Below, in pieces: positions 1-64,000 of a DNA stretch of 64,000 nucleotides. The stretch lies in NCBI RefSeq assembly GCF_003014615.1, contig NZ_PYGI01000002.1, positions 124,001 to 188,000 on the forward strand, in the 5' to 3' direction. The position numbers were made by a program, and so were the translations under genes. The notes under the pieces were generated by a model. That model did no database searches. It was not told the DNA's origin and saw only the letters and a list, made by a program, of their open reading frames with translations. Position 1 is the stretch's first letter; every line of letters starts with the position of its first letter. This DNA comes from Marinobacterium halophilum (lineage in GTDB: Bacteria > Pseudomonadota > Gammaproteobacteria > Pseudomonadales > Balneatricaceae).

Positions 1-22
1 GCTAGTTTAGCCCGAAAGTTGC

Positions 23-67
23 TTGACTTTGAAATTCTCATATCTGATATTCTCACATCAGAGAATA
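23..67 (+). promoter_or_regulatory. Candidate promoter and operator of the ridA operon
   Basis: A TTGACT hexamer at 23-28 and a TGATAT hexamer at 45-50 are separated by 16 bases and resemble a sigma-70 promoter. A perfect 7-bp inverted repeat, TATTCTC (48-54) and GAGAATA (61-67), overlaps the -10 and likely start site, where a repressor would bind. ATTCTC also occurs at 34-39, giving a partial direct repeat. No regulator gene for it lies in the window. Confidence 0.4.
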
Positions 68-155
68 CTCATCTAGCTGTCGCAGGCAAGCCCTGTGTTA
101 ACAGCCCACCACGTTGCTGGCTTACCGGCACCGAACTCCTAAGAGATTGAACCCC

Positions 156-533
156 ATGAACGATTCCATTAAGCGTTACCCCAGCACACTGCCTTTCCCC
201 TTCTCCCGTGCCGTTAAAGCCGGTGGTTTTTTGATGCTGTCCGGTCAGGTACCGATGACAGCCCAAGGTGAAGTGGTCAAGGGCACCATTCAGGAACAGA
301 CCGATGCAGTCATGACCCGTATCGGCGAAACACTGGCTCATTGCGGAGCTGATTTTTCGCAGGTGGTGAAAGTCACTGTTTGGTTGTCGGGCATGGAGCA
401 CTTTGCCGGTTTCAACGAGGTATACACACATTATTTCGACGCAGGCCTGCCGGTACGTTCAACGGTAACCGCCGGACTGGCACTGGGTGTGGATGTTGAA
501 GTCGAAGTACAAGCCTGGGTCGGGCACGACTGA
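156..533 (+). CDS. RidA family enamine/imine deaminase
   Basis: This is a 126-residue protein of the RidA/YjgF/UK114 family. Such proteins are small cytosolic trimers that hydrolyse reactive 2-imino or 2-enamino acids to keto acids. Family features seen are the early PFSRAVKAGGF segment, SGQVP near residue 30, and the C-terminal VEVEVQAWVG strand. The ATG at 156 fits the family N-terminus; an in-frame upstream start at 114 would add unusual residues. It leads an operon with a transporter and a DadA-like dehydrogenase. That dehydrogenase makes imino acids, so quenching or hydrolysing its product is a reasonable inferred role. The exact substrate is unknown. Confidence 0.9.
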   Translation: MNDSIKRYPSTLPFPFSRAVKAGGFLMLSGQVPMTAQGEVVKGTIQEQTDAVMTRIGETLAHCGADFSQVVKVTVWLSGMEHFAGFNEVYTHYFDAGLPVRSTVTAGLALGVDVEVEVQAWVGHD

Positions 534-582
534 GCACTGGAGAACCGATAGAACAATAATAAGAGACCAAGGAGTAAGCACC

Positions 583-1674
583 ATGAAAGATGTGCTCAAG
601 ATTGCCGGTACTTTTGTCGGCTTTCTGGCCGGCGCAGGCTTTGCCTCCGGCCAGGAAATACTGCAGTTCTTCGTCAACTTTGGCGTTTGGGGACTGGCTG
701 GCATGCTGATCAGCACCATGGTTTTTGTGTTTTTGGGCATGGCTCTGGCCAGTATGGGCAGCCGCCTGCAGGCCACCTCTCATAAGGAGGTAGTGTATGC
801 CATTTGTGGTTCATGGTTCGGGCCGCTGGTGGATGGCTTGATCACATTTTTCACGTTTGCAATCGCCGTGGTTATGCTGGCCGGTGCCGGCGCACTGCTA
901 GAACAACAGTTCGGACTGAACGCGACCCTCGGCAGTGCTCTGGCCACACTGCTGGTTGTACTCGCAACCTGCTTGAAGCTTCGCCGCGTCATTGCGCTGA
1001 TTAGCGGAGTGACACCTCTGCTAGTACTGGTTTCTCTGGGAATTGCGGGGTATGCCGTCATGACGCGTGACGTCGATCTAGCCACGCTGGACCGCTTGGC
1101 CGAAGCGCAAGTCGCCGCAGCCAGCCATTGGTGGCTGGGCGCTTTGTTGTACGTGTCTTACAACATTTTCGGTGGTATTGCGATTTTAGCCATTGCAGGA
1201 GGGTCCGCCACAAACGCACGCACAGCGGCGTGGGGGGGTGTGCTAGGGGGGCTCATGCTGGGAGGGCTGATGTTTGTGATCGGTCTGGCGCTGCTCTCGC
1301 GACTGGATAGCCTGACCGATGCGCCAATGCCGATGCTACTGTTGGCCAATGAAATTTCGTCGGCCCTGTCACTGGTTGTCGCCCTCGTTATTCTGGGGAT
1401 GGTCCTCAATACGGCGGTCGGTGCGCTGTATTCATTCTCGGCCCGCTTCCTGACAGCCGATACCCCCTCATTCAGCCTTGGTGCAGCGGTATTTGGGCTG
1501 ATAGCCTATGGTTGCAGCTTGGTCGGCTTCATCAATTTGGTCGGCATGGTGTACCCCATTTTCGGTTATATTGGGTTTTTCCTGATGGCAACCATTCTGT
1601 TTGCCTGGGTTCGCCAGCGGCAGGAACAGTCCCCCGCCGCCATGGCCGTTACAATTCAACAAGAAGGACAGTAA
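583..1674 (+). CDS. YkvI-type multi-spanning membrane transporter
   Basis: A 363-residue integral membrane protein with about ten hydrophobic segments. The N-terminus carries the FVGFLAGAGFASGQE pattern typical of the YkvI family, which is distantly related to amino acid/cation symporters with a broken first helix. The ATG at 583 is preceded by an AAGGAG ribosome site at 569-574; the upstream in-frame start at 487 lies inside ridA. Its position between ridA and a D-amino acid dehydrogenase gene points to uptake of an amino acid or amine substrate. This is inference, as the family substrate is poorly known. Confidence 0.75.
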   Translation: MKDVLKIAGTFVGFLAGAGFASGQEILQFFVNFGVWGLAGMLISTMVFVFLGMALASMGSRLQATSHKEVVYAICGSWFGPLVDGLITFFTFAIAVVMLAGAGALLEQQFGLNATLGSALATLLVVLATCLKLRRVIALISGVTPLLVLVSLGIAGYAVMTRDVDLATLDRLAEAQVAAASHWWLGALLYVSYNIFGGIAILAIAGGSATNARTAAWGGVLGGLMLGGLMFVIGLALLSRLDSLTDAPMPMLLLANEISSALSLVVALVILGMVLNTAVGALYSFSARFLTADTPSFSLGAAVFGLIAYGCSLVGFINLVGMVYPIFGYIGFFLMATILFAWVRQRQEQSPAAMAVTIQQEGQ

Positions 1675-1677
1675 TCG

Positions 1678-2919
1678 ATGTCTCGCGAAATTCTGGTTTT
1701 AGGTGCCGGTATGGTGGGCGTATCGGTCGCCTGGCATCTGCAGCAACGCGGCCATCAGGTCACTCTGGTAGACCGCCGCGAACCGGGCCATGAAACCTCT
1801 TTCGGCAACGCAGGCCTGATTCAGAGTGAGGCCGTACGCCCCTACGCTTTCCCTCGTGATCTGGCGACACTGCTGAGAGTGCTGCCCAACCGGGATATCG
1901 ACATCCGTTATCAGATAAGCGGTCTGCTGCAGGCAGCTTCGCCTCTGTTACGCTACTGGCTCAACTCGGCCCCCAAACAGTACGCACCAATCGTGGCGGA
2001 GTATGCCGCGCTGATCAACCAGGCACAGGACACACATGCCGAAATGATCAAGGCCGCTGGTGCTGAATCGTTGATTCGTCGCGATGGTTATCTTCAGGTC
2101 TTCCGCAGTGCTAAAGCCATGGCGGCAGAGTGTCGCCTGGCAGAAGCAGATAAAGCCCGTTTCGGCGTGGAACATCAACAGCTCGATGCAGGCACACTGG
2201 CCAAAATGGAGCCGGGCCTGGCAGCCGGGTTGGTTGGCGGGATTCACTGGACCCAACCCTGGGGTGCCATTTCTCCCGGCGGACTGGTCGCTGCCTATGC
2301 AGAGGCCTTTCAGTCCCAGGGAGGACGTTTTGTTCATGCCGAACTGCAATCACTCGCCCGACAGGGCTCCAGCTGGCAAGCACGGTTGGGTAATGAAACG
2401 TTCAGTGCCGAACAGGTCGTGATGGCCATGGGCCCCTGGTCGTCACAGTGGCTGGCAACTCAGGGGCTTTCCCTGCCCCTGTTCGTTAAACGCGGCTATC
2501 ACATGCATTACGGCAGCCAAGGCCAAACGAAGCTTAACCACTGGCTGCTGGATTCAGATGTGGGCTATGTGCTGGCACCGATGCAAGCAGGTGTGCGCCT
2601 GACCTCCGGTGCCGAGCTGGCGCGGCTGGATTCAGCACCCCGTTACCAACAGCTGGCAGACGCAGAGGCCGTCGCGCGCACGCTATTCCCGTTGGGCGAC
2701 CGGCTAGACCCTGAACCCTGGATGGGTGGCCGTCCCTGCACGCCCGACATGAAACCGGTCATAGGCCCGGCCACTCATTTGCCCGGACTCTGGCTCGCCT
2801 GTGGTCACGGCCACCAAGGCTTTACCCTCGGCCCTGCCACCGGTAAATTACTGGGGCAGATGATGGATGGCGAAACGCCCGATATCGACATGCAACCCTA
2901 CCGAGTCGAACGGTTCTAG
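1678..2919 (+). CDS. D-amino acid dehydrogenase-like FAD oxidoreductase
   Basis: A 413-residue FAD-dependent oxidoreductase of the DAO/DadA family. The N-terminal Rossmann fold shows VLGAGMVGVSVAWHL, followed by the acidic end of the second strand (VDRREPGHETS) and FGNAGLI, as in DadA. The C-terminus has WMGGRPCTPDMKPVIGP and GHGHQGFTLGPATGKL, the FAD-contacting segments of the family. It would oxidise an amino acid to an imino acid and pass electrons to the respiratory chain at the inner membrane face. It starts 3 bases after the transporter stop, so the operon is tight. Whether the substrate is a D-amino acid or an N-substituted amino acid cannot be told. Confidence 0.85.
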   Translation: MSREILVLGAGMVGVSVAWHLQQRGHQVTLVDRREPGHETSFGNAGLIQSEAVRPYAFPRDLATLLRVLPNRDIDIRYQISGLLQAASPLLRYWLNSAPKQYAPIVAEYAALINQAQDTHAEMIKAAGAESLIRRDGYLQVFRSAKAMAAECRLAEADKARFGVEHQQLDAGTLAKMEPGLAAGLVGGIHWTQPWGAISPGGLVAAYAEAFQSQGGRFVHAELQSLARQGSSWQARLGNETFSAEQVVMAMGPWSSQWLATQGLSLPLFVKRGYHMHYGSQGQTKLNHWLLDSDVGYVLAPMQAGVRLTSGAELARLDSAPRYQQLADAEAVARTLFPLGDRLDPEPWMGGRPCTPDMKPVIGPATHLPGLWLACGHGHQGFTLGPATGKLLGQMMDGETPDIDMQPYRVERF

Positions 2920-2951
2920 CCACTTCATTGTTGAGCGACATCCCTTCTGAT

Positions 2952-2981
2952 AACAGATCTTTTTAAAACAAAAGATCTGTT
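2952..2981. terminator. Perfect 12-bp inverted repeat after the dadA-like gene
   Basis: AACAGATCTTTT (2952-2963) and AAAAGATCTGTT (2970-2981) form a perfect 12-bp inverted repeat around a 6-base loop. The outer part is a short GATC stem and the inner part is A/T pairs. It sits between the stop of the dehydrogenase and the next gene on the same strand. It could act as a weak terminator or as a protein-binding operator; the lack of a GC-rich stem leaves both open. Confidence 0.45.
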
Positions 2982-3038
2982 CAAGCTGCGCATATGTATA
3001 ATTTTCGTGTATTGGCCTTCAGCCGAACAGGACGTCTC

Positions 3039-3656
3039 ATGCGCTCTACCCTATCCTACTCGCCACGTTTTTGGCTCAGCCTGGCATTGGTCATCATCTG
3101 GATGATCGCCATGGGCTTTGCTTTCTGGTGGTTTCAGCTACGCTGGTATCAACCACTGGAAGATTTGACTGGCGATGCCTTGTTCGACAGTACACGGCTG
3201 CAGGCAAGTCAGACCCGACCCGACGCTGCGCTTGAAATCGTGCATTTTTATGATGGCAACTGCCCATGCACCCGTTTCAATACGCCGCATGTGCAGGCGC
3301 TGTCACAGCAATACCGGTCTGATGATGTACGCTTGCGTGTGCTGGTACCGAGTGCTGATCAGCTGGATAAGGTAAGGCAATTGTTTCCACACGCCGAGCA
3401 CGCGGTGGCAACACCGCAAAATGCACCACCAGCCAGCCCCAGCGCACTGGTAATATCACGTGAGCTGGGCGCACAATACTTGGGCCCCTGGAGCCCCGGA
3501 GCCGTATGCAATGCACGCAGCGGCGATTATGTTGCCCAGGTACTGGACCAACTGTTGACAGGGAAGCGACACGAACAAACCTTTCAGTTGGCCCGCGGAT
3601 GTCTTTGCCCGTGGCCAAATCGTTTATCTCTTGCACAGGCTGGAGTATTCCAATGA
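3039..3656 (+). CDS. DUF6436-like membrane-anchored thioredoxin-fold protein
   Basis: A 206-residue protein with one N-terminal membrane helix (about residues 12-34) and a periplasmic domain. The domain carries [17 protein letters not shown], a CPC motif at the place of a thioredoxin active site, so it is probably thioredoxin-fold (DUF6436 type). The family role is not established. The ATG at 3039 is chosen because the in-frame start at 2994 adds a polar tail before the helix. Its stop overlaps the start of the chemoreceptor gene (ATGA at 3653-3656), which implies coupled translation. A sensing or redox partnership with that receptor is inference. Confidence 0.65.
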
Positions 3657-5158
3657 CTGCACAGTCACACCTTTTTTCGATGTCGAAACTGTACCTGCAG
3701 GGCGACCGCCTGATGACCGGCGTTCAGTGGTTCTTGCTGCTGCTGAGCCTGGGTATGGCCAACTGGTACGGCACCTGGACAGAAGCACTGATGATCGGCC
3801 TGCCAACCACATTGATATGTACTGCATTGCTGCAACTGCAACCCGGTAGTCGCCTGGCTCGTGTCACCCAGGGCCTGGGACTCATGGTCTATTCCGCTCT
3901 TCTGATCCATCAAAGCCGCGGCATGATCGAGTTCCACTTTGCCATTTTCGTACTGTTGGCGTTTCTGCTGTATTACCGTGACTGGCTGCCGATTCTGGTA
4001 GCCGCGGGCACTATCGCCGTACACCACCTGCTATTCAACTATTTGCAACAACAGGGGTCATCGGTTTATATATTCGAGCTGCGCACCGGTTGGGGCATCG
4101 TCTTCCTGCACGCAGCCTTTGTCGTGTTTGAAACCGCCCTGCTGATCTATATGGCACGGCTGCTCAGACGTGAGGGTGAACAGGCTGAAGAGTTGTCGAA
4201 CATCGTCTCTCACCTGTCAGTTGAGAACGGCCATATCGACCTGCGTTACAACATCAAGGACGCCCACTCGCCTCTGGCACAGGGCCTGCAGAGCTATATC
4301 AGCATGGTCCGCGATACCATCAGTCAAACCCAAAGCAGCAGCCAGTCGCTAAATGACGAGCTGGCCAACACCTCCGAGCGTAACCGTGACGCCAGCCGCA
4401 AAACGCGCCAGCAGAGTGAACAGACCGAATACCTGGCTTCCGCCGTGACCGAGCTGGCCAGCTCGTTCAAGGAGGTCAGTGGCAATGCCCAGCAGACCGC
4501 GTATACCACCCAGGAAGCGGGTGACAAGGCGCGCGCCAGCCTGCAAACCATTGATACCGCCAGTGAGGCGATCAACATTCTGGCAGCCGAGGTTGGCAAT
4601 GCCAGCGAATTGATGCGGGCACTGGCGGAAGACAGTCGCGAGATCGGCCAGGTAACCGAGCTGATCAGCAGCATCGCCGATCAGACCAACCTGCTGGCAC
4701 TCAACGCCGCGATTGAAGCGGCCCGTGCCGGTGATGCCGGACGCGGATTTTCGGTAGTGGCTGACGAAGTCCGCCAGCTGGCACAAAACACATCCGCCTC
4801 GACCCGGCGTATTCAGCAGACGGCTCAACAACTGCAAAAACGCACCAGCCAGGCCAACAGCGCCATGCAACAGTGCAGCGAAAAAGCCGCCGGCAGTGTA
4901 CATAACATGAGTGAAGCCGCGCAGATGCTGCGTGCCATTGCCGATGCGGTCGTTACCATCAACGACATGAATACGCAGATTGCGTCAGCCGTAGAGCAGC
5001 AATCAGCCGTGGCGGAAGAGGTCAATCAGAATGTCAGTCGCATCAGCGATCTGTCACGGGACGTGGACCAGGTGGTCAGCGAGACCAGCGTCAACACTGA
5101 CCGCCTGGCAGATCTGAGTGCCCAGCTGTCGTCTCAGGTGGAACGCTTCCGTACCTGA
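3653..5158 (+). CDS. Methyl-accepting chemotaxis protein with six-helix membrane sensor
   Basis: A 502-codon chemoreceptor. There is no periplasmic loop domain. The N-terminal 170 residues form about six hydrophobic helices, with several histidines in or near them ([23 protein letters not shown]). A short HAMP-like link leads to a long coiled-coil signalling domain. The conserved hairpin tip [20 protein letters not shown] lies near residues 343-362 and is where CheA/CheW bind. The protein probably senses a membrane-soluble, redox or metal signal, and membrane histidines would suit haem or metal; that is inference. The start at 3653 overlaps the stop of the preceding gene. Confidence 0.85.
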
Positions 5159-5180
5159 GACGCAGCGGAGCCGCGGTGGA

Positions 5181-5705
5181 TCAGTACTGGGACGGCTGCT
5201 CATTGATGGTGGCGTAGACTTCATAATCGCCACCTTTTTTCATCAGCAGCACCTGATAGGGCTGGAAACGGTCGCCCATTTCCATGCCCGGGCTGCCCAT
5301 CGGCATACCCGGTGCGGTCAGCCCCAGTGCATCCGTCGGCGGATTGGCCAGGAACTGCTTGACCAACTTGGCCGGCACATGGCCTTCAAACAGATAACCC
5401 GACTCGGACACAGCGGTATGGCAGGAGTGGAAGCGTCCTTCAATGCCCATATCCAGTTTCATCTGGGTCAGGTTCTGCGGATGGAACGCCTTGGTATCAA
5501 AACCATTCTCCTCTGCATGCTCGATCCAGTCTTCGCAGCAACCACAAGTCGGGCTTTTATAGACATTCAGATGTTCAGTCTTGGCTGCTTGCAGCATGAC
5601 ACTGGCCGTGGCATTTTCCTCTGCCGCCAGTGCGTGGCTGGCAGCCCCCATCAACATCAGTCCGGACAGAGCGGATACGATAAAATTCTTGCGCAATGCA
5701 AACAT
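5181..5705 (-). CDS. DUF411 family exported metal-linked protein
   Basis: A 174-residue protein with a signal peptide ending around SHALA and a DUF411 core. The core shows VYKSPTCGCCEDWIEH, FHSCHTAV and EGHVPA. DUF411 genes are commonly found near copper resistance genes, and the paired cysteines suit metal binding, but the biochemical role is unproven. The ATG at 5705 is preferred because GGGAG sits about 8 bases upstream; an in-frame ATG at 5726 would put seven extra residues before the signal peptide. It follows a small Cys-rich gene on the same strand. Confidence 0.8.
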   Translation of the reverse strand: MFALRKNFIVSALSGLMLMGAASHALAAEENATASVMLQAAKTEHLNVYKSPTCGCCEDWIEHAEENGFDTKAFHPQNLTQMKLDMGIEGRFHSCHTAVSESGYLFEGHVPAKLVKQFLANPPTDALGLTAPGMPMGSPGMEMGDRFQPYQVLLMKKGGDYEVYATINEQPSQY

Positions 5706-5756
5706 GGTGTGTCTCCCGTTATTCATAACTGTAGTGTACTAACCGAGTGCTTCTGA

Positions 5757-6149
5757 TCAGACAAACAGCGTCAGCCTGGGTGGCTGATAGGGCTGTTCAG
5801 GAGACTGTTCAGACCAGCGCTGTTCTATCGGCGGTGGTAAGGCTCTGACAACGGCCAGCGTCATGGCAACGGGGACGGTATTAATCCAGGCAGCGCCCTG
5901 CGCGCACTCAAGCACACAGTCACTCAGGGTCTCGGCGCAACAGCCAGGCGGCTGGGACGCATCACAATCAGCGTCCATCTCCATGCAGTGTGGCACATGA
6001 TCGCTCATGACCGATATCGACGTAGAAGCATGTGTCGTCATCAGGTCCGGCAACTGCGCAGCCAACAGCAACAGGCTCAGCAGCAACAGCGGCAAAGCCT
6101 GATACACTTTCGGCAAGCTGAATTGAACGGGCTGTCTCGGCACGGGCAC
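5757..6149 (-). CDS. Small Cys-rich membrane or exported protein, DUF2946/CopL-like
   Basis: A 130-residue product with one hydrophobic stretch (PLLLLSLLLLAAQL) and then a Met/His/Cys-rich section (MSDHVPHCMEMDADCD, PPGCCAETLSDCVLEC). The C-terminus is Pro-rich, ending PPRLTLFV. This architecture resembles the DUF2946/CopL group linked to copper, and the next gene downstream is a DUF411 protein. The only available start near the hydrophobic segment is a GTG at 6149 with a poor ribosome site, so the N-terminus is uncertain. The role as a metal-binding or metal-sensing peptide is inferred. Confidence 0.55.
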   Translation of the reverse strand: MPVPRQPVQFSLPKVYQALPLLLLSLLLLAAQLPDLMTTHASTSISVMSDHVPHCMEMDADCDASQPPGCCAETLSDCVLECAQGAAWINTVPVAMTLAVVRALPPPIEQRWSEQSPEQPYQPPRLTLFV

Positions 6150-6239
6150 TCACTGTCGCGATGGATGAAAACGAACATTAACCTCGGCATTAAAGACACA
6201 CAAGCATGCCGACAATGGCTATGAACATCAAAGGTGAAT

Positions 6240-6938
6240 ATGGTTCCCGACCCGACTCAACACGCATCCCTGCCTGCAGGCCTCAACATGGATTTCAGCC
6301 AGCGTCTGGTCATCGATACCCACTCGCTCGACTGGCTGCCCAGCCCGGCACCTGGGGTACGACGCAAGCCGCTGGAACGTGAGCAAAAGGAATCCGGTCA
6401 TACCACCAGCATTGTGGAATACGCCCCCGGTACCGCGTTTTCCTCCCACCCGCATCCGCTGGGTGAGGAGATTTTTGTCCTTGAGGGCGTATTTTCGGAC
6501 GAAGACGGCGATTATCCGGCGGGCAGCTATATTCGCAACCCGCCCGGCAGCCAACATGCGCCCTTCAGCCACGAAGGCTGTGTCATTTTCGTCAAGCTGA
6601 ATCAGTTTTCGCCGGATGACCTGGCCAGTGTCCGCATCCAGGCCCGCACGCAACCCTGGCAACCCGGCGTTGGCGGGCTGGAGGTAATGTCGCTGCATGA
6701 ATTTGAAGGCGAGCACACGGCGCTGGTGAAATGGCCTGCCGGTGAACGCTTCCAGCCCCACCGTCATTTTGGCGGCGAGGAGATTCTGGTGCTGTCCGGC
6801 GAGTTTTGCGACGAATATGGCCGCTATCCCGCCGGCAGCTGGCTGCGCAGCCCACACCTGAGCGAACACTTCCCGTACGTGGATACCGAGACGGTTATTC
6901 TGGTCAAGACCGGACACCTGCCACTGCTGACCCGCTGA
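6240..6938 (+). CDS. Double-cupin, ChrR-type protein
   Basis: A 232-residue protein with two cupin repeats. The first shows FSSHPHPLGEEIFVLEGVF followed by DYPAGSYIRNPPGS. The second shows FQPHRHFGGEEILVLSGEF followed by RYPAGSWLRSP. The H-x-H...E pattern in each repeat is the metal site of ChrR-like cupins (anti-sigma ChrR C-terminal domain or stand-alone dioxygenase-like proteins). There is no zinc-binding anti-sigma domain at the N-terminus, so it is not a full ChrR. The ATG at 6240 is preceded by AAAGG; a GTG at 6234 is also in frame. It diverges from the DUF411 pair. Confidence 0.8.
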   Translation: MVPDPTQHASLPAGLNMDFSQRLVIDTHSLDWLPSPAPGVRRKPLEREQKESGHTTSIVEYAPGTAFSSHPHPLGEEIFVLEGVFSDEDGDYPAGSYIRNPPGSQHAPFSHEGCVIFVKLNQFSPDDLASVRIQARTQPWQPGVGGLEVMSLHEFEGEHTALVKWPAGERFQPHRHFGGEEILVLSGEFCDEYGRYPAGSWLRSPHLSEHFPYVDTETVILVKTGHLPLLTR

Positions 6939-6941
6939 TGA

Positions 6942-7631
6942 TCAGGACGTGCGGGCCTGCAACAGTTTGAGCAGCGCCTGCGCGGACACGTCTGACGAAG
7001 CCGGGTTCTGACCGGTCACCAACATGCCATCCACCACCACATGCGGCTGCCAGTCAGCGGCGCGCTCGTAACGCCCGCCATGATCCTTGAGCATATCCTC
7101 CACCAGAAAGGGCACCACGTCGGTCAGCTGTACGGCCGCCTCTTCCGTGTTGCTGAAACCGGTCACCGCCTTGCCCTGCACCAGCGGTTGGCCCTGTGCA
7201 TTACGGGTATGACGCAATACGGCCGGCGCATGACAAACGGCACCGATCGGCTTGCCTGCCGCCTGGAACTGTTCGATCAGCGCAATGGAATCCTTATCTT
7301 CAGCCAAGTCCCACAACGGGCCGTGGCCGCCAGGATAGAAAATGGCATCAAAGACCTGTGCATCCACGTCGGCCAGCTTGTCCGTAGCCGCCAACGCTTG
7401 CTGAGCGGCCGTATCGGCATTGAAACGCTCGGTCGCAGCCGTTTGTGCATCGGGCGCACTGCTGTTCGGATCGACCGGAGGCTGACCACCCTGCGGTGAA
7501 GCCAGTGTGATCTCGGCCCCGGCATCCAGAAAGACATAGTACGGGGCGGCAAACTCTTCCAGCCAGAAACCGGTTTTGTGACCGGTCTCACCCATCTGGT
7601 CATGTGATGTCAGTACCATGAGAATATTCAT
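6942..7631 (-). CDS. DJ-1/PfpI family (type 1 glutamine amidotransferase-like) protein
   Basis: A 229-residue protein of the DJ-1/ThiJ/PfpI superfamily, close to the Hsp31-like branch. The N-terminus is MNILMVLTSHDQMG. The nucleophile elbow is IGAVCHAPAVL with its Cys, and YPGGHGPLWDL forms the neighbouring loop. Members act on glyoxal/methylglyoxal adducts or as stress proteins; which applies here is unknown. It is convergent with the cupin gene, with only three bases between stops, and diverges from the PanS-like transporter. Confidence 0.85.
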   Translation of the reverse strand: MNILMVLTSHDQMGETGHKTGFWLEEFAAPYYVFLDAGAEITLASPQGGQPPVDPNSSAPDAQTAATERFNADTAAQQALAATDKLADVDAQVFDAIFYPGGHGPLWDLAEDKDSIALIEQFQAAGKPIGAVCHAPAVLRHTRNAQGQPLVQGKAVTGFSNTEEAAVQLTDVVPFLVEDMLKDHGGRYERAADWQPHVVVDGMLVTGQNPASSDVSAQALLKLLQARTS

Positions 7632-7942
7632 TACGGGCTTTCTCCTTGGGGGAAACGGGTTACGGCTGCAAGCATGGAACAGCCGGCGTTAATCTGCGTC
7701 GGGGGCCATCATTCAGGTACATCTCTACGATACTGTGGGCTTTGCCGTTCACATGCGCAAACGGTATATTGCGCTCCCCCGCCCACGAACATGGCCACAA
7801 GCCGCCTCGGTGACGGGACCGCCTTTACGCTGCGATCCAGCATTTCATCTGTACTGACTGTATCCAATCGTTATTAGCCACCCTTGGCTGATATCCGGGA
7901 TTCACGGCAATCGAGTTTCATCCTGTTTGAGGTTATCCCCCA

Positions 7943-8884
7943 ATGCTGACCCGCATTACCCAATTATTCCCCTTGTGGGCGATCCTGTTCTCGGTCTGCG
8001 CCTACCTGCAACCGGGCCTGTTTACCGACCTGAAAAGCTATATTGTTCCCCTGCTGACCACCATCATGCTGGCGATGGGACTGACCCTGACCCCGAAGGA
8101 CTTCCTCAATGTGATCCGCTTTCGTGCTGCAATTGCCGTAGGCGTCGTACTGCAGTTCAGCGTCATGCCGCTGCTGGCGCTGGGCATCAGCCTGGCCCTG
8201 GGCTTCAGCCCCGAGCAGACCGTCGGCATGGTGCTGGTAGGCGCGGTCGCGGGTGGTACTTCGTCCAATGTCATGACTTATCTGGCCGGTGGCAATGTGG
8301 CACTGTCGATCTCGATGACGGCACTGTCTACGCTGCTCGGTGTCGTGCTGACACCGCTGCTGACCAGTCTGTTGGTCGGCCAAAGCGTGGACGTACCCGT
8401 TACCGGCATGTTACTGAGCCTGGTCAAGATCGTACTGGTCCCCGTGGCCATCGGTGTCGCCCTGAATGCTGTTGCCCGCGACCGGATCAAGCAGATCGAC
8501 CCCGTTCTGCCGCTTATTTCGATGTTCAGCATCGTTATGATCATCGCAATCGTGGTCGCTCTGAACAAAGACAACCTGGCCAGTCAGGGGCTGATCATCG
8601 CGCTGGCGGTGATGTTGCATAACGGTCTGGGACTCGCCGCCGGCTATAGCGCCTGTCGCGTACTCGGCTTCGACAGCACCATCAGCCGCACCATCGCGTT
8701 CGAGGTAGGCTTGCAGAATTCAGGCCTGGCCACCACCCTGGCAATGAAGTTCTTCACCCCGGTGGCCGCCATCCCAGGCACGATTTTTTCGGTATGGCAC
8801 AACATTTCAGGCTCTGTTCTGGCCGGTTACTGGTCACGCAAGCCCGCGACGGCAACCAACGAGAAGGTGATCGAGACAGTTTGA
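7943..8884 (+). CDS. Bile acid:sodium symporter family transporter, PanS-like
   Basis: A 313-residue membrane protein with about ten helices, of the BASS superfamily. Seen motifs are MLAMGLTLTPKDF near residue 40, GTSSNVMTYLAGGNVALS in the crossover region, and FEVGLQNSGLATTLA later; the last two match the discontinuous-helix motifs. Bacterial close relatives include the ketopantoate/pantoate transporter PanS. The substrate here is inferred only as an organic anion moved with sodium. A GAGG ribosome site lies about ten bases upstream. The gene is followed by an independent small RNA. Confidence 0.8.
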   Translation: MLTRITQLFPLWAILFSVCAYLQPGLFTDLKSYIVPLLTTIMLAMGLTLTPKDFLNVIRFRAAIAVGVVLQFSVMPLLALGISLALGFSPEQTVGMVLVGAVAGGTSSNVMTYLAGGNVALSISMTALSTLLGVVLTPLLTSLLVGQSVDVPVTGMLLSLVKIVLVPVAIGVALNAVARDRIKQIDPVLPLISMFSIVMIIAIVVALNKDNLASQGLIIALAVMLHNGLGLAAGYSACRVLGFDSTISRTIAFEVGLQNSGLATTLAMKFFTPVAAIPGTIFSVWHNISGSVLAGYWSRKPATATNEKVIETV

Positions 8885-8887
8885 AAA

Positions 8888-8933
8888 ATAGGAAAAAGTC
8901 CTATATCCACATGCTGCCCCTGATTCATATAAT
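8888..8933 (+). promoter_or_regulatory. Promoter and palindrome of the GGA-rich small RNA
   Basis: A perfect TATAAT at 8928-8933 lies 7 bases before the proposed RNA start near 8941. Upstream, ATAGGA (8888-8893) and TCCTAT (8899-8904) form a perfect 6-bp inverted repeat spaced by five bases, centred about 45 bases before the start. No good -35 box is visible, which suits an activator-dependent promoter. The palindrome is not the classical GacA/UvrY site. Confidence 0.5.
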
Positions 8934-8940
8934 GTGTCCA

Positions 8941-9069
8941 TGTTCAGGGCTGCAAGGACTGCAGCGGAACTCAGCACCGTAGCAACAAGGATGGCAGGAT
9001 GCACCGCTACACGGATATGGACAGCTGAACAGAGGGGCGTACTCCAGGATGATACGCCTCTTTATTTTT
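8941..9069 (+). ncRNA. Putative CsrB/RsmZ-like CsrA-sequestering small RNA
   Basis: A short region without an ORF that reads as a folded RNA of about 130 nt. Seven GGA triplets begin at 8956, 8966, 8989, 8997, 9013, 9019 and 9047. One lies in a perfect hairpin, CTGCA-AGGAC-TGCAG (8950-8964). GTAGC (8979-8983) pairs with GCTAC (9006-9010) around two further GGA motifs. The 5' end TGTTCAG (8941-8947) pairs exactly with CTGAACA (9025-9031), closing the domain. A terminator with a T-rich tail follows. GGA in hairpin loops is the recognition element of CsrA/RsmA, so sequestration of that regulator is the likely role. Identity is inferred from pattern alone. Confidence 0.6.
9032..9069 (+). terminator. 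Rho-independent terminator of the small RNA
   Basis: AGAGGGGCGTA pairs with TACGCCTCT (two bulged G) around a loop that itself holds a GGA. TTTATTTTT follows from 9061. Confidence 0.75.
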
Positions 9070-9260
9070 CCCCCGCGTCACCTAACCCCATTCGTTTTGC
9101 CCTCCCACTGCTCATAGATCGATCGACACACGAATACTCCAGATCTGCATTCGTTTATCGTTACGTCAAATCCAATCATGTTATCACCTGCGTACACACT
9201 CATCTGAACGATAGCTGACCCTGCACCGGCTGTCCGAACCTCTTCCATCAGGTGAGCACC

Positions 9261-9521
9261 ATGCCGAATAATATTTGCCAGCCCTCTATTTCCAAGCCTC
9301 GCCGACGGCTGAATCCTCGCAAACTGATGCTCAGCAAGTGGACGGCGGTAACGCCTGAAAACAAGGAAAAGCATTTTATTGTCACTCGGGTTGTTCAACC
9401 CGAACATCCTGACGAACCGATTGAGTGGATCGACTTGCAAGCAATACACTCCAAACGGACGCAAACGCTGCGCTGGCATGTATTACTCGACGCACAATGC
9501 TGGTTACAGGGGTGGAAGTAG
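9261..9521 (+). CDS. TIGR02450 family Trp-rich protein
   Basis: An 86-residue protein with the signature of the TIGR02450 Trp-rich family: NPRKLMLSKWTAVTP, then ENKEKHFIVTRV, and a C-terminal pattern of well-spaced tryptophans (LRWHVLLDAQCWLQGW). The family is conserved in Proteobacteria and cyanobacteria and has no established function. The ATG at 9261 has AGGTGA at 9250-9255; an in-frame GTG at 9252 is less likely. It stands alone between the small RNA and the glutamine transporter operon. Confidence 0.85.
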   Translation: MPNNICQPSISKPRRRLNPRKLMLSKWTAVTPENKEKHFIVTRVVQPEHPDEPIEWIDLQAIHSKRTQTLRWHVLLDAQCWLQGWK

Positions 9522-9834
9522 CCTCCTGAATAGACCAGAGCACGATGATTTTATCCACAGACATATCCATTTTCATATATCACGCAAGAAATGAAACACC
9601 CCATCAAAAGCATCAAGCTCTCCGAAAAACGCGATAATAATGCCAAAAAAACGTGTTTAACCTGCAAACCGCTAACTTAATGACCCACTGGACAGCACTA
9701 TCGATTTGATTTTTATAGCCAAAATGAACCATAGTAATACGATGGATTTTGGCGACAGTGGACAGATCATGCTCCACCGTCGAGCTGTTCAGGGCGGTTG
9801 GCCGATTCAACCGCTCCACACTTAAGGAGCGATC
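9522..9834. other. Intergenic region upstream of the glnHPQ-like operon
   Basis: About 310 bases with no convincing gene. The AT-rich middle (9590-9740) probably holds the promoter of the transporter operon, but no single box stands out. A TAAGGAG ribosome site precedes the ATG at 9835. Confidence 0.5.
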
Positions 9835-10593
9835 ATGAAGAGCAAATGGCTAAAGACACTGGGTATGGGACTGGCTCTCTCGGCGGCAACCACCGCTGCT
9901 CAGGCCGAGACGTTGAAAGTGGTCACCGACCCCAGCTTCGTCCCCTTTGAGATGATGGATCAAGCCACCGGCAAAATGGTCGGCTTCGACATGGATATTC
10001 TGGCCGAAGTCGCCAAACGTTCAGGCTTTGAATATGACCTCAACACGCTGGACTTCAACGGCATCATCCCGGCTCTGCAAAGTGGCAATGTGGATATGGC
10101 ACTGGCCGGCATCACCATCACCGAGGCCCGAGAGAAGATCGTTGATTTCTCCGACCCCTATTACGACTCTGGCCTGCGTATTCTGGTTCGTGCCAACAAC
10201 GATGGCGTGGACGCACTCCCCGATCTGGAAGGTGCCAAGATCGGTACCAAGATCGGTAGCACCAGCTACAACTTCCTCAAGGACAACCTTGAACAGGATG
10301 ACAACGTAATCCCCTACCCCGGCAGTTCGGACATGTACATGGCCTTGATGTCCGGTGCCGTTGACGCGGTGTTCTATGATGCGCCCAACGTCGGCTATTT
10401 CTCCAGCACCCGTGGCCAGGGCCGCACCAAAACCGTCGGCCCGCTGTACGAAGGCCAGCAGTATGGCATCGCGCTCAAGCAAGGCAGCCCGTGGATGGAC
10501 GAGGTAAATGCAGCATTGGCCGATATGAAAGCCGATGGCACCTACAAGACCATCTATGAAAAATGGTTCGGCACCATGCCGAACAGCCAGTAA
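9835..10593 (+). CDS. Polar amino acid ABC transporter substrate-binding protein, GlnH-like
   Basis: A 252-residue periplasmic binding protein with a signal peptide ending AATTAAQA. The mature part begins ETLKVVTDPSFVPFEMMD and continues with GFDMDILAEVAKR, the family 3 solute-binding pattern for polar amino acids. Later motifs (ALAGITITEAREKIVDFSDPYY and GTKIGSTSYNFL) match GlnH. It delivers ligand, most likely glutamine or a relative, to the permease and ATPase encoded next. A strong TAAGGAG site precedes the start. Confidence 0.9.
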   Translation: MKSKWLKTLGMGLALSAATTAAQAETLKVVTDPSFVPFEMMDQATGKMVGFDMDILAEVAKRSGFEYDLNTLDFNGIIPALQSGNVDMALAGITITEAREKIVDFSDPYYDSGLRILVRANNDGVDALPDLEGAKIGTKIGSTSYNFLKDNLEQDDNVIPYPGSSDMYMALMSGAVDAVFYDAPNVGYFSSTRGQGRTKTVGPLYEGQQYGIALKQGSPWMDEVNAALADMKADGTYKTIYEKWFGTMPNSQ

Positions 10594-10601
10594 TCCTGAC
10601 C

Positions 10602-10628
10602 GGGCCGGCCATCGATCAGCGTCGGCCC
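10602..10628 (+). other. Hairpin between binding-protein and permease genes
   Basis: GGGCCG (10602-10607) pairs with CGGCCC (10623-10628). A GC-rich intercistronic hairpin after a binding-protein gene usually stabilises the upstream message and lowers downstream expression. Confidence 0.45.
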
Positions 10629-10659
10629 CTCCCGCCTGTTCATTACGGAGCATTCATTC

Positions 10660-11331
10660 GTGGAATCCCAGTTTCAATTCGACTGGCAAGCAGCACTCGA
10701 CGCCGTTCCCTTTCTGCTCAAGGGCGCGCCCTATACCCTGATGATCTCGTTCGGCGGCCTGCTCGTCGGCTTTGCGCTTGGCATCCTGTTCGGTCTGCTC
10801 AGCCTCAACCGCCGCTGGTACCTGCGCTGGCCCGCAACCGCGTATATCGAAGTCTTCCGTGGCACACCGATTCTGGTCCAGGTCCTGTTCATTTTCTACG
10901 GCCTGCCTGACCTTATCGGAGCGCCGATCGACCCGATCACGGCAGCTATTGCAGCGATTGCCTTCAACTCGGGAGCCTATATTTCTGAAGTGGTTCGCGG
11001 CGGCGTGCAATCGATCGCCAAGGGCCAACGCGAAGCCGGGCTGTCACTGGGCCTGTCTCGCACCCAAACCTTCTGGACCATCATCTGGCCTCAGGCGTTT
11101 CGCCGCATGATTCCACCACTGGGCAACCAGGCGATCGTCAGCATCAAGGACACGTCTCTGTTCTCGGTGATCGGCGTCGGCGAACTGGTGCGCCAGGGTC
11201 AGGTTTATATTGCCAATACCTTTACCGCGTTCGAGGTCTATTTCGTGGTCGCGATCATGTATCTGATCATCACACTGTCACTCTCCTTCCTGCTGCGCCT
11301 GATCGAGCGCCGTGGAATGACTGCAGCCTGA
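10660..11331 (+). CDS. Polar amino acid ABC transporter permease, GlnP-like
   Basis: A 223-residue inner membrane permease with about five helices. It contains the EAA loop motif ([26 protein letters not shown]) that contacts the ATPase, and [18 protein letters not shown], typical of HisM/GlnP permeases. The start is a GTG at 10660 with GGAG at 10647-10650. It lies between the binding protein and the ATPase genes in one operon and probably works as a homodimer, since only one permease gene is present. Confidence 0.9.
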
Positions 11332-11344
11332 GGACCGGTTTTTC

Positions 11345-12091
11345 ATGTCGTATATTGTTGAAATCAATCAACTGAACAAGTCGTTCGGCCAGCATCACGT
11401 ACTCAAGGACATCGACCTTCAAGTCGAAACCGGGGAAGTGGTCGTTATCATCGGTGCCAGCGGCTCAGGCAAATCCACCTTGATCCGCTGCATCAACGGA
11501 CTGGAAGAGTACAACAGCGGTTCATTGGTCGTGGACGGCCATGGACTCGAACCGCACGGCGGCAACCAGAAAGCGCTGAACGCCATTCGCAAGGAAGTGG
11601 GCATGGTGTTCCAGCAGTTCAACCTGTTCCCCCACCTCAGCGTGCGCCGCAATATCATGCTGGCACCCATGAAGGTGAAAGGGGTCAATCAGGCGGATGC
11701 TACCGATACGGCTGATCGCCTGCTGGAACGGGTCGGCATTGGCAGCCAGGCCGAGAAGTATCCCAATCAGCTGTCCGGTGGCCAGCAGCAGCGCGTAGCG
11801 ATCGCCCGCGCCCTCGCCATGGAACCTCGGCTGATGCTGTTCGATGAACCCACATCAGCACTGGACCCGGAAATGGTCGGAGAAGTGCTGGATGTTATGC
11901 GCGAGCTGGCCCGTGAAGGGATGACGATGATTGTAGTGACACATGAGATGGGCTTTGCCCGTGAAGTTGCCGACCGTGTGATCTACATTCATGAAGGCCG
12001 AATAGTGGAACAGGGGCCACCGGACCAGGTGTTCGACAACCCGCAAAACGAACGTACCCAAGCGTTTTTGTCACGGGTATTGTCACATTAA
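11345..12091 (+). CDS. Polar amino acid ABC transporter ATPase, GlnQ-like
   Basis: A 248-residue cytosolic ATPase. Seen are Walker [10 protein letters not shown], the Q-loop ([13 protein letters not shown]), signature [16 protein letters not shown], Walker [15 protein letters not shown] and the switch histidine in VTHEMGFA. The length and sequence suit GlnQ/HisP. It ends the three-gene glutamine-type operon, 13 bases after the permease. Confidence 0.93.
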
Positions 12092-12111
12092 ATCAAACAC
12101 TCCTGCTGCGC

Positions 12112-12152
12112 GAAGTGCTCACCGCATGATCCTGTCCGCGGCGAGCACCTTC
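12112..12152. terminator. Convergent stem-loop between glnQ-like and SMR genes
   Basis: GAAGTGCTCACCGC (12112-12125) pairs with GCGGCGAGCACCTTC (12138-12152), with one wobble and one bulge. It separates two converging genes. A T-run is missing, so it may act bidirectionally with help. Confidence 0.55.
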
Positions 12153-12157
12153 AATGC

Positions 12158-12490
12158 TCAGTGTTCACCAACAGTGGAAAACAGGTTGATCACCATGATA
12201 CCGGCCAAAATCATGCTCATGCCAGCCACTGTGGCAAGATCCAGTTTTTGGCCGTAAAGCCACCAACTTACCAGCGCGATAAGCATCAAACCGACGCCAG
12301 ACCAGACCGCGTAGGCGACCCCGACCGGTATTGTTTTCAACGTCAGTGACAAAAAATAGAAGGCGATCAGGTAGCCCACCACCACAATGACCGAAGGCAT
12401 GAGGCGTGAGAAACCTTCGCTGGATTTCAGTGCGGTGGTGGCAATCACCTCGGCCACTATAGCGATGGAGAGAAAAAGCCAGTTTTGCAT
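12158..12490 (-). CDS. Small multidrug resistance (SMR) efflux protein, EmrE-like
   Basis: A 110-residue four-helix membrane protein of the SMR family. The essential membrane glutamate is in helix 1 ([14 protein letters not shown], Glu14 position), and helix 3/4 signatures appear as [13 protein letters not shown] and LAGIMVINL. Such proteins work as dual-topology dimers that exchange protons for quaternary cations or guanidinium. The W-S-G-V-G pattern and I-A-E-V-I-A-T favour the EmrE (drug or betaine/choline) branch over Gdx. It stands alone. Confidence 0.88.
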
Positions 12491-12577
12491 GTACTTGCCC
12501 TGCTCAGACGTTGCCGGATGGTCCGACAGCTGTCGGATGTATCGCGATTATAGGGAGGCTATTGCCCAACTCAAAAC

Positions 12578-12602
12578 ACAAAAAGGAGGCATCATGCCTC
12601 CT
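12578..12602 (-). terminator. Terminator of the porin gene
   Basis: AGGAGGCAT (12584-12592) and ATGCCTCCT (12594-12602) form a 9-bp stem. Read on the minus strand it is followed by TTTTTGTGTTTTG, a normal Rho-independent terminator just after the porin stop. Confidence 0.75.
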
Positions 12603-12620
12603 CTTGAATATCCGCTAACA

Positions 12621-13544
12621 TCAGAAATTGAAGTTCATACCCACATGGATCACATTTGAGTCTTCGATACCGTAAAGGGTTCCATCCCAGGCCATCGCTT
12701 CAACCCATACCAACACATCTTTATGCAGGCTGCGCTGATAGGCCAGAATCACCGCATCGAAGTCATCCACACCCGCATCATCATCCAGACTGGACACACC
12801 AACGGTGTACAGATTTTTGCCGGACGGAATACCCACCAGTGCATCGAAACCGGAACCGGTATCTTCACGATCCATCCAGGCACCATTGATGTAATAGCCA
12901 TTCCCGGCATAGGATGCCGACACACCATAGATATCATGATTGTTGGCCGCATCGGTATAAGCGGCTCCCAACGTCAGCTTGCCGATACTGTAGTTGGCAC
13001 CCAGCTGGTTCTGTCCTTCCTCACCATTGTCATCATCATCGATCTGCACCAGCGCCTTCAGTTTCAGACCTGCCAGGTCGGGGCTTTCATACAGCGCGGA
13101 CTGACCGATACGGGAGCCTCCATCCAGGGTGTAATACACCGGTGCCGAATCCCACCACATGTAATCGCCATAATAGCCAACCGCATCATAGAACGGTGAG
13201 GATACCTTACCGCCGGAGATCGCCCCCCAGTCACCGCGCAGACCCAAATGACCATAGCGCATGTCACCAATACTATCGCCTTCATTATCCAGATTAACCG
13301 CCACTTCATATTTGGCAAAAGCCTTAAGGCCTTCGCCGAGATCACGCTCGCCTTTCAGGCCGATACGAGAAGACGCATCCTTGTATTCGGTGTCATCGGC
13401 ATTTTCCGCATGTTCCAGCATGATACGAAGGCTGCCGTAAAAATCGATACCGGTATCCGCAATTTCAACCGCTTGGGCCGTTATCGGTGCGGCGACTGCG
13501 CCCGCCAGTGCAAGACAGATCAATTGTTTCTTCATGGTTTTCAT
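12621..13544 (-). CDS. Gram-negative trimeric porin
   Basis: A 307-residue outer membrane porin. The signal peptide ends PITAQA, followed by IDFYGSLRIMLEHA, the first beta strand of OmpC-like porins, and GLKGERDLGEGLKAFAKYE in the second hairpin. The C-terminus HVGMNFNF ends with Phe, the Bam recognition signal. Acidic loops (DDDDNGEEG, DDDAGVDD) suggest a cation-preferring pore; this is inference. It has its own terminator and a long AT-rich upstream region. Confidence 0.88.
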   Translation of the reverse strand: MKTMKKQLICLALAGAVAAPITAQAVEIADTGIDFYGSLRIMLEHAENADDTEYKDASSRIGLKGERDLGEGLKAFAKYEVAVNLDNEGDSIGDMRYGHLGLRGDWGAISGGKVSSPFYDAVGYYGDYMWWDSAPVYYTLDGGSRIGQSALYESPDLAGLKLKALVQIDDDDNGEEGQNQLGANYSIGKLTLGAAYTDAANNHDIYGVSASYAGNGYYINGAWMDREDTGSGFDALVGIPSGKNLYTVGVSSLDDDAGVDDFDAVILAYQRSLHKDVLVWVEAMAWDGTLYGIEDSNVIHVGMNFNF

Positions 13545-14092
13545 CAGCTCGGTTATAGGTTACCGGTGGCCCGCATCATATTCCGGCCACTCGTAATGCG
13601 TGTTCTGCCTGAAAACAACAGCGGCCACTGGGACCGCTGAAAATGAAGGGGAGTCTTCGCTTCAGGCTTGGTGCGGGATGCATTCTCAAGGACTGGATGC
13701 AGACTCGAAAACGGAGAAAAACGAAACGCAGCGATAGAAAAACTATTGATTTATCCGAGCAACCGGAACAACGGGCGCTGTGCACTCAATACCACACAAC
13801 ATCGAATATAAATAAATATTTATGCCATAAAAATGAAACACCATTTAAACATATCACCGATACAGAACAGAAAATGTCTTATTGATAACCTTGCTTACAC
13901 CTTCGTCTTCTTAATTCTAGTCCTGCACACAACCGTAGACACCGACAATCAAAAAAAAACCCACAATCAGCCAATAGTTTTTCTAAACCATGACTTGGAA
14001 AAACTGCCGAATATGACCGTTTTTTATCATATTTTTGACACACCGACTTTCTAACCTTGCGCCATCGATTTCAAACATTTGGACGTAGCGCC
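13545..14092. other. AT-rich divergent intergenic region
   Basis: About 550 bases between the porin (minus) and the phosphodiesterase gene (plus). It becomes strongly AT-rich from about 13790 and must carry both promoters. ATAAATATTTAT at about 13808 is a palindrome. A 73-codon ORF at 13833-14054 has no recognisable features and is probably chance. No regulator-binding site can be named. Confidence 0.45.
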
Positions 14093-15349
14093 ATGGGCAA
14101 ACTGATTATGATCATGATCGACGGTATCAGCGCCGATCATTTTGAACATTACCGCCAGCACCTGCCGAATCTGGACCGGCTGGCCCGCACTGGTACCCAA
14201 TTGCAGGCGTTAAAGCCCGAGATGTGTGGTACTTCCTGCCCGGGACGCACCTCGATGATTACCGGCGTATCACCTGCCGAACACGGCATCTACGGCAATC
14301 ATATCTGGACCGACGATGGTTTTCGCTGGGCCAATCCCTATGACGTACGCGGAGACACCCTGCCTGCACTGGCTGTCCGTCAGGGACTGGACGTTGCCAA
14401 CCTCGGTTACGGCATGGTGCGTCCCGAAGACTGCAACCTCTATATCGGCCCTTGGTGGGCAGACGAAATGCTGATGCGCGGCAAGGATGCGACACCTGAA
14501 CCTGCTGATGAAGGCTGGCTACGAGCTGCGAGCATTCATGATCCAGAAGGCCGTTTGGCCGCACTAGATGCTGAAACAGTGGTCTCGCCCAATCGCTCTG
14601 ATGAACACAAGCTGCAACTGGGCATGCTGGCAGATCAGCAACTACTTGATCTGGCCGCCGGTCTGGCCGGTTCCGAACAAGCGCCGGATTTTATTTTGCT
14701 GGAGATCGCCATCACCGACTATTTTCTGCACAAATACGGTGCCGACCATGATCTGTCCCGCTGGTCACTGCGCACCGCCGATGCCCAGATTGGCACTTTG
14801 CTGGCGCGACTGGAGCACGCCGGTGTGCTGCAACAATACAACTTTGCCATTTGCAGCGATCACGGCCACGCACCCATGCCGAAGGGACTGTATGTAGATC
14901 GTCTGCTCGGCCATGACATCAACTGGTCCAGCGAAGGCGGTGTACTGCTGATTCGGCCAGCGAACGCCCAGCAGGCCAAATACGTGACCGATATTCTGGT
15001 TGGCGAAGGAATAGAGCCCTGCAATACCGATTTCATGCCGGCCACAGCAGCAGATGAATTGTTGGCTTTCACCGTACCAGAAGACTCCGGCATCAGCTTT
15101 GAAGCCGCATTGCCGGGGACTGATGGGTTTTATGGGCCATCCAAGTACCGCTCCAATCATGGCATGCGCCCCGGCACACCAGCCGACTACCGTTTCTGCA
15201 TTTTCAGCGGCCCCGATATCCCACAGAAACAACTGGGCATCGCCGAATGCATCCGCTTTGCCCCAACCCTCGCCGATATCCTTGGCGTAGAAACACCTTG
15301 GGCTGCCCGCTCACTGCTGAGCAGCAATGTCGACGTGAACGCGGCTTGA
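14093..15349 (+). CDS. Alkaline-phosphatase-superfamily phosphodiesterase (NPP-like)
   Basis: A 418-residue metal-dependent hydrolase of the type I phosphodiesterase/nucleotide pyrophosphatase group. Metal ligands visible are IDGIS (Asp10), DYFLHKYGADH (D-x3-H) and CSDHGHAP (the SDHG motif). The nucleophile loop is CGTSCPGRTSMITG, with Ser48 at the position of the usual Thr. No signal peptide is present, so it acts in the cytosol on an imported substrate. It is followed on the same strand by a dipeptide-type ABC transporter and an HAD phosphatase. The start at 14093 fits the family; upstream residues do not. Confidence 0.8.
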   Translation: MGKLIMIMIDGISADHFEHYRQHLPNLDRLARTGTQLQALKPEMCGTSCPGRTSMITGVSPAEHGIYGNHIWTDDGFRWANPYDVRGDTLPALAVRQGLDVANLGYGMVRPEDCNLYIGPWWADEMLMRGKDATPEPADEGWLRAASIHDPEGRLAALDAETVVSPNRSDEHKLQLGMLADQQLLDLAAGLAGSEQAPDFILLEIAITDYFLHKYGADHDLSRWSLRTADAQIGTLLARLEHAGVLQQYNFAICSDHGHAPMPKGLYVDRLLGHDINWSSEGGVLLIRPANAQQAKYVTDILVGEGIEPCNTDFMPATAADELLAFTVPEDSGISFEAALPGTDGFYGPSKYRSNHGMRPGTPADYRFCIFSGPDIPQKQLGIAECIRFAPTLADILGVETPWAARSLLSSNVDVNAA

Positions 15350-15423
15350 GCCGCGTCCCCTGTCGCACTTGAACAACCCGTCCAAACTTCCAACAACCCG
15401 ATTCATATAAGCAGGACACACCC

Positions 15424-16899
15424 ATGAAATATTTGATGACTTCTCTGGTAATGGCCTCAGCCCTGGCAAGCAGTGTTGCCGCAGCTGGCACCATCCGTCT
15501 GGGTCATGATGTCGGCTATGCCGGTGCCGAGTCACTGGACCCGATCTCGCCGAGCCGCTTCTTCGAAGCCAACCAGATGCTCTACTCCCGCATGATCCGC
15601 CAGGGCCAGGATGGCCAGCCAAGCCCGGAGCTGGCCACCGAGTGGTCCCCCTCTGCGGATGCAAAAACCTGGACCTTCCAGCTGCGCAAAAACGTCAAGT
15701 TCCACGACGGGTCCGACTTGACCGCCGCCGATATCAAATACACCCTGGAGCGCATCAACGATCCGAAAATTGCCTCCCCGGTCGCCGCCGTGCTTGGCAT
15801 CATCGAGCAGGTCAAGGTACTGGATGATTACCGTTTCGAGATCAAGCTATCTTCGCCTCACGCCGACCTGCCGTTGCTGTTGATGGACTACCGTGTGCGC
15901 ATTATTCCGGAAAACAGCGGTGACACCATTGCCAAAACCGGTATCGGTTCCGGCCCATTCATGCTTGAGGAGATGGACTCCGAAGGCACAACCGTGCTGG
16001 CCGCCAACCCGAACTACTGGGAAGGCAAGCCGGCGGCGGATGGTGCCGAGCTGATCGGTATCCCTGACTCCCAGGCACGTGTGCAGGCTTTGATGGCTGG
16101 CCAGGTGGATCTGGAGCAAAGCATCACGGCTCAGCAGAAACGTCTGTTCCAGAACAACCCTCAGTTCAAGCTGCAAACCATCGCCACCGGTGAATGGCGT
16201 GGCTTGGCGTTCCGCACCGACATGGCACCGTTGGATAACCCCAAGGTGCGCAAAGCCCTGCGCATGGTGGTAGATCGTCAAGAGATGATGACGCTGGTTT
16301 CGGGTGCTGACGCGGGCATCGTCACCTGTGACCACCCGGTTTGGTCCGGCGATCAATACCGTACGGAAATCGACTGCTCCCAGGATATCGCAGGCGCCAA
16401 GAAGCTGTTGGGTGAAGCCGGCTATCCGGACGGTATCGAAGTGACCATTAGCGCCGCCGACAATGAGCCGGAATGGATTCACATGATCGAGGTGTACCAG
16501 CAGCAGGCGGCCAAGGCCGGCATCACAGTCAACCTGAACATGGTGCCGTCTGATGGTTACTGGAGCGATGTTTGGATGAAACATCCGGCCTCTGCTTCAC
16601 GCTGGTCACAGCGTCCGGCAGACCAGGTGCTGAACGAAGTATTCCGTTCAACGTCTGCTTGGAATGAAACCTTCTTCAACAACCCCGCCTTCGACCAGGC
16701 CTTGGATGACGCCCGCTCCGAACTGGACTTTGAGCAGCGCAAGGCACTGTACGCCAAGCTGCAGACTCTCCTCTGGGAAGAGGGCGGTGAGCTGATCCCT
16801 TACCACCTGAACCAGACCCGTGCCCTGCGCAGTAACGTGACCGGCCTGGACCCGGTAGAACAGTTTTCTATTCGCTGGCACAAAGTGGATGTGAACTAA
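15424..16899 (+). CDS. Dipeptide/oligopeptide-type ABC transporter binding protein (family 5)
   Basis: A 491-residue periplasmic solute-binding protein. The signal peptide is MKYLMTSLVMASALASSVAAA. It shows the family 5 signature (TWTFQLRKNVKFHDGSDLTAADIKYTLERI) and the later ALRMVVDRQEMM and YQQQAAKAGITVNLNMV segments. These proteins bind peptides, nickel, glutathione or other compounds. Its place between a phosphodiesterase and permease genes suggests a phosphorus-containing ligand here, which is inference. Two strong hairpins follow the gene before the permease. Confidence 0.88.
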   Translation: MKYLMTSLVMASALASSVAAAGTIRLGHDVGYAGAESLDPISPSRFFEANQMLYSRMIRQGQDGQPSPELATEWSPSADAKTWTFQLRKNVKFHDGSDLTAADIKYTLERINDPKIASPVAAVLGIIEQVKVLDDYRFEIKLSSPHADLPLLLMDYRVRIIPENSGDTIAKTGIGSGPFMLEEMDSEGTTVLAANPNYWEGKPAADGAELIGIPDSQARVQALMAGQVDLEQSITAQQKRLFQNNPQFKLQTIATGEWRGLAFRTDMAPLDNPKVRKALRMVVDRQEMMTLVSGADAGIVTCDHPVWSGDQYRTEIDCSQDIAGAKKLLGEAGYPDGIEVTISAADNEPEWIHMIEVYQQQAAKAGITVNLNMVPSDGYWSDVWMKHPASASRWSQRPADQVLNEVFRSTSAWNETFFNNPAFDQALDDARSELDFEQRKALYAKLQTLLWEEGGELIPYHLNQTRALRSNVTGLDPVEQFSIRWHKVDVN

Positions 16900-16912
16900 G
16901 CCACACCAGCCT

Positions 16913-16993
16913 GCCTGTGGATACTGTTGTCCGCAGGCATTTTCTGCCGGGCCCTCTGCACAACGGCACCCGTAACGGCCGTTATGCAGAGGG
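16913..16993 (+). other. Two tandem intercistronic hairpins
   Basis: GCCTGTGGA (16913-16921) pairs with TCCGCAGGC (16930-16938). CCCTCTGCACAACGG (16952-16966) pairs with CCGTTATGCAGAGGG (16979-16993) with one mismatch. Neither has a long T-run directly after it. Such structures after a binding-protein gene typically raise its message stability relative to the permease genes. Confidence 0.6.
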
Positions 16994-17030
16994 TATCCGG
17001 CGTACTGTGCAACCCAATGATTGAAAACTC

Positions 17031-17978
17031 ATGCTGAAATTGATCCTGCAGCGGCTCGCCATGGCCCTGTTTACCCTGTTGACCGTTTGTGTACTGGTCT
17101 TTTCCATCACCGAGGCTCTGCCCGGCGATGTCTGCACCGCCTATCTGGGCCGTGATGCACACGGCGTACGGCTGGAAAACTGCCGTCAGGCACGCAACCT
17201 TGATCAACCGGCGCTGCAACGCTTTGCCGACTGGGGCAGCGGCGTGCTGCAGGGCAGCCTTGGTATCTCGGTCAAGCGTGACAAACCGATCAATGATCTG
17301 GTGGCCACTCGCATGCGCAACACCGCCGTGCTCGCGCTGGGCGCGGCCGTGATCGGTATCCCGTTGGCGATTTTCCTTGGTGTAATTGCCGCGCTGAGGC
17401 GTGACCGCCCCGCCGATATACTGATCTCCGGCGGCTCCATTTTCGCCATGACCATTCCCGAGTTCGTCACCGCGACTCTGCTGGTACTGGTTTTTTCGAT
17501 CCAGTTGCAATGGTTTCCAGCCGTGACGACGGTGCGCCACAGCGCCCCGATCAGTGAACTGCTGCCCAACATCGTATTGCCGATGATAACCCTGGCATTG
17601 GTGATGATGGCGCACATCCTGCGCATGGTGCGCTCGGCGATGATCGATGTGATGGCCAGTGACTTTGTACAGATGGCCCGACTCAAGGGCGTGCCGTTTT
17701 GGCGTATCGTCTGCGTGCATGCGCTGCCCGCCGCCATGCTGCCAACCATCAATATCATCGCGCTCACCGTAGCCTGGCTGCTGGGCGGCGCGGTGATCAT
17801 CGAGCAGGTATTCAACTACCCCGGCATCGGCACCCTGATGATTCGTGCCATCTACGATCGCGATCTGCCTTTAGTACAGGCCATTGCACTGATTCTGGCC
17901 TCGGTTTACGTACTGTGCAACCTGCTTGCCGACCTGTCGTCGCTGGCGTTGAACCCTCGCCTTAGAACGGCCCGCTAG
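17031..17978 (+). CDS. Dipeptide-type ABC transporter permease (DppB-like)
   Basis: A 315-residue permease with six helices. The N-terminus LILQRLAMALFTLLTVCVLVF and the ALPGDV turn are DppB/OppB hallmarks. The ATPase-contacting EAA loop is present as DFVQMARLKGVPFWRIVCVHALP, and VIIEQVFNYPGIGTL is the typical C-terminal segment. It forms the first half of the membrane channel with the next gene product. Confidence 0.9.
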   Translation: MLKLILQRLAMALFTLLTVCVLVFSITEALPGDVCTAYLGRDAHGVRLENCRQARNLDQPALQRFADWGSGVLQGSLGISVKRDKPINDLVATRMRNTAVLALGAAVIGIPLAIFLGVIAALRRDRPADILISGGSIFAMTIPEFVTATLLVLVFSIQLQWFPAVTTVRHSAPISELLPNIVLPMITLALVMMAHILRMVRSAMIDVMASDFVQMARLKGVPFWRIVCVHALPAAMLPTINIIALTVAWLLGGAVIIEQVFNYPGIGTLMIRAIYDRDLPLVQAIALILASVYVLCNLLADLSSLALNPRLRTAR

Positions 17979-17988
17979 GAGACTTTTG

Positions 17989-18882
17989 ATGACTGCAATC
18001 CCTTTGAACATGCCTCTCACCGCAGCCGCACCGGTCTCTCGCTGGCGTCAAGTATGGAGCAACCTGCGCCGCTCGCCCTCGGGCATGACCGGGCTGAGCA
18101 TTCTGCTGTTACACCTGCTGATGGCCCTGCTCGCCCCGTGGCTGGCACCCCATGACTGGACGCTGCAGAACGGTTACCAAATGCTGCAGCCACCCAGCGC
18201 AACTTACTGGTTCGGTACCGACCATATGGGGCGCGATCTATTCAGCCGCACGTTAATGGGCGGTCGTGAGGCCATTACCGTAACCCTGCTCGGCACGCTG
18301 TTGGCGGTGAGTTGGGGCGGTTTGGTCGGTATGACGCTGGGCTTCATTGGTGGGCGTATAGATGCCTGGCTGATGCGATTCATCGATGCACTGCTGGCGA
18401 TTCCCTGGTTGCTGTTCCTGCTGCTGGTAATCGCATTGGCTGGCCAGCAGACCTGGACGTTGGTGCTGACCCTCGGTTTCTTCTTCGGCATCGCTGTGGT
18501 GCGCGTGGTACGTGGTGCGACGCTGGAATACGTGCCGCGTGACTTCGTACTTGCCGCACGTACCCGTGGCGAATCCCGCTTCACCATTGTGGTCCGCGAG
18601 CTACTGCCCAACGTGCTCGACGCCCTGCTGGTAGAAACCGCCATGCGCTGGGCCTGGATGCTGCTGGCGTTCAGCTCGCTTTCATTCCTCGGCTTCGGCG
18701 TCGTACCGCCAACACCGGACTGGGGCCTGATGATCGCCGACAGCCGCGGCATGATTTCCATCGCGCCCTGGGCGGTGATTTTCCCGGCTCTGGCTCTATC
18801 CACGCTGATCATCAGCATCAATCTGACCGCCGATGCACTGGCCAAGGCGATTGGCCTCGACCGCGCCAAGGCCCCCGTATGA
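17989..18882 (+). CDS. Dipeptide-type ABC transporter permease (DppC-like)
   Basis: A 297-residue permease. It begins with a cytosolic tail and one helix, then YWFGTDHMGRDLFSRTLMGG, the strongly conserved DppC/OppC segment. The EAA loop reads RDFVLAARTRGESRFTIVVRELLPN, and SFLGFGVVPPTPDWGLMIADSR is near the C-terminus. The ATG at 17989 follows AGGAGA at 17977-17982; a TTG three bases earlier is also in frame. Its stop overlaps the next start (ATGA). Confidence 0.92.
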   Translation: MTAIPLNMPLTAAAPVSRWRQVWSNLRRSPSGMTGLSILLLHLLMALLAPWLAPHDWTLQNGYQMLQPPSATYWFGTDHMGRDLFSRTLMGGREAITVTLLGTLLAVSWGGLVGMTLGFIGGRIDAWLMRFIDALLAIPWLLFLLLVIALAGQQTWTLVLTLGFFFGIAVVRVVRGATLEYVPRDFVLAARTRGESRFTIVVRELLPNVLDALLVETAMRWAWMLLAFSSLSFLGFGVVPPTPDWGLMIADSRGMISIAPWAVIFPALALSTLIISINLTADALAKAIGLDRAKAPV

Positions 18883-20939
18883 GTGAACTGCTGATCATGA
18901 ACACGACGATGACTCCCATACTGAACGTACAGAACCTCACCCTTGGATACACCAACGCCAACGGGCGGTTGGTGAGCGTGCTGCGCAATATCAACCTGCA
19001 AGTAGCCCCCGGCGAAGCACTGGGACTGGTCGGCGAGTCCGGCTGCGGCAAGAGCACCCTCGCACTCGCGATGATGGCCTTTCTGCGTACTGGCTCTCAG
19101 GTACAGAACGGCAGCATTCACTTCCACGACCAGGACCTGTTTGCGCTCAAGCCCAAGTCGCTTCAGTCTTTGCGCGGCGGCCGCATCGGCCTGATCCCAC
19201 AGAACGCGGGTCAATCACTGACACCAACGCTGAAAATTGGCGCCCAACTCCATGAGGCCCTGCACCTGCATTCCGACCTGCCCCGGAGTCAGTGGCACCA
19301 GCGCGCCATCGAATTGCTGCAGCAAGTACGCCTGCCCTCACCCGAAGCCATGCTGGACCGCTACCCGCACCAGCTATCCGGTGGTCAGCAGCAGCGTGTA
19401 GCCGTCGCCATGGCACTGGCGGGCCAGCCAGAGCTGCTGGTTCTGGATGAACCTACCACCGGCCTCGACGTCACCACTCAGGCCCATATTCTGGAACTGC
19501 TGCGTACCCTGCGCCAGGAACTGGGCATGGCAATGGTATTCGTCAGCCACGACCTCGGCGCCGTGGCCCGGGTGTGCGAGCGCATCGCCGTGATGTACGC
19601 CGGAGAAGTCATCGAGCAGGGCAGCAGCCGCGAGGTGTTGCTGCAGCCCACTCATCCTTATACCCGAGCCTTGCTCAATGCGATCCCGCGCCTGGATACC
19701 AAAGGCCTGCCGCCGTCATTGCCGGGTTATCCACCCAAGGTGGGCTCGGTCACTCAAGGCTGTGCGTTCGCCAGCCGTTGCTCCCATGTACAGCCAACCT
19801 GCCACACTGATGATGCGCCACTGACAAACTTGTCTGCACATCAGGTACGCTGCCACTTTGCCGGTGAACTACACAACACCCCGGCAACGTCCAAGGTCAT
19901 CACGCTGCCGGTCCAACGCAGCAAAGAGCCACTGCTGAGACTGGAACAGGTACAGATCAGTTACCATCGACCGGGACTGATGGATGCTCTTCTGCACCGT
20001 CCGGCGCCGATAGCAACCGTGGACGGCATCGACCTGCAGCTGAAAAAAGGGGAAACCCTTGCCCTGGTCGGCGAATCCGGCAGTGGGAAATCCACTATCA
20101 TGCGCGCGATCAGCGGTATTCATTCCGCACGCACTGGCGAGATCCGGCTCAATCAGGATGACCTCAACCGGCCGGTTGAACAGCGCAGCAAGGCTCTGAA
20201 GCGCCGGGTACAGATGATCTTTCAGAACCCCGATGCCTCACTGAACCCGCGCCACACCGTGTTTGAAATTCTGCAGCAACCGCTCAGACTCTACTTCGGT
20301 CTCAACCATGATGCCAGCCGGGAAAAAGCCACCGAGCTGCTGTCCCTGGTCCGGCTGGCACCGCACTATCTCGACCGCCTGCCCGGCCAGCTATCCGGCG
20401 GCGAGAAACAGCGCGTCGCCATTGCCCGCTGTTTCGCCGGTGACCCGGACCTGATTCTCTGCGACGAGGTGACCTCGGCACTGGACGTTTCGGTACAGGC
20501 TGCCGTACTTAAATTGCTTAAGGAGTTGCAGCAACAGCGCGGCGTAACCTATCTTTTCATCGCCCATGATCTGGCGGTGGTGAAGGCAATCGCCGATCAA
20601 GTGGCGGTGTTATATCAGGGCCGTCTCTGTCAGGTGGGACCTGTAGACGAGGTTTTCTCTGGTCATCACCACCCCTACACCCGCACCTTGCTCAACGCGG
20701 TACTGGAACCGGACCCGGATCATCAGCCCGTCATTCAGGGCGAAGACAGCCCGGAGCAGCATCCGCCAGCCCGTGGCTGCGCCTACCAGCGCCGCTGCTC
20801 ATTGGCAGAACCGCGTTGTAAAGAGCAGACGCCGCCCTGGCAGCAAGACGGAAACAACCGTATCCGCTGTCATCTGAACCTGAGCAAGCTGGCTACCCTG
20901 ATCGACCGGCCACAATTGATCAAGACCGCCAATGGCTAG
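18879..20939 (+). CDS. Fused dual-ATPase of a dipeptide-type ABC transporter (DppD-DppF fusion)
   Basis: A 686-residue protein holding two complete ABC ATPase domains. The first has [25 protein letters not shown] and LLVLDEPTTGLDV. The second has [25 protein letters not shown] and LILCDEVTSALDV. Each domain ends in an oligopeptide-type C-terminal extension with clustered cysteines (GCAFASRCSHVQPTC; GCAYQRRCSLAEPRC), which bind a [4Fe-4S] cluster in related DppD/OppD proteins. One polypeptide therefore replaces the usual heterodimer, as in GsiA and YejF. Confidence 0.92.
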   Translation: MSELLIMNTTMTPILNVQNLTLGYTNANGRLVSVLRNINLQVAPGEALGLVGESGCGKSTLALAMMAFLRTGSQVQNGSIHFHDQDLFALKPKSLQSLRGGRIGLIPQNAGQSLTPTLKIGAQLHEALHLHSDLPRSQWHQRAIELLQQVRLPSPEAMLDRYPHQLSGGQQQRVAVAMALAGQPELLVLDEPTTGLDVTTQAHILELLRTLRQELGMAMVFVSHDLGAVARVCERIAVMYAGEVIEQGSSREVLLQPTHPYTRALLNAIPRLDTKGLPPSLPGYPPKVGSVTQGCAFASRCSHVQPTCHTDDAPLTNLSAHQVRCHFAGELHNTPATSKVITLPVQRSKEPLLRLEQVQISYHRPGLMDALLHRPAPIATVDGIDLQLKKGETLALVGESGSGKSTIMRAISGIHSARTGEIRLNQDDLNRPVEQRSKALKRRVQMIFQNPDASLNPRHTVFEILQQPLRLYFGLNHDASREKATELLSLVRLAPHYLDRLPGQLSGGEKQRVAIARCFAGDPDLILCDEVTSALDVSVQAAVLKLLKELQQQRGVTYLFIAHDLAVVKAIADQVAVLYQGRLCQVGPVDEVFSGHHHPYTRTLLNAVLEPDPDHQPVIQGEDSPEQHPPARGCAYQRRCSLAEPRCKEQTPPWQQDGNNRIRCHLNLSKLATLIDRPQLIKTANG

Positions 20940-21021
20940 ACCTGCCTACCCACAATACTGGCCAGCGGCCCCGTCCCGCTGGCCTCTTTGCAGTGCACAG
21001 ACTCAACACAAGGACAACACC

Positions 21022-21681
21022 ATGCCGCTGGCCATCTATGACCTGGATGAAACCCTGATCAACGCCGACTGCTCGCTGCTATGGCTGCAATTCCTGATCG
21101 ATCGGGGGCTGACCGACCCGGCGATCATGGATGATGCCAGGCATCTGGATCACCTTTACCATCAGGGTGAGCTGGACATGCACCACTACGTGGCGTTGCA
21201 GCTACGTCCGCATATCGGCCAGACACTGGCCGAAGCCACGCGAGAGGTTGATCTGTTCATTCGAGAGTATGTGCAGCCGTGCATTCGACCTTCGGCAGTT
21301 GAGAGTATCCGTCGCCACAAGGCACGCGGTGACCGCTGCCTGGTGATCTCCGCCTCGATCGATTTCCTGGTGGAGCCGATCGCCGCGCATCTGGGCATCG
21401 AGGACGCCATCGGCGTGCGTATCGAACTGGACCAGGGCCGCATCACCGGTCGTGCCGACGGGCCGATCTGCTTCCAGGAAGGCAAAGTATTGCATCTGAA
21501 TCGTTGGCTGGAGCAGCAGGGCGAAAACACCGAAGGCAGCTGGTTCTACTCCGATTCCCATAACGACCTGCCGCTGTTGGAGCAGGTCGACTTTCCTGTT
21601 GGTGTCAGCCCAGACACACGTCTGGCCAATGTGTGTAAACAGCGTGGTTGGGCAATAGTTAACTGGGAATATGCTAAGTAA
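21022..21681 (+). CDS. HAD-superfamily phosphatase (HAD-IB, SerB-like)
   Basis: A 219-residue HAD hydrolase. The catalytic motif I is YDLDETLINADCS (nucleophile in DLDET), motif II is VISASIDFLVEPIA, and motif IV is YSDSHNDLPLL. The helical cap sits between motifs I and II as in the phosphoserine phosphatase-like IB class. The ATG at 21022 follows AAGGA at 21010-21014. As the last gene of the phosphodiesterase/ABC operon, it may remove phosphate from the monoester released by the phosphodiesterase; this pathway is inferred. Confidence 0.85.
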   Translation: MPLAIYDLDETLINADCSLLWLQFLIDRGLTDPAIMDDARHLDHLYHQGELDMHHYVALQLRPHIGQTLAEATREVDLFIREYVQPCIRPSAVESIRRHKARGDRCLVISASIDFLVEPIAAHLGIEDAIGVRIELDQGRITGRADGPICFQEGKVLHLNRWLEQQGENTEGSWFYSDSHNDLPLLEQVDFPVGVSPDTRLANVCKQRGWAIVNWEYAK

Positions 21682-21705
21682 TAAAGATTAATCTTTTAAA
21701 ACAGC

Positions 21706-21766
21706 AGGCGGTAATATAAACCATAGGGAACTGGTGAATGGCAAAAATATTTTCCGCCTTTTTTAT
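21706..21766 (+). terminator. Terminator after the HAD phosphatase gene
   Basis: AGGCGGTAATAT (21706-21717) pairs with ATATTTTCCGCCT (21747-21759) across a long loop, followed by a run of T. It closes the phosphodiesterase operon and marks the edge of the AT-rich island. Confidence 0.55.
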
Positions 21767-21807
21767 TCTAATCTTATAAATGTGAAATCTTTAATGATAG
21801 TACCATT

Positions 21808-22275
21808 TTATATAAAAAATTCTTTTTGCCTGATTATTTCTTGGAATAAGTCATAAAACTCAACTTCATTACCAATGTTATATATGCAACCATTTCTGTT
21901 TTCTCTATCATAAATTATGATATGACGAGATAGAAAAAAACCTCCTCTTTTTATCAGGGATGATGAGACATTTCTTTTGAAAGTGGTGACCTGATGCTGC
22001 AATATTGGTAATTTTGGATTGATTAAATAGGTTCTATTATAAGCTTCACCATAGTTTGCTATTTTTTCTTCACTAAAACCATATCTGATGAATTTTTGAA
22101 TATCTTCAGGTGTTTTTTAAAATTTATACGCTTTTTGAAAATCGCTCTCAGCTATAAATGCTTTTTCTAGAGTATTAATGTTTTTTGATTTTTCTTGTAC
22201 TCTAACATGTTCAGGGATTATTAAAAGGATAGTTGTAATTAATATTTTAGATAGTAAGCTATTATATTGCTTCAT
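21808..22275 (-). pseudogene. Small exported protein gene interrupted by an in-frame stop
   Basis: Reading the minus strand from an ATG at 22275 gives a signal-peptide-like start (MKQYNSLLSKILITTILLII) and about 51 residues up to a TAA at 22119-22117. The same frame then stays open for another 103 codons, KTPEDIQKFIRYGFSEEKIA and onward, to the stop at 21808. Conversion of one Leu codon (TTA) to TAA would explain it. The stop lies in an A/T-rich run (TTTTAAAAAA), so read slippage in sequencing is a possible alternative. The intact product would be about 155 residues; no family recognised. It lies downstream of the two propeller-like genes on the same strand. Confidence 0.55.
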
Positions 22276-22387
22276 GTTAAAGTCGGACAGATTTTTACCA
22301 TTTTTTAGGGTGTAAATCATATTGCACTAGGGACCATTATTTGATCGAAGCTAAAGCTTCTGCAATTTTTATCTTTATGTGCCCAGG

Positions 22388-23425
22388 TTAATCCTCAAGA
22401 TCATAGGGGTTAATCAGTGCTTTCCACGTTTTACCATCGAACAAAACGGCATTATTAGGCCCATAGGAAAGCAAAACGCCATGCCCTGAGGTCACGTGCT
22501 GAAAACTGAACTGGGCATCATGCCCAAGACCACTGAAGTCGACCCTTGTGACCTCATTATTCTCCAGTACGAACAAACCCCAACTATTACTCAAATACAG
22601 ACGATCCTTGAACCAGGTCGCATCTTCAAAGCCAACACTCATTGTTGCGACTGAATGGGGTATCAACTCCCAATGCTCAGTGCCGTTACGGTAATAGCCT
22701 TTGATTAAATCGCCCCAGGTACTGGTGATGTAGACATAGCCATCATCAGCACAGACAAGGTTATTCAATATGCTATTGACCGGTGGATTCAGTTGCAGCC
22801 AACGCTCGCCATTGTAGTGCCAGAGATCCCCCATCCCACCACAGGCATATAGATCCTGTTCGCTGAAACCATCAAATGAGAGAAAAGCAATGGTGGGCAG
22901 ACTGTCATCGACACCTGTCTCCCGATAGGCTTTCTGGCGAGCCCACATCTGTTCCATCAGTATGGGGTGCTGCTGTTCATCTGTCAGGGTAATCCAACGC
23001 TTCTTGTCAATCCGCTTTAAAAGCTTGTGGTGAGTACCACAGGCATAGATATGGCCTGCAATATTACGCAAACACTCAACAGAAACTTCAGTACGCTGAC
23101 TTCCGCGAAACTCATCCTGATCCAAGGTATATTGCGGGAATACTTTGGGTGTATCACGGGTTTCATAAGCACGACCCTCTTCGCTTGTGATCAAGAACCC
23201 GTTAGTACCGGTGTGAATAATTTTTGGATTTTTAAAACCGCCATCCCATTTTATACTTGAGACATTTCCAGTAGATATATTAATTGATATTCCTCTTGTA
23301 CGGTAATCGTAATCATCATCATCTGACAGCTCCTGCGCAACAAAGCTAATCAATTCTGGTTTTGCAACAGTTCCATTAAGTAAACTGAAGCCTTCAATAT
23401 TTTTTTCGTAATCTTCACGTTTCAT
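22388..23425 (-). CDS. Propeller-like hypothetical protein, paralogue 1
   Basis: A 345-residue cytosolic protein of unknown function with no signal peptide. Its middle and C-terminus carry repeats of the type FDGFSEQDLYACGGMGDLWH followed by YNGERW, then DGYVYITSTWGDLIKG and LSYGPNNAVLFDGKTW, which suggest a WD/YVTN-like beta-propeller. It is paralogous to the next gene upstream at 23602-24618, sharing SFDGFSE and LSYGP...LFDG...W. GGAGG lies 8 bases before the ATG at 23425. Base composition is much more AT-rich than the surroundings, a sign of transfer. Tandem divergent copies in an AT-rich island recall immunity proteins of contact-dependent toxins, but no toxin gene is present. Confidence 0.65.
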   Translation of the reverse strand: MKREDYEKNIEGFSLLNGTVAKPELISFVAQELSDDDDYDYRTRGISINISTGNVSSIKWDGGFKNPKIIHTGTNGFLITSEEGRAYETRDTPKVFPQYTLDQDEFRGSQRTEVSVECLRNIAGHIYACGTHHKLLKRIDKKRWITLTDEQQHPILMEQMWARQKAYRETGVDDSLPTIAFLSFDGFSEQDLYACGGMGDLWHYNGERWLQLNPPVNSILNNLVCADDGYVYITSTWGDLIKGYYRNGTEHWELIPHSVATMSVGFEDATWFKDRLYLSNSWGLFVLENNEVTRVDFSGLGHDAQFSFQHVTSGHGVLLSYGPNNAVLFDGKTWKALINPYDLED

Positions 23426-23601
23426 CAATTAGTCCTCCATTACTTCTTCGCTATTGCTATCTGCAGCCGTTCGCTTTCTTATCAACTGCTGACTTTATCG
23501 TCTACAGCTTTTTATGTGGAGTTGGAAAATCGCTTAAAGGTGTGGCTTGATAAGGCCGAAAAATTAAAAAAATTGGACTCTCGTTGAGTATGTATCTTGC
23601 C

Positions 23602-24618
23602 TTAAACCAGCGGTGGGCCGATAACTTCAACCCACTCGGTACCGTCAAACAGCAAAGCCTGTTCAGGCCCATAGGAAAGCAGCATTTCGGGACATGCATC
23701 CACACTCAAAAAGGAAAACTGAGCAGGGCCTTCCTCAGGGAATACATACCGGTGGTATTGACCATCTTCCAAGTACCCCAATTCATAGTCGCTACCAAGC
23801 CAAACCTTGCCATCAAACCAGGCCATACCATGGTATGCCAAAGCAGGTGCATCCATGACTTCCCAATGACCGTTTCGTCCCCGAACAACCGGTCCGTTTC
23901 GACCGGTCACATATACCTGACCGTCTCCCGCACAGAGCACACTATCAATCATCCGCGGATACTCTGGCAAAGCCATTTCATTCCATACGCCATTTAGGTA
24001 AGCCCAAAGTGTTTGCTCGCCGCCAGCATAGATTTCACTCTCACTGAACCCATCGAACGCATAAAAGCCGACATTGGCATTTAGAAAACCACCATCACGT
24101 TTTTTTATGAAATCCATATGCTTGAAAAGATCTGGGTGATCTTGTCGATCAGTCAAGTCCGTCCAGATGCCGGGTCCATCTCGACGAAAAAGCTTGTTGA
24201 GTTGACCGCAAGCATATAGATGATCACCAACTACCCGTAACTGATAACCACCTTTGGTATACCCATCCCACTCCTCCCTGGGTTTGCCAATATCTACATA
24301 ACCTGTGTCACGCTCACCAACTTCAAACATATCAGTTAATGTTATAGTGCGCCCTTCCTTTTGGAAGATGATAGATTGGAAGTAGCCCACGTTATATACG
24401 TTAGAAATGTGAAATCCGTTGTTATTTTTTATCCTGCTGGGTGAATAAGTCAGAACTCTACTGTCGAAATCATATATGCTCCTCATGCCATCATCTTCGC
24501 CCAGCCATTCTTTTAGCATGATTTGAAAATTCTCTGGATCTGAAATCGTTGCATAAATAATCTCAAAACCCTCGATCATTTCATCATATTGTATTTCAAT
24601 AAAGTTATATCGATTCAT
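23602..24618 (-). CDS. Propeller-like hypothetical protein, paralogue 2
   Basis: A 338-residue protein of unknown function, paralogous to the gene at 22388-23425. The shared core includes AFDGFSESEIYAGGEQTLWA, GDGQVYVTGRNGPVVRGRNG and LSYGPEQALLFDGTEWVEV. The N-terminal 90 residues differ more between the two. No signal peptide or membrane segment is visible. The start at 24618 has no good ribosome site, so translation may be weak. A 170-base spacer separates it from its paralogue. The role is unknown; see paralogue 1 for the immunity-protein hypothesis. Confidence 0.65.
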   Translation of the reverse strand: MNRYNFIEIQYDEMIEGFEIIYATISDPENFQIMLKEWLGEDDGMRSIYDFDSRVLTYSPSRIKNNNGFHISNVYNVGYFQSIIFQKEGRTITLTDMFEVGERDTGYVDIGKPREEWDGYTKGGYQLRVVGDHLYACGQLNKLFRRDGPGIWTDLTDRQDHPDLFKHMDFIKKRDGGFLNANVGFYAFDGFSESEIYAGGEQTLWAYLNGVWNEMALPEYPRMIDSVLCAGDGQVYVTGRNGPVVRGRNGHWEVMDAPALAYHGMAWFDGKVWLGSDYELGYLEDGQYHRYVFPEEGPAQFSFLSVDACPEMLLSYGPEQALLFDGTEWVEVIGPPLV

Positions 24619-24984
24619 TTTTATATGCTGTGATTTTTGTAATTAAGGTACGATTTGATAAAATCAAATAGATATTTTTTTAAAAAATATCAAATTTATT
24701 TAGAATGATGTTTATATTGAAAAATAGCCATTAAAGTAATGGCAGGCTATTTTGCTTTGGTTTGGCTACTAGGGCAGGGAGGGATTAAGAAGGGTGAATG
24801 CATGATATCTATCCTTGAATATGCGGTAGTGCATCCTGCACTATGCGGAAAATTGTTGTCAGACAATGCCACGGGCAGAGTGAAAGTTCAACCGAGCCTT
24901 TTGTCGAAGAAGGCGCTGTTGGCTTTCTTCACGCCCGTCCGTTAAATGGTTTTAGCTTTTTAAAGCAAGCTAAAACGACGCAAA
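24619..24984. other. Intergenic region at the island boundary
   Basis: The first 100 bases are extremely AT-rich and probably hold the promoter of the propeller-like genes. From about 24820 the composition returns to that of the chromosome. GTTTTAGCTT (24949-24958) and AAGCTAAAAC (24967-24976) form a perfect 10-bp inverted repeat just after the LysR stop, likely its terminator. The short ORFs here are not credible genes. Confidence 0.5.
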
Positions 24985-25899
24985 TCAGCGCCGAATATAC
25001 TGCTCTTCCCGCTCCAGCGTCGCCTGCAGCCAATCGCGGAAGGCGATCACCTTGGGCGACGGTGGCTTGTTGGGCAGCACCAGATAGTGTGCGCCCGACG
25101 CTTTCAGTGTGAAGGGGTGTGCCTGTAGCAGTTTGCCTTCATCCATCAGCGGCTTGAGGTTGAAACTGCGTGCCAATAGCAGGCCGATGCCGTTGCAGGC
25201 GGCGTCAAAAGCAGCGGTGCTGGTGTCGCACTCCAACACCGGCAACGGCATCAGGTTGGCCAGTCCCTGCTGACGAAACCACTGCTGCCAGCTTTCCTTT
25301 TCACCGATGATGGTAATCAACGGCACCTGCAGAATTTTCATCGCGTCTTCATCGACCGGGTAACGCTGTAAAAACTCCGGGCTGCCGACGACTACCAGTT
25401 GCTCCCGCGTCATCCGCTCGACCTGCATGCCACTCCAATTGCCGTAACCATTGGAAATCTCGATATCAGCTTCTTCCACTTCGTCCTGCGAGGGCCATAC
25501 CGCCGACATCAGCCGCAAGCGGATGCCCGGGTGTTGCTGATAAAAGCCACTGAGCCGCGGCATCAGCCAACGCTGCAGAAAACTGCTGCCGCATTTCACC
25601 GTCAACAGGGCGCGGTGATCCGAGCCAAACAACTCGTTAGTGCCGGATTGCAGGATATTAAACGCTTCAGTCAGCACTGGCAGGTAGGCGCGGGCGGCGT
25701 CGGTCAACTCCAGCTTGCGCGGCGTACGGATGAACAGCTGAGTATCCAGGTACTCCTCCAGGAGTTTCACCTGCTGGCTGACCGCCCCTTGAGTCACGTA
25801 CAGCTCTTCGGCAGCACGGGTAAGGCTGCGCAGACGGGCAGCGGCCTCAAAACTTTTCAAGGCTTTCAACGGTGGCAAAGGTTTGTGGTTGTGCTTCAT
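24985..25899 (-). CDS. LysR family transcriptional regulator, GcvA-like
   Basis: A 304-residue regulator. The winged helix-turn-helix is at residues 10-60 (LKSFEAAARLRSLTRAAEEL, VTQGAVSQQVKLLEEYL), and a periplasmic-binding-protein-like effector domain follows. The sequence style (PPLKALKSFEAAARL) is that of the GcvA branch. It is divergently transcribed from phnG, 290 bases away, so it may control the C-P lyase operon, its own gene, or both. No PhnF-type GntR regulator is present nearby, which makes the regulatory role worth noting; it is inference. Confidence 0.9.
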   Translation of the reverse strand: MKHNHKPLPPLKALKSFEAAARLRSLTRAAEELYVTQGAVSQQVKLLEEYLDTQLFIRTPRKLELTDAARAYLPVLTEAFNILQSGTNELFGSDHRALLTVKCGSSFLQRWLMPRLSGFYQQHPGIRLRLMSAVWPSQDEVEEADIEISNGYGNWSGMQVERMTREQLVVVGSPEFLQRYPVDEDAMKILQVPLITIIGEKESWQQWFRQQGLANLMPLPVLECDTSTAAFDAACNGIGLLLARSFNLKPLMDEGKLLQAHPFTLKASGAHYLVLPNKPPSPKVIAFRDWLQATLEREEQYIRR

Positions 25900-26189
25900 T
25901 GATCACATCACCGGATAGGTGTGACTGGGCCAAAGACCCAGAAAAACTGAGAGATAGACGATACTATGCGACAAATAGCAGAGTTTTGTGGCAGAAATAT
26001 GTCAGCGGCTACGTCTAAAAATCTTTTCAGCCCCTGAAACCATAACTGATGCAGCCAACCCCTCATGCCATCGGCACTGCAACACCCATATTAGAATTTC
26101 TAATCCATGCGTACAGAAACCCTCCGTTTTGTCCTGCCGCGCTCAACCGCAGAATGGCCCCATCGCAATCACCCAAATGGATAGCCACC

Positions 26190-26660
26190 ATGTCTGTTGA
26201 GCAACAACAGGAAAACCCTGAAACCCGTGCCCGCCAGCACTGGATGGGCGTACTGGCCAAATCGGCCGGCAGCACTCTGCAACAGCACTGGCAAGCCCTG
26301 TCGCTGGAACCTGAATACCAGTTCATCCGCCAACCGGAAACCGGCCTAACCATGTTGCGTGGCCGTGTTGGCGGCAGCGGCCAGCCGTTCAATATGGGCG
26401 AAATGACCCTGACCCGCTGCGCCGTACGCCTGGCCAGCGGCACCCTTGGCGTCAGTTATGTTGCCGGTCGCAGCCCGCAGCATGCCATCACCGCCGCATT
26501 GGCGGATGCCTTGCTGCAGGAAGACGACACTCAGGCCCTGCTGCAACACGAACTGATTGAGCCACTGCAGGCACACCTGCACGCCGAACACCAGCAGCGT
26601 GCCGCCCAAGCCAATAGCACCCGCGTTGATTTCTTCACTCTGGTTCGAGGAGAGGACTGA
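26190..26660 (+). CDS. phnG: C-P lyase core subunit PhnG
   Basis: A 156-residue protein matching PhnG: RQHWMGVLAKSAGSTLQQHW at the start, and GQPFNMGEMTLTRCAVRL and GVSYVAGRSPQHA in the core. PhnG is part of the PhnGHIJ core complex that, with PhnM, turns ATP and phosphonate into a ribose triphosphate phosphonate and then breaks the C-P bond. The ATG at 26190 is chosen because the in-frame upstream extension from 26049 does not resemble the family. First gene of phnGHIJKLMNP; its stop overlaps phnH by one base. Confidence 0.95.
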   Translation: MSVEQQQENPETRARQHWMGVLAKSAGSTLQQHWQALSLEPEYQFIRQPETGLTMLRGRVGGSGQPFNMGEMTLTRCAVRLASGTLGVSYVAGRSPQHAITAALADALLQEDDTQALLQHELIEPLQAHLHAEHQQRAAQANSTRVDFFTLVRGED

Positions 26661-27265
26661 TGGCCGTTTCCAGTCATGAACTGATTGCCGGTTTCGCCGA
26701 CCCGGTGCAGGCATCCCAGCAGGTATTTCGTTCTGCTCTCAAGGCGATGAGCGAACCCGGCACTCTGATGCAGATCGACTATTTGCAACAGGCACCCAAA
26801 GGACTCGACCTGTCTACCTGGCAACTGGCACTGAGCGTGTTTGATCCCGACACTCGCGTCTGGCTCAGCCCCTCTCTGGCCGCCAGCGATGCCGTGGTCA
26901 GCAACCTGCGTTTCCACTGTCAGTGTCCGCTGGTCGAAACACCCGCCGAGGCCGATTTTGCCATTGCCCTGCACCGCGAACTGCCGCTACTGATTGAGCT
27001 GAACTGGGGCACAGCGGAGTACCCGGACCGTTCCACAACTCTGGTGGTACAGGTACCCGCGTTGAGTGATGAGGCTTATTGGACCCTGAGCGGCCCTGGT
27101 ATCGAGCACACCCGAGCACTGCGTATTGCCGGTCTGACCGAGCCCTTCCGCAGCGACCTGATTCGCAGTCGCCAGCGTTTTCCGCTGGGCATCGATACCT
27201 TCTGGTGCTGCGATAACCGGCTGACCGCGCTGCCGCGCACCACCTTTATTGAGGAGACCTGCTGA
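26660..27265 (+). CDS. phnH: C-P lyase core subunit PhnH
   Basis: A 201-residue protein matching PhnH. Seen are FADPVQASQQVFRSALKAMS and EPGTLM at the N-terminus, and the C-terminal NRFPLGID-type segment (RSRQRFPLGIDTFWCCDN) with LPRTT. PhnH dimerises and docks on PhnJ in the core complex. It overlaps its neighbours on both sides by one base, as expected for stoichiometric complex subunits. Confidence 0.95.
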   Translation: MAVSSHELIAGFADPVQASQQVFRSALKAMSEPGTLMQIDYLQQAPKGLDLSTWQLALSVFDPDTRVWLSPSLAASDAVVSNLRFHCQCPLVETPAEADFAIALHRELPLLIELNWGTAEYPDRSTTLVVQVPALSDEAYWTLSGPGIEHTRALRIAGLTEPFRSDLIRSRQRFPLGIDTFWCCDNRLTALPRTTFIEETC

Positions 27266-28395
27266 TGTACGTAGCCGTAAAGGGCGGCGAAAAGGCGATC
27301 GACAACGCCCATGCCCTGATGCGCACTCAGCGCCGTGGCGACACTGCCATCGCCGAACTGAGTGTCGACCAGATCCGTCAGCAACTGCCGCTGGCCGTCG
27401 ATCGGATCATGAATGAAGGCTCGGTCTACGACCCCGAACTGGCGGCGCTGGCGCTGAAACAGGCCAGTGGTGATGCGGTGGAAGCGATCTTCCTGCTGCG
27501 CGCTTACCGCACCACCTTGCCGCGCTTCGGTTACAGCGAGCCGCTGGATACCGAGCAGATGCAGATCGAACGTCGTATCTCCGGCACCTTCAAGGACCTG
27601 CCGGGCGGCCAGATTCTGGGCTCCACCTACGACTACACCCACCGCCTGTTGGATTTCAGCCTGCTGGCGTCAGGTGAAGCGGAAGTGGCACCGGCAGAGG
27701 CCAACGCCCTGTCTGAAGCGCTGGCGGCCGGTAACAGTTGTCCACGCGTGCTGGAACTGCTGAACAAGGAAGGTCTGATCGAACAGAGCCGTGAAACAGG
27801 CGATGGTGATCAAATCCCCCGCGATCTGACCCGCGAGCCGGTCAACTACCCGGCGGAGCGCGCCGTGCGATTGCAGAACCTGATGCGCGGTGACGAAGGT
27901 TTCCTGCTGTCACTGAGCTACGCCTCCATGCGTGGCTACGGCGATAGCCACCCGTTTTCCGGCGAAATGCGCACTGGTCGTGTCAGTGTCGAGCTGGTGC
28001 CCGAGGAGCTGGGTTTCCCGATTGAAATCGGTGAAGTGCTGCTGACCGAGAGCGAGATGGTGAACCAGTTCCACGGTTCCAAGGACCTGCCGCCGCAGTT
28101 TACCCGTGGCTATGGCATCGCCTTTGGCCGTGCCGAGCGCAAGGCGATGTCCGTGGCGCTCGTAGAACGCGCCCTGCGCGCCGAGGAGCTGGGTGAAGAA
28201 GTACTGTATCCGACCCAGGATCAGGAGTTTGTGCTGTCGCATACCGATTGCGTATCCGCCAACGGCTTTGTCTCGCACCTGAAGCTGCCGCATTACGTAG
28301 ACTTCCAGTCCGAACTGGAGATGATCCGTCGTCTGCGTAAGGAGCAGGGCCAGGCGACTCAGAGCAAGACTACCAACGAGGAGGCAAACGCATGA
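27265..28395 (+). CDS. phnI: C-P lyase core subunit PhnI
   Basis: A 376-residue protein matching PhnI, starting MYVAVKGGEKAIDNAHALM. Other conserved parts are YDPELAALALKQASGDAVEAIFLLRAYRTTL (in two halves), AYASMRGYGDSHPF and ELGEEVLYPTQDQEFVLSH. PhnI is the nucleosidase that swaps adenine of ATP for the phosphonate. It is slightly longer than the E. coli protein because of its C-terminal tail. The stop overlaps phnJ by four bases. Confidence 0.95.
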   Translation: MYVAVKGGEKAIDNAHALMRTQRRGDTAIAELSVDQIRQQLPLAVDRIMNEGSVYDPELAALALKQASGDAVEAIFLLRAYRTTLPRFGYSEPLDTEQMQIERRISGTFKDLPGGQILGSTYDYTHRLLDFSLLASGEAEVAPAEANALSEALAAGNSCPRVLELLNKEGLIEQSRETGDGDQIPRDLTREPVNYPAERAVRLQNLMRGDEGFLLSLSYASMRGYGDSHPFSGEMRTGRVSVELVPEELGFPIEIGEVLLTESEMVNQFHGSKDLPPQFTRGYGIAFGRAERKAMSVALVERALRAEELGEEVLYPTQDQEFVLSHTDCVSANGFVSHLKLPHYVDFQSELEMIRRLRKEQGQATQSKTTNEEANA

Positions 28396-29276
28396 GTGCT
28401 GCAACCGCCATCGGCTACAACTTTGCCTATCTGGACGAGCAGTCCAAGCGCATGATCCGTCGCGCCATCCTCAAGGGCGTGGCGATTCCCGGCTATCAGG
28501 TGCCGTTTGGTGGCCGTGAGATGCCGCTGCCTCACGGTTGGGGCACCGGCGGCATGCAGGTCACCGCCAGCGTGATTGGTGAAGCCGACAAGCTGAAAGT
28601 GATCGACCAGGGCGCTGACGATACCACCAACGCGGTCAGCATCCGCCGTTTCTTCGCCCATACCGCAGGGGTTGAAACCACCGAACTGACCGCTGAGGCG
28701 ACCCTGATCCAGACCCGTCACCGTATCCCGGAACGGCCGCTGCAGGCGGATCAGATCCTGATCTATCAAGTGCCGATCCCGGAGCCACTGCGTTTTATCG
28801 AGCCGCGCGAGAGCGAAACCCGCAAGATGCACGCGCTCAGCGAATACGGTGCCATGCAAGTGAAACTGTACGAAGACGTGGCCCGTTTCGGCCATATTGC
28901 CACCAGTTACGACTACCCGGTGATGGTGAACAACCGCTACATGATGGACCCGTCACCAATCCCCAAATTCGACAACCCGAAAATGAGCATGATGCCCGCC
29001 CTACAGCTGTTCGGTGCTGGCTTTGAGAAACGCATCTACGCGGTGCCGCCATTTACGCAGGTAGAAAGTCTGGACTTCGACGACCATCCGTTTGAAGTGC
29101 AGAGCTGGGAAGACGCCTGTTCCATTTGCGGTTCCGACCACAGTTTCCTGGATGAAGTGATCATCGATGACAACGGCAGCAAGATGTTTGTCTGCTCCGA
29201 TACCGACTACTGCCGCGAGCGTGTGACTGAAGGCTTTGTGGGCGAAGCTCCCGCGCAACTGGAGACCGAACAATGA
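28392..29276 (+). CDS. phnJ: C-P lyase radical SAM subunit PhnJ
   Basis: A 294-residue enzyme matching PhnJ, the atypical radical SAM protein that cleaves the C-P bond, releasing the alkane (methane from methylphosphonate). The cluster cysteines are visible in ACSICGSDHSF and FVCSDTDYCRE, the same C-x2-C-x21-C-x5-C arrangement as the known enzyme. The N-terminus SAATAIGYNFAYLDEQSKRM is typical. Start and stop both overlap neighbours by four bases. Confidence 0.96.
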   Translation: MSAATAIGYNFAYLDEQSKRMIRRAILKGVAIPGYQVPFGGREMPLPHGWGTGGMQVTASVIGEADKLKVIDQGADDTTNAVSIRRFFAHTAGVETTELTAEATLIQTRHRIPERPLQADQILIYQVPIPEPLRFIEPRESETRKMHALSEYGAMQVKLYEDVARFGHIATSYDYPVMVNNRYMMDPSPIPKFDNPKMSMMPALQLFGAGFEKRIYAVPPFTQVESLDFDDHPFEVQSWEDACSICGSDHSFLDEVIIDDNGSKMFVCSDTDYCRERVTEGFVGEAPAQLETEQ

Positions 29277-30091
29277 ACAACGCAGTGGAACTGCTGACCT
29301 CTACTAGTGAATGGCAGGATATCGCCCCCCTGCTGAGCGTGCGCGAGCTGAACAAGTTCTACGCCCCGGGCAAGGGCTGTGGCGACATCAACTTCGATCT
29401 CTATCCGGGCGAAGTGCTGGGCATCGTCGGCGAATCCGGCTCCGGTAAATCAACCCTGCTCAGCTGTCTGTCAGCACGACTGACGCCGGATTCAGGCCAA
29501 GTGCTGTACAACAGCGAACAGTTTGGCGAGATGGATCTATATGCCGGTGAAGAATCCCAGCGTCGGGTACTGATGCGCTCCGAGTGGGGCATCGTCCACC
29601 AGCACGCCCGCGACGGCCTGCGCATGAATGTCAGTGCCGGTGCCAATATCGGTGAGCGCCTGATGGCGGTGGGCGAACGTCATTACGGCGACATCCGCGC
29701 CAAGGCAGAAGAGTGGCTGACCGCGGTGGAGATTGATACTGGCCGTATCGATGATCGCCCCAGTCAGTTCTCCGGCGGCATGCAGCAGCGTCTGCAGATC
29801 GCCCGTAATTTGGTGACTCACCCGAAACTGATCTTTATGGATGAGCCCACCGGCGGACTGGATGTGTCGGTGCAGGCCAAGCTACTGGATCTGTTGCGTA
29901 ATCTGGTGTCCCGGCTGGGACTGTCGGTGATTATCGTCACTCACGATCTGGCCGTCGCTCGCCTGCTGGCCCATCGATTGATTGTGATGCGCCGGGGCGC
30001 AGTGGTCGAGACCGGTCTGACCGATCAGGTGCTGGACGACCCGCAACACCCGTACACCCAGTTGCTGGTGTCATCCATTCTGCAGAACTAG
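29273..30091 (+). CDS. phnK: C-P lyase ABC-type subunit PhnK
   Basis: A 272-residue ABC ATPase fold protein. Seen are LLSVRELNKFYAPGKGC, Walker A GESGSGKST, FSGGMQQRLQIARNLV, FMDEPTGGLDVSVQ and VTHDLAVA. In C-P lyase systems PhnK binds the core at PhnJ rather than serving a transporter. The placement right after phnJ and before phnL supports PhnK over a peptide transporter ATPase. An extra N-terminal tail of about 15 residues precedes the ABC domain. Confidence 0.94.
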   Translation: MNNAVELLTSTSEWQDIAPLLSVRELNKFYAPGKGCGDINFDLYPGEVLGIVGESGSGKSTLLSCLSARLTPDSGQVLYNSEQFGEMDLYAGEESQRRVLMRSEWGIVHQHARDGLRMNVSAGANIGERLMAVGERHYGDIRAKAEEWLTAVEIDTGRIDDRPSQFSGGMQQRLQIARNLVTHPKLIFMDEPTGGLDVSVQAKLLDLLRNLVSRLGLSVIIVTHDLAVARLLAHRLIVMRRGAVVETGLTDQVLDDPQHPYTQLLVSSILQN

Positions 30092-30100
30092 GAGCCTGTC

Positions 30101-30796
30101 ATGACTGCAAACCAACTGATGATCGACGTGTCCGGGGTGGAGAAAGCATTCACCCTGCACAACCAGGGCGGCGCCAGCTTCGGCGTGCTCGACAACGCCA
30201 GTCTACAGGTACAGGCCGGTGAATGTGTGGTACTCCACGGCCAGTCCGGTGCCGGTAAAAGTACCTTTCTGAAAGCCCTGTACGCCAACTATTCCGTGGA
30301 CAGCGGCGCAATCCGCCTACGCGACGGCGAGCAGATGGTCGATATCACATCGGCCCTGCCGCGCCGCATTATTGCGCTGCGCCGCCAGACGCTGGGGTAT
30401 GTGTCCCAGTTTCTGCGCGTGATTCCCCGTGTTTCCACACTGGAAGTGGTAATGCAGCCGCTGCTGGATCTGGGTGTGGATGCTGCCCGCTGCGAAGCCA
30501 AGGCCAAAGACCTGCTACAGCGGCTTAACGTGCCGGAACGGCTCTGGTCGCTGGCACCGGGCACCTTCTCCGGCGGTGAGCAGCAGCGGGTCAACATCGC
30601 CCGCGGCTTTATTGTGGATTACCCGGTTCTGCTGCTGGATGAGCCCACTGCCTCATTGGATGCCACCAACCGCAAGGTGGTGGTGGAGCTGATCCGTGAA
30701 GCCAAGGCCCGCGGGGCCGCCATCGTCGGCATTTTCCATGATGAAGACGTACGTGAAGCGGTCGCCGATCGCCTCGTTGATATCAAAGCGATCTGA
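30101..30796 (+). CDS. phnL: C-P lyase ABC-type subunit PhnL
   Basis: A 231-residue ABC ATPase fold protein matching PhnL. Seen are [10 protein letters not shown] (Walker A), [48 protein letters not shown] and [15 protein letters not shown]. The last segment is typical of PhnL rather than a transporter ATPase. It is thought to join PhnK on the core complex. It starts nine bases after phnK. Confidence 0.94.
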
Positions 30797-30812
30797 CAGG
30801 ATAGATAACCGA

Positions 30813-31964
30813 ATGAACGAACAGATTCTGACCAACGCCCGCCTGATCCTGCACGACGAAGTCGTCAAAGGCACTCTAGTCATCCGCAATGGCGAAATCG
30901 CCGAGATCAGCCAGGAGATCAGCCAACTGCCCCAGGCCGACAACCTGGACGGTGAATACCTGATGCCCGGTCTGGTTGAGCTACACACCGACAACCAGGA
31001 AAAGTATTTCACCCCGCGCCCGAAGGTGGATTGGCCCGCGCACATGGCGATGGCCACCCATGATGCCCAGCTGATCGCCGCCGGTATCACCACCTCGTTC
31101 GACTCGGTAGCGCTGGGCGATATCATCGGCGAGAGCACCCGCGTCGAGAAACTGGACGCGATGATCAAGGCGATCATCGAATCCGAACGCGTCGGTCTCA
31201 ACCGTGCCAACCACCTGCTGCACCTGCGCTGTGAAGTGAGTTACCCCGGCTTGATGGAGCTGTTCGAACGCTACATTGGCGAAGATCTGGTCAAGCTGGT
31301 ATCGGTAATGGACCACGCCCCCGGCCAGCGTCAGTTCCCACCCGAGAACATCCCCAAGTACCGCGAGTACTACATGATCAAGTACGGCCTGAGTGATGAC
31401 AAAATGGATGATTTCATCGCCCTGCAGCAGGCCAACAGTGCTCAATATGCCGACCCGTTCCGTCGCCGCATCTGCGAGGTCTGTCACGATCGTGGCATCG
31501 CCATTGCCAGTCACGACGATGCGACGTTGGCACACGCACAGGAATCGGCCGCTCTGGGCATGCGTGTAGCCGAGTTCCCGACTACGCTGGAAGCTGCACA
31601 GGCATCACACGCATTGGGTCTGAAAGTACTGATGGGCGCACCCAACATCGTCCGTGGTGGCTCCCATTCCGGCAATATCGCCGCCAAGGATCTGGCCGCT
31701 GCGGGCGTGCTCGATATCCTCAGCTCCGACTATTATCCGTCAGCATTGGTGCAGGCGGCCTTTATGGTCGCGAACATGGAAGACAACGACTACGATTTGG
31801 CCCGAGCGATCGGACTGGTAACGGCCAATCCGGCACAAGCCGCCAACCTGAATGATCGTGGCATGCTGGAGGTGGGCCGACGCGCCGACCTGGTACAGGT
31901 CAATAGCCACTCGGTGATGCCGCTGGTTGAACGGGTCTGGTGCCAAGGCAAGCGGGTGTTCTGA
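30813..31964 (+). CDS. phnM: Alpha-D-ribose 1-methylphosphonate 5-triphosphate diphosphatase PhnM
   Basis: A 383-residue amidohydrolase matching PhnM. It removes pyrophosphate from the ribose triphosphate phosphonate made by PhnGHIL, giving the substrate of PhnJ. Seen are LPDLVELHTDN-type MPGLVELHTDNQEKYFTPRP, SHDDAT, and GSHSGNIAAKDLA with SSDYYPS, which hold the metal ligands. The ATG at 30813 is used; the longer in-frame ORF from 30696 overlaps phnL. The stop overlaps phnN by one base. Confidence 0.95.
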   Translation: MNEQILTNARLILHDEVVKGTLVIRNGEIAEISQEISQLPQADNLDGEYLMPGLVELHTDNQEKYFTPRPKVDWPAHMAMATHDAQLIAAGITTSFDSVALGDIIGESTRVEKLDAMIKAIIESERVGLNRANHLLHLRCEVSYPGLMELFERYIGEDLVKLVSVMDHAPGQRQFPPENIPKYREYYMIKYGLSDDKMDDFIALQQANSAQYADPFRRRICEVCHDRGIAIASHDDATLAHAQESAALGMRVAEFPTTLEAAQASHALGLKVLMGAPNIVRGGSHSGNIAAKDLAAAGVLDILSSDYYPSALVQAAFMVANMEDNDYDLARAIGLVTANPAQAANLNDRGMLEVGRRADLVQVNSHSVMPLVERVWCQGKRVF

Positions 31965-32536
31965 TGATCAGAGGCACACTGTTTTACCTGGTCGGAGCCT
32001 CAGGCTCCGGCAAGGACTCACTGCTTGAGGGCTGTCGCCGGCAATTGCCAGCACAGCTGCGCTGCTGCATCGCCCATCGCTACATCACCCGCAGTGCAGA
32101 CGCCGGCGGTGAAAATCATGTCCATCTGAGCGAAGCGGAATTTCACCTGCGTGAAAATATGGGCCTGCTCGCCATGCACTGGTATTCCCATGGTTACCAC
32201 TATGGCATCGGTACCGAGATCGATAGCTGGCTGGATACCGGTGCCAATGTGCTGATCAACGGCTCGCGGGAATACCTGCCCAAGGCGATGGCGATGTACG
32301 ACGAACTGGTACCGGTGCTGGTCGATGTAGACCTCGACAAACTGCGCCAGCGCCTGATCAAACGCGGCCGGGAAACCCCCGAAGAGATCGAGTGCCGACT
32401 GGCTCGCCATGCGCAGATGGTGGCACAAATGCCCGATTGCACCCTGCACATCCACAACAATGGTACCCTGCAGGACGGCATCGATGCCCTGCTCGCGGTG
32501 GTCACGGCCAACAGTTTGCAGGCTTCAGATGCCTGA
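31964..32536 (+). CDS. phnN: Ribose 1,5-bisphosphokinase PhnN
   Basis: A 190-residue kinase of the guanylate-kinase-like fold matching PhnN. It shows YLVGASGSGKDSLLEGCR (P-loop), HRYITRSADAGGENHVHLSE and MHWYSHGYHYGIGTEID. It phosphorylates ribose 1,5-bisphosphate, produced from the C-P lyase product by PhnP, to PRPP, thus recycling the ribose. The ATG at 31964 overlaps the phnM stop. Confidence 0.95.
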   Translation: MIRGTLFYLVGASGSGKDSLLEGCRRQLPAQLRCCIAHRYITRSADAGGENHVHLSEAEFHLRENMGLLAMHWYSHGYHYGIGTEIDSWLDTGANVLINGSREYLPKAMAMYDELVPVLVDVDLDKLRQRLIKRGRETPEEIECRLARHAQMVAQMPDCTLHIHNNGTLQDGIDALLAVVTANSLQASDA

Positions 32537-32557
32537 ATCCGCAATCCGGGGAATTCG

Positions 32558-33310
32558 ATGAAACTGATCTTTCTCGGCACCGGCGATGTGCGTCAGGTGC
32601 CGGTTTACGGCTGCAAGTGTGACGCCTGCCAAGCCGCGCGAGCAGATGCCCGTCTGCGCCGACGCCCCTGCAGTGCCCTGCTCGATACCGGACGCCACCG
32701 CATTCTGATCGACGGTGGCCTGACCGATCTGGCCGAACGTTTTGCCCCCGGTGATCTCGCCGCCATTCTGCTGACCCACTACCATGTCGACCATGTACAG
32801 GGGCTGTTTCATCTGCGCTGGGGCGTCAACGACTCCATTCCGGTATACGGTCCGGATGACCACAATGGCTGCGCTGACCTGCTCAAGCATCCGGGCATTC
32901 TCGACTTTCGTCCACCGCTGACGCCGCTGATGCCTTTTACCCTGGGCGATGTGGAGATTACGCCGTTACCCCTGCAGCATTCCAAACCGACCTTCGGCTA
33001 CCTGTTTGAGCTGAAGGGTCAGCGGATCGCCTACCTGACCGATACGGTTGGCTTGCCGGAAAACACCGAAGCGTTCCTGGCACAGTTCGATGAACTGGAA
33101 ATCGTAATCGACTGCAGTCAACCGCCACAAACGCAGCCGCCACGCAACCACAACGATCTGAATCTGGTATTGGCCATCCACCAGCGGCTGCAGCCGAAAC
33201 AGACCTGGCTGACCCACCTGAGCCATGACATGGATGCCTGGCTCATGACGCATAAGTTACCCACAGGCGTCAGGGTCGCACGTGACGGGCTCGTAATGGG
33301 CTGCCCCTGA
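32558..33310 (+). CDS. phnP: 5-phosphoribosyl 1,2-cyclic phosphate phosphodiesterase PhnP
   Basis: A 250-residue metallo-beta-lactamase-fold protein matching PhnP. Seen are FLGTGDVRQVPVYGCKCDAC at the start with structural-zinc cysteines, the metal motif LTHYHVDHVQGLFHLRWG, DTVGLP and LTHLSHDMD. It opens the cyclic phosphate left after C-P cleavage to ribose 1,5-bisphosphate. Last gene of the phnGHIJKLMNP block. Confidence 0.95.
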   Translation: MKLIFLGTGDVRQVPVYGCKCDACQAARADARLRRRPCSALLDTGRHRILIDGGLTDLAERFAPGDLAAILLTHYHVDHVQGLFHLRWGVNDSIPVYGPDDHNGCADLLKHPGILDFRPPLTPLMPFTLGDVEITPLPLQHSKPTFGYLFELKGQRIAYLTDTVGLPENTEAFLAQFDELEIVIDCSQPPQTQPPRNHNDLNLVLAIHQRLQPKQTWLTHLSHDMDAWLMTHKLPTGVRVARDGLVMGCP

Positions 33311-33436
33311 AGCAGCGGACATCACATCAATGCAGCCAGTGACCACCGGTTGTGATACGTTGAGTGTCTGTATGCGCCACTGTGCTCACGAAGGTGATCC
33401 GGCCTTCCTGAACACACAATAAAAACAGGAGCCATC

Positions 33437-34600
33437 ATGTCCGCACAGATCATATTGCCGCGTATTTTGCAGGTCGGTGACGGTGCCAGCCAGGCAGCCC
33501 CCGATATTCTGCTCAGTCTGAACTGCTCACGTCCCCTGATCATTACCGACACGATAATGGTCGAGCTGGGCTATGTTGATCGCCTTCGGGACGCCTTGTC
33601 GGCACAGCAGATATCCGCTGATGTCTTTGCCGACACCATCCCCGAACCTACCGTTGGTTCAATCATGGCCGGGGTTGAACGCGTGCGTGCAGGCAACTAC
33701 GACAGTATTGTGGCGCTGGGCGGCGGCAGTCCCATCGACAGTGCCAAGGCCATTGCCATTCTTGGCAAACACGGGGGGAGCATGCGTGACTACAAGTTCC
33801 CCCGCGTCGTCAACGAACCGGGACTGCCAATCATCGCCATCCCGACCACCGCCGGAACCGGCAGCGAAGCGACCCGTTTCACCATCATCACCGATGAAAG
33901 CAATGACGAGAAAATGCTCTGCGTCGGGCTCGGTTTCATGCCCGTTGCTGCACTGGTCGATTACAGCCTGACCCTGAGCCTGCCGGCCCGAACCACCGCC
34001 GATACCGGTATCGATGCCCTGACGCACGCAATGGAAGCCTATGTCAGCCGCAAGGCCAATGCCTACAGTGACTCCCAGGCCTTGGCGGCAATGCGCCTGA
34101 TCGGCCCACACCTGCGCCGTGCCTATCATGATGGCGGTGACACCGAAGCCCGTGAAGCAATGATGCTTGGGGCCACACTGGCAGGCGTTGCTTTTTCCAA
34201 TGCGTCAGTCGCGCTGGTACACGGCATGAGCCGACCGATCGGGGCCTTCTTTCATGTGCCCCATGGCCTCTCCAATGCCATGCTGTTACCCAGTGTCACC
34301 GCATTCTCAGTGCCCAGTGCGCCTGAACGTTATGCCGACTGTGCCCGCGCCATCGGCGTCGCCAACCTGGACGACAGCACCGAGGCCGCCAATCGCAAGC
34401 TGCTGGCCGAACTCGTCACCCTCAACGATGAACTGCAGGTACCCACACCCCAACAGTTCGGCATCGACTACGATCAGTTCATGTCAGTGACTGAAGAAAT
34501 GGCGATACAGGCGATCAATTCAGGGTCGCCCGGCAACAACCCTCGCGTACCGACACATGACGAAATCGTTAATTTGTATCAAGCACTGTGGATCGTATAA
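33437..34600 (+). CDS. Iron-containing alcohol dehydrogenase
   Basis: A 387-residue group III (iron-dependent) alcohol dehydrogenase. NAD(P)-binding GGGSPIDSAKAIA, PTTAGTGSEATRF and metal ligands in DTGIDALTHAMEAYVS, LVHGMSRPIGAFFHVPHGL are all visible. It lies 126 bases after phnP on the same strand with its own AACAGGAG ribosome site. A role in phosphonate metabolism, for example reduction or oxidation of a phosphono-aldehyde or of the aldehyde product, is possible but unproven. Confidence 0.9.
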   Translation: MSAQIILPRILQVGDGASQAAPDILLSLNCSRPLIITDTIMVELGYVDRLRDALSAQQISADVFADTIPEPTVGSIMAGVERVRAGNYDSIVALGGGSPIDSAKAIAILGKHGGSMRDYKFPRVVNEPGLPIIAIPTTAGTGSEATRFTIITDESNDEKMLCVGLGFMPVAALVDYSLTLSLPARTTADTGIDALTHAMEAYVSRKANAYSDSQALAAMRLIGPHLRRAYHDGGDTEAREAMMLGATLAGVAFSNASVALVHGMSRPIGAFFHVPHGLSNAMLLPSVTAFSVPSAPERYADCARAIGVANLDDSTEAANRKLLAELVTLNDELQVPTPQQFGIDYDQFMSVTEEMAIQAINSGSPGNNPRVPTHDEIVNLYQALWIV

Positions 34601-34689
34601 ACAAGTGAAGAAGCAGGCGTCCGCTTCAGATTAAAGCTGTTTTTTGCTATAAGAAACCGCTTGTTATCAAGACTCTAAAAGGAATCAAC

Positions 34690-35433
34690 ATGAAACGGAC
34701 GCTCATCTCCATCACCGCCGCCATGCTCATCGGCGGTTCATTGACCGGTTGTGTCGAAGGCAACCTGAATACCACTTCTCTCTCAGCCCTGCAGGATGCG
34801 GCCAAGGCAGCGACTCTTACCGAAGGTGACGCCAAGGCCATGGCGGCACAGGCCGCTGAGCAGATGGATAGCCAGAACACCGTGCTACCCGCCTCCAGCA
34901 AGTACAGTAAACGCCTGAACCACCTGGTGGCCAAGTTCCGCAATGAAGACGGATTGGCTCTGAACTTCAAGGTTTATGACAGTAAAGAGATCAATGCCTT
35001 TGCCATGTCCGACGGCACTATTCGTGTCTACCGCGGTTTGCTGGACAACTTTTCCGATGATGAAGTCCGTTTCGTAATCGGGCATGAGATCGGCCACGTC
35101 AAACTGGGCCACTCACTGAACGCCATGCGCACAGCATATGCCACCTCTGCCGTACGTAAGGGCGTCGCCAGCCAGGGTGGCCAGGCGGGCCAGCTGTCCA
35201 GCTCGCAGCTGGGGGCTTTGGGTGAAGCACTGATCAATGCACAGTTCTCCCAGTCTCAGGAGCGCAACTCCGATACCTATGCGGTCAGCTTCATGAAGAA
35301 GCACGGTTTTAACCCGCGCGCTGGCCTGAGCGTGATGAAAAAATTCCAGCAGATGGACGGTGGCAAAGGCAGCATGCTGTCAAGCCATCCGGCCTCGACC
35401 GCACGTGAAGATCACATCGCCAGCCTGCTCTAA
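34690..35433 (+). CDS. M48 family metallopeptidase lipoprotein
   Basis: A 247-residue lipoprotein with signal peptide and lipobox LTGC (Cys21). The zinc motif HEIGHVKLGH lies near residue 130, and the third ligand glutamate is in SQSQERNSDTYAV. This is the LoiP/YcaL-like M48 type found at the outer membrane, which degrades damaged or misassembled membrane proteins. It is short and single-domain. Convergent with the SNF2 helicase gene, separated by a hairpin. Confidence 0.9.
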   Translation: MKRTLISITAAMLIGGSLTGCVEGNLNTTSLSALQDAAKAATLTEGDAKAMAAQAAEQMDSQNTVLPASSKYSKRLNHLVAKFRNEDGLALNFKVYDSKEINAFAMSDGTIRVYRGLLDNFSDDEVRFVIGHEIGHVKLGHSLNAMRTAYATSAVRKGVASQGGQAGQLSSSQLGALGEALINAQFSQSQERNSDTYAVSFMKKHGFNPRAGLSVMKKFQQMDGGKGSMLSSHPASTAREDHIASLL

Positions 35434-35455
35434 TCCGCACAGCTATCTAGCGACA

Positions 35456-35480
35456 ATGGCCCGGATACCCGCCGGGCCAT
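35456..35480. terminator. Bidirectional hairpin between M48 and SNF2 genes
   Basis: ATGGCCCGG (35456-35464) and CCGGGCCAT (35472-35480) form a perfect 9-bp GC-rich stem with a 7-base loop between converging genes. No long T-run follows on either side. Confidence 0.6.
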
Positions 35481-35493
35481 CTCAGACCCGCCG

Positions 35494-38400
35494 TCAAGCC
35501 AGCAACTCCAACAGCTGATCAACCCCGGTCGGCATGCCTGCACGTCCGGTGGCGTCGAACAGTGCATCGGCCAATGCCTGCTTCTGTTGCTGCATATGTT
35601 GAATACGCTCTTCAACGGTGTTGGTGGCGACCAGTTTATAGACAAAGACCGGTTTATCCTGACCGATACGGTAGGCACGGTCGGTAGCCTGCTGTTCAAC
35701 GGCAGGGTTCCACCAGGGGTCCAGATGGATCACCGTGTCGGCAGTGGTCAGGTTCAACCCGCTGCCACCCGCCTTCAGGCTGATCAGGAATACAGGCACA
35801 TCACCGCGCTGGAAACGATCGACCGCCTCCTGACGCTTGCGCGTCTGTCCGGTCAATTTGCTGTAGCCGACGCCCTGTGCCTTGAGTTGCTCTTCCACCA
35901 GCCCCAGCACTTGGGTGAACTGGGAAAAAATCAGTATTCGGCGTCCTTCTTCAAGCATCGCACTCAGGTTATCCGCCAGCCATTCCAGCTTGGCGCCCTG
36001 CTGGATACCCTGCGCCTGTTCCAGCTTGACCAGTCGCGGGTCGATGCACGCCTGACGCAGCTTTAACAGTGCATCCAGAAACTCGATCCGGCTCCGGGCC
36101 AGGCCCTTGCTGGCAATCAGATCGCGTACCCGCTGTTCCATGCTGACTCGGATCGCTTCGTACAGTTCGCGTTGTCGCCCGTCCAGTTCCACATACTGGA
36201 TGATTTCACTTTTCGGTGGCAGCTCGGCCACCACGGCGGTTTTGGTCCGGCGTAACATGAAAGGGGCGACTTTACGCGCCAGTGCCTGCTGACTGTCGCT
36301 ATCGGACGCCTGTTCAATCGGGTGACGGTAGATCTGATTGAACAGCGTTTGCTCTGACAACAGGCCCGGCAGGGCAAAGTCCATCAACGCCCAGAGTTCG
36401 CCCAGATGGTTTTCCAACGGCGTACCGGTCAGGCACAGACGCATGCCGCTGCGTAATTGGCGCACCTGACGGGAAATTTTGGTCTTGGGGTTCTTGATCG
36501 CCTGGGCCTCATCCAGCACCAGCAGGCTGAATGATTGTGTTTGGTAATGTGCGATATCACGCAGCAGCAGTGGATAACTGGTCACCACCAGGTCGCTGGT
36601 GCCGATTGTATCCACATGCTGCATCCGGTCAGTCCCATGCAGCAGGCACACCCGCAACTCGGGGGTGAACTGCCGCGCCTCACGCAGCCAATTGCCCATC
36701 AGGCTGGTCGGAGCCAGTACCATGGCGGGCTGCGTCAGCTGTCCCTGTTCTTTCAGGCTCTGAATCAATGCCAGTGTCTGCAGGGTTTTACCCAGCCCCA
36801 TATCATCGGCCAAGATACCGCCAAAACCGTAGCGATGCAGAAAGTGCAGCCACTCCAGCCCCTGCTGCTGATAACTGCGCAACTGTGCCCGTAACCCTTT
36901 GGGTACCGGCACCGATTGCAGGCCGTTAAAATCCTGCAGCTGCTCGATCAACTGGCACGTCAACGGGGCCTGACGATCATCCAGCGCCTCATGTCCGGAC
37001 AACTGCGGGGCCAGTTGGGCCGCCTGAAACGCGGGCAAGCGGGTCGGCTGTTCCAGCTGACCCTGCTGGTACAGCTCCATAATCAGGCCATGCAACGCAG
37101 CCAACGGCTGGGCATCAATGCGTACCCAGCCATCGGACACCGGCAATGCCAGTTCTTGCGGCATCCCCTCTTCAAGCCAGGCGGCAACCACATCCTGCGT
37201 ACTTAGCCGCTGATCGCCCATGGGCAGCTGCAGGGCGAAGTCGAACCAGTTATCCGGCGCATCCTTGATCACTATTTGAAAGCGGCTGTCATGAACTCTG
37301 AAGACATAATTCGGGTCCATCGTCACCTGCCAGCCGTCGGCCTGCAGGACTGGCAGGTGCTCATCCAGAAAGTGCTGCCACAACATCAGTGAAGCCGAAG
37401 CACTCTCCCTGTGGGGTATCCAGAGGTGCTGCCATCCACCGTGACGGGGGCGCAGATCGAATCCAAAGGCTCGCAATCGCTCCAGTGCGGCCGTTTCCGC
37501 AACCTGATCCCGAATGACCTGCCAGCATTGCCCTTCATGTTCATGCAACTGAACGAGTCCGGTGCCGAGTTCAGCATAATAGTCAGGCTCAACCTGACAG
37601 CCCGCATAGGCGAAGCTGACCTGTATCCACGGAAAGCGCACACCCTGTTCATTTTCACTGGCCACCACCCGCAGGCAGGGTACCGGCGTATTCGCCTCTT
37701 GCACCTCTGGTTCGTCGGGGAGAGGCAGCTGCGCCGGTTCAAACAGTTGGCGTAACTGCAACGAGGCCAGTGTCATTTCCGCCGTAGACAACGCGGGCAT
37801 CGCCGCCAAGTGAACGGCTCGACAGGCTGCTAAAGGTGAGTGCAACACACCGATTAGCCCTTGCTCCACATCCAGATAATGCAACGGAATAACATCCAGC
37901 AACGGCCCGCCCGGCGTTCCATCCAGCAAGGGTAACAGTTGATGTTGGCCTTCCGCTTGTTGCCACGCCCAGTCCAGCGTCCGTTCGGGCCCAAGCGCCA
38001 GCCGGTTTGATTCAGACTCATGGGCGAGCCGCCCGGTCAGCGCCAGCCGGGCCAACAAGCGTCCACCCAACTCGCCTTCCAGCACAAAGCCGCGATAGTC
38101 GCGCTCAACTCCCTGCAGGCTGCGGAGTACCTTAATATCGTCGGTCGTCATGAACTCGGGCGGGTTATAGAACATGCTGAAAAACTCGGGCGCATATGCG
38201 GTGACACGGCTCCAGCTTCCGTTCTGTTTCAAATACCCCTTGCGCAGACTCAGTACCACGCCACCGGCTGCGTCGACATGAAGGCAATAGAGCAGATGCA
38301 TGCGTCCGGGCTGCGGTTGCTGTGGAACGGCATCTTCGGACTGCGGCATATCCGCCCACCAGGCCTGCCACGGCGTCAGTGCTTCAGCCGATGAGGCTTT

Positions 38401-38682
38401 CGGTTCGTCCACGACCGACAACCACTGCAGTGCCGTTGCTACCGCATGCTTGCAGTTACGTCCGACCGGACAACTGCACACACCACCAAGCCTTCCGTTA
38501 TCCACATGTAAGCGGGTGCTGTAGAGATGATGACCGGAGCCGCGAACGCGAGCTTCGATCGTGCTACTGCCGTCGGGACGGCCGACCTGTTCGACACGCG
38601 CGTCGCTGAAATACACCCAGCCACGCTTAAACGTGGCGTGATCAGCCATATACTCAATATCATCAACGGTAAACAACGACAT
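35494..38682 (-). CDS. SWIM-domain SNF2/SWI2 family helicase-like ATPase
   Basis: A 1062-residue protein. The N-terminal part has a SWIM zinc finger, CSCPVGRNCKHAVATAL (C-x-C-x6-C-x-H), near residue 90. The C-terminal half is a full SNF2 motor: ILADDMGLGKTLQTLALI, LVLDEAQAIKN (DEAQ rather than DEAH), LTGTPLENHLGELWALMDF, and GGSGLNLTTADTVIHLDPWW with QATDRAYRIGQ. Such proteins move along double-stranded DNA and are thought to remodel protein-DNA complexes or RNA polymerase. It stands alone on the minus strand. The biological role is not established. Confidence 0.9.
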   Translation of the reverse strand: MSLFTVDDIEYMADHATFKRGWVYFSDARVEQVGRPDGSSTIEARVRGSGHHLYSTRLHVDNGRLGGVCSCPVGRNCKHAVATALQWLSVVDEPKASSAEALTPWQAWWADMPQSEDAVPQQPQPGRMHLLYCLHVDAAGGVVLSLRKGYLKQNGSWSRVTAYAPEFFSMFYNPPEFMTTDDIKVLRSLQGVERDYRGFVLEGELGGRLLARLALTGRLAHESESNRLALGPERTLDWAWQQAEGQHQLLPLLDGTPGGPLLDVIPLHYLDVEQGLIGVLHSPLAACRAVHLAAMPALSTAEMTLASLQLRQLFEPAQLPLPDEPEVQEANTPVPCLRVVASENEQGVRFPWIQVSFAYAGCQVEPDYYAELGTGLVQLHEHEGQCWQVIRDQVAETAALERLRAFGFDLRPRHGGWQHLWIPHRESASASLMLWQHFLDEHLPVLQADGWQVTMDPNYVFRVHDSRFQIVIKDAPDNWFDFALQLPMGDQRLSTQDVVAAWLEEGMPQELALPVSDGWVRIDAQPLAALHGLIMELYQQGQLEQPTRLPAFQAAQLAPQLSGHEALDDRQAPLTCQLIEQLQDFNGLQSVPVPKGLRAQLRSYQQQGLEWLHFLHRYGFGGILADDMGLGKTLQTLALIQSLKEQGQLTQPAMVLAPTSLMGNWLREARQFTPELRVCLLHGTDRMQHVDTIGTSDLVVTSYPLLLRDIAHYQTQSFSLLVLDEAQAIKNPKTKISRQVRQLRSGMRLCLTGTPLENHLGELWALMDFALPGLLSEQTLFNQIYRHPIEQASDSDSQQALARKVAPFMLRRTKTAVVAELPPKSEIIQYVELDGRQRELYEAIRVSMEQRVRDLIASKGLARSRIEFLDALLKLRQACIDPRLVKLEQAQGIQQGAKLEWLADNLSAMLEEGRRILIFSQFTQVLGLVEEQLKAQGVGYSKLTGQTRKRQEAVDRFQRGDVPVFLISLKAGGSGLNLTTADTVIHLDPWWNPAVEQQATDRAYRIGQDKPVFVYKLVATNTVEERIQHMQQQKQALADALFDATGRAGMPTGVDQLLELLA

Positions 38683-38893
38683 AGCACTCCACAGGCGTAC
38701 CGAAACGGGGCAAGAGCGGACAGGAATACACGTACACTTTCACCCACCGCCGCGATGACGGCAGGCAAGCTCATGTTTCCATACGGGGATATTTTATGAT
38801 GAGAGGTCTGCGCATTGCGAATCAGACAGCAAACAGGAGCACGAATCAGCCTGCAGCAAGGCTAATGTCTCGCAAGCGTTTTGCCAGCAGTAC

Positions 38894-39241
38894 TCAAACC
38901 GGATAGACAGAGTTGAATGCCCGGTCCTGCGCCATATGGCTAAGTAATGTAATTTTGGCGGCGGCCAAGTTGCATTCAACCCGTAACGGCTGATCAGTTG
39001 AGCGCCGGCCATGACCATTACCCTTGCCTTCAGCCATGCGGCGGCGCTTGTCATGATCACTGCGCCGGTCATACACCGAACAGCGCCGCTCGGTGTACTC
39101 GTATTGGGAGAACTGGAAGGTTTTCCACCATTCTTCCGCTTCCTGCAAGGTTGCCATCATCGGACTCAGCGGCGCACCGCTGCGGGTACTGGACCAATAG
39201 AATCGAATTCTGCCGTCGACCAAATCCTTGAACAGTTTCAT
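38894..39241 (-). CDS. Hypothetical protein with basic middle section
   Basis: A 115-residue protein not assigned to a known family. It begins MKLFKDLVDGRIRFYWSS, contains EAEEWWKTFQFSQYEY, then a strongly basic stretch (TERRCSVYDRRSDHDKRRRM) followed by a more neutral tail. The basic section could contact nucleic acid; that is a guess. The ATG at 39241 follows GGTGA by about five bases; an in-frame GTG at 39250 is a weaker alternative. Confidence 0.6.
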   Translation of the reverse strand: MKLFKDLVDGRIRFYWSSTRSGAPLSPMMATLQEAEEWWKTFQFSQYEYTERRCSVYDRRSDHDKRRRMAEGKGNGHGRRSTDQPLRVECNLAAAKITLLSHMAQDRAFNSVYPV

Positions 39242-39424
39242 GGAATTCACCGCTGGTTATGTTCGGCTGCGGCACAGCCGGGGAGTTGAGAAGCACGGTT
39301 CCCGGTAAAACTTTCAGTTTGCTCTGTTACGCTGCGAGCAACTGTTCAGATTGCTTACAGTGTAGCCACTGAAAAGACTTTCAGGGTAACCGGCCACATG
39401 CAGTCTCAACATACGGTTTCCATG

Positions 39425-40033
39425 TTACAGAAAAGCCTGCCAAAGCGGCCGACCAGCTGAACTCATCAGAAACCCCAGCATGCCCAGGTTGACCACGACA
39501 GTGCCCCAGAACACCGAACGAAAAGCAGCCTTGACCGACTTGTGCCGCAGTATTTTCTGGGCACATAGGGCACCGGGCCAGCCACCCACCAATGCCAGCA
39601 TATGCAGGGTCGACTCCGGCGTACGATACTGGTTTTTTTGGGCCGCCGATTTATCCATGGCATAGACCACAAAGGTCACTCCACTCAAGACTGCCATCAA
39701 CAACGGCAGCTGCCACGGCAAATACTCCATCAACACAGCCACCACCAAAACGGCGAACAGCGCCAGCACCGGCATTACCACATCGGCGGCACCCCGATGT
39801 TGCGGCGACCGGCGTTTCACGCTTTTGCCTGCAAGCATGACACCTTCGGCTTTTGGCCGATTATCCTTGTCGGTCGTGGGGACGTATGTCACCAGCTGGT
39901 TGATCTGAGGTAACAGGGTGCGATCACGCAACGCGCTGACATGAAAGAACACGTCAGCCCCGCCATCCAGCGGTTGAATAAAACCGAATCCCTTATCTGC
40001 ATTCCACTTTTTGACACGTCCTTTTGCAGCCAT
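39425..40033 (-). CDS. Cold-shock domain / DUF1294 membrane fusion protein
   Basis: A 202-residue two-domain protein. Residues 1-65 are a cold-shock domain (GRVKKWNADKGFGFIQP, DVFFHVSAL), with the RNP1-like KGFGFI strand. Residues 85-202 are a DUF1294 domain with about three membrane helices (VVMPVLALFAVLVVAVLMEY, and VVYAMDKSAAQ). This fusion is known in gammaproteobacteria; its job is not. It would place an RNA- or DNA-binding domain at the inner membrane face. Confidence 0.9.
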   Translation of the reverse strand: MAAKGRVKKWNADKGFGFIQPLDGGADVFFHVSALRDRTLLPQINQLVTYVPTTDKDNRPKAEGVMLAGKSVKRRSPQHRGAADVVMPVLALFAVLVVAVLMEYLPWQLPLLMAVLSGVTFVVYAMDKSAAQKNQYRTPESTLHMLALVGGWPGALCAQKILRHKSVKAAFRSVFWGTVVVNLGMLGFLMSSAGRPLWQAFL

Positions 40034-40220
40034 GTACCGGCATCCCTCTTCAAGTGATCACAACGGCAGTCATGATAGCAAATGCCGCCGCGATCATAGA
40101 GCCGATGTGCCACTTCCGATCTGGACTCCGCCGCTCCCCCTTGTTGCTCAATACGGTTCAGTGTAGCCAGACTGCAGCGACCCACCTTGGCCCAGCCGCA
40201 CCTCGTCAGGATACTGCTAG

Positions 40221-42106
<1,886 letters not shown>

Positions 42107-42123
<17 letters not shown>

Positions 42124-42442
42124 TAACAATACGCACAAGACACCGGATTTCGCCCATCAGGTCGGCACCAAGGCCACGCGCAAGCTCAAGGCTCGGCGTC
42201 AGCGAACTCCGGGGCTGTGGTTTGGACTGGGCATGATGGGTCTGATCGGTTGGTCCGTGGTGGTGCCAACTTTGCTGGGCGCCGCCATCGGTCTTTGGCT
42301 GGACAAGCACAGCCCGGGACATTACTCGTGGACATTGGCGCTATTGATGGCCGGGCTCTGTATCGGTTGCCTGAACGCCTGGCATTGGGTGGCCAAAGAG
42401 GACCGGGCCATGCGCGACGAGCAGGAGGATGAGCATGAGTGA
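42107..42442 (+). CDS. atpQ: N-type ATPase accessory membrane subunit AtpQ
   Basis: A 111-residue protein with a charged N-terminus (KATRKLKARRQRTPGLWFGL) and two membrane helices (WSVVVPTLLGAAIGLWLD; ALLMAGLCIGCLNAWHWV). This is the AtpI-like AtpQ protein specific to N-ATPase operons. AtpI-type proteins help assemble the c ring. It overlaps both neighbours. Confidence 0.88.
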
Positions 42443-42746
42443 AACGCTGATATGGGGGGTGTGTGCAACCGCAGGACTGGGGCTGGGCATGCTGTTCTTC
42501 GGTGGCCTGTGGTGGACTGTTCGACATGGCATCACCTCGCCCCGCCCCGCCCTGTTGTTTATCACCAGCCTGCTGCTGCGGATGAGTATCACCCTCGCGG
42601 GGTTTTATTGGGTCGCGGATGGTCAATGGCAACGGATGCTGGCGTGCCTGTTGGGATTTGTCATCGCACGCCTGATTCTGATGCGGGTGCTCGGCCCGTC
42701 CCTGAGACATGTGCTGCCACTACAGGAGAACGGCCATGCCCCTTAG
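42435..42746 (+). CDS. atpR: N-type ATPase accessory membrane subunit AtpR
   Basis: A 103-residue protein with three membrane helices. The second helix carries the arginine in FITSLLLRMSITLAGFYWV, and LARLILMRVLG-type FVIARLILMRVLG is in the third. AtpR is found only in N-ATPase operons and has been proposed to interact with the c ring. The ATG at 42435 follows AGGAGGA at 42423-42429; an ATG at 42429 is in frame but overlaps the ribosome site. Confidence 0.88.
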   Translation: MSETLIWGVCATAGLGLGMLFFGGLWWTVRHGITSPRPALLFITSLLLRMSITLAGFYWVADGQWQRMLACLLGFVIARLILMRVLGPSLRHVLPLQENGHAP

Positions 42747-43437
42747 TCCTGATGAGACCCTGTTCTGGCAGTACGGCATCGTCCACCTCAACGCCACTAT
42801 CCTGTACACCTGGGGACTGATGCTGATGCTGACCCTTGGCGCCTGGTTGATCACCCGCCGTCTGTCCAGTGGACTGACCCGTTCGCGCTGGCAAAACCTG
42901 CTGGAAATAATCGTCACCACAATCATGAAACAGATCGAAGAGGTCGGCCTGACACACCCGCAGACCTATCTTGGCTTTCTCGGCACGCTATTCCTGTTCA
43001 TCGCCAGCGCCAGCCTGCTCACCATTGTCCCCGGCTATCAGCCCCCCACCGGATCCCTGTCGACCACGGTGGCGCTGGCGTTATGCGTGTTTGTGGCCGT
43101 CCCCCTGTTTGGCATCGCTGAACAGGGGTGGGTCAATTACCTCAAGTCCTATGTACAGCCTACGTTTCTCATGCTGCCGTTCAACCTCATCAGCGAACTG
43201 TCACGCACTCTGGCGCTGGCCGTCCGCCTGTTTGGCAACATGATGAGCGGCGCCATGATCATCGCCATTCTGCTCAGCATTACCCCTTTCATCTTTCCGA
43301 TTGTCATGACCCTGCTCGGTCTGCTCACAGGCATGGTACAGGCGTACATTTTCAGCATTTTGGCAGCGGTCTACATTGCCGCAGCGACGCAAGTCCGTAG
43401 CCGCACCACCTCGCCCACAGCAGGTGACGCAGCATGA
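42736..43437 (+). CDS. atpB: N-type ATPase subunit a
   Basis: A 233-residue membrane subunit with five to six helices. The essential arginine is in the conserved helix SRTLALAVRLFGNMMSGAMI. It forms the ion half-channels beside the c ring. The ATG at 42736 follows CAGGAGA at 42723-42729. Confidence 0.92.
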   Translation: MPLSPDETLFWQYGIVHLNATILYTWGLMLMLTLGAWLITRRLSSGLTRSRWQNLLEIIVTTIMKQIEEVGLTHPQTYLGFLGTLFLFIASASLLTIVPGYQPPTGSLSTTVALALCVFVAVPLFGIAEQGWVNYLKSYVQPTFLMLPFNLISELSRTLALAVRLFGNMMSGAMIIAILLSITPFIFPIVMTLLGLLTGMVQAYIFSILAAVYIAAATQVRSRTTSPTAGDAA

Positions 43438-43467
43438 ATGCTCGACTGATCAACGCAAGGAAGTCCC

Positions 43468-43749
43468 ATGGATAGCATGACACTTATCGCCCTGATTTCG
43501 ATTACCATCGCCGGTCTGACCACCGGTTTCGGCACCATGGCACCGGCCTTGGCCGAAGGGCGAGCCGTCGCCACTGCATTGAGTGCATTGGCACAGCAGC
43601 CCGACGCCTCAGCCACCATTACTCGAACCCTGTTTGTGGGGCTGGCGATGATCGAATCCACAGCCATTTACTGCTTTGTGGTATCGATGATCCTTCTGTT
43701 CGCCAATCCGTTCTGGAACTACGCGCTCGCGCTTGCTGCAGGACGCTGA
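43468..43749 (+). CDS. atpE: N-type ATPase subunit c
   Basis: A 93-residue, two-helix ring subunit. Helix 1 has a glutamate in APALAEGRAV (Glu30) and helix 2 has the ion-binding GLAMIESTAIY (Glu63-Ser64-Thr65). This double-carboxylate plus E-S-T set is what defines the N-ATPase c subunits and was used to predict sodium binding. At least one N-ATPase ring has nevertheless been reported to work with protons, so the coupling ion cannot be read from sequence alone. A GGAAG site lies before the ATG at 43468. Confidence 0.93.
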   Translation: MDSMTLIALISITIAGLTTGFGTMAPALAEGRAVATALSALAQQPDASATITRTLFVGLAMIESTAIYCFVVSMILLFANPFWNYALALAAGR

Positions 43750-43752
43750 ACC

Positions 43753-44532
43753 ATGCTGATCGACTGGTTCACCGTCGTCGCCCAGCTGATCAACTTCCTC
43801 ATTCTGGTGGGGTTGATGAAGCGTTTTCTGTATCAGCCGATTCTCGATGCCATTGATGCACGGGAACGGCGGATCGCCACCGAGCTGGCCGATGCGGCGG
43901 CGAAATGCGCCGAGGCGGAACGGGCACGCGACGACTTCAGGCACAGGAGTAGCGCTCTGGATCAGCAACGCGACACGCTGCTGAAAGCGGCAGAGGCAGA
44001 GGCAGAGATGCGGCGCACCCAGCTGTTGACCGACGCACAACAGGCAGCCGACATGCTGAGCCAGCAGCACCGGGATGCGCTGGCACAGGAGTATCTACAG
44101 TTCAAAACCGAGCTGTCCAGACTCACTCGGGATGAGGTGTTCGCCATCAGCCGCAAAGTGCTGGGCGACCTGTCCGATACCACGCTGGAAGCGCGCATGT
44201 GCGAGGTCTTCGTGCAACGCCTGCAACATCTGGACACCGCCACCCGTGACCAACTGATCAGTGCTTTTTATGCCAGCCCCGGTCCGGTATGGGTGCGCAG
44301 CACCTTCGAGCTGCCGCCGCCACAACGCCAGTCGATACAGGCGGCCGTTGACGTGCTGTTTGCTACTGCGGTATCCGTGCAGTTTGCCACCACTCCCACG
44401 CTGATCAACGGCCTCGAACTCAGTATCAACGGCCGCAAACTGGGGTGGAACATCGCCGATTATCTGGCCGCAATGGACACCCGCGTCAGCACCCTGCTGG
44501 CACGTCACTCAGTACCGGAACCACGGCCATGA
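43753..44532 (+). CDS. atpF: N-type ATPase subunit b with extended C-terminal domain
   Basis: A 259-residue subunit. One N-terminal membrane helix ([17 protein letters not shown]) precedes a long charged coiled coil (about residues 30-130), then a C-terminal region of about 110 residues. N-ATPase operons have no separate delta gene, and this extension probably provides the delta-like stator contact with alpha. It overlaps atpA by four bases. Confidence 0.92.
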
Positions 44533-46067
44533 ATGCTTCAGCCGAGGATCTGCGGAGCACGTTTATACGTGCCTTTGCCGACTTGAAACAGGGACGTGAA
44601 ACCTTCGTGCCGCAGCTTGGCACCCAGGAAATGGGCCGGATCACCCGCCTGTCCACCGGCATTGCGCAGGTCAGCGGCCTGCCCGGCGTCGGTGCCGATG
44701 AGCTGGTCAGCTTTGGTGACGGCGTGTTCGGCATCGCCTTCAACGTGGACGAAGACGAGATCGGCGTAGTGCTGCTGGGCGAATACCGGCATCTGCAGGC
44801 CGGCAACGCTGTCGAGCGCACCGGGCGGGTGATGGATGTCTGCGTCGGTACGGGGCTGCCAGGACGTGTGATCGACCCGCTCGGTCGGCCGCTCGATGGC
44901 CTCGGAGCCATTGCCACCGAGGCACGCCTGCCCATAGAACGTCCGGCACCGCCGATCATGGACCGTGCGCCGGTCACAGTCCCGCTGCAGACCGGCCTGA
45001 AGGTAATTGATGCGCTGATTCCGGTCGGCCGTGGACAGCGTGAGTTGATCCTGGGTGATCGCCAGACCGGTAAAACCGCCATCGCCATCGACACCATCCT
45101 CAACCAGCGCGGCAAGGATGTACTCTGTATCTATTGCGCCATCGGCCAACGTGCCTCGGCGGTAGCCAAGGTCGTGGCCACGCTGCAGGCGCACGATGCA
45201 ATGGACTACTGCGTGGTGGTGCTGACCGAAGGCAACGACCCGCCGGGGCTGACCTACATCGCGCCCTATGCCGCCACCAGCATCGCCGAGTATTTTATGG
45301 CGCAGGGGCGTGACCTGCTGATCGTTTACGATGACCTGACCCACCACGCCCGCGCCTACCGCGAGCTGTCACTGCTGCTGCGGCGTCCTCCCGGTCGGGA
45401 GGCGTTCCCCGGCGACATTTTTTACATCCATTCGCGGCTACTTGAACGTGCCACCCGCCTGCGACCGGAGTGCGGCGGCGGCTCATTGACCGCGTTTCCG
45501 ATCATTGAAACCGAAGCCCAAAACCTGTCAGCCTACATTCCGACCAATCTGATCTCGATCACCGATGGCCAGATCTATCTGTCACCCTCTTTGTTTGAAC
45601 TGGGGGTGTTACCGGCCATCGATGTTGGCCAATCGGTCTCGCGGGTGGGCGGCAAAGCGCAACAACCGGCCTACCGCGCGGTAGCGGGTGATCTGAAGCT
45701 GGCCTATGCCCAGTTCGAGGAGTTGGAAACCTTCGCCCGCTTCGGTGCCCGTCTGGATGAACACAGCCGCGCGGTGATCGAGCATGGACAGCGTATTCGC
45801 GCCTGCCTCAAACAGGCTGAAGGCGCACCGGTTTCGATGCCCGCTCAGATCACTGTACTGCTGGCCCTGATCGAGGGCTTGTTCGACCCCATCCCGATGG
45901 AGCGAATGGCCGATGCAGAGCAGGCGGTGCGCGAGGCCGGTACCGCGCTGCCCGATGCCCTGCAGCAACGGTTAGACGGTGCCGAGCGCCTTCGTGATCA
46001 GGATCGCACGGCGATCATCGCCCTCGCCCAAGCCGCATTGGACAACCTGCCCGGAGCGCCCTCATGA
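44529..46067 (+). CDS. atpA: N-type ATPase subunit alpha
   Basis: A 512-residue non-catalytic nucleotide-binding subunit. Visible are [18 protein letters not shown] (Walker A), [33 protein letters not shown] and the arginine-finger region [18 protein letters not shown]. The ATG at 44529 overlaps the atpF stop (ATGA). It is the eighth of nine genes in the operon. Confidence 0.94.
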
Positions 46068-46951
46068 GTCATTCCTCTGCCGACCTGCGCCGTCAGATCA
46101 ACAGCGCCACCGACCTTCAGGCCGTGGTCCGCACCATGAAAGCTCTGGCTGCTTCGAGTATCAACCAATACGAACAGGCCGTGCAGGCGCTGGCAGATTA
46201 TGCCCATAGTGTGGAACTGGGGTTGAGCGTCTGCTTGCGTAACGTCGCCAGCGAGCATCCCCTCGGCCTTGAAACCCTATCCGGCACGACAACGCCCGCT
46301 GGGGTTGTCGTGTTCGGCTCGGATCAGGGGCTGGTGGGGCAATTCAATGATGTGGTGGCCAACCATGCTCTGCAAGCATTGGCGGATCAGTCACCCCGCC
46401 CGCTCGTATGGGCCGTGGGCGAACGCGTACATGCAAACTTGGCCGATGCAGGTTTGCCACCGGCGGGGGACTTCGGCGTCCCCGGTTCCGTGCAGGCGAT
46501 TACCCTGCTGGTCGGACAGATTCTGGCGGAAAGTGAAGCACGCATCAGCCGAGGCGAAATCAGCGGGCTCCGTCTGTTTTACAACCAGCCCACGCCTGCG
46601 ACAACCTATTCACCCACGAGTCAGCACCTGTTGCCACTGGATGCACACTGGTATCAGCAACTGACCCAGCGGCACTGGCCGAGCGACAATCTGCCCGAAG
46701 TACTAGGGGCCGACACCTCAACCTTGCAGGCGCTGATCCGCGAATATCTGTTCGTCTCCCTGTTTCGCGCCTGTGCCGAATCGCTGGCCAGCGAGAATGC
46801 GAGCCGCCTGAGCGCGATGCAGCGCGCCGACACCAACATCGGCGAACGTCTGGAAATACTCAGCATGAGCTTTCATCGTGAACGTCAGGACGGCATCGAC
46901 GAGGAGCTGTTCGATGTCATCGCCGGTTTTGAAGCCCTGCCAAAACGTTGA
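46064..46951 (+). CDS. atpG: N-type ATPase subunit gamma
   Basis: A 295-residue central-stalk subunit. It starts with the N-terminal helix [20 protein letters not shown] and ends with the C-terminal helix [20 protein letters not shown]. The core beta/alpha domain has [16 protein letters not shown]. It overlaps atpA by four bases and closes the operon. Confidence 0.92.
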
Positions 46952-47044
46952 TGCGCTGGTACCGGTTTCACTCAAAACACTGGCCGACCGCGCTGTGCTG
47001 GTTCAGGCTGATAGGGACATGACTTAACAACGACAAGAGCCTAC

Positions 47045-48871
47045 ATGATGACCCAGGACCAACTGCTGATCCTCTTCATTCTTCTGGCCACCATGGTGAT
47101 GTTCATCCTGGGCCGCTGGCGGCACGATATGGTCGCGGGCGCTGCCCTGCTGGGCTGCGTGTTGACGGGCCTGATTGATGCTCAGAACGCCTTTCTTGGC
47201 TTTGCCCACCCGGCAGTGGTCACCGTTGCCTGTGTACTGGTACTGAGCCGAGGTCTGCAGCTATCCGGTGCGGTGGATATCCTCGCCCGCCATGCATTGC
47301 CGAAAAAGGCCGGCACGCTGCTCAGCCTTGCTGCGCTGACCGCACTCGGTGCCTTCCTGTCCGGTTTCATGAATAACGTCGGTGCCATGGCACTGCTGAT
47401 GCCGGTGGCCGTACAGCTGTCGGGACGCCTGAACCTGACCCCGGGGCAGGTACTGATGCCATTGGCCTTCGGTACCATTCTGGGAGGCATGACGACACTC
47501 ATCGGCACCCCACCCAACCTGATCGTGTCCGGCTTTCGCAAGGAAAGTATTGGCAGTGGCTTCGAGATGTTCGATTTTACGGCGGTCGGTCTGCCGCTTG
47601 CCCTGCTTTGTGTGTTGTTCATCGCATTGCTGGGCTGGCGGCTGGTACCCGCCCGCAAGAACCCGGGCACTGAGGGCTTCGAGACCGGTGCCTATATCAC
47701 CGAGACGCGCGTACTCGATAACAGCAAGATTGCCGGCATGTATTTGCGCGAAGTGGAAGCGGAGCTTGACGAAAGCGGTGCCCAGGTCATCCGCCTGATC
47801 CGTAATAATGTCAGCGTCAACGCACCCTCCCCCGGTCGCCGCATCAGGGCCGGGGATATTCTGGTCATTGAAGCCGACGTGGAGTCCATGGCCGGTGTGC
47901 TCAGTGCTCTGGGACTGGCATTGGAAGAGGCCGAGCCCCCCTCCGAGAATGAAAACACACGCAAAGCGGATGCTGATTCAAAGGATGAGGAGCGCGAAGC
48001 GGACAGCAACGGCGATGGCGTGATGCTGATGGAGCTGGTGGTACGTACGGAGTCGCCACTGCAGGGACGCTCAGCCCGTGACATTGGGCTGCGGACCCGC
48101 TACGGCCTCAATTTGTTGGCGGTATCACGCGAGGGCTCTCGCTCTCGGGCGCGTCTGCGCACACTGAAAATCAAAGCTGGCGACCTGCTGTTGATGCAGG
48201 GCTCAGAGGAAGCGCTGGCTGAATTCGTCGCGGATAATGGCTGTATTCCGCTGGCAGAACGGGAGCTGCGTATCCCCGACCGCAACCAGGCTCTGACCGC
48301 AACCCTGATCATGTTGGCGGCAGTCGCTACGGCAGCGTTCGCACTGTTGCCCACCGCCATCGCCTTTGCTGCCGGGGTGTTGGCCTCAATGGCGCTGCGC
48401 ACGGTACCTTTGCGCTCAGTGTATGACGCCATCGACTGGCCGGTGATCATTCTGCTCGGCGCACTGATGCCCGTGGCCGCCGTCATGGAGAGTACCGGCA
48501 CCGCAACCCTGATTGCTGAGTTCATGATGCAGCATGTGGCTCAAGGCAGTGGCCTGATCGCGATCGGTCTGATTCTGACGCTGACCATGCTGATTTCAAG
48601 CGTGGTCAACAATGCCGCGACCGCCGCCGCCATGTGCCCGATCGCGCTGGGGACCGCCGCAGCGCTGGGCGCTCAGCCCGATGCCTTCCTGATGGCGGTT
48701 GCCATCGGCTCATCCTGCGCTTTCCTGACCCCGATCGGGCATCAGAACAATACGCTGATACTGGGGCCTGGCGGCTTCAACTTCGGCGATTACTGGCGTT
48801 TGGGATTGCCGATTTCGGTGCTCGTGGTCGTCATCAGCATTCCGCTGCTGCTGCTGGTATGGCCACTCTAA
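47045..48871 (+). CDS. SLC13-family permease with TrkA-C (RCK_C) domains
   Basis: A 608-residue membrane protein. Two halves of helices flank a soluble region (about residues 210-395) with two TrkA-C-like domains (AGMYLREVEAELDESGAQVI; LQGRSARDIGLRTRYGLNLL). The duplicated hairpin signature is seen as LIGTPPNLIVSGF and FLTPIGHQNN. SLC13/DASS members carry sulfate, phosphate or dicarboxylates; those with TrkA-C domains include sulfate carriers. The next genes make molybdenum cofactor and a Mo enzyme, so an oxyanion substrate is plausible but inferred. Confidence 0.85.
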   Translation: MMTQDQLLILFILLATMVMFILGRWRHDMVAGAALLGCVLTGLIDAQNAFLGFAHPAVVTVACVLVLSRGLQLSGAVDILARHALPKKAGTLLSLAALTALGAFLSGFMNNVGAMALLMPVAVQLSGRLNLTPGQVLMPLAFGTILGGMTTLIGTPPNLIVSGFRKESIGSGFEMFDFTAVGLPLALLCVLFIALLGWRLVPARKNPGTEGFETGAYITETRVLDNSKIAGMYLREVEAELDESGAQVIRLIRNNVSVNAPSPGRRIRAGDILVIEADVESMAGVLSALGLALEEAEPPSENENTRKADADSKDEEREADSNGDGVMLMELVVRTESPLQGRSARDIGLRTRYGLNLLAVSREGSRSRARLRTLKIKAGDLLLMQGSEEALAEFVADNGCIPLAERELRIPDRNQALTATLIMLAAVATAAFALLPTAIAFAAGVLASMALRTVPLRSVYDAIDWPVIILLGALMPVAAVMESTGTATLIAEFMMQHVAQGSGLIAIGLILTLTMLISSVVNNAATAAAMCPIALGTAAALGAQPDAFLMAVAIGSSCAFLTPIGHQNNTLILGPGGFNFGDYWRLGLPISVLVVVISIPLLLLVWPL

Positions 48872-48949
48872 ATTAACGATTTGCCGTTTGCAGCCCTGAC
48901 ATTGAGCGTCTATGTTTCCATACATTGTAAATAAAATGGGGAGAGTGCC

Positions 48950-49936
48950 ATGTCCTCCCAGCTTGTGGACCGATTCGGCCGTCATGTCAGTTATCTGCGC
49001 CTCTCTGTCACCGACCGGTGTGACTTCCGTTGCGTGTACTGCATGGCAGAAAAAATGCAGTTCCTCCCCCACGACCAAGTGCTTTCACTCGAAGAACTCT
49101 ACGATGTTGCCCATGCCTTCAACCAACTGGGCGTCAACCGGATTCGTTTGACCGGCGGCGAACCACTGGTGCGCCGAGGGGTCATGAGCCTGATCGAGCG
49201 TCTGGGCCAGCTGCCGGTCGAGCTGGTGCTCACCACCAACGGTTCGCAACTGCACAAAATGGCCATGGATCTGGCCCGCTGCGGCGTCGAGCGTCTCAAT
49301 ATCAGTCTGGACTCGCTACAGCCGGAGCGCTTCAAAACCCTGACCCGCAACGGCCGTCTCGATCAGGTGCTCACCGGCATTGAAGCGGCCCGCTCGGCCG
49401 GATTCAAACGCATCAAGCTCAATACCGTCATGCTCAAGGGGCGCAATGATGACGAGGTGCTGGACCTGGTCGACTTTGCCCGCCGTGCGGGCCTCGATAT
49501 CAGCTTTATCGAAGAGATGCCGTTGGGCCAGATCACCGAACATGAACGCGCAGAGTGTTTCTGCTCCAGTGATGAGCTGCGTGAGCGTATCAGCAGCCGC
49601 TATGCACTCACCCCATCCACCGAACGCACCGGTGGCCCGTCGCGTTATTTCCGCATGGCAGATAGCGATATCCGCGTCGGCTTCATCTCGCCACACAGTC
49701 ACAACTTTTGCGGCGACTGTAACCGCGTCCGCGTCACTGTTGAAGGCCGTTTGCTGTTGTGCCTGGGCAATGAGCATTCCGTCGATCTGCGTGAGGTGCT
49801 GCGCAGCTATCCCGATGACGCAGAACGATTGCAACAAACGCTGATAAACGCCATGGCGATCAAGCCGGAGAAACATGAATTCAACCTGGAAGAACAGCCG
49901 CAGATTTTGCGTTTCATGAACATGACCGGCGGCTGA
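48950..49936 (+). CDS. moaA: GTP 3',8-cyclase MoaA
   Basis: A 328-residue radical SAM enzyme for the first step of molybdenum cofactor synthesis. The SAM cluster motif is [13 protein letters not shown] (C-x3-C-x2-C). The second, substrate-binding cluster is [33 protein letters not shown] and the C-terminal Gly-Gly (MTGG) are also present. GGGGAGAG precedes the ATG. It lies just upstream of moaB and the Mo enzyme operon, matching the demand for cofactor. Confidence 0.96.
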
Positions 49937-49962
49937 TCCTGCCACTTGGTACCGGAGTCGAT

Positions 49963-50292
49963 ATGTCCAAAACCCCAGCTGCTCAGTTCGTTCCGCTCAG
50001 TATTGCGGTACTGACCGTTTCCGATACCCGCACCACGGCCAACGACACCTCCGGTGACCTGCTGGCCGATCGCCTGATCAGCGCAGGACATGCCTTGGCG
50101 GCTCGCGGTATCGTCCGCGATGATATCTACCAAATGCGTGCCCGTGTATCCGCATTGATCGCCGACACCGAGACTCAGGTGATCTTGATCACCGGCGGTA
50201 CCGGCTTCTCGCACCGGCCCTGCAACTTTGTCGGCACGTTGCAACGCGCGCTGGACACCCGCCGGGCGGAATCGCACGATGAACCGGCCTGA
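49963..50292 (+). pseudogene. moaB: moaB with an internal deletion
   Basis: The 109-codon ORF begins as a normal MoaB (FVPLSIAVLTVSDTR, DDTSG-type NDTSGDLLADRL, VILITGGTGF) up to residue 82. It then jumps directly to HRPCNFVGTL, the motif normally at the very C-terminus of MoaB. About 70-75 residues are missing, including the segment with the catalytic aspartate and the PGS loop. The frame is kept. MoaB/MogA adenylates molybdopterin; this product should be inactive, so another MogA/MoaB must exist if the Mo enzyme downstream is used. An assembly error is the main alternative. Confidence 0.75.
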
Positions 50293-50353
50293 ACCGTTTT
50301 TGTCTTATCGCCCCCACCTGTAAAACGTCTTTAGACTGGCGAATTACGGGAAA

Positions 50354-50367
50354 ATGATCTAGATCAA
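50354..50367. promoter_or_regulatory. FNR/Anr-like box upstream of the Mo enzyme operon
   Basis: ATGAT-CTAG-ATCAA at 50354-50367 differs by one base from the FNR/Anr consensus TTGAT-N4-ATCAA. It lies about 140 bases before the alpha subunit start. Activation under low oxygen is the expected effect. Confidence 0.55.
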
Positions 50368-50502
50368 TAGAACGATTGTTTGAATCTGAAGATCTGCTGA
50401 ATTTCGGCCCCCTCGCAAACGGACTGCTACTGTTTGATTAAAAAGTGACCAACCGACCGACCCATTAAGGGGACAGGGCCGGTCGCCGAAGAGGGCACGA
50501 AC

Positions 50503-53274
50503 ATGCATATGTGGAAACTCAAGCGCCGTAACTTTCTCCAAGGGCTGAGCCTTACCACGGCCGGAGTGATGATCAGCGGCAAGGGCTGGGCGCTCAACCG
50601 CCTGGAACCGATCCAGAACACACTGGCCAGCGAATATCCTTACCGCGGCTGGGAAGATCTGTACCGCAACGAATGGGACTGGGATCATGTTGGTCACGCC
50701 GCCCACTGTATCAACTGTATGGGCAACTGCGCCTGGAACGTCTATGTCAAAGACGGCCTGGTGATCCGCGAAGAGCAGATTGCCAAATATCCCCAGGTCA
50801 ATCCGAACGTTCCTGATGCCAACCCGCGTGGTTGCCAGAAAGGCGCCATCCATTCCACCGCCATGTACGAAGCCGACCGCCTGCGTTACCCGCTAAAGCG
50901 CGCCGGTGAGCGCGGCGAAGGCAAGTGGCAGCGCATCTCCTGGGATCAGGCCACCGAAGAGATCGCCGACAAGGTGATCGATATCTTCGTCAAATACGGC
51001 CCCGGCAAACTTAAAACTCACCAGGGCTCCGGCAACCAGACCATGGTGCGCCATTCCGGCCCCAGCCGTTTTGCCTCACTGGTGGGCGGCATCCAGCTGG
51101 ATGGTTTTACCGTGGTCGGCGACCTCAATACCGGTGCCCATCTGGCCTACGGCAACCCGCTGGAGAGCTTTACCTCCGATGCCTGGTTCGATGCCGATTA
51201 CATTATGCTCGGCATGATCAATCCCAATGCCACCCGTATCCCTGATGCGCACTACATCTGGGAAGCCAAGTACAACGGTGCCCGCATCACCAGCACCGCG
51301 CCGGACTACAACCCAAGCTCCATCCATACCGATCTGTGGATGCCGATTGAGCAGGGTTCGGACCCTTTCCTGGCGATGTCGTTCGTCAACGTCATCATCG
51401 AGGAAAAACTGTACCAGCCCGCGTTCATGAAGGAACAAACCGACCTGCCGATGCTGGTCCGCACCGACAACGGCAAGCTGCTGCGTGAGAGCGACCTGGT
51501 CGACGGCGGCTCCGATGAGGTGTTCTACCACTGGGACCTGAACACCAACCAGGCGGTCATGGCCAAGGGCTCCATGGGCAGTGACAACAAGGACTTGAAA
51601 CTCGGCAACGTGGACCCGGCGCTGGAAGGCGAATTCGAGGTCAACGGTATCGATGTCACTACCGTGTTCGAGCAGGTGAAGAAAGAAGCCGCCAAATATC
51701 CGCCGGAAAAAACCCGCAAGCAGACCGGCCTGCATGCCGACGTGGTGCGCAATGAAGCCCGCCATCTGGCCAAAGCAAAAAAAGCGATCATCATGCTGGG
51801 CTATATCACTTCCAGCTACTCCAACTGCCTTTATATCGGCTGGGGTTATGCGCTGGCCCTGGCGCTGACCGGCCACGGCGGCCGTACCGGCGGTCTGGAC
51901 ACCTCCTGGGTGGTGTGGAATCACCCGAAATGGACCGAGCTGTCCACCTTCGACGGCAAGAAGTCGGCCCGCTACGAGCCCGGTGGGCTGGGCGAAGTAC
52001 TGCGTGGCGACATGATGAGTGGCATCCGCCGCCACTTCGACAACAAGAAGCTCAAGGAGCGTGTCGGCTTTGACGTCGACGAGATGGAAGCGATGATGCA
52101 GGAGTCCATCGACAAGGGCTGGATGCCCTACTACGGCGAGATCAAGGGCATGATCTCCATTGCCGACAACACTTTCCGCCGTAACAAACTGGCAGAACAT
52201 TACCGCGACGAGCATCTGCGCCAGGCCAGTGAACTGTACGTCAACGTCAACGTGCGCATGGACTCCACCGCCGAATGGGCCGACTACATATTGCCTGCGG
52301 CCAGCCACTACGAAGCCTGGGATCTGCGTACCCAGGGCTATCACCGTTTCTGTAATGTGTTCACCGAATCGGTGCCGCCGGTGGGCGAATCCAAGCCCGA
52401 CTGGGACATCATGGCACTGCTCACCAAGAAGATTCAGGAACGTGCCATCGCGCGAGGTATCGGCCCGATTCCGGATGGCGAGGTCACCCGAGACCTGCAC
52501 ACCATCCATGACGACTACACCATGAACGGCAAGCTCAATACCGCATTGGATGCGACCCGTTACATTGTGGATAACTCACCGGAGTTCGGCGGCGTCACCC
52601 TGGAAGAAGCGGCGGAAAAAGGCTTTATCGTCATGAACGAGCATGCCGGCCTGAACCAGCCGTTACAGAAAGACCAGCCCTATAACCCGTTCACCGCCCA
52701 GACCGATGGTAAAAAGCCCTATGAAACCCTGACCGGACGCATCACCTTCTACTGCGACCACCCGCGTTTCGTACAGCTTAAATCCACCGTGCCCACGGCG
52801 CGTCTGTACGCCGGCCCGGAAGCCTCGAACTACCCGCTGCACTTCTACTCGCCGCACGCCCGCTGGGGCATTCACTCCAACTGGCGCAGCAACAAGTACC
52901 TGCTGCGACTGCAGCGCGGTGAGCCCAACATCTACATCAATCCCCAGCTGGCTGAACAACGCGGCATCAAGGATGGTGACCGGGTGAAACTGTTCAACAG
53001 CAACGGCGAGTTCTTCGCTCAGGCCAAGTTCTACCCCAGCATCCCGGTCAACTCGATCATGATGGAACACGGGTGGGAGCCACACCAGTACATCCACCGC
53101 AAGCCGATGAACAACTCCCATGTCACCCTGCTGCAGCCTCTGGAGCTGGTCGGTGGTTGGGGCCACCTCCAGTTCATCTATGCCAAATGGAACGCCAATC
53201 AGGTCATCCATGAAAGCAGCTACGACATCGCGCTGGCCACGGCGGATGAAATCAGCGACCCACGGGCCGTATAA
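50503..53274 (+). CDS. Type II DMSO-reductase-family molybdoenzyme, catalytic alpha subunit
   Basis: A 923-residue Mo-bisPGD oxidoreductase with a Tat signal (KRRNFLQ at 7-13, hydrophobic to about 30), so a periplasmic enzyme. The FS0 cluster motif is H68-x3-C72-x3-C76-x34-C111, exactly the type II (NarG-like) form. The likely Mo-ligand aspartate is in GFTVVGDLNTGAHLAYGN. Length and operon order match dimethylsulfide dehydrogenase, selenate, chlorate and perchlorate reductases and ethylbenzene dehydrogenase (about 910-980 residues). Which substrate applies cannot be decided from sequence. An FNR-like box lies upstream. Confidence 0.88.
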   Translation: MHMWKLKRRNFLQGLSLTTAGVMISGKGWALNRLEPIQNTLASEYPYRGWEDLYRNEWDWDHVGHAAHCINCMGNCAWNVYVKDGLVIREEQIAKYPQVNPNVPDANPRGCQKGAIHSTAMYEADRLRYPLKRAGERGEGKWQRISWDQATEEIADKVIDIFVKYGPGKLKTHQGSGNQTMVRHSGPSRFASLVGGIQLDGFTVVGDLNTGAHLAYGNPLESFTSDAWFDADYIMLGMINPNATRIPDAHYIWEAKYNGARITSTAPDYNPSSIHTDLWMPIEQGSDPFLAMSFVNVIIEEKLYQPAFMKEQTDLPMLVRTDNGKLLRESDLVDGGSDEVFYHWDLNTNQAVMAKGSMGSDNKDLKLGNVDPALEGEFEVNGIDVTTVFEQVKKEAAKYPPEKTRKQTGLHADVVRNEARHLAKAKKAIIMLGYITSSYSNCLYIGWGYALALALTGHGGRTGGLDTSWVVWNHPKWTELSTFDGKKSARYEPGGLGEVLRGDMMSGIRRHFDNKKLKERVGFDVDEMEAMMQESIDKGWMPYYGEIKGMISIADNTFRRNKLAEHYRDEHLRQASELYVNVNVRMDSTAEWADYILPAASHYEAWDLRTQGYHRFCNVFTESVPPVGESKPDWDIMALLTKKIQERAIARGIGPIPDGEVTRDLHTIHDDYTMNGKLNTALDATRYIVDNSPEFGGVTLEEAAEKGFIVMNEHAGLNQPLQKDQPYNPFTAQTDGKKPYETLTGRITFYCDHPRFVQLKSTVPTARLYAGPEASNYPLHFYSPHARWGIHSNWRSNKYLLRLQRGEPNIYINPQLAEQRGIKDGDRVKLFNSNGEFFAQAKFYPSIPVNSIMMEHGWEPHQYIHRKPMNNSHVTLLQPLELVGGWGHLQFIYAKWNANQVIHESSYDIALATADEISDPRAV

Positions 53275-53286
53275 GAGGAGACTGTC

Positions 53287-54267
53287 ATGGCTGTCAAACG
53301 TCAACTGAGCATGGTCCTGGACCTGAACAAATGTATCGGCTGCCAGACCTGCACCGCGGCCTGCAAACTGATGTGGACCAACCGTAACGGCCGAGAGTTC
53401 ATGTACTGGAACAACGTGGAAACCCAGCCTGGCAAGGGCTACCCGCGTGACTACCAGAACATGGGCGGCGGCTTCGATGAAAACGGCGGCTTGCGTCTGG
53501 GCCGCCAGCCTAGCCAGGAAGACTACGGTATTCCCTGGGAGTACAACTACGAAGAAGCGCTGATGACCGGTACCGACCCCTGGCTGAGGCCCAACGTCAA
53601 ACCCACCTGGGGCGCGAACTGGGACGAGGATGAAGGGCTGGGCGAATACCCCAACAGCTACTACTTCTACCTGCCACGGCTGTGTAATCACTGCGCCAAC
53701 CCCGCGTGCCTTGCGGCCTGTACCCGCAACGCCATTTACAAGCGTCAGGAAGACGGCATCGTACTGGTAGACCAGGAACGCTGCCGCGGCTACCGCTATT
53801 GCGTCAACGCCTGCCCGTACAAAAAGATCTACTTCAACGAACAGATCTCCAAGTCCGAGAAGTGCATCTTCTGTTACCCGCGTATCGAGAAAGGCCTGCC
53901 AACCGCCTGCGCCCAGCAGTGTGTCGGCCGTATCCGCTGGATCGGCTACCGCGATGACGAGGAAGGCCCCATTCACCTGCTGGTGGAAAAATACAAGGTG
54001 GCACTGCCACTGCACCCGGAATGGGGCACCCAGCCCAACGTCTTCTACGTGCCGCCGCTGTCACCGCCCAAGTATGGCCCTGATGGCCAGGCGCTGGATG
54101 AGTCGAGGATTCCGCTGGAGTACCTGGAAAGCCTGTTCGGTAATCGGGTCGGAGAGGTCATGGCCACCCTGCAAACCGAGCGTCAGGCCAAGGCCGAAGG
54201 GCGCGACAGCGAATTGATGGACACGCTGATCGGTTACAAGCATGCCGAAATGTTCAAACTCAGCTAA
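53287..54267 (+). CDS. Type II molybdoenzyme iron-sulfur beta subunit
   Basis: A 326-residue electron-transfer subunit with four Fe-S cluster motifs: CIGCQTCTAACK (16-26), CNHCANPACLAACTRN, CRGYRYCVNACPYKK and CIFCYPRIEKGLPTACAQQC. The third motif has Tyr in place of the second Cys (C-x2-Y-x2-C), the hallmark of the [3Fe-4S] site in type II enzymes (Trp in NarH). It has no signal peptide and is exported bound to the Tat-bearing alpha subunit. It passes electrons between alpha and the haem gamma subunit. Confidence 0.92.
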   Translation: MAVKRQLSMVLDLNKCIGCQTCTAACKLMWTNRNGREFMYWNNVETQPGKGYPRDYQNMGGGFDENGGLRLGRQPSQEDYGIPWEYNYEEALMTGTDPWLRPNVKPTWGANWDEDEGLGEYPNSYYFYLPRLCNHCANPACLAACTRNAIYKRQEDGIVLVDQERCRGYRYCVNACPYKKIYFNEQISKSEKCIFCYPRIEKGLPTACAQQCVGRIRWIGYRDDEEGPIHLLVEKYKVALPLHPEWGTQPNVFYVPPLSPPKYGPDGQALDESRIPLEYLESLFGNRVGEVMATLQTERQAKAEGRDSELMDTLIGYKHAEMFKLS

Positions 54268-54282
54268 GCGGGAGACAAACGG

Positions 54283-55017
54283 ATGAACGGACTGCCGAGC
54301 ACGCCATACGGACCCGAATACGTCCACGCACGTGGCGTGGTGTTTCGCCTCGCGGCGGCACTGCTGGATTACCCGCTGGCGGAAACCCAGCAGGCGATTG
54401 AGGAAGGCCAGGCGGGACAGATTCTGGATACCGCAATGCAGCAGCTGGGGGCTGCGCCCTGGCCCCTGCTGCCCCCCAGCCGGGATCTGATTCAGCTTGA
54501 AGTCGGCTACATGGCCACCTTCGTGCATGGCCGCCGCGGCAAGCCTCGGGTGCCACTGGTCGCCAGTGCTTACGAGCGCCTGCTGGCCGGTGACACCCAG
54601 GGCAGCTTCCTGCTCAATGTGCAGGCGTTCTATACCCACTTCGGGCTCAAGGCCGCCACCGAAGACGAAGGCCATATCGACGAACCGGACCACTTGGTCG
54701 CCATGCTCGAATTTTGCGCCCTGCTCTGCCATCTGGAAGAACAGGCGCTGACCCAAAGGCGGGATGCCAGCCCCTACCAGCGTGCCCTGCGCGATTTCAT
54801 GGCCCGCTACCTGATACCGCTGACGAACACGATCCGCAGTCGCTACGCCCATGAAAACGACTATGGTTTGGACCCCACACTGGCGCATCTGTTACAGGTA
54901 CTGCCGGACTGGGCTGACAGCCAGCAAGCGGTACTGGAACACCAGGCCGGTCCTTACCCCGCGCCGGGCAGCCGTCGGATTCCCACGACATCGCTGCCTC
55001 AAGGGCTTTGGGACTAG
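54283..55017 (+). CDS. TorD/DdhD-like cytosolic chaperone of the molybdoenzyme
   Basis: A 244-residue, mostly helical protein of the TorD/DmsD/NarJ redox-enzyme chaperone group. Typical parts are YVHARGVVFRLAAALLDYPL at the start, LLPPSRDLIQLEVGYMATFVHG, and CALLCHLEEQAL with FMARYLIPL. Such chaperones hold the alpha apo-protein during cofactor loading and guard its Tat leader. Its place third in the cluster (A-B-D-C order) matches ddhABDC and serABDC. Confidence 0.85.
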   Translation: MNGLPSTPYGPEYVHARGVVFRLAAALLDYPLAETQQAIEEGQAGQILDTAMQQLGAAPWPLLPPSRDLIQLEVGYMATFVHGRRGKPRVPLVASAYERLLAGDTQGSFLLNVQAFYTHFGLKAATEDEGHIDEPDHLVAMLEFCALLCHLEEQALTQRRDASPYQRALRDFMARYLIPLTNTIRSRYAHENDYGLDPTLAHLLQVLPDWADSQQAVLEHQAGPYPAPGSRRIPTTSLPQGLWD

Positions 55018-55042
55018 GCACGACTCAAGCGAGGAACCTGTC

Positions 55043-55828
55043 ATGATATTCAACGCCTCCTTTCACCACGCCGTCCTGCTGGGGCTGGCGATTGCCGTGA
55101 GCAACACGGCTCACGCGGACCATAGCGAACTCAACCCCAACGCCACCGACATCAAACCGGGGGATACGGTAAAGGTTTCGACCGTCCCCGGCACCATCTA
55201 CCTGCGCACGCAGAATGATCCGGATGACCTGCTCTGGGACCGCCTGCCCCTGTACCGCATCGAATTGATGCCCGCACCGCCGGTACACACCTCGGTGATC
55301 CTGCGCATGGACCCGACTGCGACCACACCCAAGCATCTGTACTTTCAGGTCGCCCGCTCCGATGAACGCTTTTATATGCGCTTGCGCTGGAAAGATGCCA
55401 CCGAAAACCGTGCCACTACCGTGGACCAGTTCCGTGATGGTGCCGCTGTGCAGTACGCCCTCAAGGGAGCCGAGACTTCGTTCATGATGGGCACCGGGCC
55501 GGATAACCCGGTCAATATCTGGTATTGGCGTGCGGACCGGGACGATGCGGAAAGCCTCGCTGCCGGTGGTTTCGGCAGTACCACCCACCTGCCCGAGCAG
55601 ACCGTATCCGGGGCCAGTGCCTACATTCGCGAAGAGATCGCACAAGACAGCGAATGGCATGTCGTCATGTCCCGTCCACTTAAGGTCGAGGGCGAACATC
55701 AGGTTGATCTCAACCGTGCCGCCGTTCCCGTGATCTTTGCCCTGTGGCAGGGCGCGGATGAGCAGCGCGATGGCGACAAGCGGATCAGCCAAAACTGGAT
55801 TATGCTGGATAACAGCAGCGGCCAATGA
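55043..55828 (+). CDS. Type II molybdoenzyme haem b gamma subunit
   Basis: A 261-residue periplasmic protein with a signal peptide (residues 1-25, ending NTAHA). It belongs to the ethylbenzene dehydrogenase gamma-like haem b family (DdhC/SerC/EbdC), recognised by the beta-sandwich segments FMMGTGPDNPVNIWYWRADR and PVIFALWQGADEQRDGDKRI. In the family, one Met and one Lys ligate the haem; MM in the first segment is a good candidate for the Met. GAGGA precedes the ATG at 55043. It hands electrons to or takes them from a soluble or membrane cytochrome. Confidence 0.88.
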   Translation: MIFNASFHHAVLLGLAIAVSNTAHADHSELNPNATDIKPGDTVKVSTVPGTIYLRTQNDPDDLLWDRLPLYRIELMPAPPVHTSVILRMDPTATTPKHLYFQVARSDERFYMRLRWKDATENRATTVDQFRDGAAVQYALKGAETSFMMGTGPDNPVNIWYWRADRDDAESLAAGGFGSTTHLPEQTVSGASAYIREEIAQDSEWHVVMSRPLKVEGEHQVDLNRAAVPVIFALWQGADEQRDGDKRISQNWIMLDNSSGQ

Positions 55829-55851
55829 ACCGGCCTCGGGAGGCGCAATCG

Positions 55852-56952
55852 ATGTCAGTATCCCACTTTTCACCTGATCAGCAGGACCCACTTGCACTGC
55901 GACCGGAAGACTGTAACCGAGGACATGCCTGTCAGTTCTGTCCCCAGGAAGACAGCTGCCTGCTGGACAAATCACACCACGAAAAACGCCTGCTGGAGCA
56001 ACGGCTGGACGGGATTGGCCAGATCATTCTGGTGATGGCCAACAAGGGCGGCGTCGGCAAAAGTACCGTTACCGCCAACCTTGCGGCCGGACTGGCCCAA
56101 CGCGGCTACCGCGTGGGCGTGGCCGATGCCGATATTCACGGCCCCAACCAGAGCCGCTTTTTCAACCTGGTGGGGCAACGCGTCCACCTGACACCGGCCG
56201 GACTGGGCACCCGAACCTGCGCCCACCCGGCATTGGCCCATCCGATCAGGGTCGGATCGCTTGCCTTCCTCATGGACCGTGACGACACCCCGATCGTCTG
56301 GCGTGATGCCTACAAGCACGATTTCATGCACCACCTGATCGGCAGTTTTGACTGGGGAGAGCTGGATGTTCTGCTGATCGACATGCCACCCGGTACCGGC
56401 AATGAACTGATCACCCTCGCTGACCTGCTGGAACATCAGGCGGTCGCGGCACTGATCGCCACGACGCCACAGGAGGTTGCACTGATGGACAGCCTCAAGG
56501 CGATCCGCTTCTGCCAGGAACGCGGACTGCCGCTGATCGGGGTGGTCGAAAACATGGCCGGCGTCACCTGTCCCAATTGTGGTGAAGAGTTCCACCTCTT
56601 CCCCCGCGCCCACCTGGCCGACGCGCTGGCCCAACTGGAGGTCAACTCCATCGCCCAGATCCCGCTGTCGCCACAACTGGCGCTCGCCTCGGATACTGGG
56701 CACCCGATGCTGCTGGAACACCCTGACAGCACTGAGGCCCGCGCCTTTGCACCCGCCATCGACGCCTGCATCCAGCATGCCCATGCTGCCAGCATGGAAG
56801 CCGCCGCACAGGCACTGGAAGGAGTGATGGATGCGGCCGGAGCCGAATTCATGGCCGCAATGGGCACCCTGCCCGACACCACCCGTGACGAGTTGACCGA
56901 ACTGCTCGCCCGCGAACATGACCGTTTACACAAGACACCCGGACAACCCTGA
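55852..56952 (+). CDS. NBP35/Mrp-like P-loop ATPase with N-terminal Cys cluster
   Basis: A 366-residue P-loop ATPase of the Mrp/ApbC/NBP35 group. Residues 21-36 hold C-x5-C-x2-C-x5-C, close to the N-terminal cluster of eukaryotic NBP35. The deviant Walker A KGGVGKS is at 65-71, and the bridging CxxC is C240-x2-C243. These proteins carry and transfer [4Fe-4S] clusters. Its place after the gamma gene, with four bases of overlap if the upstream ATG at 55825 is used, suggests a dedicated Fe-S or Mo-enzyme maturation factor. The ATG at 55852 is preferred because GGGAGG precedes it. ddhABDC-type operons are not known to need it; the role is inferred. Confidence 0.85.
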   Translation: MSVSHFSPDQQDPLALRPEDCNRGHACQFCPQEDSCLLDKSHHEKRLLEQRLDGIGQIILVMANKGGVGKSTVTANLAAGLAQRGYRVGVADADIHGPNQSRFFNLVGQRVHLTPAGLGTRTCAHPALAHPIRVGSLAFLMDRDDTPIVWRDAYKHDFMHHLIGSFDWGELDVLLIDMPPGTGNELITLADLLEHQAVAALIATTPQEVALMDSLKAIRFCQERGLPLIGVVENMAGVTCPNCGEEFHLFPRAHLADALAQLEVNSIAQIPLSPQLALASDTGHPMLLEHPDSTEARAFAPAIDACIQHAHAASMEAAAQALEGVMDAAGAEFMAAMGTLPDTTRDELTELLAREHDRLHKTPGQP

Positions 56953-57001
56953 CCCGTGCGCACCCTCGCCACTGAATGCCATTGGACACAAGGAGCCGCC
57001 C

Positions 57002-58864
57002 ATGAACGCCCCGACCAATCCCTCGCGCCGGAATTTTTTCCGTCAGATGGCCAGTCGTTTCGACCCCAATGCCCCTGCCGTTGCACCCTGGAGCCTTGTC
57101 CCCGAGGTTAATGCCGGTGACGGCGATGTGCTCTGGTCAGGGTGGACCGGCCAGGGCCAGGTATTTGTCGTCGGCGATGAAGGCCGAGTACTGCATTTCG
57201 ACAGCCACCCGGAGACACAGCGCCTCGGCTGGCAGCTGATGGATGTCCCCATTCGCCAACCCCTGCACGGTATCTGGGGCCGGTCCCCCAACGACTTGCA
57301 TGCAGTGGGCTGGATGGGCTGTATCCTTCACTTTGACGGTAAGCAGTGGCAATCGGTACAGGGCGGCGTGGTCGATAATGACCAGGGCCGCTTCACCGCC
57401 TGCACCGAGAATACACCGCTGTTTGCCATCGACGGCAATGCTGCCGGTGAAGCCTGGGCCGTAGGCGATAATGGTTGCGTATTGCACTTCGACGGCACGC
57501 ACTGGCAACCGGAAACATCCGGTATCACCACCAACCTGCGCGCGGTTACCTGCACACCCGGCGGCCATGTCTACGCTGCGGGCAATGATGGCAGCGTCAT
57601 TCGCCGCGATGAGCACGGCCAATGGCAGGTGCTCGACTGTCCACACAGCTCCGGCTTGCACGCATTGCTGGTATTGGGAGAAGACGAACTATTGCTGGCC
57701 GGAGGTCGCTATTTTGTCGACCAGGGCGGGTTTCGGGGCGAACTGCTGCGGTATGCCGACGGCTGCTTTACCCCGCTCACCTTCGACACGCCTCTACCTC
57801 GGCTCAGAGCCTTGAGGGCCTATAAAGACGGCGTGCTCATTGTGGGCGATCAGGGCCGCTTGTTTTACCTCAAGGACAACCAGCTGAAACAGCTTGAGTG
57901 CAATACGCACCACGACCTGATGGATATCATCCCCCTGGCCTCAGGCGAAGCGCTGGTTGTCGGCGATTTCGGGACGGTCATGACCGCTGCGCCCGAGTTT
58001 GTACACGCACTGGCTCCGGCCGCTACGGACGAGACTACCTCCCACTGGCAGATCATGCCCTCGGCCACCGAGCGCCAGCTGTGGGGCATTACCCAAACAC
58101 ACGACGGTACCTGTTATGCCTGCGGAGATGCCGGCACGGTCTTACGTCTGCACCATGACGTTTGGGAGCCGCTGCCCGCCCCCAGCGAACTGCCCGTGCA
58201 CTGCCTGTGGAGCTGCCCCGGCAGCGGCCTGTTTGCGGCGGGTCAGGAAGGGCGGATCTTCCGCTTCGACGGCCAACATTGGCAGCTCCATTTCGACCTG
58301 CATCTGGATCTGACCATTCTCGCTCTGTGGGGTACAGCCCCCGATTCCATCTACGCGGTAGGGGATGAAGGCCTGATTCTGCATTTCGACGGCTTGCGCT
58401 GGCAGCGCATGCCCAGCGGCACCACCTCTGCCCTGTATAGCCTGTGGGGACTCGATGACGCCCATCTGCTGGCGGTAGGAGATTTCGGTCTCGTCATGCG
58501 CTACAACGGTGACAACTGGAAGGATTTCAATGCCGGAACCGAACAGTTCATCTACGGCATCTGGGGTGCGGCTCTGGACGACATCCATGCCGTGGGTCTC
58601 TCCGGCACCCTGACCCACTTCGATGGCCAACGCTGGCACGCCGTCCCGGCCCGAGTGCAGGATGACCTGCTCGCCATCTCCGGTTCAACATCTGGCGTAT
58701 TTGCCGTTGGCACTCGCGGCTGTGCCCTGCATCTGGAGCACGGCAGCTGGCAACGGGAAACTACGCCCACCTCAGAAGGCCTGAGGGCGGTGTGTGCAAC
58801 GGCTGAAGGAACGGTATATGCGGTGGGTGATCGTGGCGTGATCCTGCGACGCAGGGCACCATAA
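57002..58864 (+). CDS. Fourteen-repeat double beta-propeller protein of the molybdoenzyme cluster
   Basis: A 620-residue protein built of repeats with core A-V-G-x-x-G-x-[LI]-x-[HR]-[FY]-D-G-x-x-W, such as HAVGWMGCILHFDGKQW and YAVGDEGLILHFDGLRW. I count 14, enough for two seven-bladed propellers. The N-terminus SRRNFFRQ (8-15) is a Tat-type RR motif, but no hydrophobic stretch follows, so it is probably not exported by itself. The AAGGAG site before the ATG at 57002 fixes the start. It closes the molybdoenzyme operon. A scaffold or assembly role, perhaps recognised by the TorD-like chaperone, is inference; the function is unknown. Confidence 0.8.
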   Translation: MNAPTNPSRRNFFRQMASRFDPNAPAVAPWSLVPEVNAGDGDVLWSGWTGQGQVFVVGDEGRVLHFDSHPETQRLGWQLMDVPIRQPLHGIWGRSPNDLHAVGWMGCILHFDGKQWQSVQGGVVDNDQGRFTACTENTPLFAIDGNAAGEAWAVGDNGCVLHFDGTHWQPETSGITTNLRAVTCTPGGHVYAAGNDGSVIRRDEHGQWQVLDCPHSSGLHALLVLGEDELLLAGGRYFVDQGGFRGELLRYADGCFTPLTFDTPLPRLRALRAYKDGVLIVGDQGRLFYLKDNQLKQLECNTHHDLMDIIPLASGEALVVGDFGTVMTAAPEFVHALAPAATDETTSHWQIMPSATERQLWGITQTHDGTCYACGDAGTVLRLHHDVWEPLPAPSELPVHCLWSCPGSGLFAAGQEGRIFRFDGQHWQLHFDLHLDLTILALWGTAPDSIYAVGDEGLILHFDGLRWQRMPSGTTSALYSLWGLDDAHLLAVGDFGLVMRYNGDNWKDFNAGTEQFIYGIWGAALDDIHAVGLSGTLTHFDGQRWHAVPARVQDDLLAISGSTSGVFAVGTRGCALHLEHGSWQRETTPTSEGLRAVCATAEGTVYAVGDRGVILRRRAP

Positions 58865-58869
58865 TAAGG

Positions 58870-58916
58870 ATGCAGGCCTCGGGGGCATGCTCAAGGGCGT
58901 ACCCTGAGGCCTGCAT
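58870..58916. terminator. Strong bidirectional hairpin ending the molybdoenzyme cluster
   Basis: ATGCAGGCCTCGGGG (58870-58884) pairs with CCCTGAGGCCTGCAT (58902-58916) with a single G-U pair, a 15-bp stem between converging genes. Confidence 0.7.
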
Positions 58917-58923
58917 GATAGCG

Positions 58924-60576
58924 TTACGCCTGCGCCAGCAGTGCTCTTAATGCCTGCATATCGGCGTTGTCGTACATTTCAGCCGCAAGCTCGCGCTGCT
59001 CCTCAATGACTTCACGCAGCACCTCATCCGTCGTCAACGGGTTGGCCAGTACCACCCGGAAGACCGTAATCGCCTGCTGGTCATAGCACTCCGGCGTCAG
59101 CCGAGTACGCGAGACAAAGGCCTTGCCACGTTCACGCTGCTCTTTCTGCAGGGTCTGAGTAATGCGGCTCAATACCTCATTGATCTGATGACGCAGTCCT
59201 GCATCGGCCTCACGCAGCCGTGCCTGCACCTCGGCGGGTACCCAGCGGTAGGTGAAGATATTGAGCTCCGGCTCAGACACCAGCTCAAAATCGTCCAGCG
59301 TGGCGATGCGGTCGGCAAAGCGCCGCGCCAGCTCGATGCCATTTTCGATCAACATGGCATAGCCACGACGGCTGATGATTTTCAGACCGGCATGTACCAA
59401 CATTGCCATGCCGGGGCGCGAGCCTTCCAGCGTTGTGCTGCCAAGATCCTTGGAGCCCTGACGGATAATGTACTGGGCATGATGCTCGATACTTTCCAGC
59501 ATCGACGGATCACGGAACAGCACCAACCCCACGCCCATGGGCACATACAACTGCTTGTGCGCGTCGATGGTGACCGAGTCGGCACGCTCGATCCCCTTCA
59601 GCAGCGGCCGATAGCGATTGGAAAACAGAGTTGGTCCGCCCCAGGCTGCATCCACATGAAAATGCAGGCCATGAGCTTCGGCAATGTCGGCCATTTTGTC
59701 CAACGGGTCGATATTGCCGGTTTCAGTGGTGCCCGCGATACCGACCAGTGCAAAGGGACGTATCCGCTGCTGCTTCAGCTCTTCGATTTTCCGTTCCAGC
59801 GCATCCAGACAAATACGGTTGCAGCTGTCCGTTTCAATAGCGATCAGGTTTTCACGCCCGATGCCCAGCACATCCGCCGACTTCGACAACGAGTAGTGGC
59901 CACGGTCCGATACCAGCACGGCCGCACCTTCACAGCCGTAATGACGCATGGCACCGAAGATGCCGCTGTGATTAATGCCGGGGAAGTCCCCATCCGGCCC
60001 AAACGCCCGGTTGCGCGCGGTCCATAGTGCGGTGATATTGGCAACGGTACCGCCGGAACAGAACGCGCCCAGGCGCTTGCGCCCATGGTGCAGCCAGGTG
60101 TCGTAAAACTCGGTGGATTCCCCGTAAGTCAGACGGTGCAGCATGCCCAGAACCTGACGTTCAAGCGGCGTAAACGCCTTCGACGTTTCGGTCTTCACCA
60201 GATTCTGATTCAAGGCGATCATGATTTTCGACAGCGGAATCATGAAATAGGGCAAGGCCGAAGTCATATGACCGACAAAGCTCGGCGACGAGGTATGCAC
60301 CGATTGCGCCACCACCTTGTCGAGCAGGAACTCGGTATGCTCGGAGACAAAAACAGGGTCTTCAGGTACCCGGGTATCGTTGAAGTCCTGCTCAATCTTG
60401 ACCAGATCCGCCTCTTCCGCAACGATATGCTCCTGCAGGAAACCGGCAAGGTTGGCTGATATATCAGTATCCAGGCGGTTCAGCGTAGAGCCGGGCGCTT
60501 CCGGAACGGTGAAAATCCTCAGTAGGTTTTCCATGCTGATTTCAGCCATGCTGTTTTTTTTATGCACTTCTACCAT
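58924..60576 (-). CDS. PLP-dependent aspartate 1-decarboxylase, PanP-like
   Basis: A 550-residue group II PLP decarboxylase. The PLP lysine is in VTIDAHKQLYVPMG, the aspartate in HFHVDAAWGGP, and FCSGGTVANITALWTARNRA is the cofactor-binding loop. The N-terminal part (PSFVGHMTSALPYFMIPLSK) matches the PanP group (TIGR03799), which makes beta-alanine for pantothenate in bacteria lacking PanD. A glutamate/cysteine-sulfinate decarboxylase is the main alternative. The start is uncertain: ATG 60576, or an internal Met at 60549; neither has a strong ribosome site. Confidence 0.82.
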   Translation of the reverse strand: MVEVHKKNSMAEISMENLLRIFTVPEAPGSTLNRLDTDISANLAGFLQEHIVAEEADLVKIEQDFNDTRVPEDPVFVSEHTEFLLDKVVAQSVHTSSPSFVGHMTSALPYFMIPLSKIMIALNQNLVKTETSKAFTPLERQVLGMLHRLTYGESTEFYDTWLHHGRKRLGAFCSGGTVANITALWTARNRAFGPDGDFPGINHSGIFGAMRHYGCEGAAVLVSDRGHYSLSKSADVLGIGRENLIAIETDSCNRICLDALERKIEELKQQRIRPFALVGIAGTTETGNIDPLDKMADIAEAHGLHFHVDAAWGGPTLFSNRYRPLLKGIERADSVTIDAHKQLYVPMGVGLVLFRDPSMLESIEHHAQYIIRQGSKDLGSTTLEGSRPGMAMLVHAGLKIISRRGYAMLIENGIELARRFADRIATLDDFELVSEPELNIFTYRWVPAEVQARLREADAGLRHQINEVLSRITQTLQKEQRERGKAFVSRTRLTPECYDQQAITVFRVVLANPLTTDEVLREVIEEQRELAAEMYDNADMQALRALLAQA

Positions 60577-60853
60577 GAACCTGTAGTCAGTCTGGACAAC
60601 CGCAAAGGCACTGTCGCCGCCTCGCCTCTGTCAGACTCAACATCCTCTCTCGTTACTTCACAAAGCGGCTGTCGATGTAAACAAAACCGCTGCCGAAGTC
60701 GGCACTTAGCCTGCCAACCTGATCATTCTACGTTAAGCCACCCAAGCCTCGCATCATGTATTAGTGCTTGATTTTTTGATCAGTGGTCGAGATGAGGGCC
60801 TGTTTGCCCCGCGAAAACATCTGACACATATAAAGTTGCCGTACAATTGCCCC

Positions 60854-63538
60854 ATGAATATTACTGCCCTCGCCTCAGCCCCACTGGATGATCCACTGTA
60901 TTACCTGCGTAATGCCCGGCAGGTGATTCAGCTCTGCCTGAGCCAATACGCCGACCTGCTGCTGTCTGAAGAGGCCGCTTTATTGGAGCAACTGCTGTCA
61001 CTCGACGTTTCCGCACAGGCGCTGCTGCTGCGTATGGTCATGCGTAAGGGTACGCGGTTTCGCAGCGACAACGTGAGCTACAACGAAGTGCCGGATCAGG
61101 CCCATGCACTTCGGCAGTTGGTGGAGGCCCGGCTGGTGGATGACCAGCCTGAGGTCTCCATCGCCGCGCTCGGTGACCTGTGCCGCCGCGAGGAGTGCCG
61201 AGTACTGGCTCAACACCTGCTGCCCGAGGTGCATTTCACCGCGTCCGCACGCAAGTCGGACCTCGTTGCCCGCCTGACGGCAGATTTCCCCAGTGAGCAG
61301 ACCCGGCCGGTTGATGACTGGTGGCCCGAAATACCCTTTCAGCTGATTGAGTTACGCTGCAACGCCCTTTTTGACCGCTTGCGGCTGATGTTCTTTGGCA
61401 ACCTGTATCAGAATTGGTCCGAGTTTGTACTCACTGAATTGGGCCTGCAGCAGTTTGAACCTGTTCAGCTGACGGCAGAGTCGCGTCCATTTCAAAGCCG
61501 GGCGGAGGTAGACCTGTACCTACAGTTGCACCGGTTGCAGGAGCGGGTGGCCGCTGGCGAGTCGATAGAGTCCGTATGCGCGGAGTTGCCGTCACCGGTA
61601 GCCTGTGACTGGATCGATTATCGTCGCCAGAAGGTGCTGTTCCAGCTGGGGCGTGAAGCCGAGCGCCAGCAGCAAATTGAGCTGGCATTAGCCCTGTATC
61701 AACAGAGCCAACACCGTGAAGCCCAGTTACGATCCCTGCGGCTGCTGGAGAAACGCGAATCACCTGAGCAGGTATTCAACTGGGCCTATGCCGCTCATGC
61801 CCGTATTGTGCAACCCGAGACTCGGTTAGGACTTCGCCGGATACAGCAGCGCTGCGCCCGCAAGGCGGGCCTGGATTACGTCGCTCCCAAAAACAGGCCC
61901 GTGCCGGTTGAATCGACAGTTTTGCCCAAACCCGAACAGGGGCGTGTCGAACAAGCTGTAATCGAGTCGCTGTCGGACACAGACACGCAGTTGTTTCATG
62001 TCGAGAACCGACTCTTCACCGGTCTTTTTGCGCTGCTGTTTTGGCCGGCGTTATATGCACCGATACGCGGCGCATTCTTCAACCCTTTCCAGTCCGGGCC
62101 CGCCGATCTGTATCGGCCGGGTTTCAGTGATGCGCGCGCCGAGTGGCTGGACGAAGGCTTTGCTCAGCTCGCATCGGGAGCTTACCGCACGACCATTGTG
62201 CAGCGGCTGGCACAGAAACAGGGGATCAGTTGTTCACTGATCCATTGGCCAAGCCTGTCAGCACCGCTGGTCGAAGCCGCATTAGCACTGATCCCCGCCT
62301 CTCACCTGGAAGCGATATTCCGCCACCTCCTGCTGGACGTGCGCCACCATCGCCGGGGCCTGATGACCCTGGCCTTTCCCTTTGCAGATTTTCGTCAGCA
62401 CCAGCGCTTGCTCAGTGAAACCGTCTATAAGGGTATCAGCACTGAGCATACGCTGTTGCTGGAAGCACCCACCGGGATCGGCAAGACACTCGGGGTCACC
62501 TACCCCGCCCTGATGGCCATGCCCCGACGCCAGCTGGACCGTCTGTTTGTATTGACCGCACGCACCACCGGGCGCCAACTGGTTCTGGATAGCTTGAGCA
62601 TGCTCAGACCTGTTGCCGCAACCGATGCCTCCCTGCCGATCAGGGTGCTGGAGCTCACCGCACGCGATAAGGTCTGACCCGACAGAATGACTGGCGAGTG
62701 GTGCCCTTGATCGATGAAGCCCACAACCTGATCGATCGCGCCCGAGGCATGCACTCGGCTCAACTGAGTCAGGCACAGTTTCAACAGGTGGCCCGCAACG
62801 CACCTGAAACACTGACCAACACCTTTCGCACCGTGCAACGGGCCTGGCGTACACTGATCGCCAGCCACATCGAAACACACGCGCTACCGGATCAGCATGA
62901 CGTTAACCAGCACCTGAGTGACGTCCCCACTGAATTGAACCATGCTCTGCAACGTCTGGTGGGTGATCTGACCGAATACATGACCGAGCACCCCGTCATA
63001 CCGGAACTGCAATCCATCCTGTTCGACACGCTCAGCTTCATGAAACTGGCCGAGCGCTTTGGCGACCACTCCCTGTGTACCCTGACTATCAGCAGGGCCA
63101 CCGGCAAGGCAAAACGGGCGCACTTCAAAGCCAAGCTGTCGTTCCGCCCCCGGCAACTATCTGGTCTACCTCAGCAGCTTCGCCTATCTCGCACAACTGC
63201 AACAGCGCTTTGAGCAACACTGCCCGGAGATACCCGTGATCGCTCAAACCGCAGGCATGACTGAACAGGCTCGGCATGAGTTTATTGAACAGTTCCGTAA
63301 CCAGCGCGGTGTTATCGGTTTTGCCGTGCTCGGTGGCGTGTTTTCAGAACGGATCGACCTGCCCGGACAGGCGCTGGTCGGTGTCTTTATTGCCACCCCA
63401 GGGCTGCCCCCGTTTGACCAGTATCACGCGCAACTGGCTCAGCGGCTACAAGGCGTAGTGGAGCTGATTGATGATCGCTTTGCGCAACCCGCAATACAGC
63501 AGCTGTTGCCGCCGTGGTGGTTTAGGCCAGACGGGTAA
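60854..63538 (+). pseudogene. Decayed fusion of a FAN1 nuclease gene and a DinG-type helicase gene
   Basis: Codons from 60854 encode a FAN1-like protein (PLYYLRNARQVIQLCL; FRHLLLDVRHHRRGL) up to about 62360. There the expected VRR-NUC motif (GLPDLI, then E-x-K) is missing and the frame passes into a COG1199 helicase (LAFPFADFRQHQR, APTGIGKTLG). The frame stops at 62677; helicase sequence resumes in another frame (GLTRQNDWRVV, VPLIDEAHNLIDRA), the Fe-S region being lost. A third joint near 63150 shifts again to GNYLVYLSSFAYLAQLQQ, and a fourth near 63450 removes the motif VI region before LIDDRFAQPAIQQLLPPWW. Fan1 and this helicase are neighbours in Pseudomonas relatives. No active product is expected. 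Confidence 0.8.
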
Positions 63539-63714
63539 AGGGTTCTGAACAAACCAGCGCCGAATGCTATGTTAAAAAAGAAGCCAGGCAAGACCGCTCA
63601 ACTGCATCGTGGAGATCCAACATGAACCGATGATCCCGTTGGGGGTTTTCTTGCCAAGCCCCGTGCAGAACCGGATACTTCACGTTTTTGCAATTGGCGC
63701 ACGAGGTGCTCGCG

Positions 63715-64000
63715 TTGACACAGATTACCGACAATACCGTGGTTCAGTTCTTCTACACGCTGACCGATACCGACGATACCCAGATCGAAACCAATCAGGG
63801 CACCGACCCTGTCGCTTATCTTCACGGCCATGGCGGTATGATTCCGGCCATAGCGGCAGCATTGGAAGGTAAAACCACCGGAGATACGCTGCACCTGACG
63901 TTGACGCCGGAACAGGCTTACGGTGAGCGTCAGGAAGGCCAGGAGCAGCGCGTGCCGATCAAACACCTGCAGGGTTTGCCTAAAGGCGTACGCAACTGGA
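63715..64000 (+). CDS. FKBP-type peptidyl-prolyl isomerase (partial, cut by window end)
   Basis: Ninety-five codons of a SlyD-like FKBP prolyl isomerase are seen, continuing beyond the window. Signatures are NTVVQFFYTLTDTDDTQIET, PVAYLHGHGGMIPAIAAALE and TPEQAYGERQEGQEQRVP; the insert-in-flap domain is entered at the end. No ATG is in a suitable place. TTG at 63715, preceded by GAGGTG, is the best start, and the frame has a stop upstream at 63631. It would assist folding in the cytosol. Confidence 0.75.
   Translation, partial: MTQITDNTVVQFFYTLTDTDDTQIETNQGTDPVAYLHGHGGMIPAIAAALEGKTTGDTLHLTLTPEQAYGERQEGQEQRVPIKHLQGLPKGVRNW

Follow-up and report, generated by a model that had tools for sequence, protein, structure and literature searches.

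Gene content of the locus

The window analysed here is a 64,000-nucleotide stretch of a Marinobacterium halophilum contig. The list of open reading frames and profile searches revealed six plus-strand genes in it, in the order A-B-D-C-N-P, within positions 50503-58864 (Table 1). A, B and C each exceeded the curated NCBIfam cut-offs (984.75, 480.7 and 169.85 bits, respectively; C was scanned with a longer start), and by these cut-offs they belong to the type II DMSO reductase family. The chaperone D lies above the PF02613 cut-off and, despite its E value, below that of TIGR03482 (121.3 vs. 152.3 bits). The ABDC order that the initial annotation had read for the first four genes was borne out by the profile matches and coordinates, and we take it to be the order of the ddh operon.

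Table 1. Features of the locus, with positions in the window
Feature	Position	Strand	Evidence or remark
moaA, Mo-cofactor biosynthesis neighbour	48950..49936	+	TIGR02666, 375.6 bits
moaB with internal in-frame deletion, neighbour	49963..50292	+	TIGR02667, partial match; compared with M. weihaiense (L077)
FNR/Anr-like box ATGATCTAGATCAA, 9/10	50354..50367	+	begins 149 bp before the start of A
A, type II DMSO-reductase-family alpha subunit, 923 aa	50503..53274	+	TIGR03479, 1237.2 bits
B, iron-sulfur electron-transfer subunit, 326 aa	53287..54267	+	TIGR03478, 582.4 bits
D, TorD/NarJ-type assembly chaperone, 244 aa	54283..55017	+	PF02613, 1.5e-14; TIGR03482, E 4.9e-35
C, haem b gamma subunit	55043..55828	+	PF09459; TIGR03477, 193.3 bits
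N, Mrp/Nbp35-type P-loop ATPase, 375 aa	55825..56952	+	PF10609, E 3.7e-73
P, double beta-propeller protein, 620 aa	57002..58864	+	structure model, fold searches

Three of the gene starts call for comment. The listed start of C (54851) overlaps D and was corrected to the ATG that follows a GAGG; the protein has, by eye, an apparent Sec-type signal. N overlaps C in an ATGA, and a second start at 55852 would give a protein of 366 aa. The listed start of P (56918) overlaps N, and the start in the table was used. A possesses a Tat signal (RRNFLQG), a His/Cys motif for FS0 and the Mo-ligand Asp207, which aligns with D170 of PcrA, presumably the Mo ligand there.

Phylogeny of the alpha subunit and residues around the Mo site

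The tips of the alpha tree comprised 24 of the 40 cassette orthologs, the window protein, Ideonella-type ClrA, PcrA, EbdA, an alpha from a haloarchaeon and nine further alphas of type II. The ortholog sets exclude second copies of loci (L043-L048), minus-strand matches and matches with less than 75% coverage, and 13 of the 40 A orthologs were left out of one A alignment. In the midpoint-rooted tree, A fell within a clade of 25 tips that also holds the alpha subunit of Stutzerimonas chloritidismutans AW-1 (local support 0.991), to which it is 83% identical, and this clade joined the ClrA of Ideonella and Alicycliphilus with a support of 1.0; within the clade, the placement of AW-1 next to its immediate neighbours had a support of only 0.009. 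Judged from this phylogeny, A is no new branch and belongs to the clade of the presumed AW-1 chlorate reductase. Barnum and Coates (2020) have reportedly named a new type of chlorate reductase.

The initial annotation had suggested a possible new enzyme subfamily with a new substrate, a suggestion that it would have given up if the alpha subunit nested deeply in a characterised clade whose operon already has the accessory genes. Because alpha nests, in a comparison with ClrA, EbdA and PcrA, with AW-1, whose locus has cld close by and already holds both N and P, this is in part what was found, and a hitherto unknown operon type is not supported; a new substrate may still apply.

Relative to the window, the AW-1 alpha shows the changes Q179K, G201H, F202V, L220M, S357T and W477L and a one-residue insertion after 471. 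The window residues Q179, G201, F202, L220 and S357 are the same in 38 other sequences, and these five otherwise invariant positions are altered only in AW-1 and in the contig L070 of a metagenome-assembled genome (MAG). Four of the five lie at 179-220, around the Mo-ligand D207, and two match the places of F164 and Y165 in PcrA, whose gate was reportedly treated by Youngblut et al. (2016); the AW-1 residues around the Mo site are absent from the window alpha. Because the structure model of A (mean pLDDT 41.5) was too poor for distances to the Mo site, the substitutions were placed by sequence alignment with PcrA alone.

Distribution of the cassette

All 39 related loci had N and P together with A: 35 on the fetched locus itself, where L053 holds only part of P and the P of L058 is truncated by the end of the locus, and the remaining 4 elsewhere in the genome, on a different contig. 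In Marinobacter (124 genomes), each of A, N and P occurred in 7 genomes, and these were the identical seven. Four of 293 genomes of the order had an alpha over the TIGR03479 cut-off, and all four had N and P. In a search of 369 sampled genomes of the class for N and P, orthologs of N (E <= 1e-75) and full-length P were each found in one genome, the window's own. N adjoined P wherever both were seen, and no loss of N or P beside an intact A was found in the genomes examined. The type II loci L112-L119 of other Pseudomonadales had no P and no close N; an N-like match in L116, 24% identical, was not counted because it is an ATPase of generic ParA/MinD type with CbiA as its best Pfam hit. The alpha ortholog search revealed that the cassette is spread across families, with hosts that include Halomonas, Marinobacter, Oceanimonas, Marinobacterium and others.

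The recurrence of A-B-D-C-N-P exceeds chance. The count of co-occurrences that the initial annotation had called for thus came out in its favour, and the accessory genes occur well beyond the window genome. As N and P accompany A wherever we looked, it is reasonable to read them, as it had proposed, as a dedicated module that most likely serves maturation.

Absence of cld and the substrate

No match to PF06778 (cld) was found in the window genome. Among 38 cassette genomes, cld was present in one, that of AW-1, where it lies ~2.2 kb upstream of A, and it was present in none of 5 further genome entries (three repeats); the distinct cassette genomes searched other than AW-1 lacked it in 39 of 39 cases. 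The carriers searched besides AW-1, itself a known chlorate-respiring bacterium, therefore lack the additional enzyme that growth on chlorate requires, and they probably use a different substrate. The absence of cld from 39 genomes, together with the changes in AW-1 at invariant residues, suggests that the ancestral substrate of the cassette was probably an oxyanion other than chlorate. The tie between the residue changes and chlorate is weakened by the MAG with contig L070, which has the AW-1 substitutions and in whose genome no cld was found. According to an excerpt of PMC12724226, SerA is 83.6% identical to Ideonella ClrA, a likeness that makes the nearest other clade one of oxyanion reductases.

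A different scenario is that every member of the cassette family reduces chlorate, as is presumed for AW-1; in strains without cld this would be gratuitous, or the chlorite would be left for neighbouring cells. The high identity of the window alpha to that of AW-1, with cld near the latter, agrees with this scenario, as does a passage of PMC9751292, a source that also has the groups ClrA1-3, according to which other cells or reductants can remove chlorite. However, the rarity of cld among the cassette genomes and the concentration of the altered invariant positions around D207, two of them at the PcrA places named above, make it unlikely.

Features of N and P

N possesses the NUBPL domain, the deviant Walker A motif (NKGGVGKS) and the CxxC of Mrp/Nbp35 ATPases, the last as a central CPxC, together with an N-terminal C-x5-C-x2-C-x5-C. 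In an alignment of 34 of the 36 orthologs (the broken readings L060 and L067 were dropped), the four N-terminal cysteines, CPxC and NKGGVGKS were invariant in 35 of 35 rows. The N-terminal cysteines of eukaryotic Nbp35 are spaced C-x13-C-x2-C-x5-C, a spacing that N does not have. A second PF10609 protein elsewhere in the genome, presumably the housekeeping copy, scores higher than N (341.4 vs. 247.4 bits), which makes N look like an additional copy. Proteins of the Nbp35 kind act in Fe-S assembly, and one of them, Ind1, is dedicated to complex I, as stated in part of PMC7980591. A PADLOC search gave a weak ATPase match for N, nothing more, and no match for P.

The structure model of P (mean pLDDT 87.2, pTM 0.58) contains two propellers, with 7 + 7 blades when counted from the strand list. 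In fold searches, its C-terminal half aligned with seven-blade proteins, while the N-terminal half was hardly covered; no function-specific match emerged, and CIAO1 (Z 31.5) was one among many propellers, tied with designer and G-beta ones. Near the N-terminus, R9, R10 and F13 of an RR-x-x-F motif were invariant in 34 of 34 rows (33 of 34 orthologs aligned; the partial P of L053 was dropped). No hydrophobic core follows in residues 14-30, by eye, and despite its invariant RR the protein thus does not qualify as a Tat substrate.

These features of P would also suit a cytoplasmic sensor or a decoy in Tat quality control that shows its RR motif to chaperone D, leaving N as the sole Fe-S carrier. 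The motif is conserved without a core, its segment has a pLDDT of <50 in the model, and the RRNFF of P resembles the RRNFLQG of A. We nevertheless regard such a role as quite unlikely, given that N adjoins P at every locus where both were seen, which fits a joint job.

Upstream region and direction of catalysis

FNR-like boxes scoring at least 9/10 were found in 21 of 40 cassette upstream regions, compared with 86 of 2028 tiled 400-bp windows; the other 19, including that of AW-1, had none. The predicted boxes favour an anaerobic use of the enzyme as a reductase. The opposite direction would make it an oxidative enzyme like DMS dehydrogenase, passing electrons to a c-type cytochrome. The ABDC order, as in ddh, is in line with this, and a small c-type cytochrome gene occurs in 23 of 39 cassette loci; type II enzymes, according to PMC10100899, run in both directions. 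Set against the boxes, and against a tree with ClrA, PcrA and EbdA in which the nearest relatives of known role are reductases, an oxidative function appears improbable.

That N and P are hitch-hikers on a cassette that moves between families, with no role in the enzyme, is highly improbable, since neither was found lost beside an intact A in the genomes examined and their identity to the window copies is kept across distant hosts (57-80% for N, 53-74% for P).

Proposed function

The explanation that we favour, with a probability of about 0.58, is an FNR-regulated periplasmic oxyanion reductase and a dedicated cytoplasmic Fe-S maturation pair, carried together on one mobile cassette. Observed are the genes and their order, their co-occurrence, the clade of A, the lack of cld from the genomes searched, the residue changes near D207 and the excess of FNR-like boxes; we infer which way the enzyme works, what it acts on, what N and P do and that they touch, as follows. 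The six genes would form a single mobile functional cassette, in which A, B and C would constitute an anaerobically induced periplasmic enzyme that reduces an oxyanion and falls in one clade with the presumed chlorate reductase of AW-1. Chaperone D would oversee the cytoplasmic assembly of A and B, which would be exported by Tat, and C would provide the periplasmic haem b, receiving electrons from a soluble c-type cytochrome. N may act as a dedicated carrier ATPase for [4Fe-4S] clusters, and the double propeller P would dock it onto apo-A/B prior to export, the two together being a maturation device for one enzyme only. AW-1 would be derived within the clade, having acquired cld and altered residues near the Mo site; for the other members, including that of the window, the physiological substrate would probably not be chlorate.

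If this is true, respiratory molybdoenzymes, in whose maturation the cofactor chaperone draws most attention, would gain a dedicated pair for Fe-S loading. Set beside that of AW-1, the enzymes without cld would let chlorate respiration be compared before and after it evolved in nature, with few candidate residues, and the cassette would point to an anaerobic respiration common to Halomonas, Marinobacter, Oceanimonas, Marinobacterium and others.

A further-reaching version, possible although rather doubtful, is that N and P do in bacteria, for a single molybdoenzyme, what CIA targeting does in eukaryotes, bringing clusters to apo-alpha/beta on a propeller platform, and that haloarchaeal nar-type operons evolved a parallel version from an FSCA-Nbp35 protein and a HEAT-repeat protein. 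The cassettes without cld would then respire an oxyanion new for such enzymes, and the chlorate respiration of AW-1 would have arisen through a rewritten substrate gate and cld.

Comparison with known systems

The closest system is the presumed clr locus of AW-1, where all six genes recur in identical order across two overlapping contigs and the beta subunit is 91% identical to that of the window, beside the 83% of alpha; it differs in having cld, a c-type cytochrome gene and, by eye, a transposase gene upstream of A. Among the literature matches listed, none linked a chlorate reductase with an Nbp35-type ATPase or a propeller; an earlier report for AW-1 is possible, and Clark et al. (2013) probably describe its locus. 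The clrABDC operons of Ideonella dechloratans and Alicycliphilus denitrificans share the gene order and the enzyme architecture with the window, but their alpha and beta subunits are 45% and 59% identical to those of the window, and they are followed by a c-type cytochrome gene and mobB, with no N and no P. The initial view that N and P lie outside the known operons therefore holds for these two clr loci and not for AW-1. With an alpha 45% identical to ClrA, the protein compared, and an operon that includes N and P, the locus does not belong with Ideonella-type ClrA, nor, probably, with SerA. Because these clr loci have neither gene and the type II loci L112-L119 have no P and no close N, such helpers are not generally needed.

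The NKGGVGKS Walker A, CPxC and N-terminal four-cysteine motif of N are shared with the Mrp/Nbp35/Ind1 family, with the difference in cysteine spacing described above. In the eukaryotic CIA pathway (Nbp35-Cfd1 scaffold; Cia1-Cia2-Mms19 targeting), Cia1 has the seven-blade propeller fold that is also seen in P; however, P is a double propeller and is no nearer to CIAO1 than to other propellers.

A haloarchaeal nar-type operon resembles the cassette in its type II alpha, beta, EB_dh-related gamma, TorD chaperone and Nbp35-type ATPase. It differs in its Rieske and cytochrome b genes and in a HEAT-repeat protein that takes the place of the propeller. Its alpha is 35% identical to A. The single ATPase compared matches N at 35% identity across 219 residues, and FSCA, NUBPL and DUF2249 domains were found in the one that was scanned. 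In all three haloarchaeal loci opened (H3-H5), the order was chaperone, hypothetical protein, HEAT-repeat protein and P-loop NTPase. The counterpart in the nar operon of Haloferax mediterranei is listed in PMC11218638 as an iron-sulfur carrier, with a log2FC of 3.60 under denitrification. As far as sequence comparison goes, the haloarchaea thus offer a precedent for a type II operon that includes an ATPase of the Nbp35 type.

A conserved six-gene cassette

Six consecutive genes in the window encode the alpha, beta and gamma subunits (A, B, C) of a type II molybdoenzyme, its TorD/NarJ-type chaperone (D), an ATPase (N) and a 620-aa double propeller protein (P), in the order A-B-D-C-N-P, just as the initial annotation had described. 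A, B and C scored above the NCBIfam cut-offs for the type II DMSO reductase family, D matched the family chaperone profile with a score under its cut-off, a domain scan placed N in the Mrp/Nbp35 type, and P had no family assignment except a propeller match over ~55 residues. The intergenic gaps are 12, 15, 25, -4 and 49 bp (C start taken at 55043), and these small distances suggest that the six genes are likely transcribed together as a single transcript. Upstream lie moaA and a shortened moaB; downstream lies panP, on the opposite strand.

Coordinates of the cassette, neighbouring features and tandem cassettes
Feature	Location	Coordinates	Strand	Remark
A-B-D-C-N-P cassette	window	50503-58864	+	
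FNR/Anr-type box	window	50354-50367		motif match
moaB	window	49963-50292		internal in-frame stretch of ~75 residues missing relative to M. weihaiense, where a moeA-like gene, absent from the window, follows moaB
ATP synthase gamma-like gene	window	46064-46951		PF00231; near cassette
338-aa protein	window	23605-24618	-	propeller-like stretch, 28% over ~80 residues to P; no Pfam match
Tandem, partly duplicated cassettes	L049 (Oceanisphaera)	1276-15712		
Tandem, partly duplicated cassettes	L082 (unassigned MAG)	1256-16119		
Tandem, partly duplicated cassettes	L058 (Oceanimonas)	8071-20838		

A four-sequence alpha alignment, whose patterns favour close relatives (77-94% identity) and are uninformative on remote ones, was used to scan titled genome contigs. 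The scan yielded 39 loci, from Halomonas/Vreelandella, Marinobacter, Marinobacterium, Oceanimonas, Oceanisphaera, Colwellia, Pseudomonas/Stutzerimonas/Denitrificimonas, Marinospirillum, a Thiorhodococcus MAG, Alcaligenaceae and some unassigned MAGs. In 35 of them the six genes stand together; the remaining four are cut short by a contig edge or, for L085, a transposon, and in those genomes D-C-N-P follows the remainder of A or B. N and P therefore accompany A at all 39 loci or in their genomes and are not confined to this genome. Among 124 Marinobacter genomes, seven carry A (E <= 1e-150), and N (E <= 1e-80) and P (E <= 1e-60) occurred in those seven and no others. An alpha above the TIGR03479 cut-off was present in 4 of 293 genomes of the order, all four with N and P. 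A sample of 369 class genomes gave N orthologs (E <= 1e-75) in one, the window's own, and P matches (E <= 1e-30) in three, two being partial propeller matches. N and P are part of a conserved cassette, and its patchy distribution over families suggests spread by horizontal transfer.

In the Marinobacter fuscus loci L085 and L102, A is split, with transposase-like genes after its first part, and P reads as two overlapping, frameshift-like pieces; the whole cassette may thus be degenerating together. In the alpha tree, one subclade unites L057 with the first alpha of L049 and the second of L058.

In the 400 bp preceding A, 21 of 40 loci have an FNR/Anr-type box that matches at 9/10 positions or better (10 perfect), compared with 86 of 2028 tiled windows (15 perfect), the tiles including the same upstream regions and the loci including related species, which are non-independent samples. 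Of 39 loci, 23 encode a small c-type cytochrome, directly ahead of A in 21 and after P in 2; none occurred among the ten window genes scanned.

Placement of the alpha subunit

The operon type, which the initial annotation had considered possibly new, is already present in a characterised bacterium, Stutzerimonas chloritidismutans AW-1, whose alpha is 83% identical to that of the window. The same gene order extends there over two contigs that overlap by 1641 bp at 99.8%, the second carrying a partial A and then B-D-C-N-P. Going upstream from the AW-1 alpha, there is first a transposase (identified by eye), next a c-type cytochrome and then chlorite dismutase (cld); two further partial Cld-family matches occur in this genome (G309:C35, G309:C44). 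From this position, the operon is presumed to be the chlorate reductase of AW-1. PMC6299022 describes growth of AW-1 by chlorate reduction and chlorite dismutation.

In the alpha tree (FastTree local supports, midpoint root), 25 cassette alphas formed one clade (0.991), which grouped with the ClrA of Ideonella and Alicycliphilus (1.0); the window alpha is not a new branch. AW-1 fell within a subclade of seven (0.983), where its nearest neighbours had a support of just 0.009, and the window fell outside it; PcrA paired with a haloarchaeal alpha (1.0). The window alpha is 45% identical to Ideonella ClrA, and a passage of PMC12724226 reports 83.6% between SerA and Ideonella ClrA. Unlike the window, the Ideonella and Alicycliphilus clr loci showed neither N nor P.

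Substrate of the cassette enzymes

That all cassette enzymes are chlorate reductases, as presumed in AW-1, seems unlikely. No cld-family match was found in 39 of 40 distinct cassette genomes, AW-1 being the single positive (38 genomes with one positive, then five more with none, three of the five repeats). Moreover, the alphas of AW-1 and L070, a MAG contig, have 24 differences in common that set them apart from each of twelve close relatives (one insertion, 23 substitutions), and 7 of the 23 substitutions lie at positions 179-220, around the Mo-ligand D207 (binomial p 5e-5, with sites treated as equal and the interval picked afterwards). Both alphas are altered at sites 179, 201, 202, 220 and 357, which do not vary among the 39 remaining sequences; private sites of this kind number 20 in the distant member L076 alone, six in L062 and 0 to 4 in other tips. 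Positions 201 and 202 align with PcrA F164 and Y165, gate residues of that enzyme with W461 as the third, and the PDB holds a W-to-E variant at one place. Near the third gate place, where the alignment is uncertain, AW-1 has a one-residue insertion after 471 and W477L. However, no cld was found in the L070 genome, which makes a tie between these changes and chlorate less secure; its contig stops 402 bases before A, and the MAG may be incomplete. On balance, the cassette enzymes in general are probably not simply chlorate reductases. The substrate of the cld-less majority and the putatively dedicated N-P pair are the points worth following.

N and P as a candidate maturation pair

An N-terminal C-x5-C-x2-C-x5-C and a CPxC are invariant in 35/35 N sequences. 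Among solved structures, N matches best to a nucleotide-binding/iron-sulfur carrier protein (3kb1) and to Cfd1 (6g2g), and none of the seven matches extends to the N-terminal cysteine motif. The genome encodes another PF10609 protein, scoring above N. The predicted structure of P comprises two propellers, seven blades each by count (pLDDT 87.2), with a low pTM of 0.58 that leaves their mutual placement open; in a fold search the C-terminal propeller matched many propellers equally well, including CIAO1. R9, R10 and F13 are invariant in 34/34 P sequences. No hydrophobic core follows the RR motif, which would then not be a working export signal, and a cytoplasmic location of P is probable.

According to the literature, Nbp35-like ATPases act in [4Fe-4S] assembly, one of them, Ind1, serving complex I (PMC7980591), and in vitro bacterial MrpORP is able to pass its cluster to apo-proteins within its complex (PMC6345978). 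In all three haloarchaeal type II operons examined, the best haloarchaeal plasmid hits of the alpha search (L120, L126, L127), the chaperone gene is followed by a gene for a hypothetical protein and then by genes for a HEAT-repeat protein and a P-loop NTPase. The ATPase of L120, the one scanned, has FSCA, NUBPL and DUF2249 domains and shares 35% identity with N across 219 residues. That of the Haloferax mediterranei nar operon is listed in PMC11218638 as an iron-sulfur carrier and is induced under denitrification. These nar-type operons are like the cassette in their Nbp35-type ATPase but have a HEAT-repeat protein in place of the propeller, and two remote type II lineages have thus each paired such an ATPase with a repeat protein. 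This parallel is the best circumstantial support for N and P as a dedicated maturation pair for the molybdoenzyme, and the maturation module proposed initially was a good guess, although the operon type was not new. Both the N-P and the haloarchaeal ATPase/HEAT pairs resemble in kind the eukaryotic CIA set, in which an Nbp35 scaffold works alongside FSCA, HEAT and propeller proteins.
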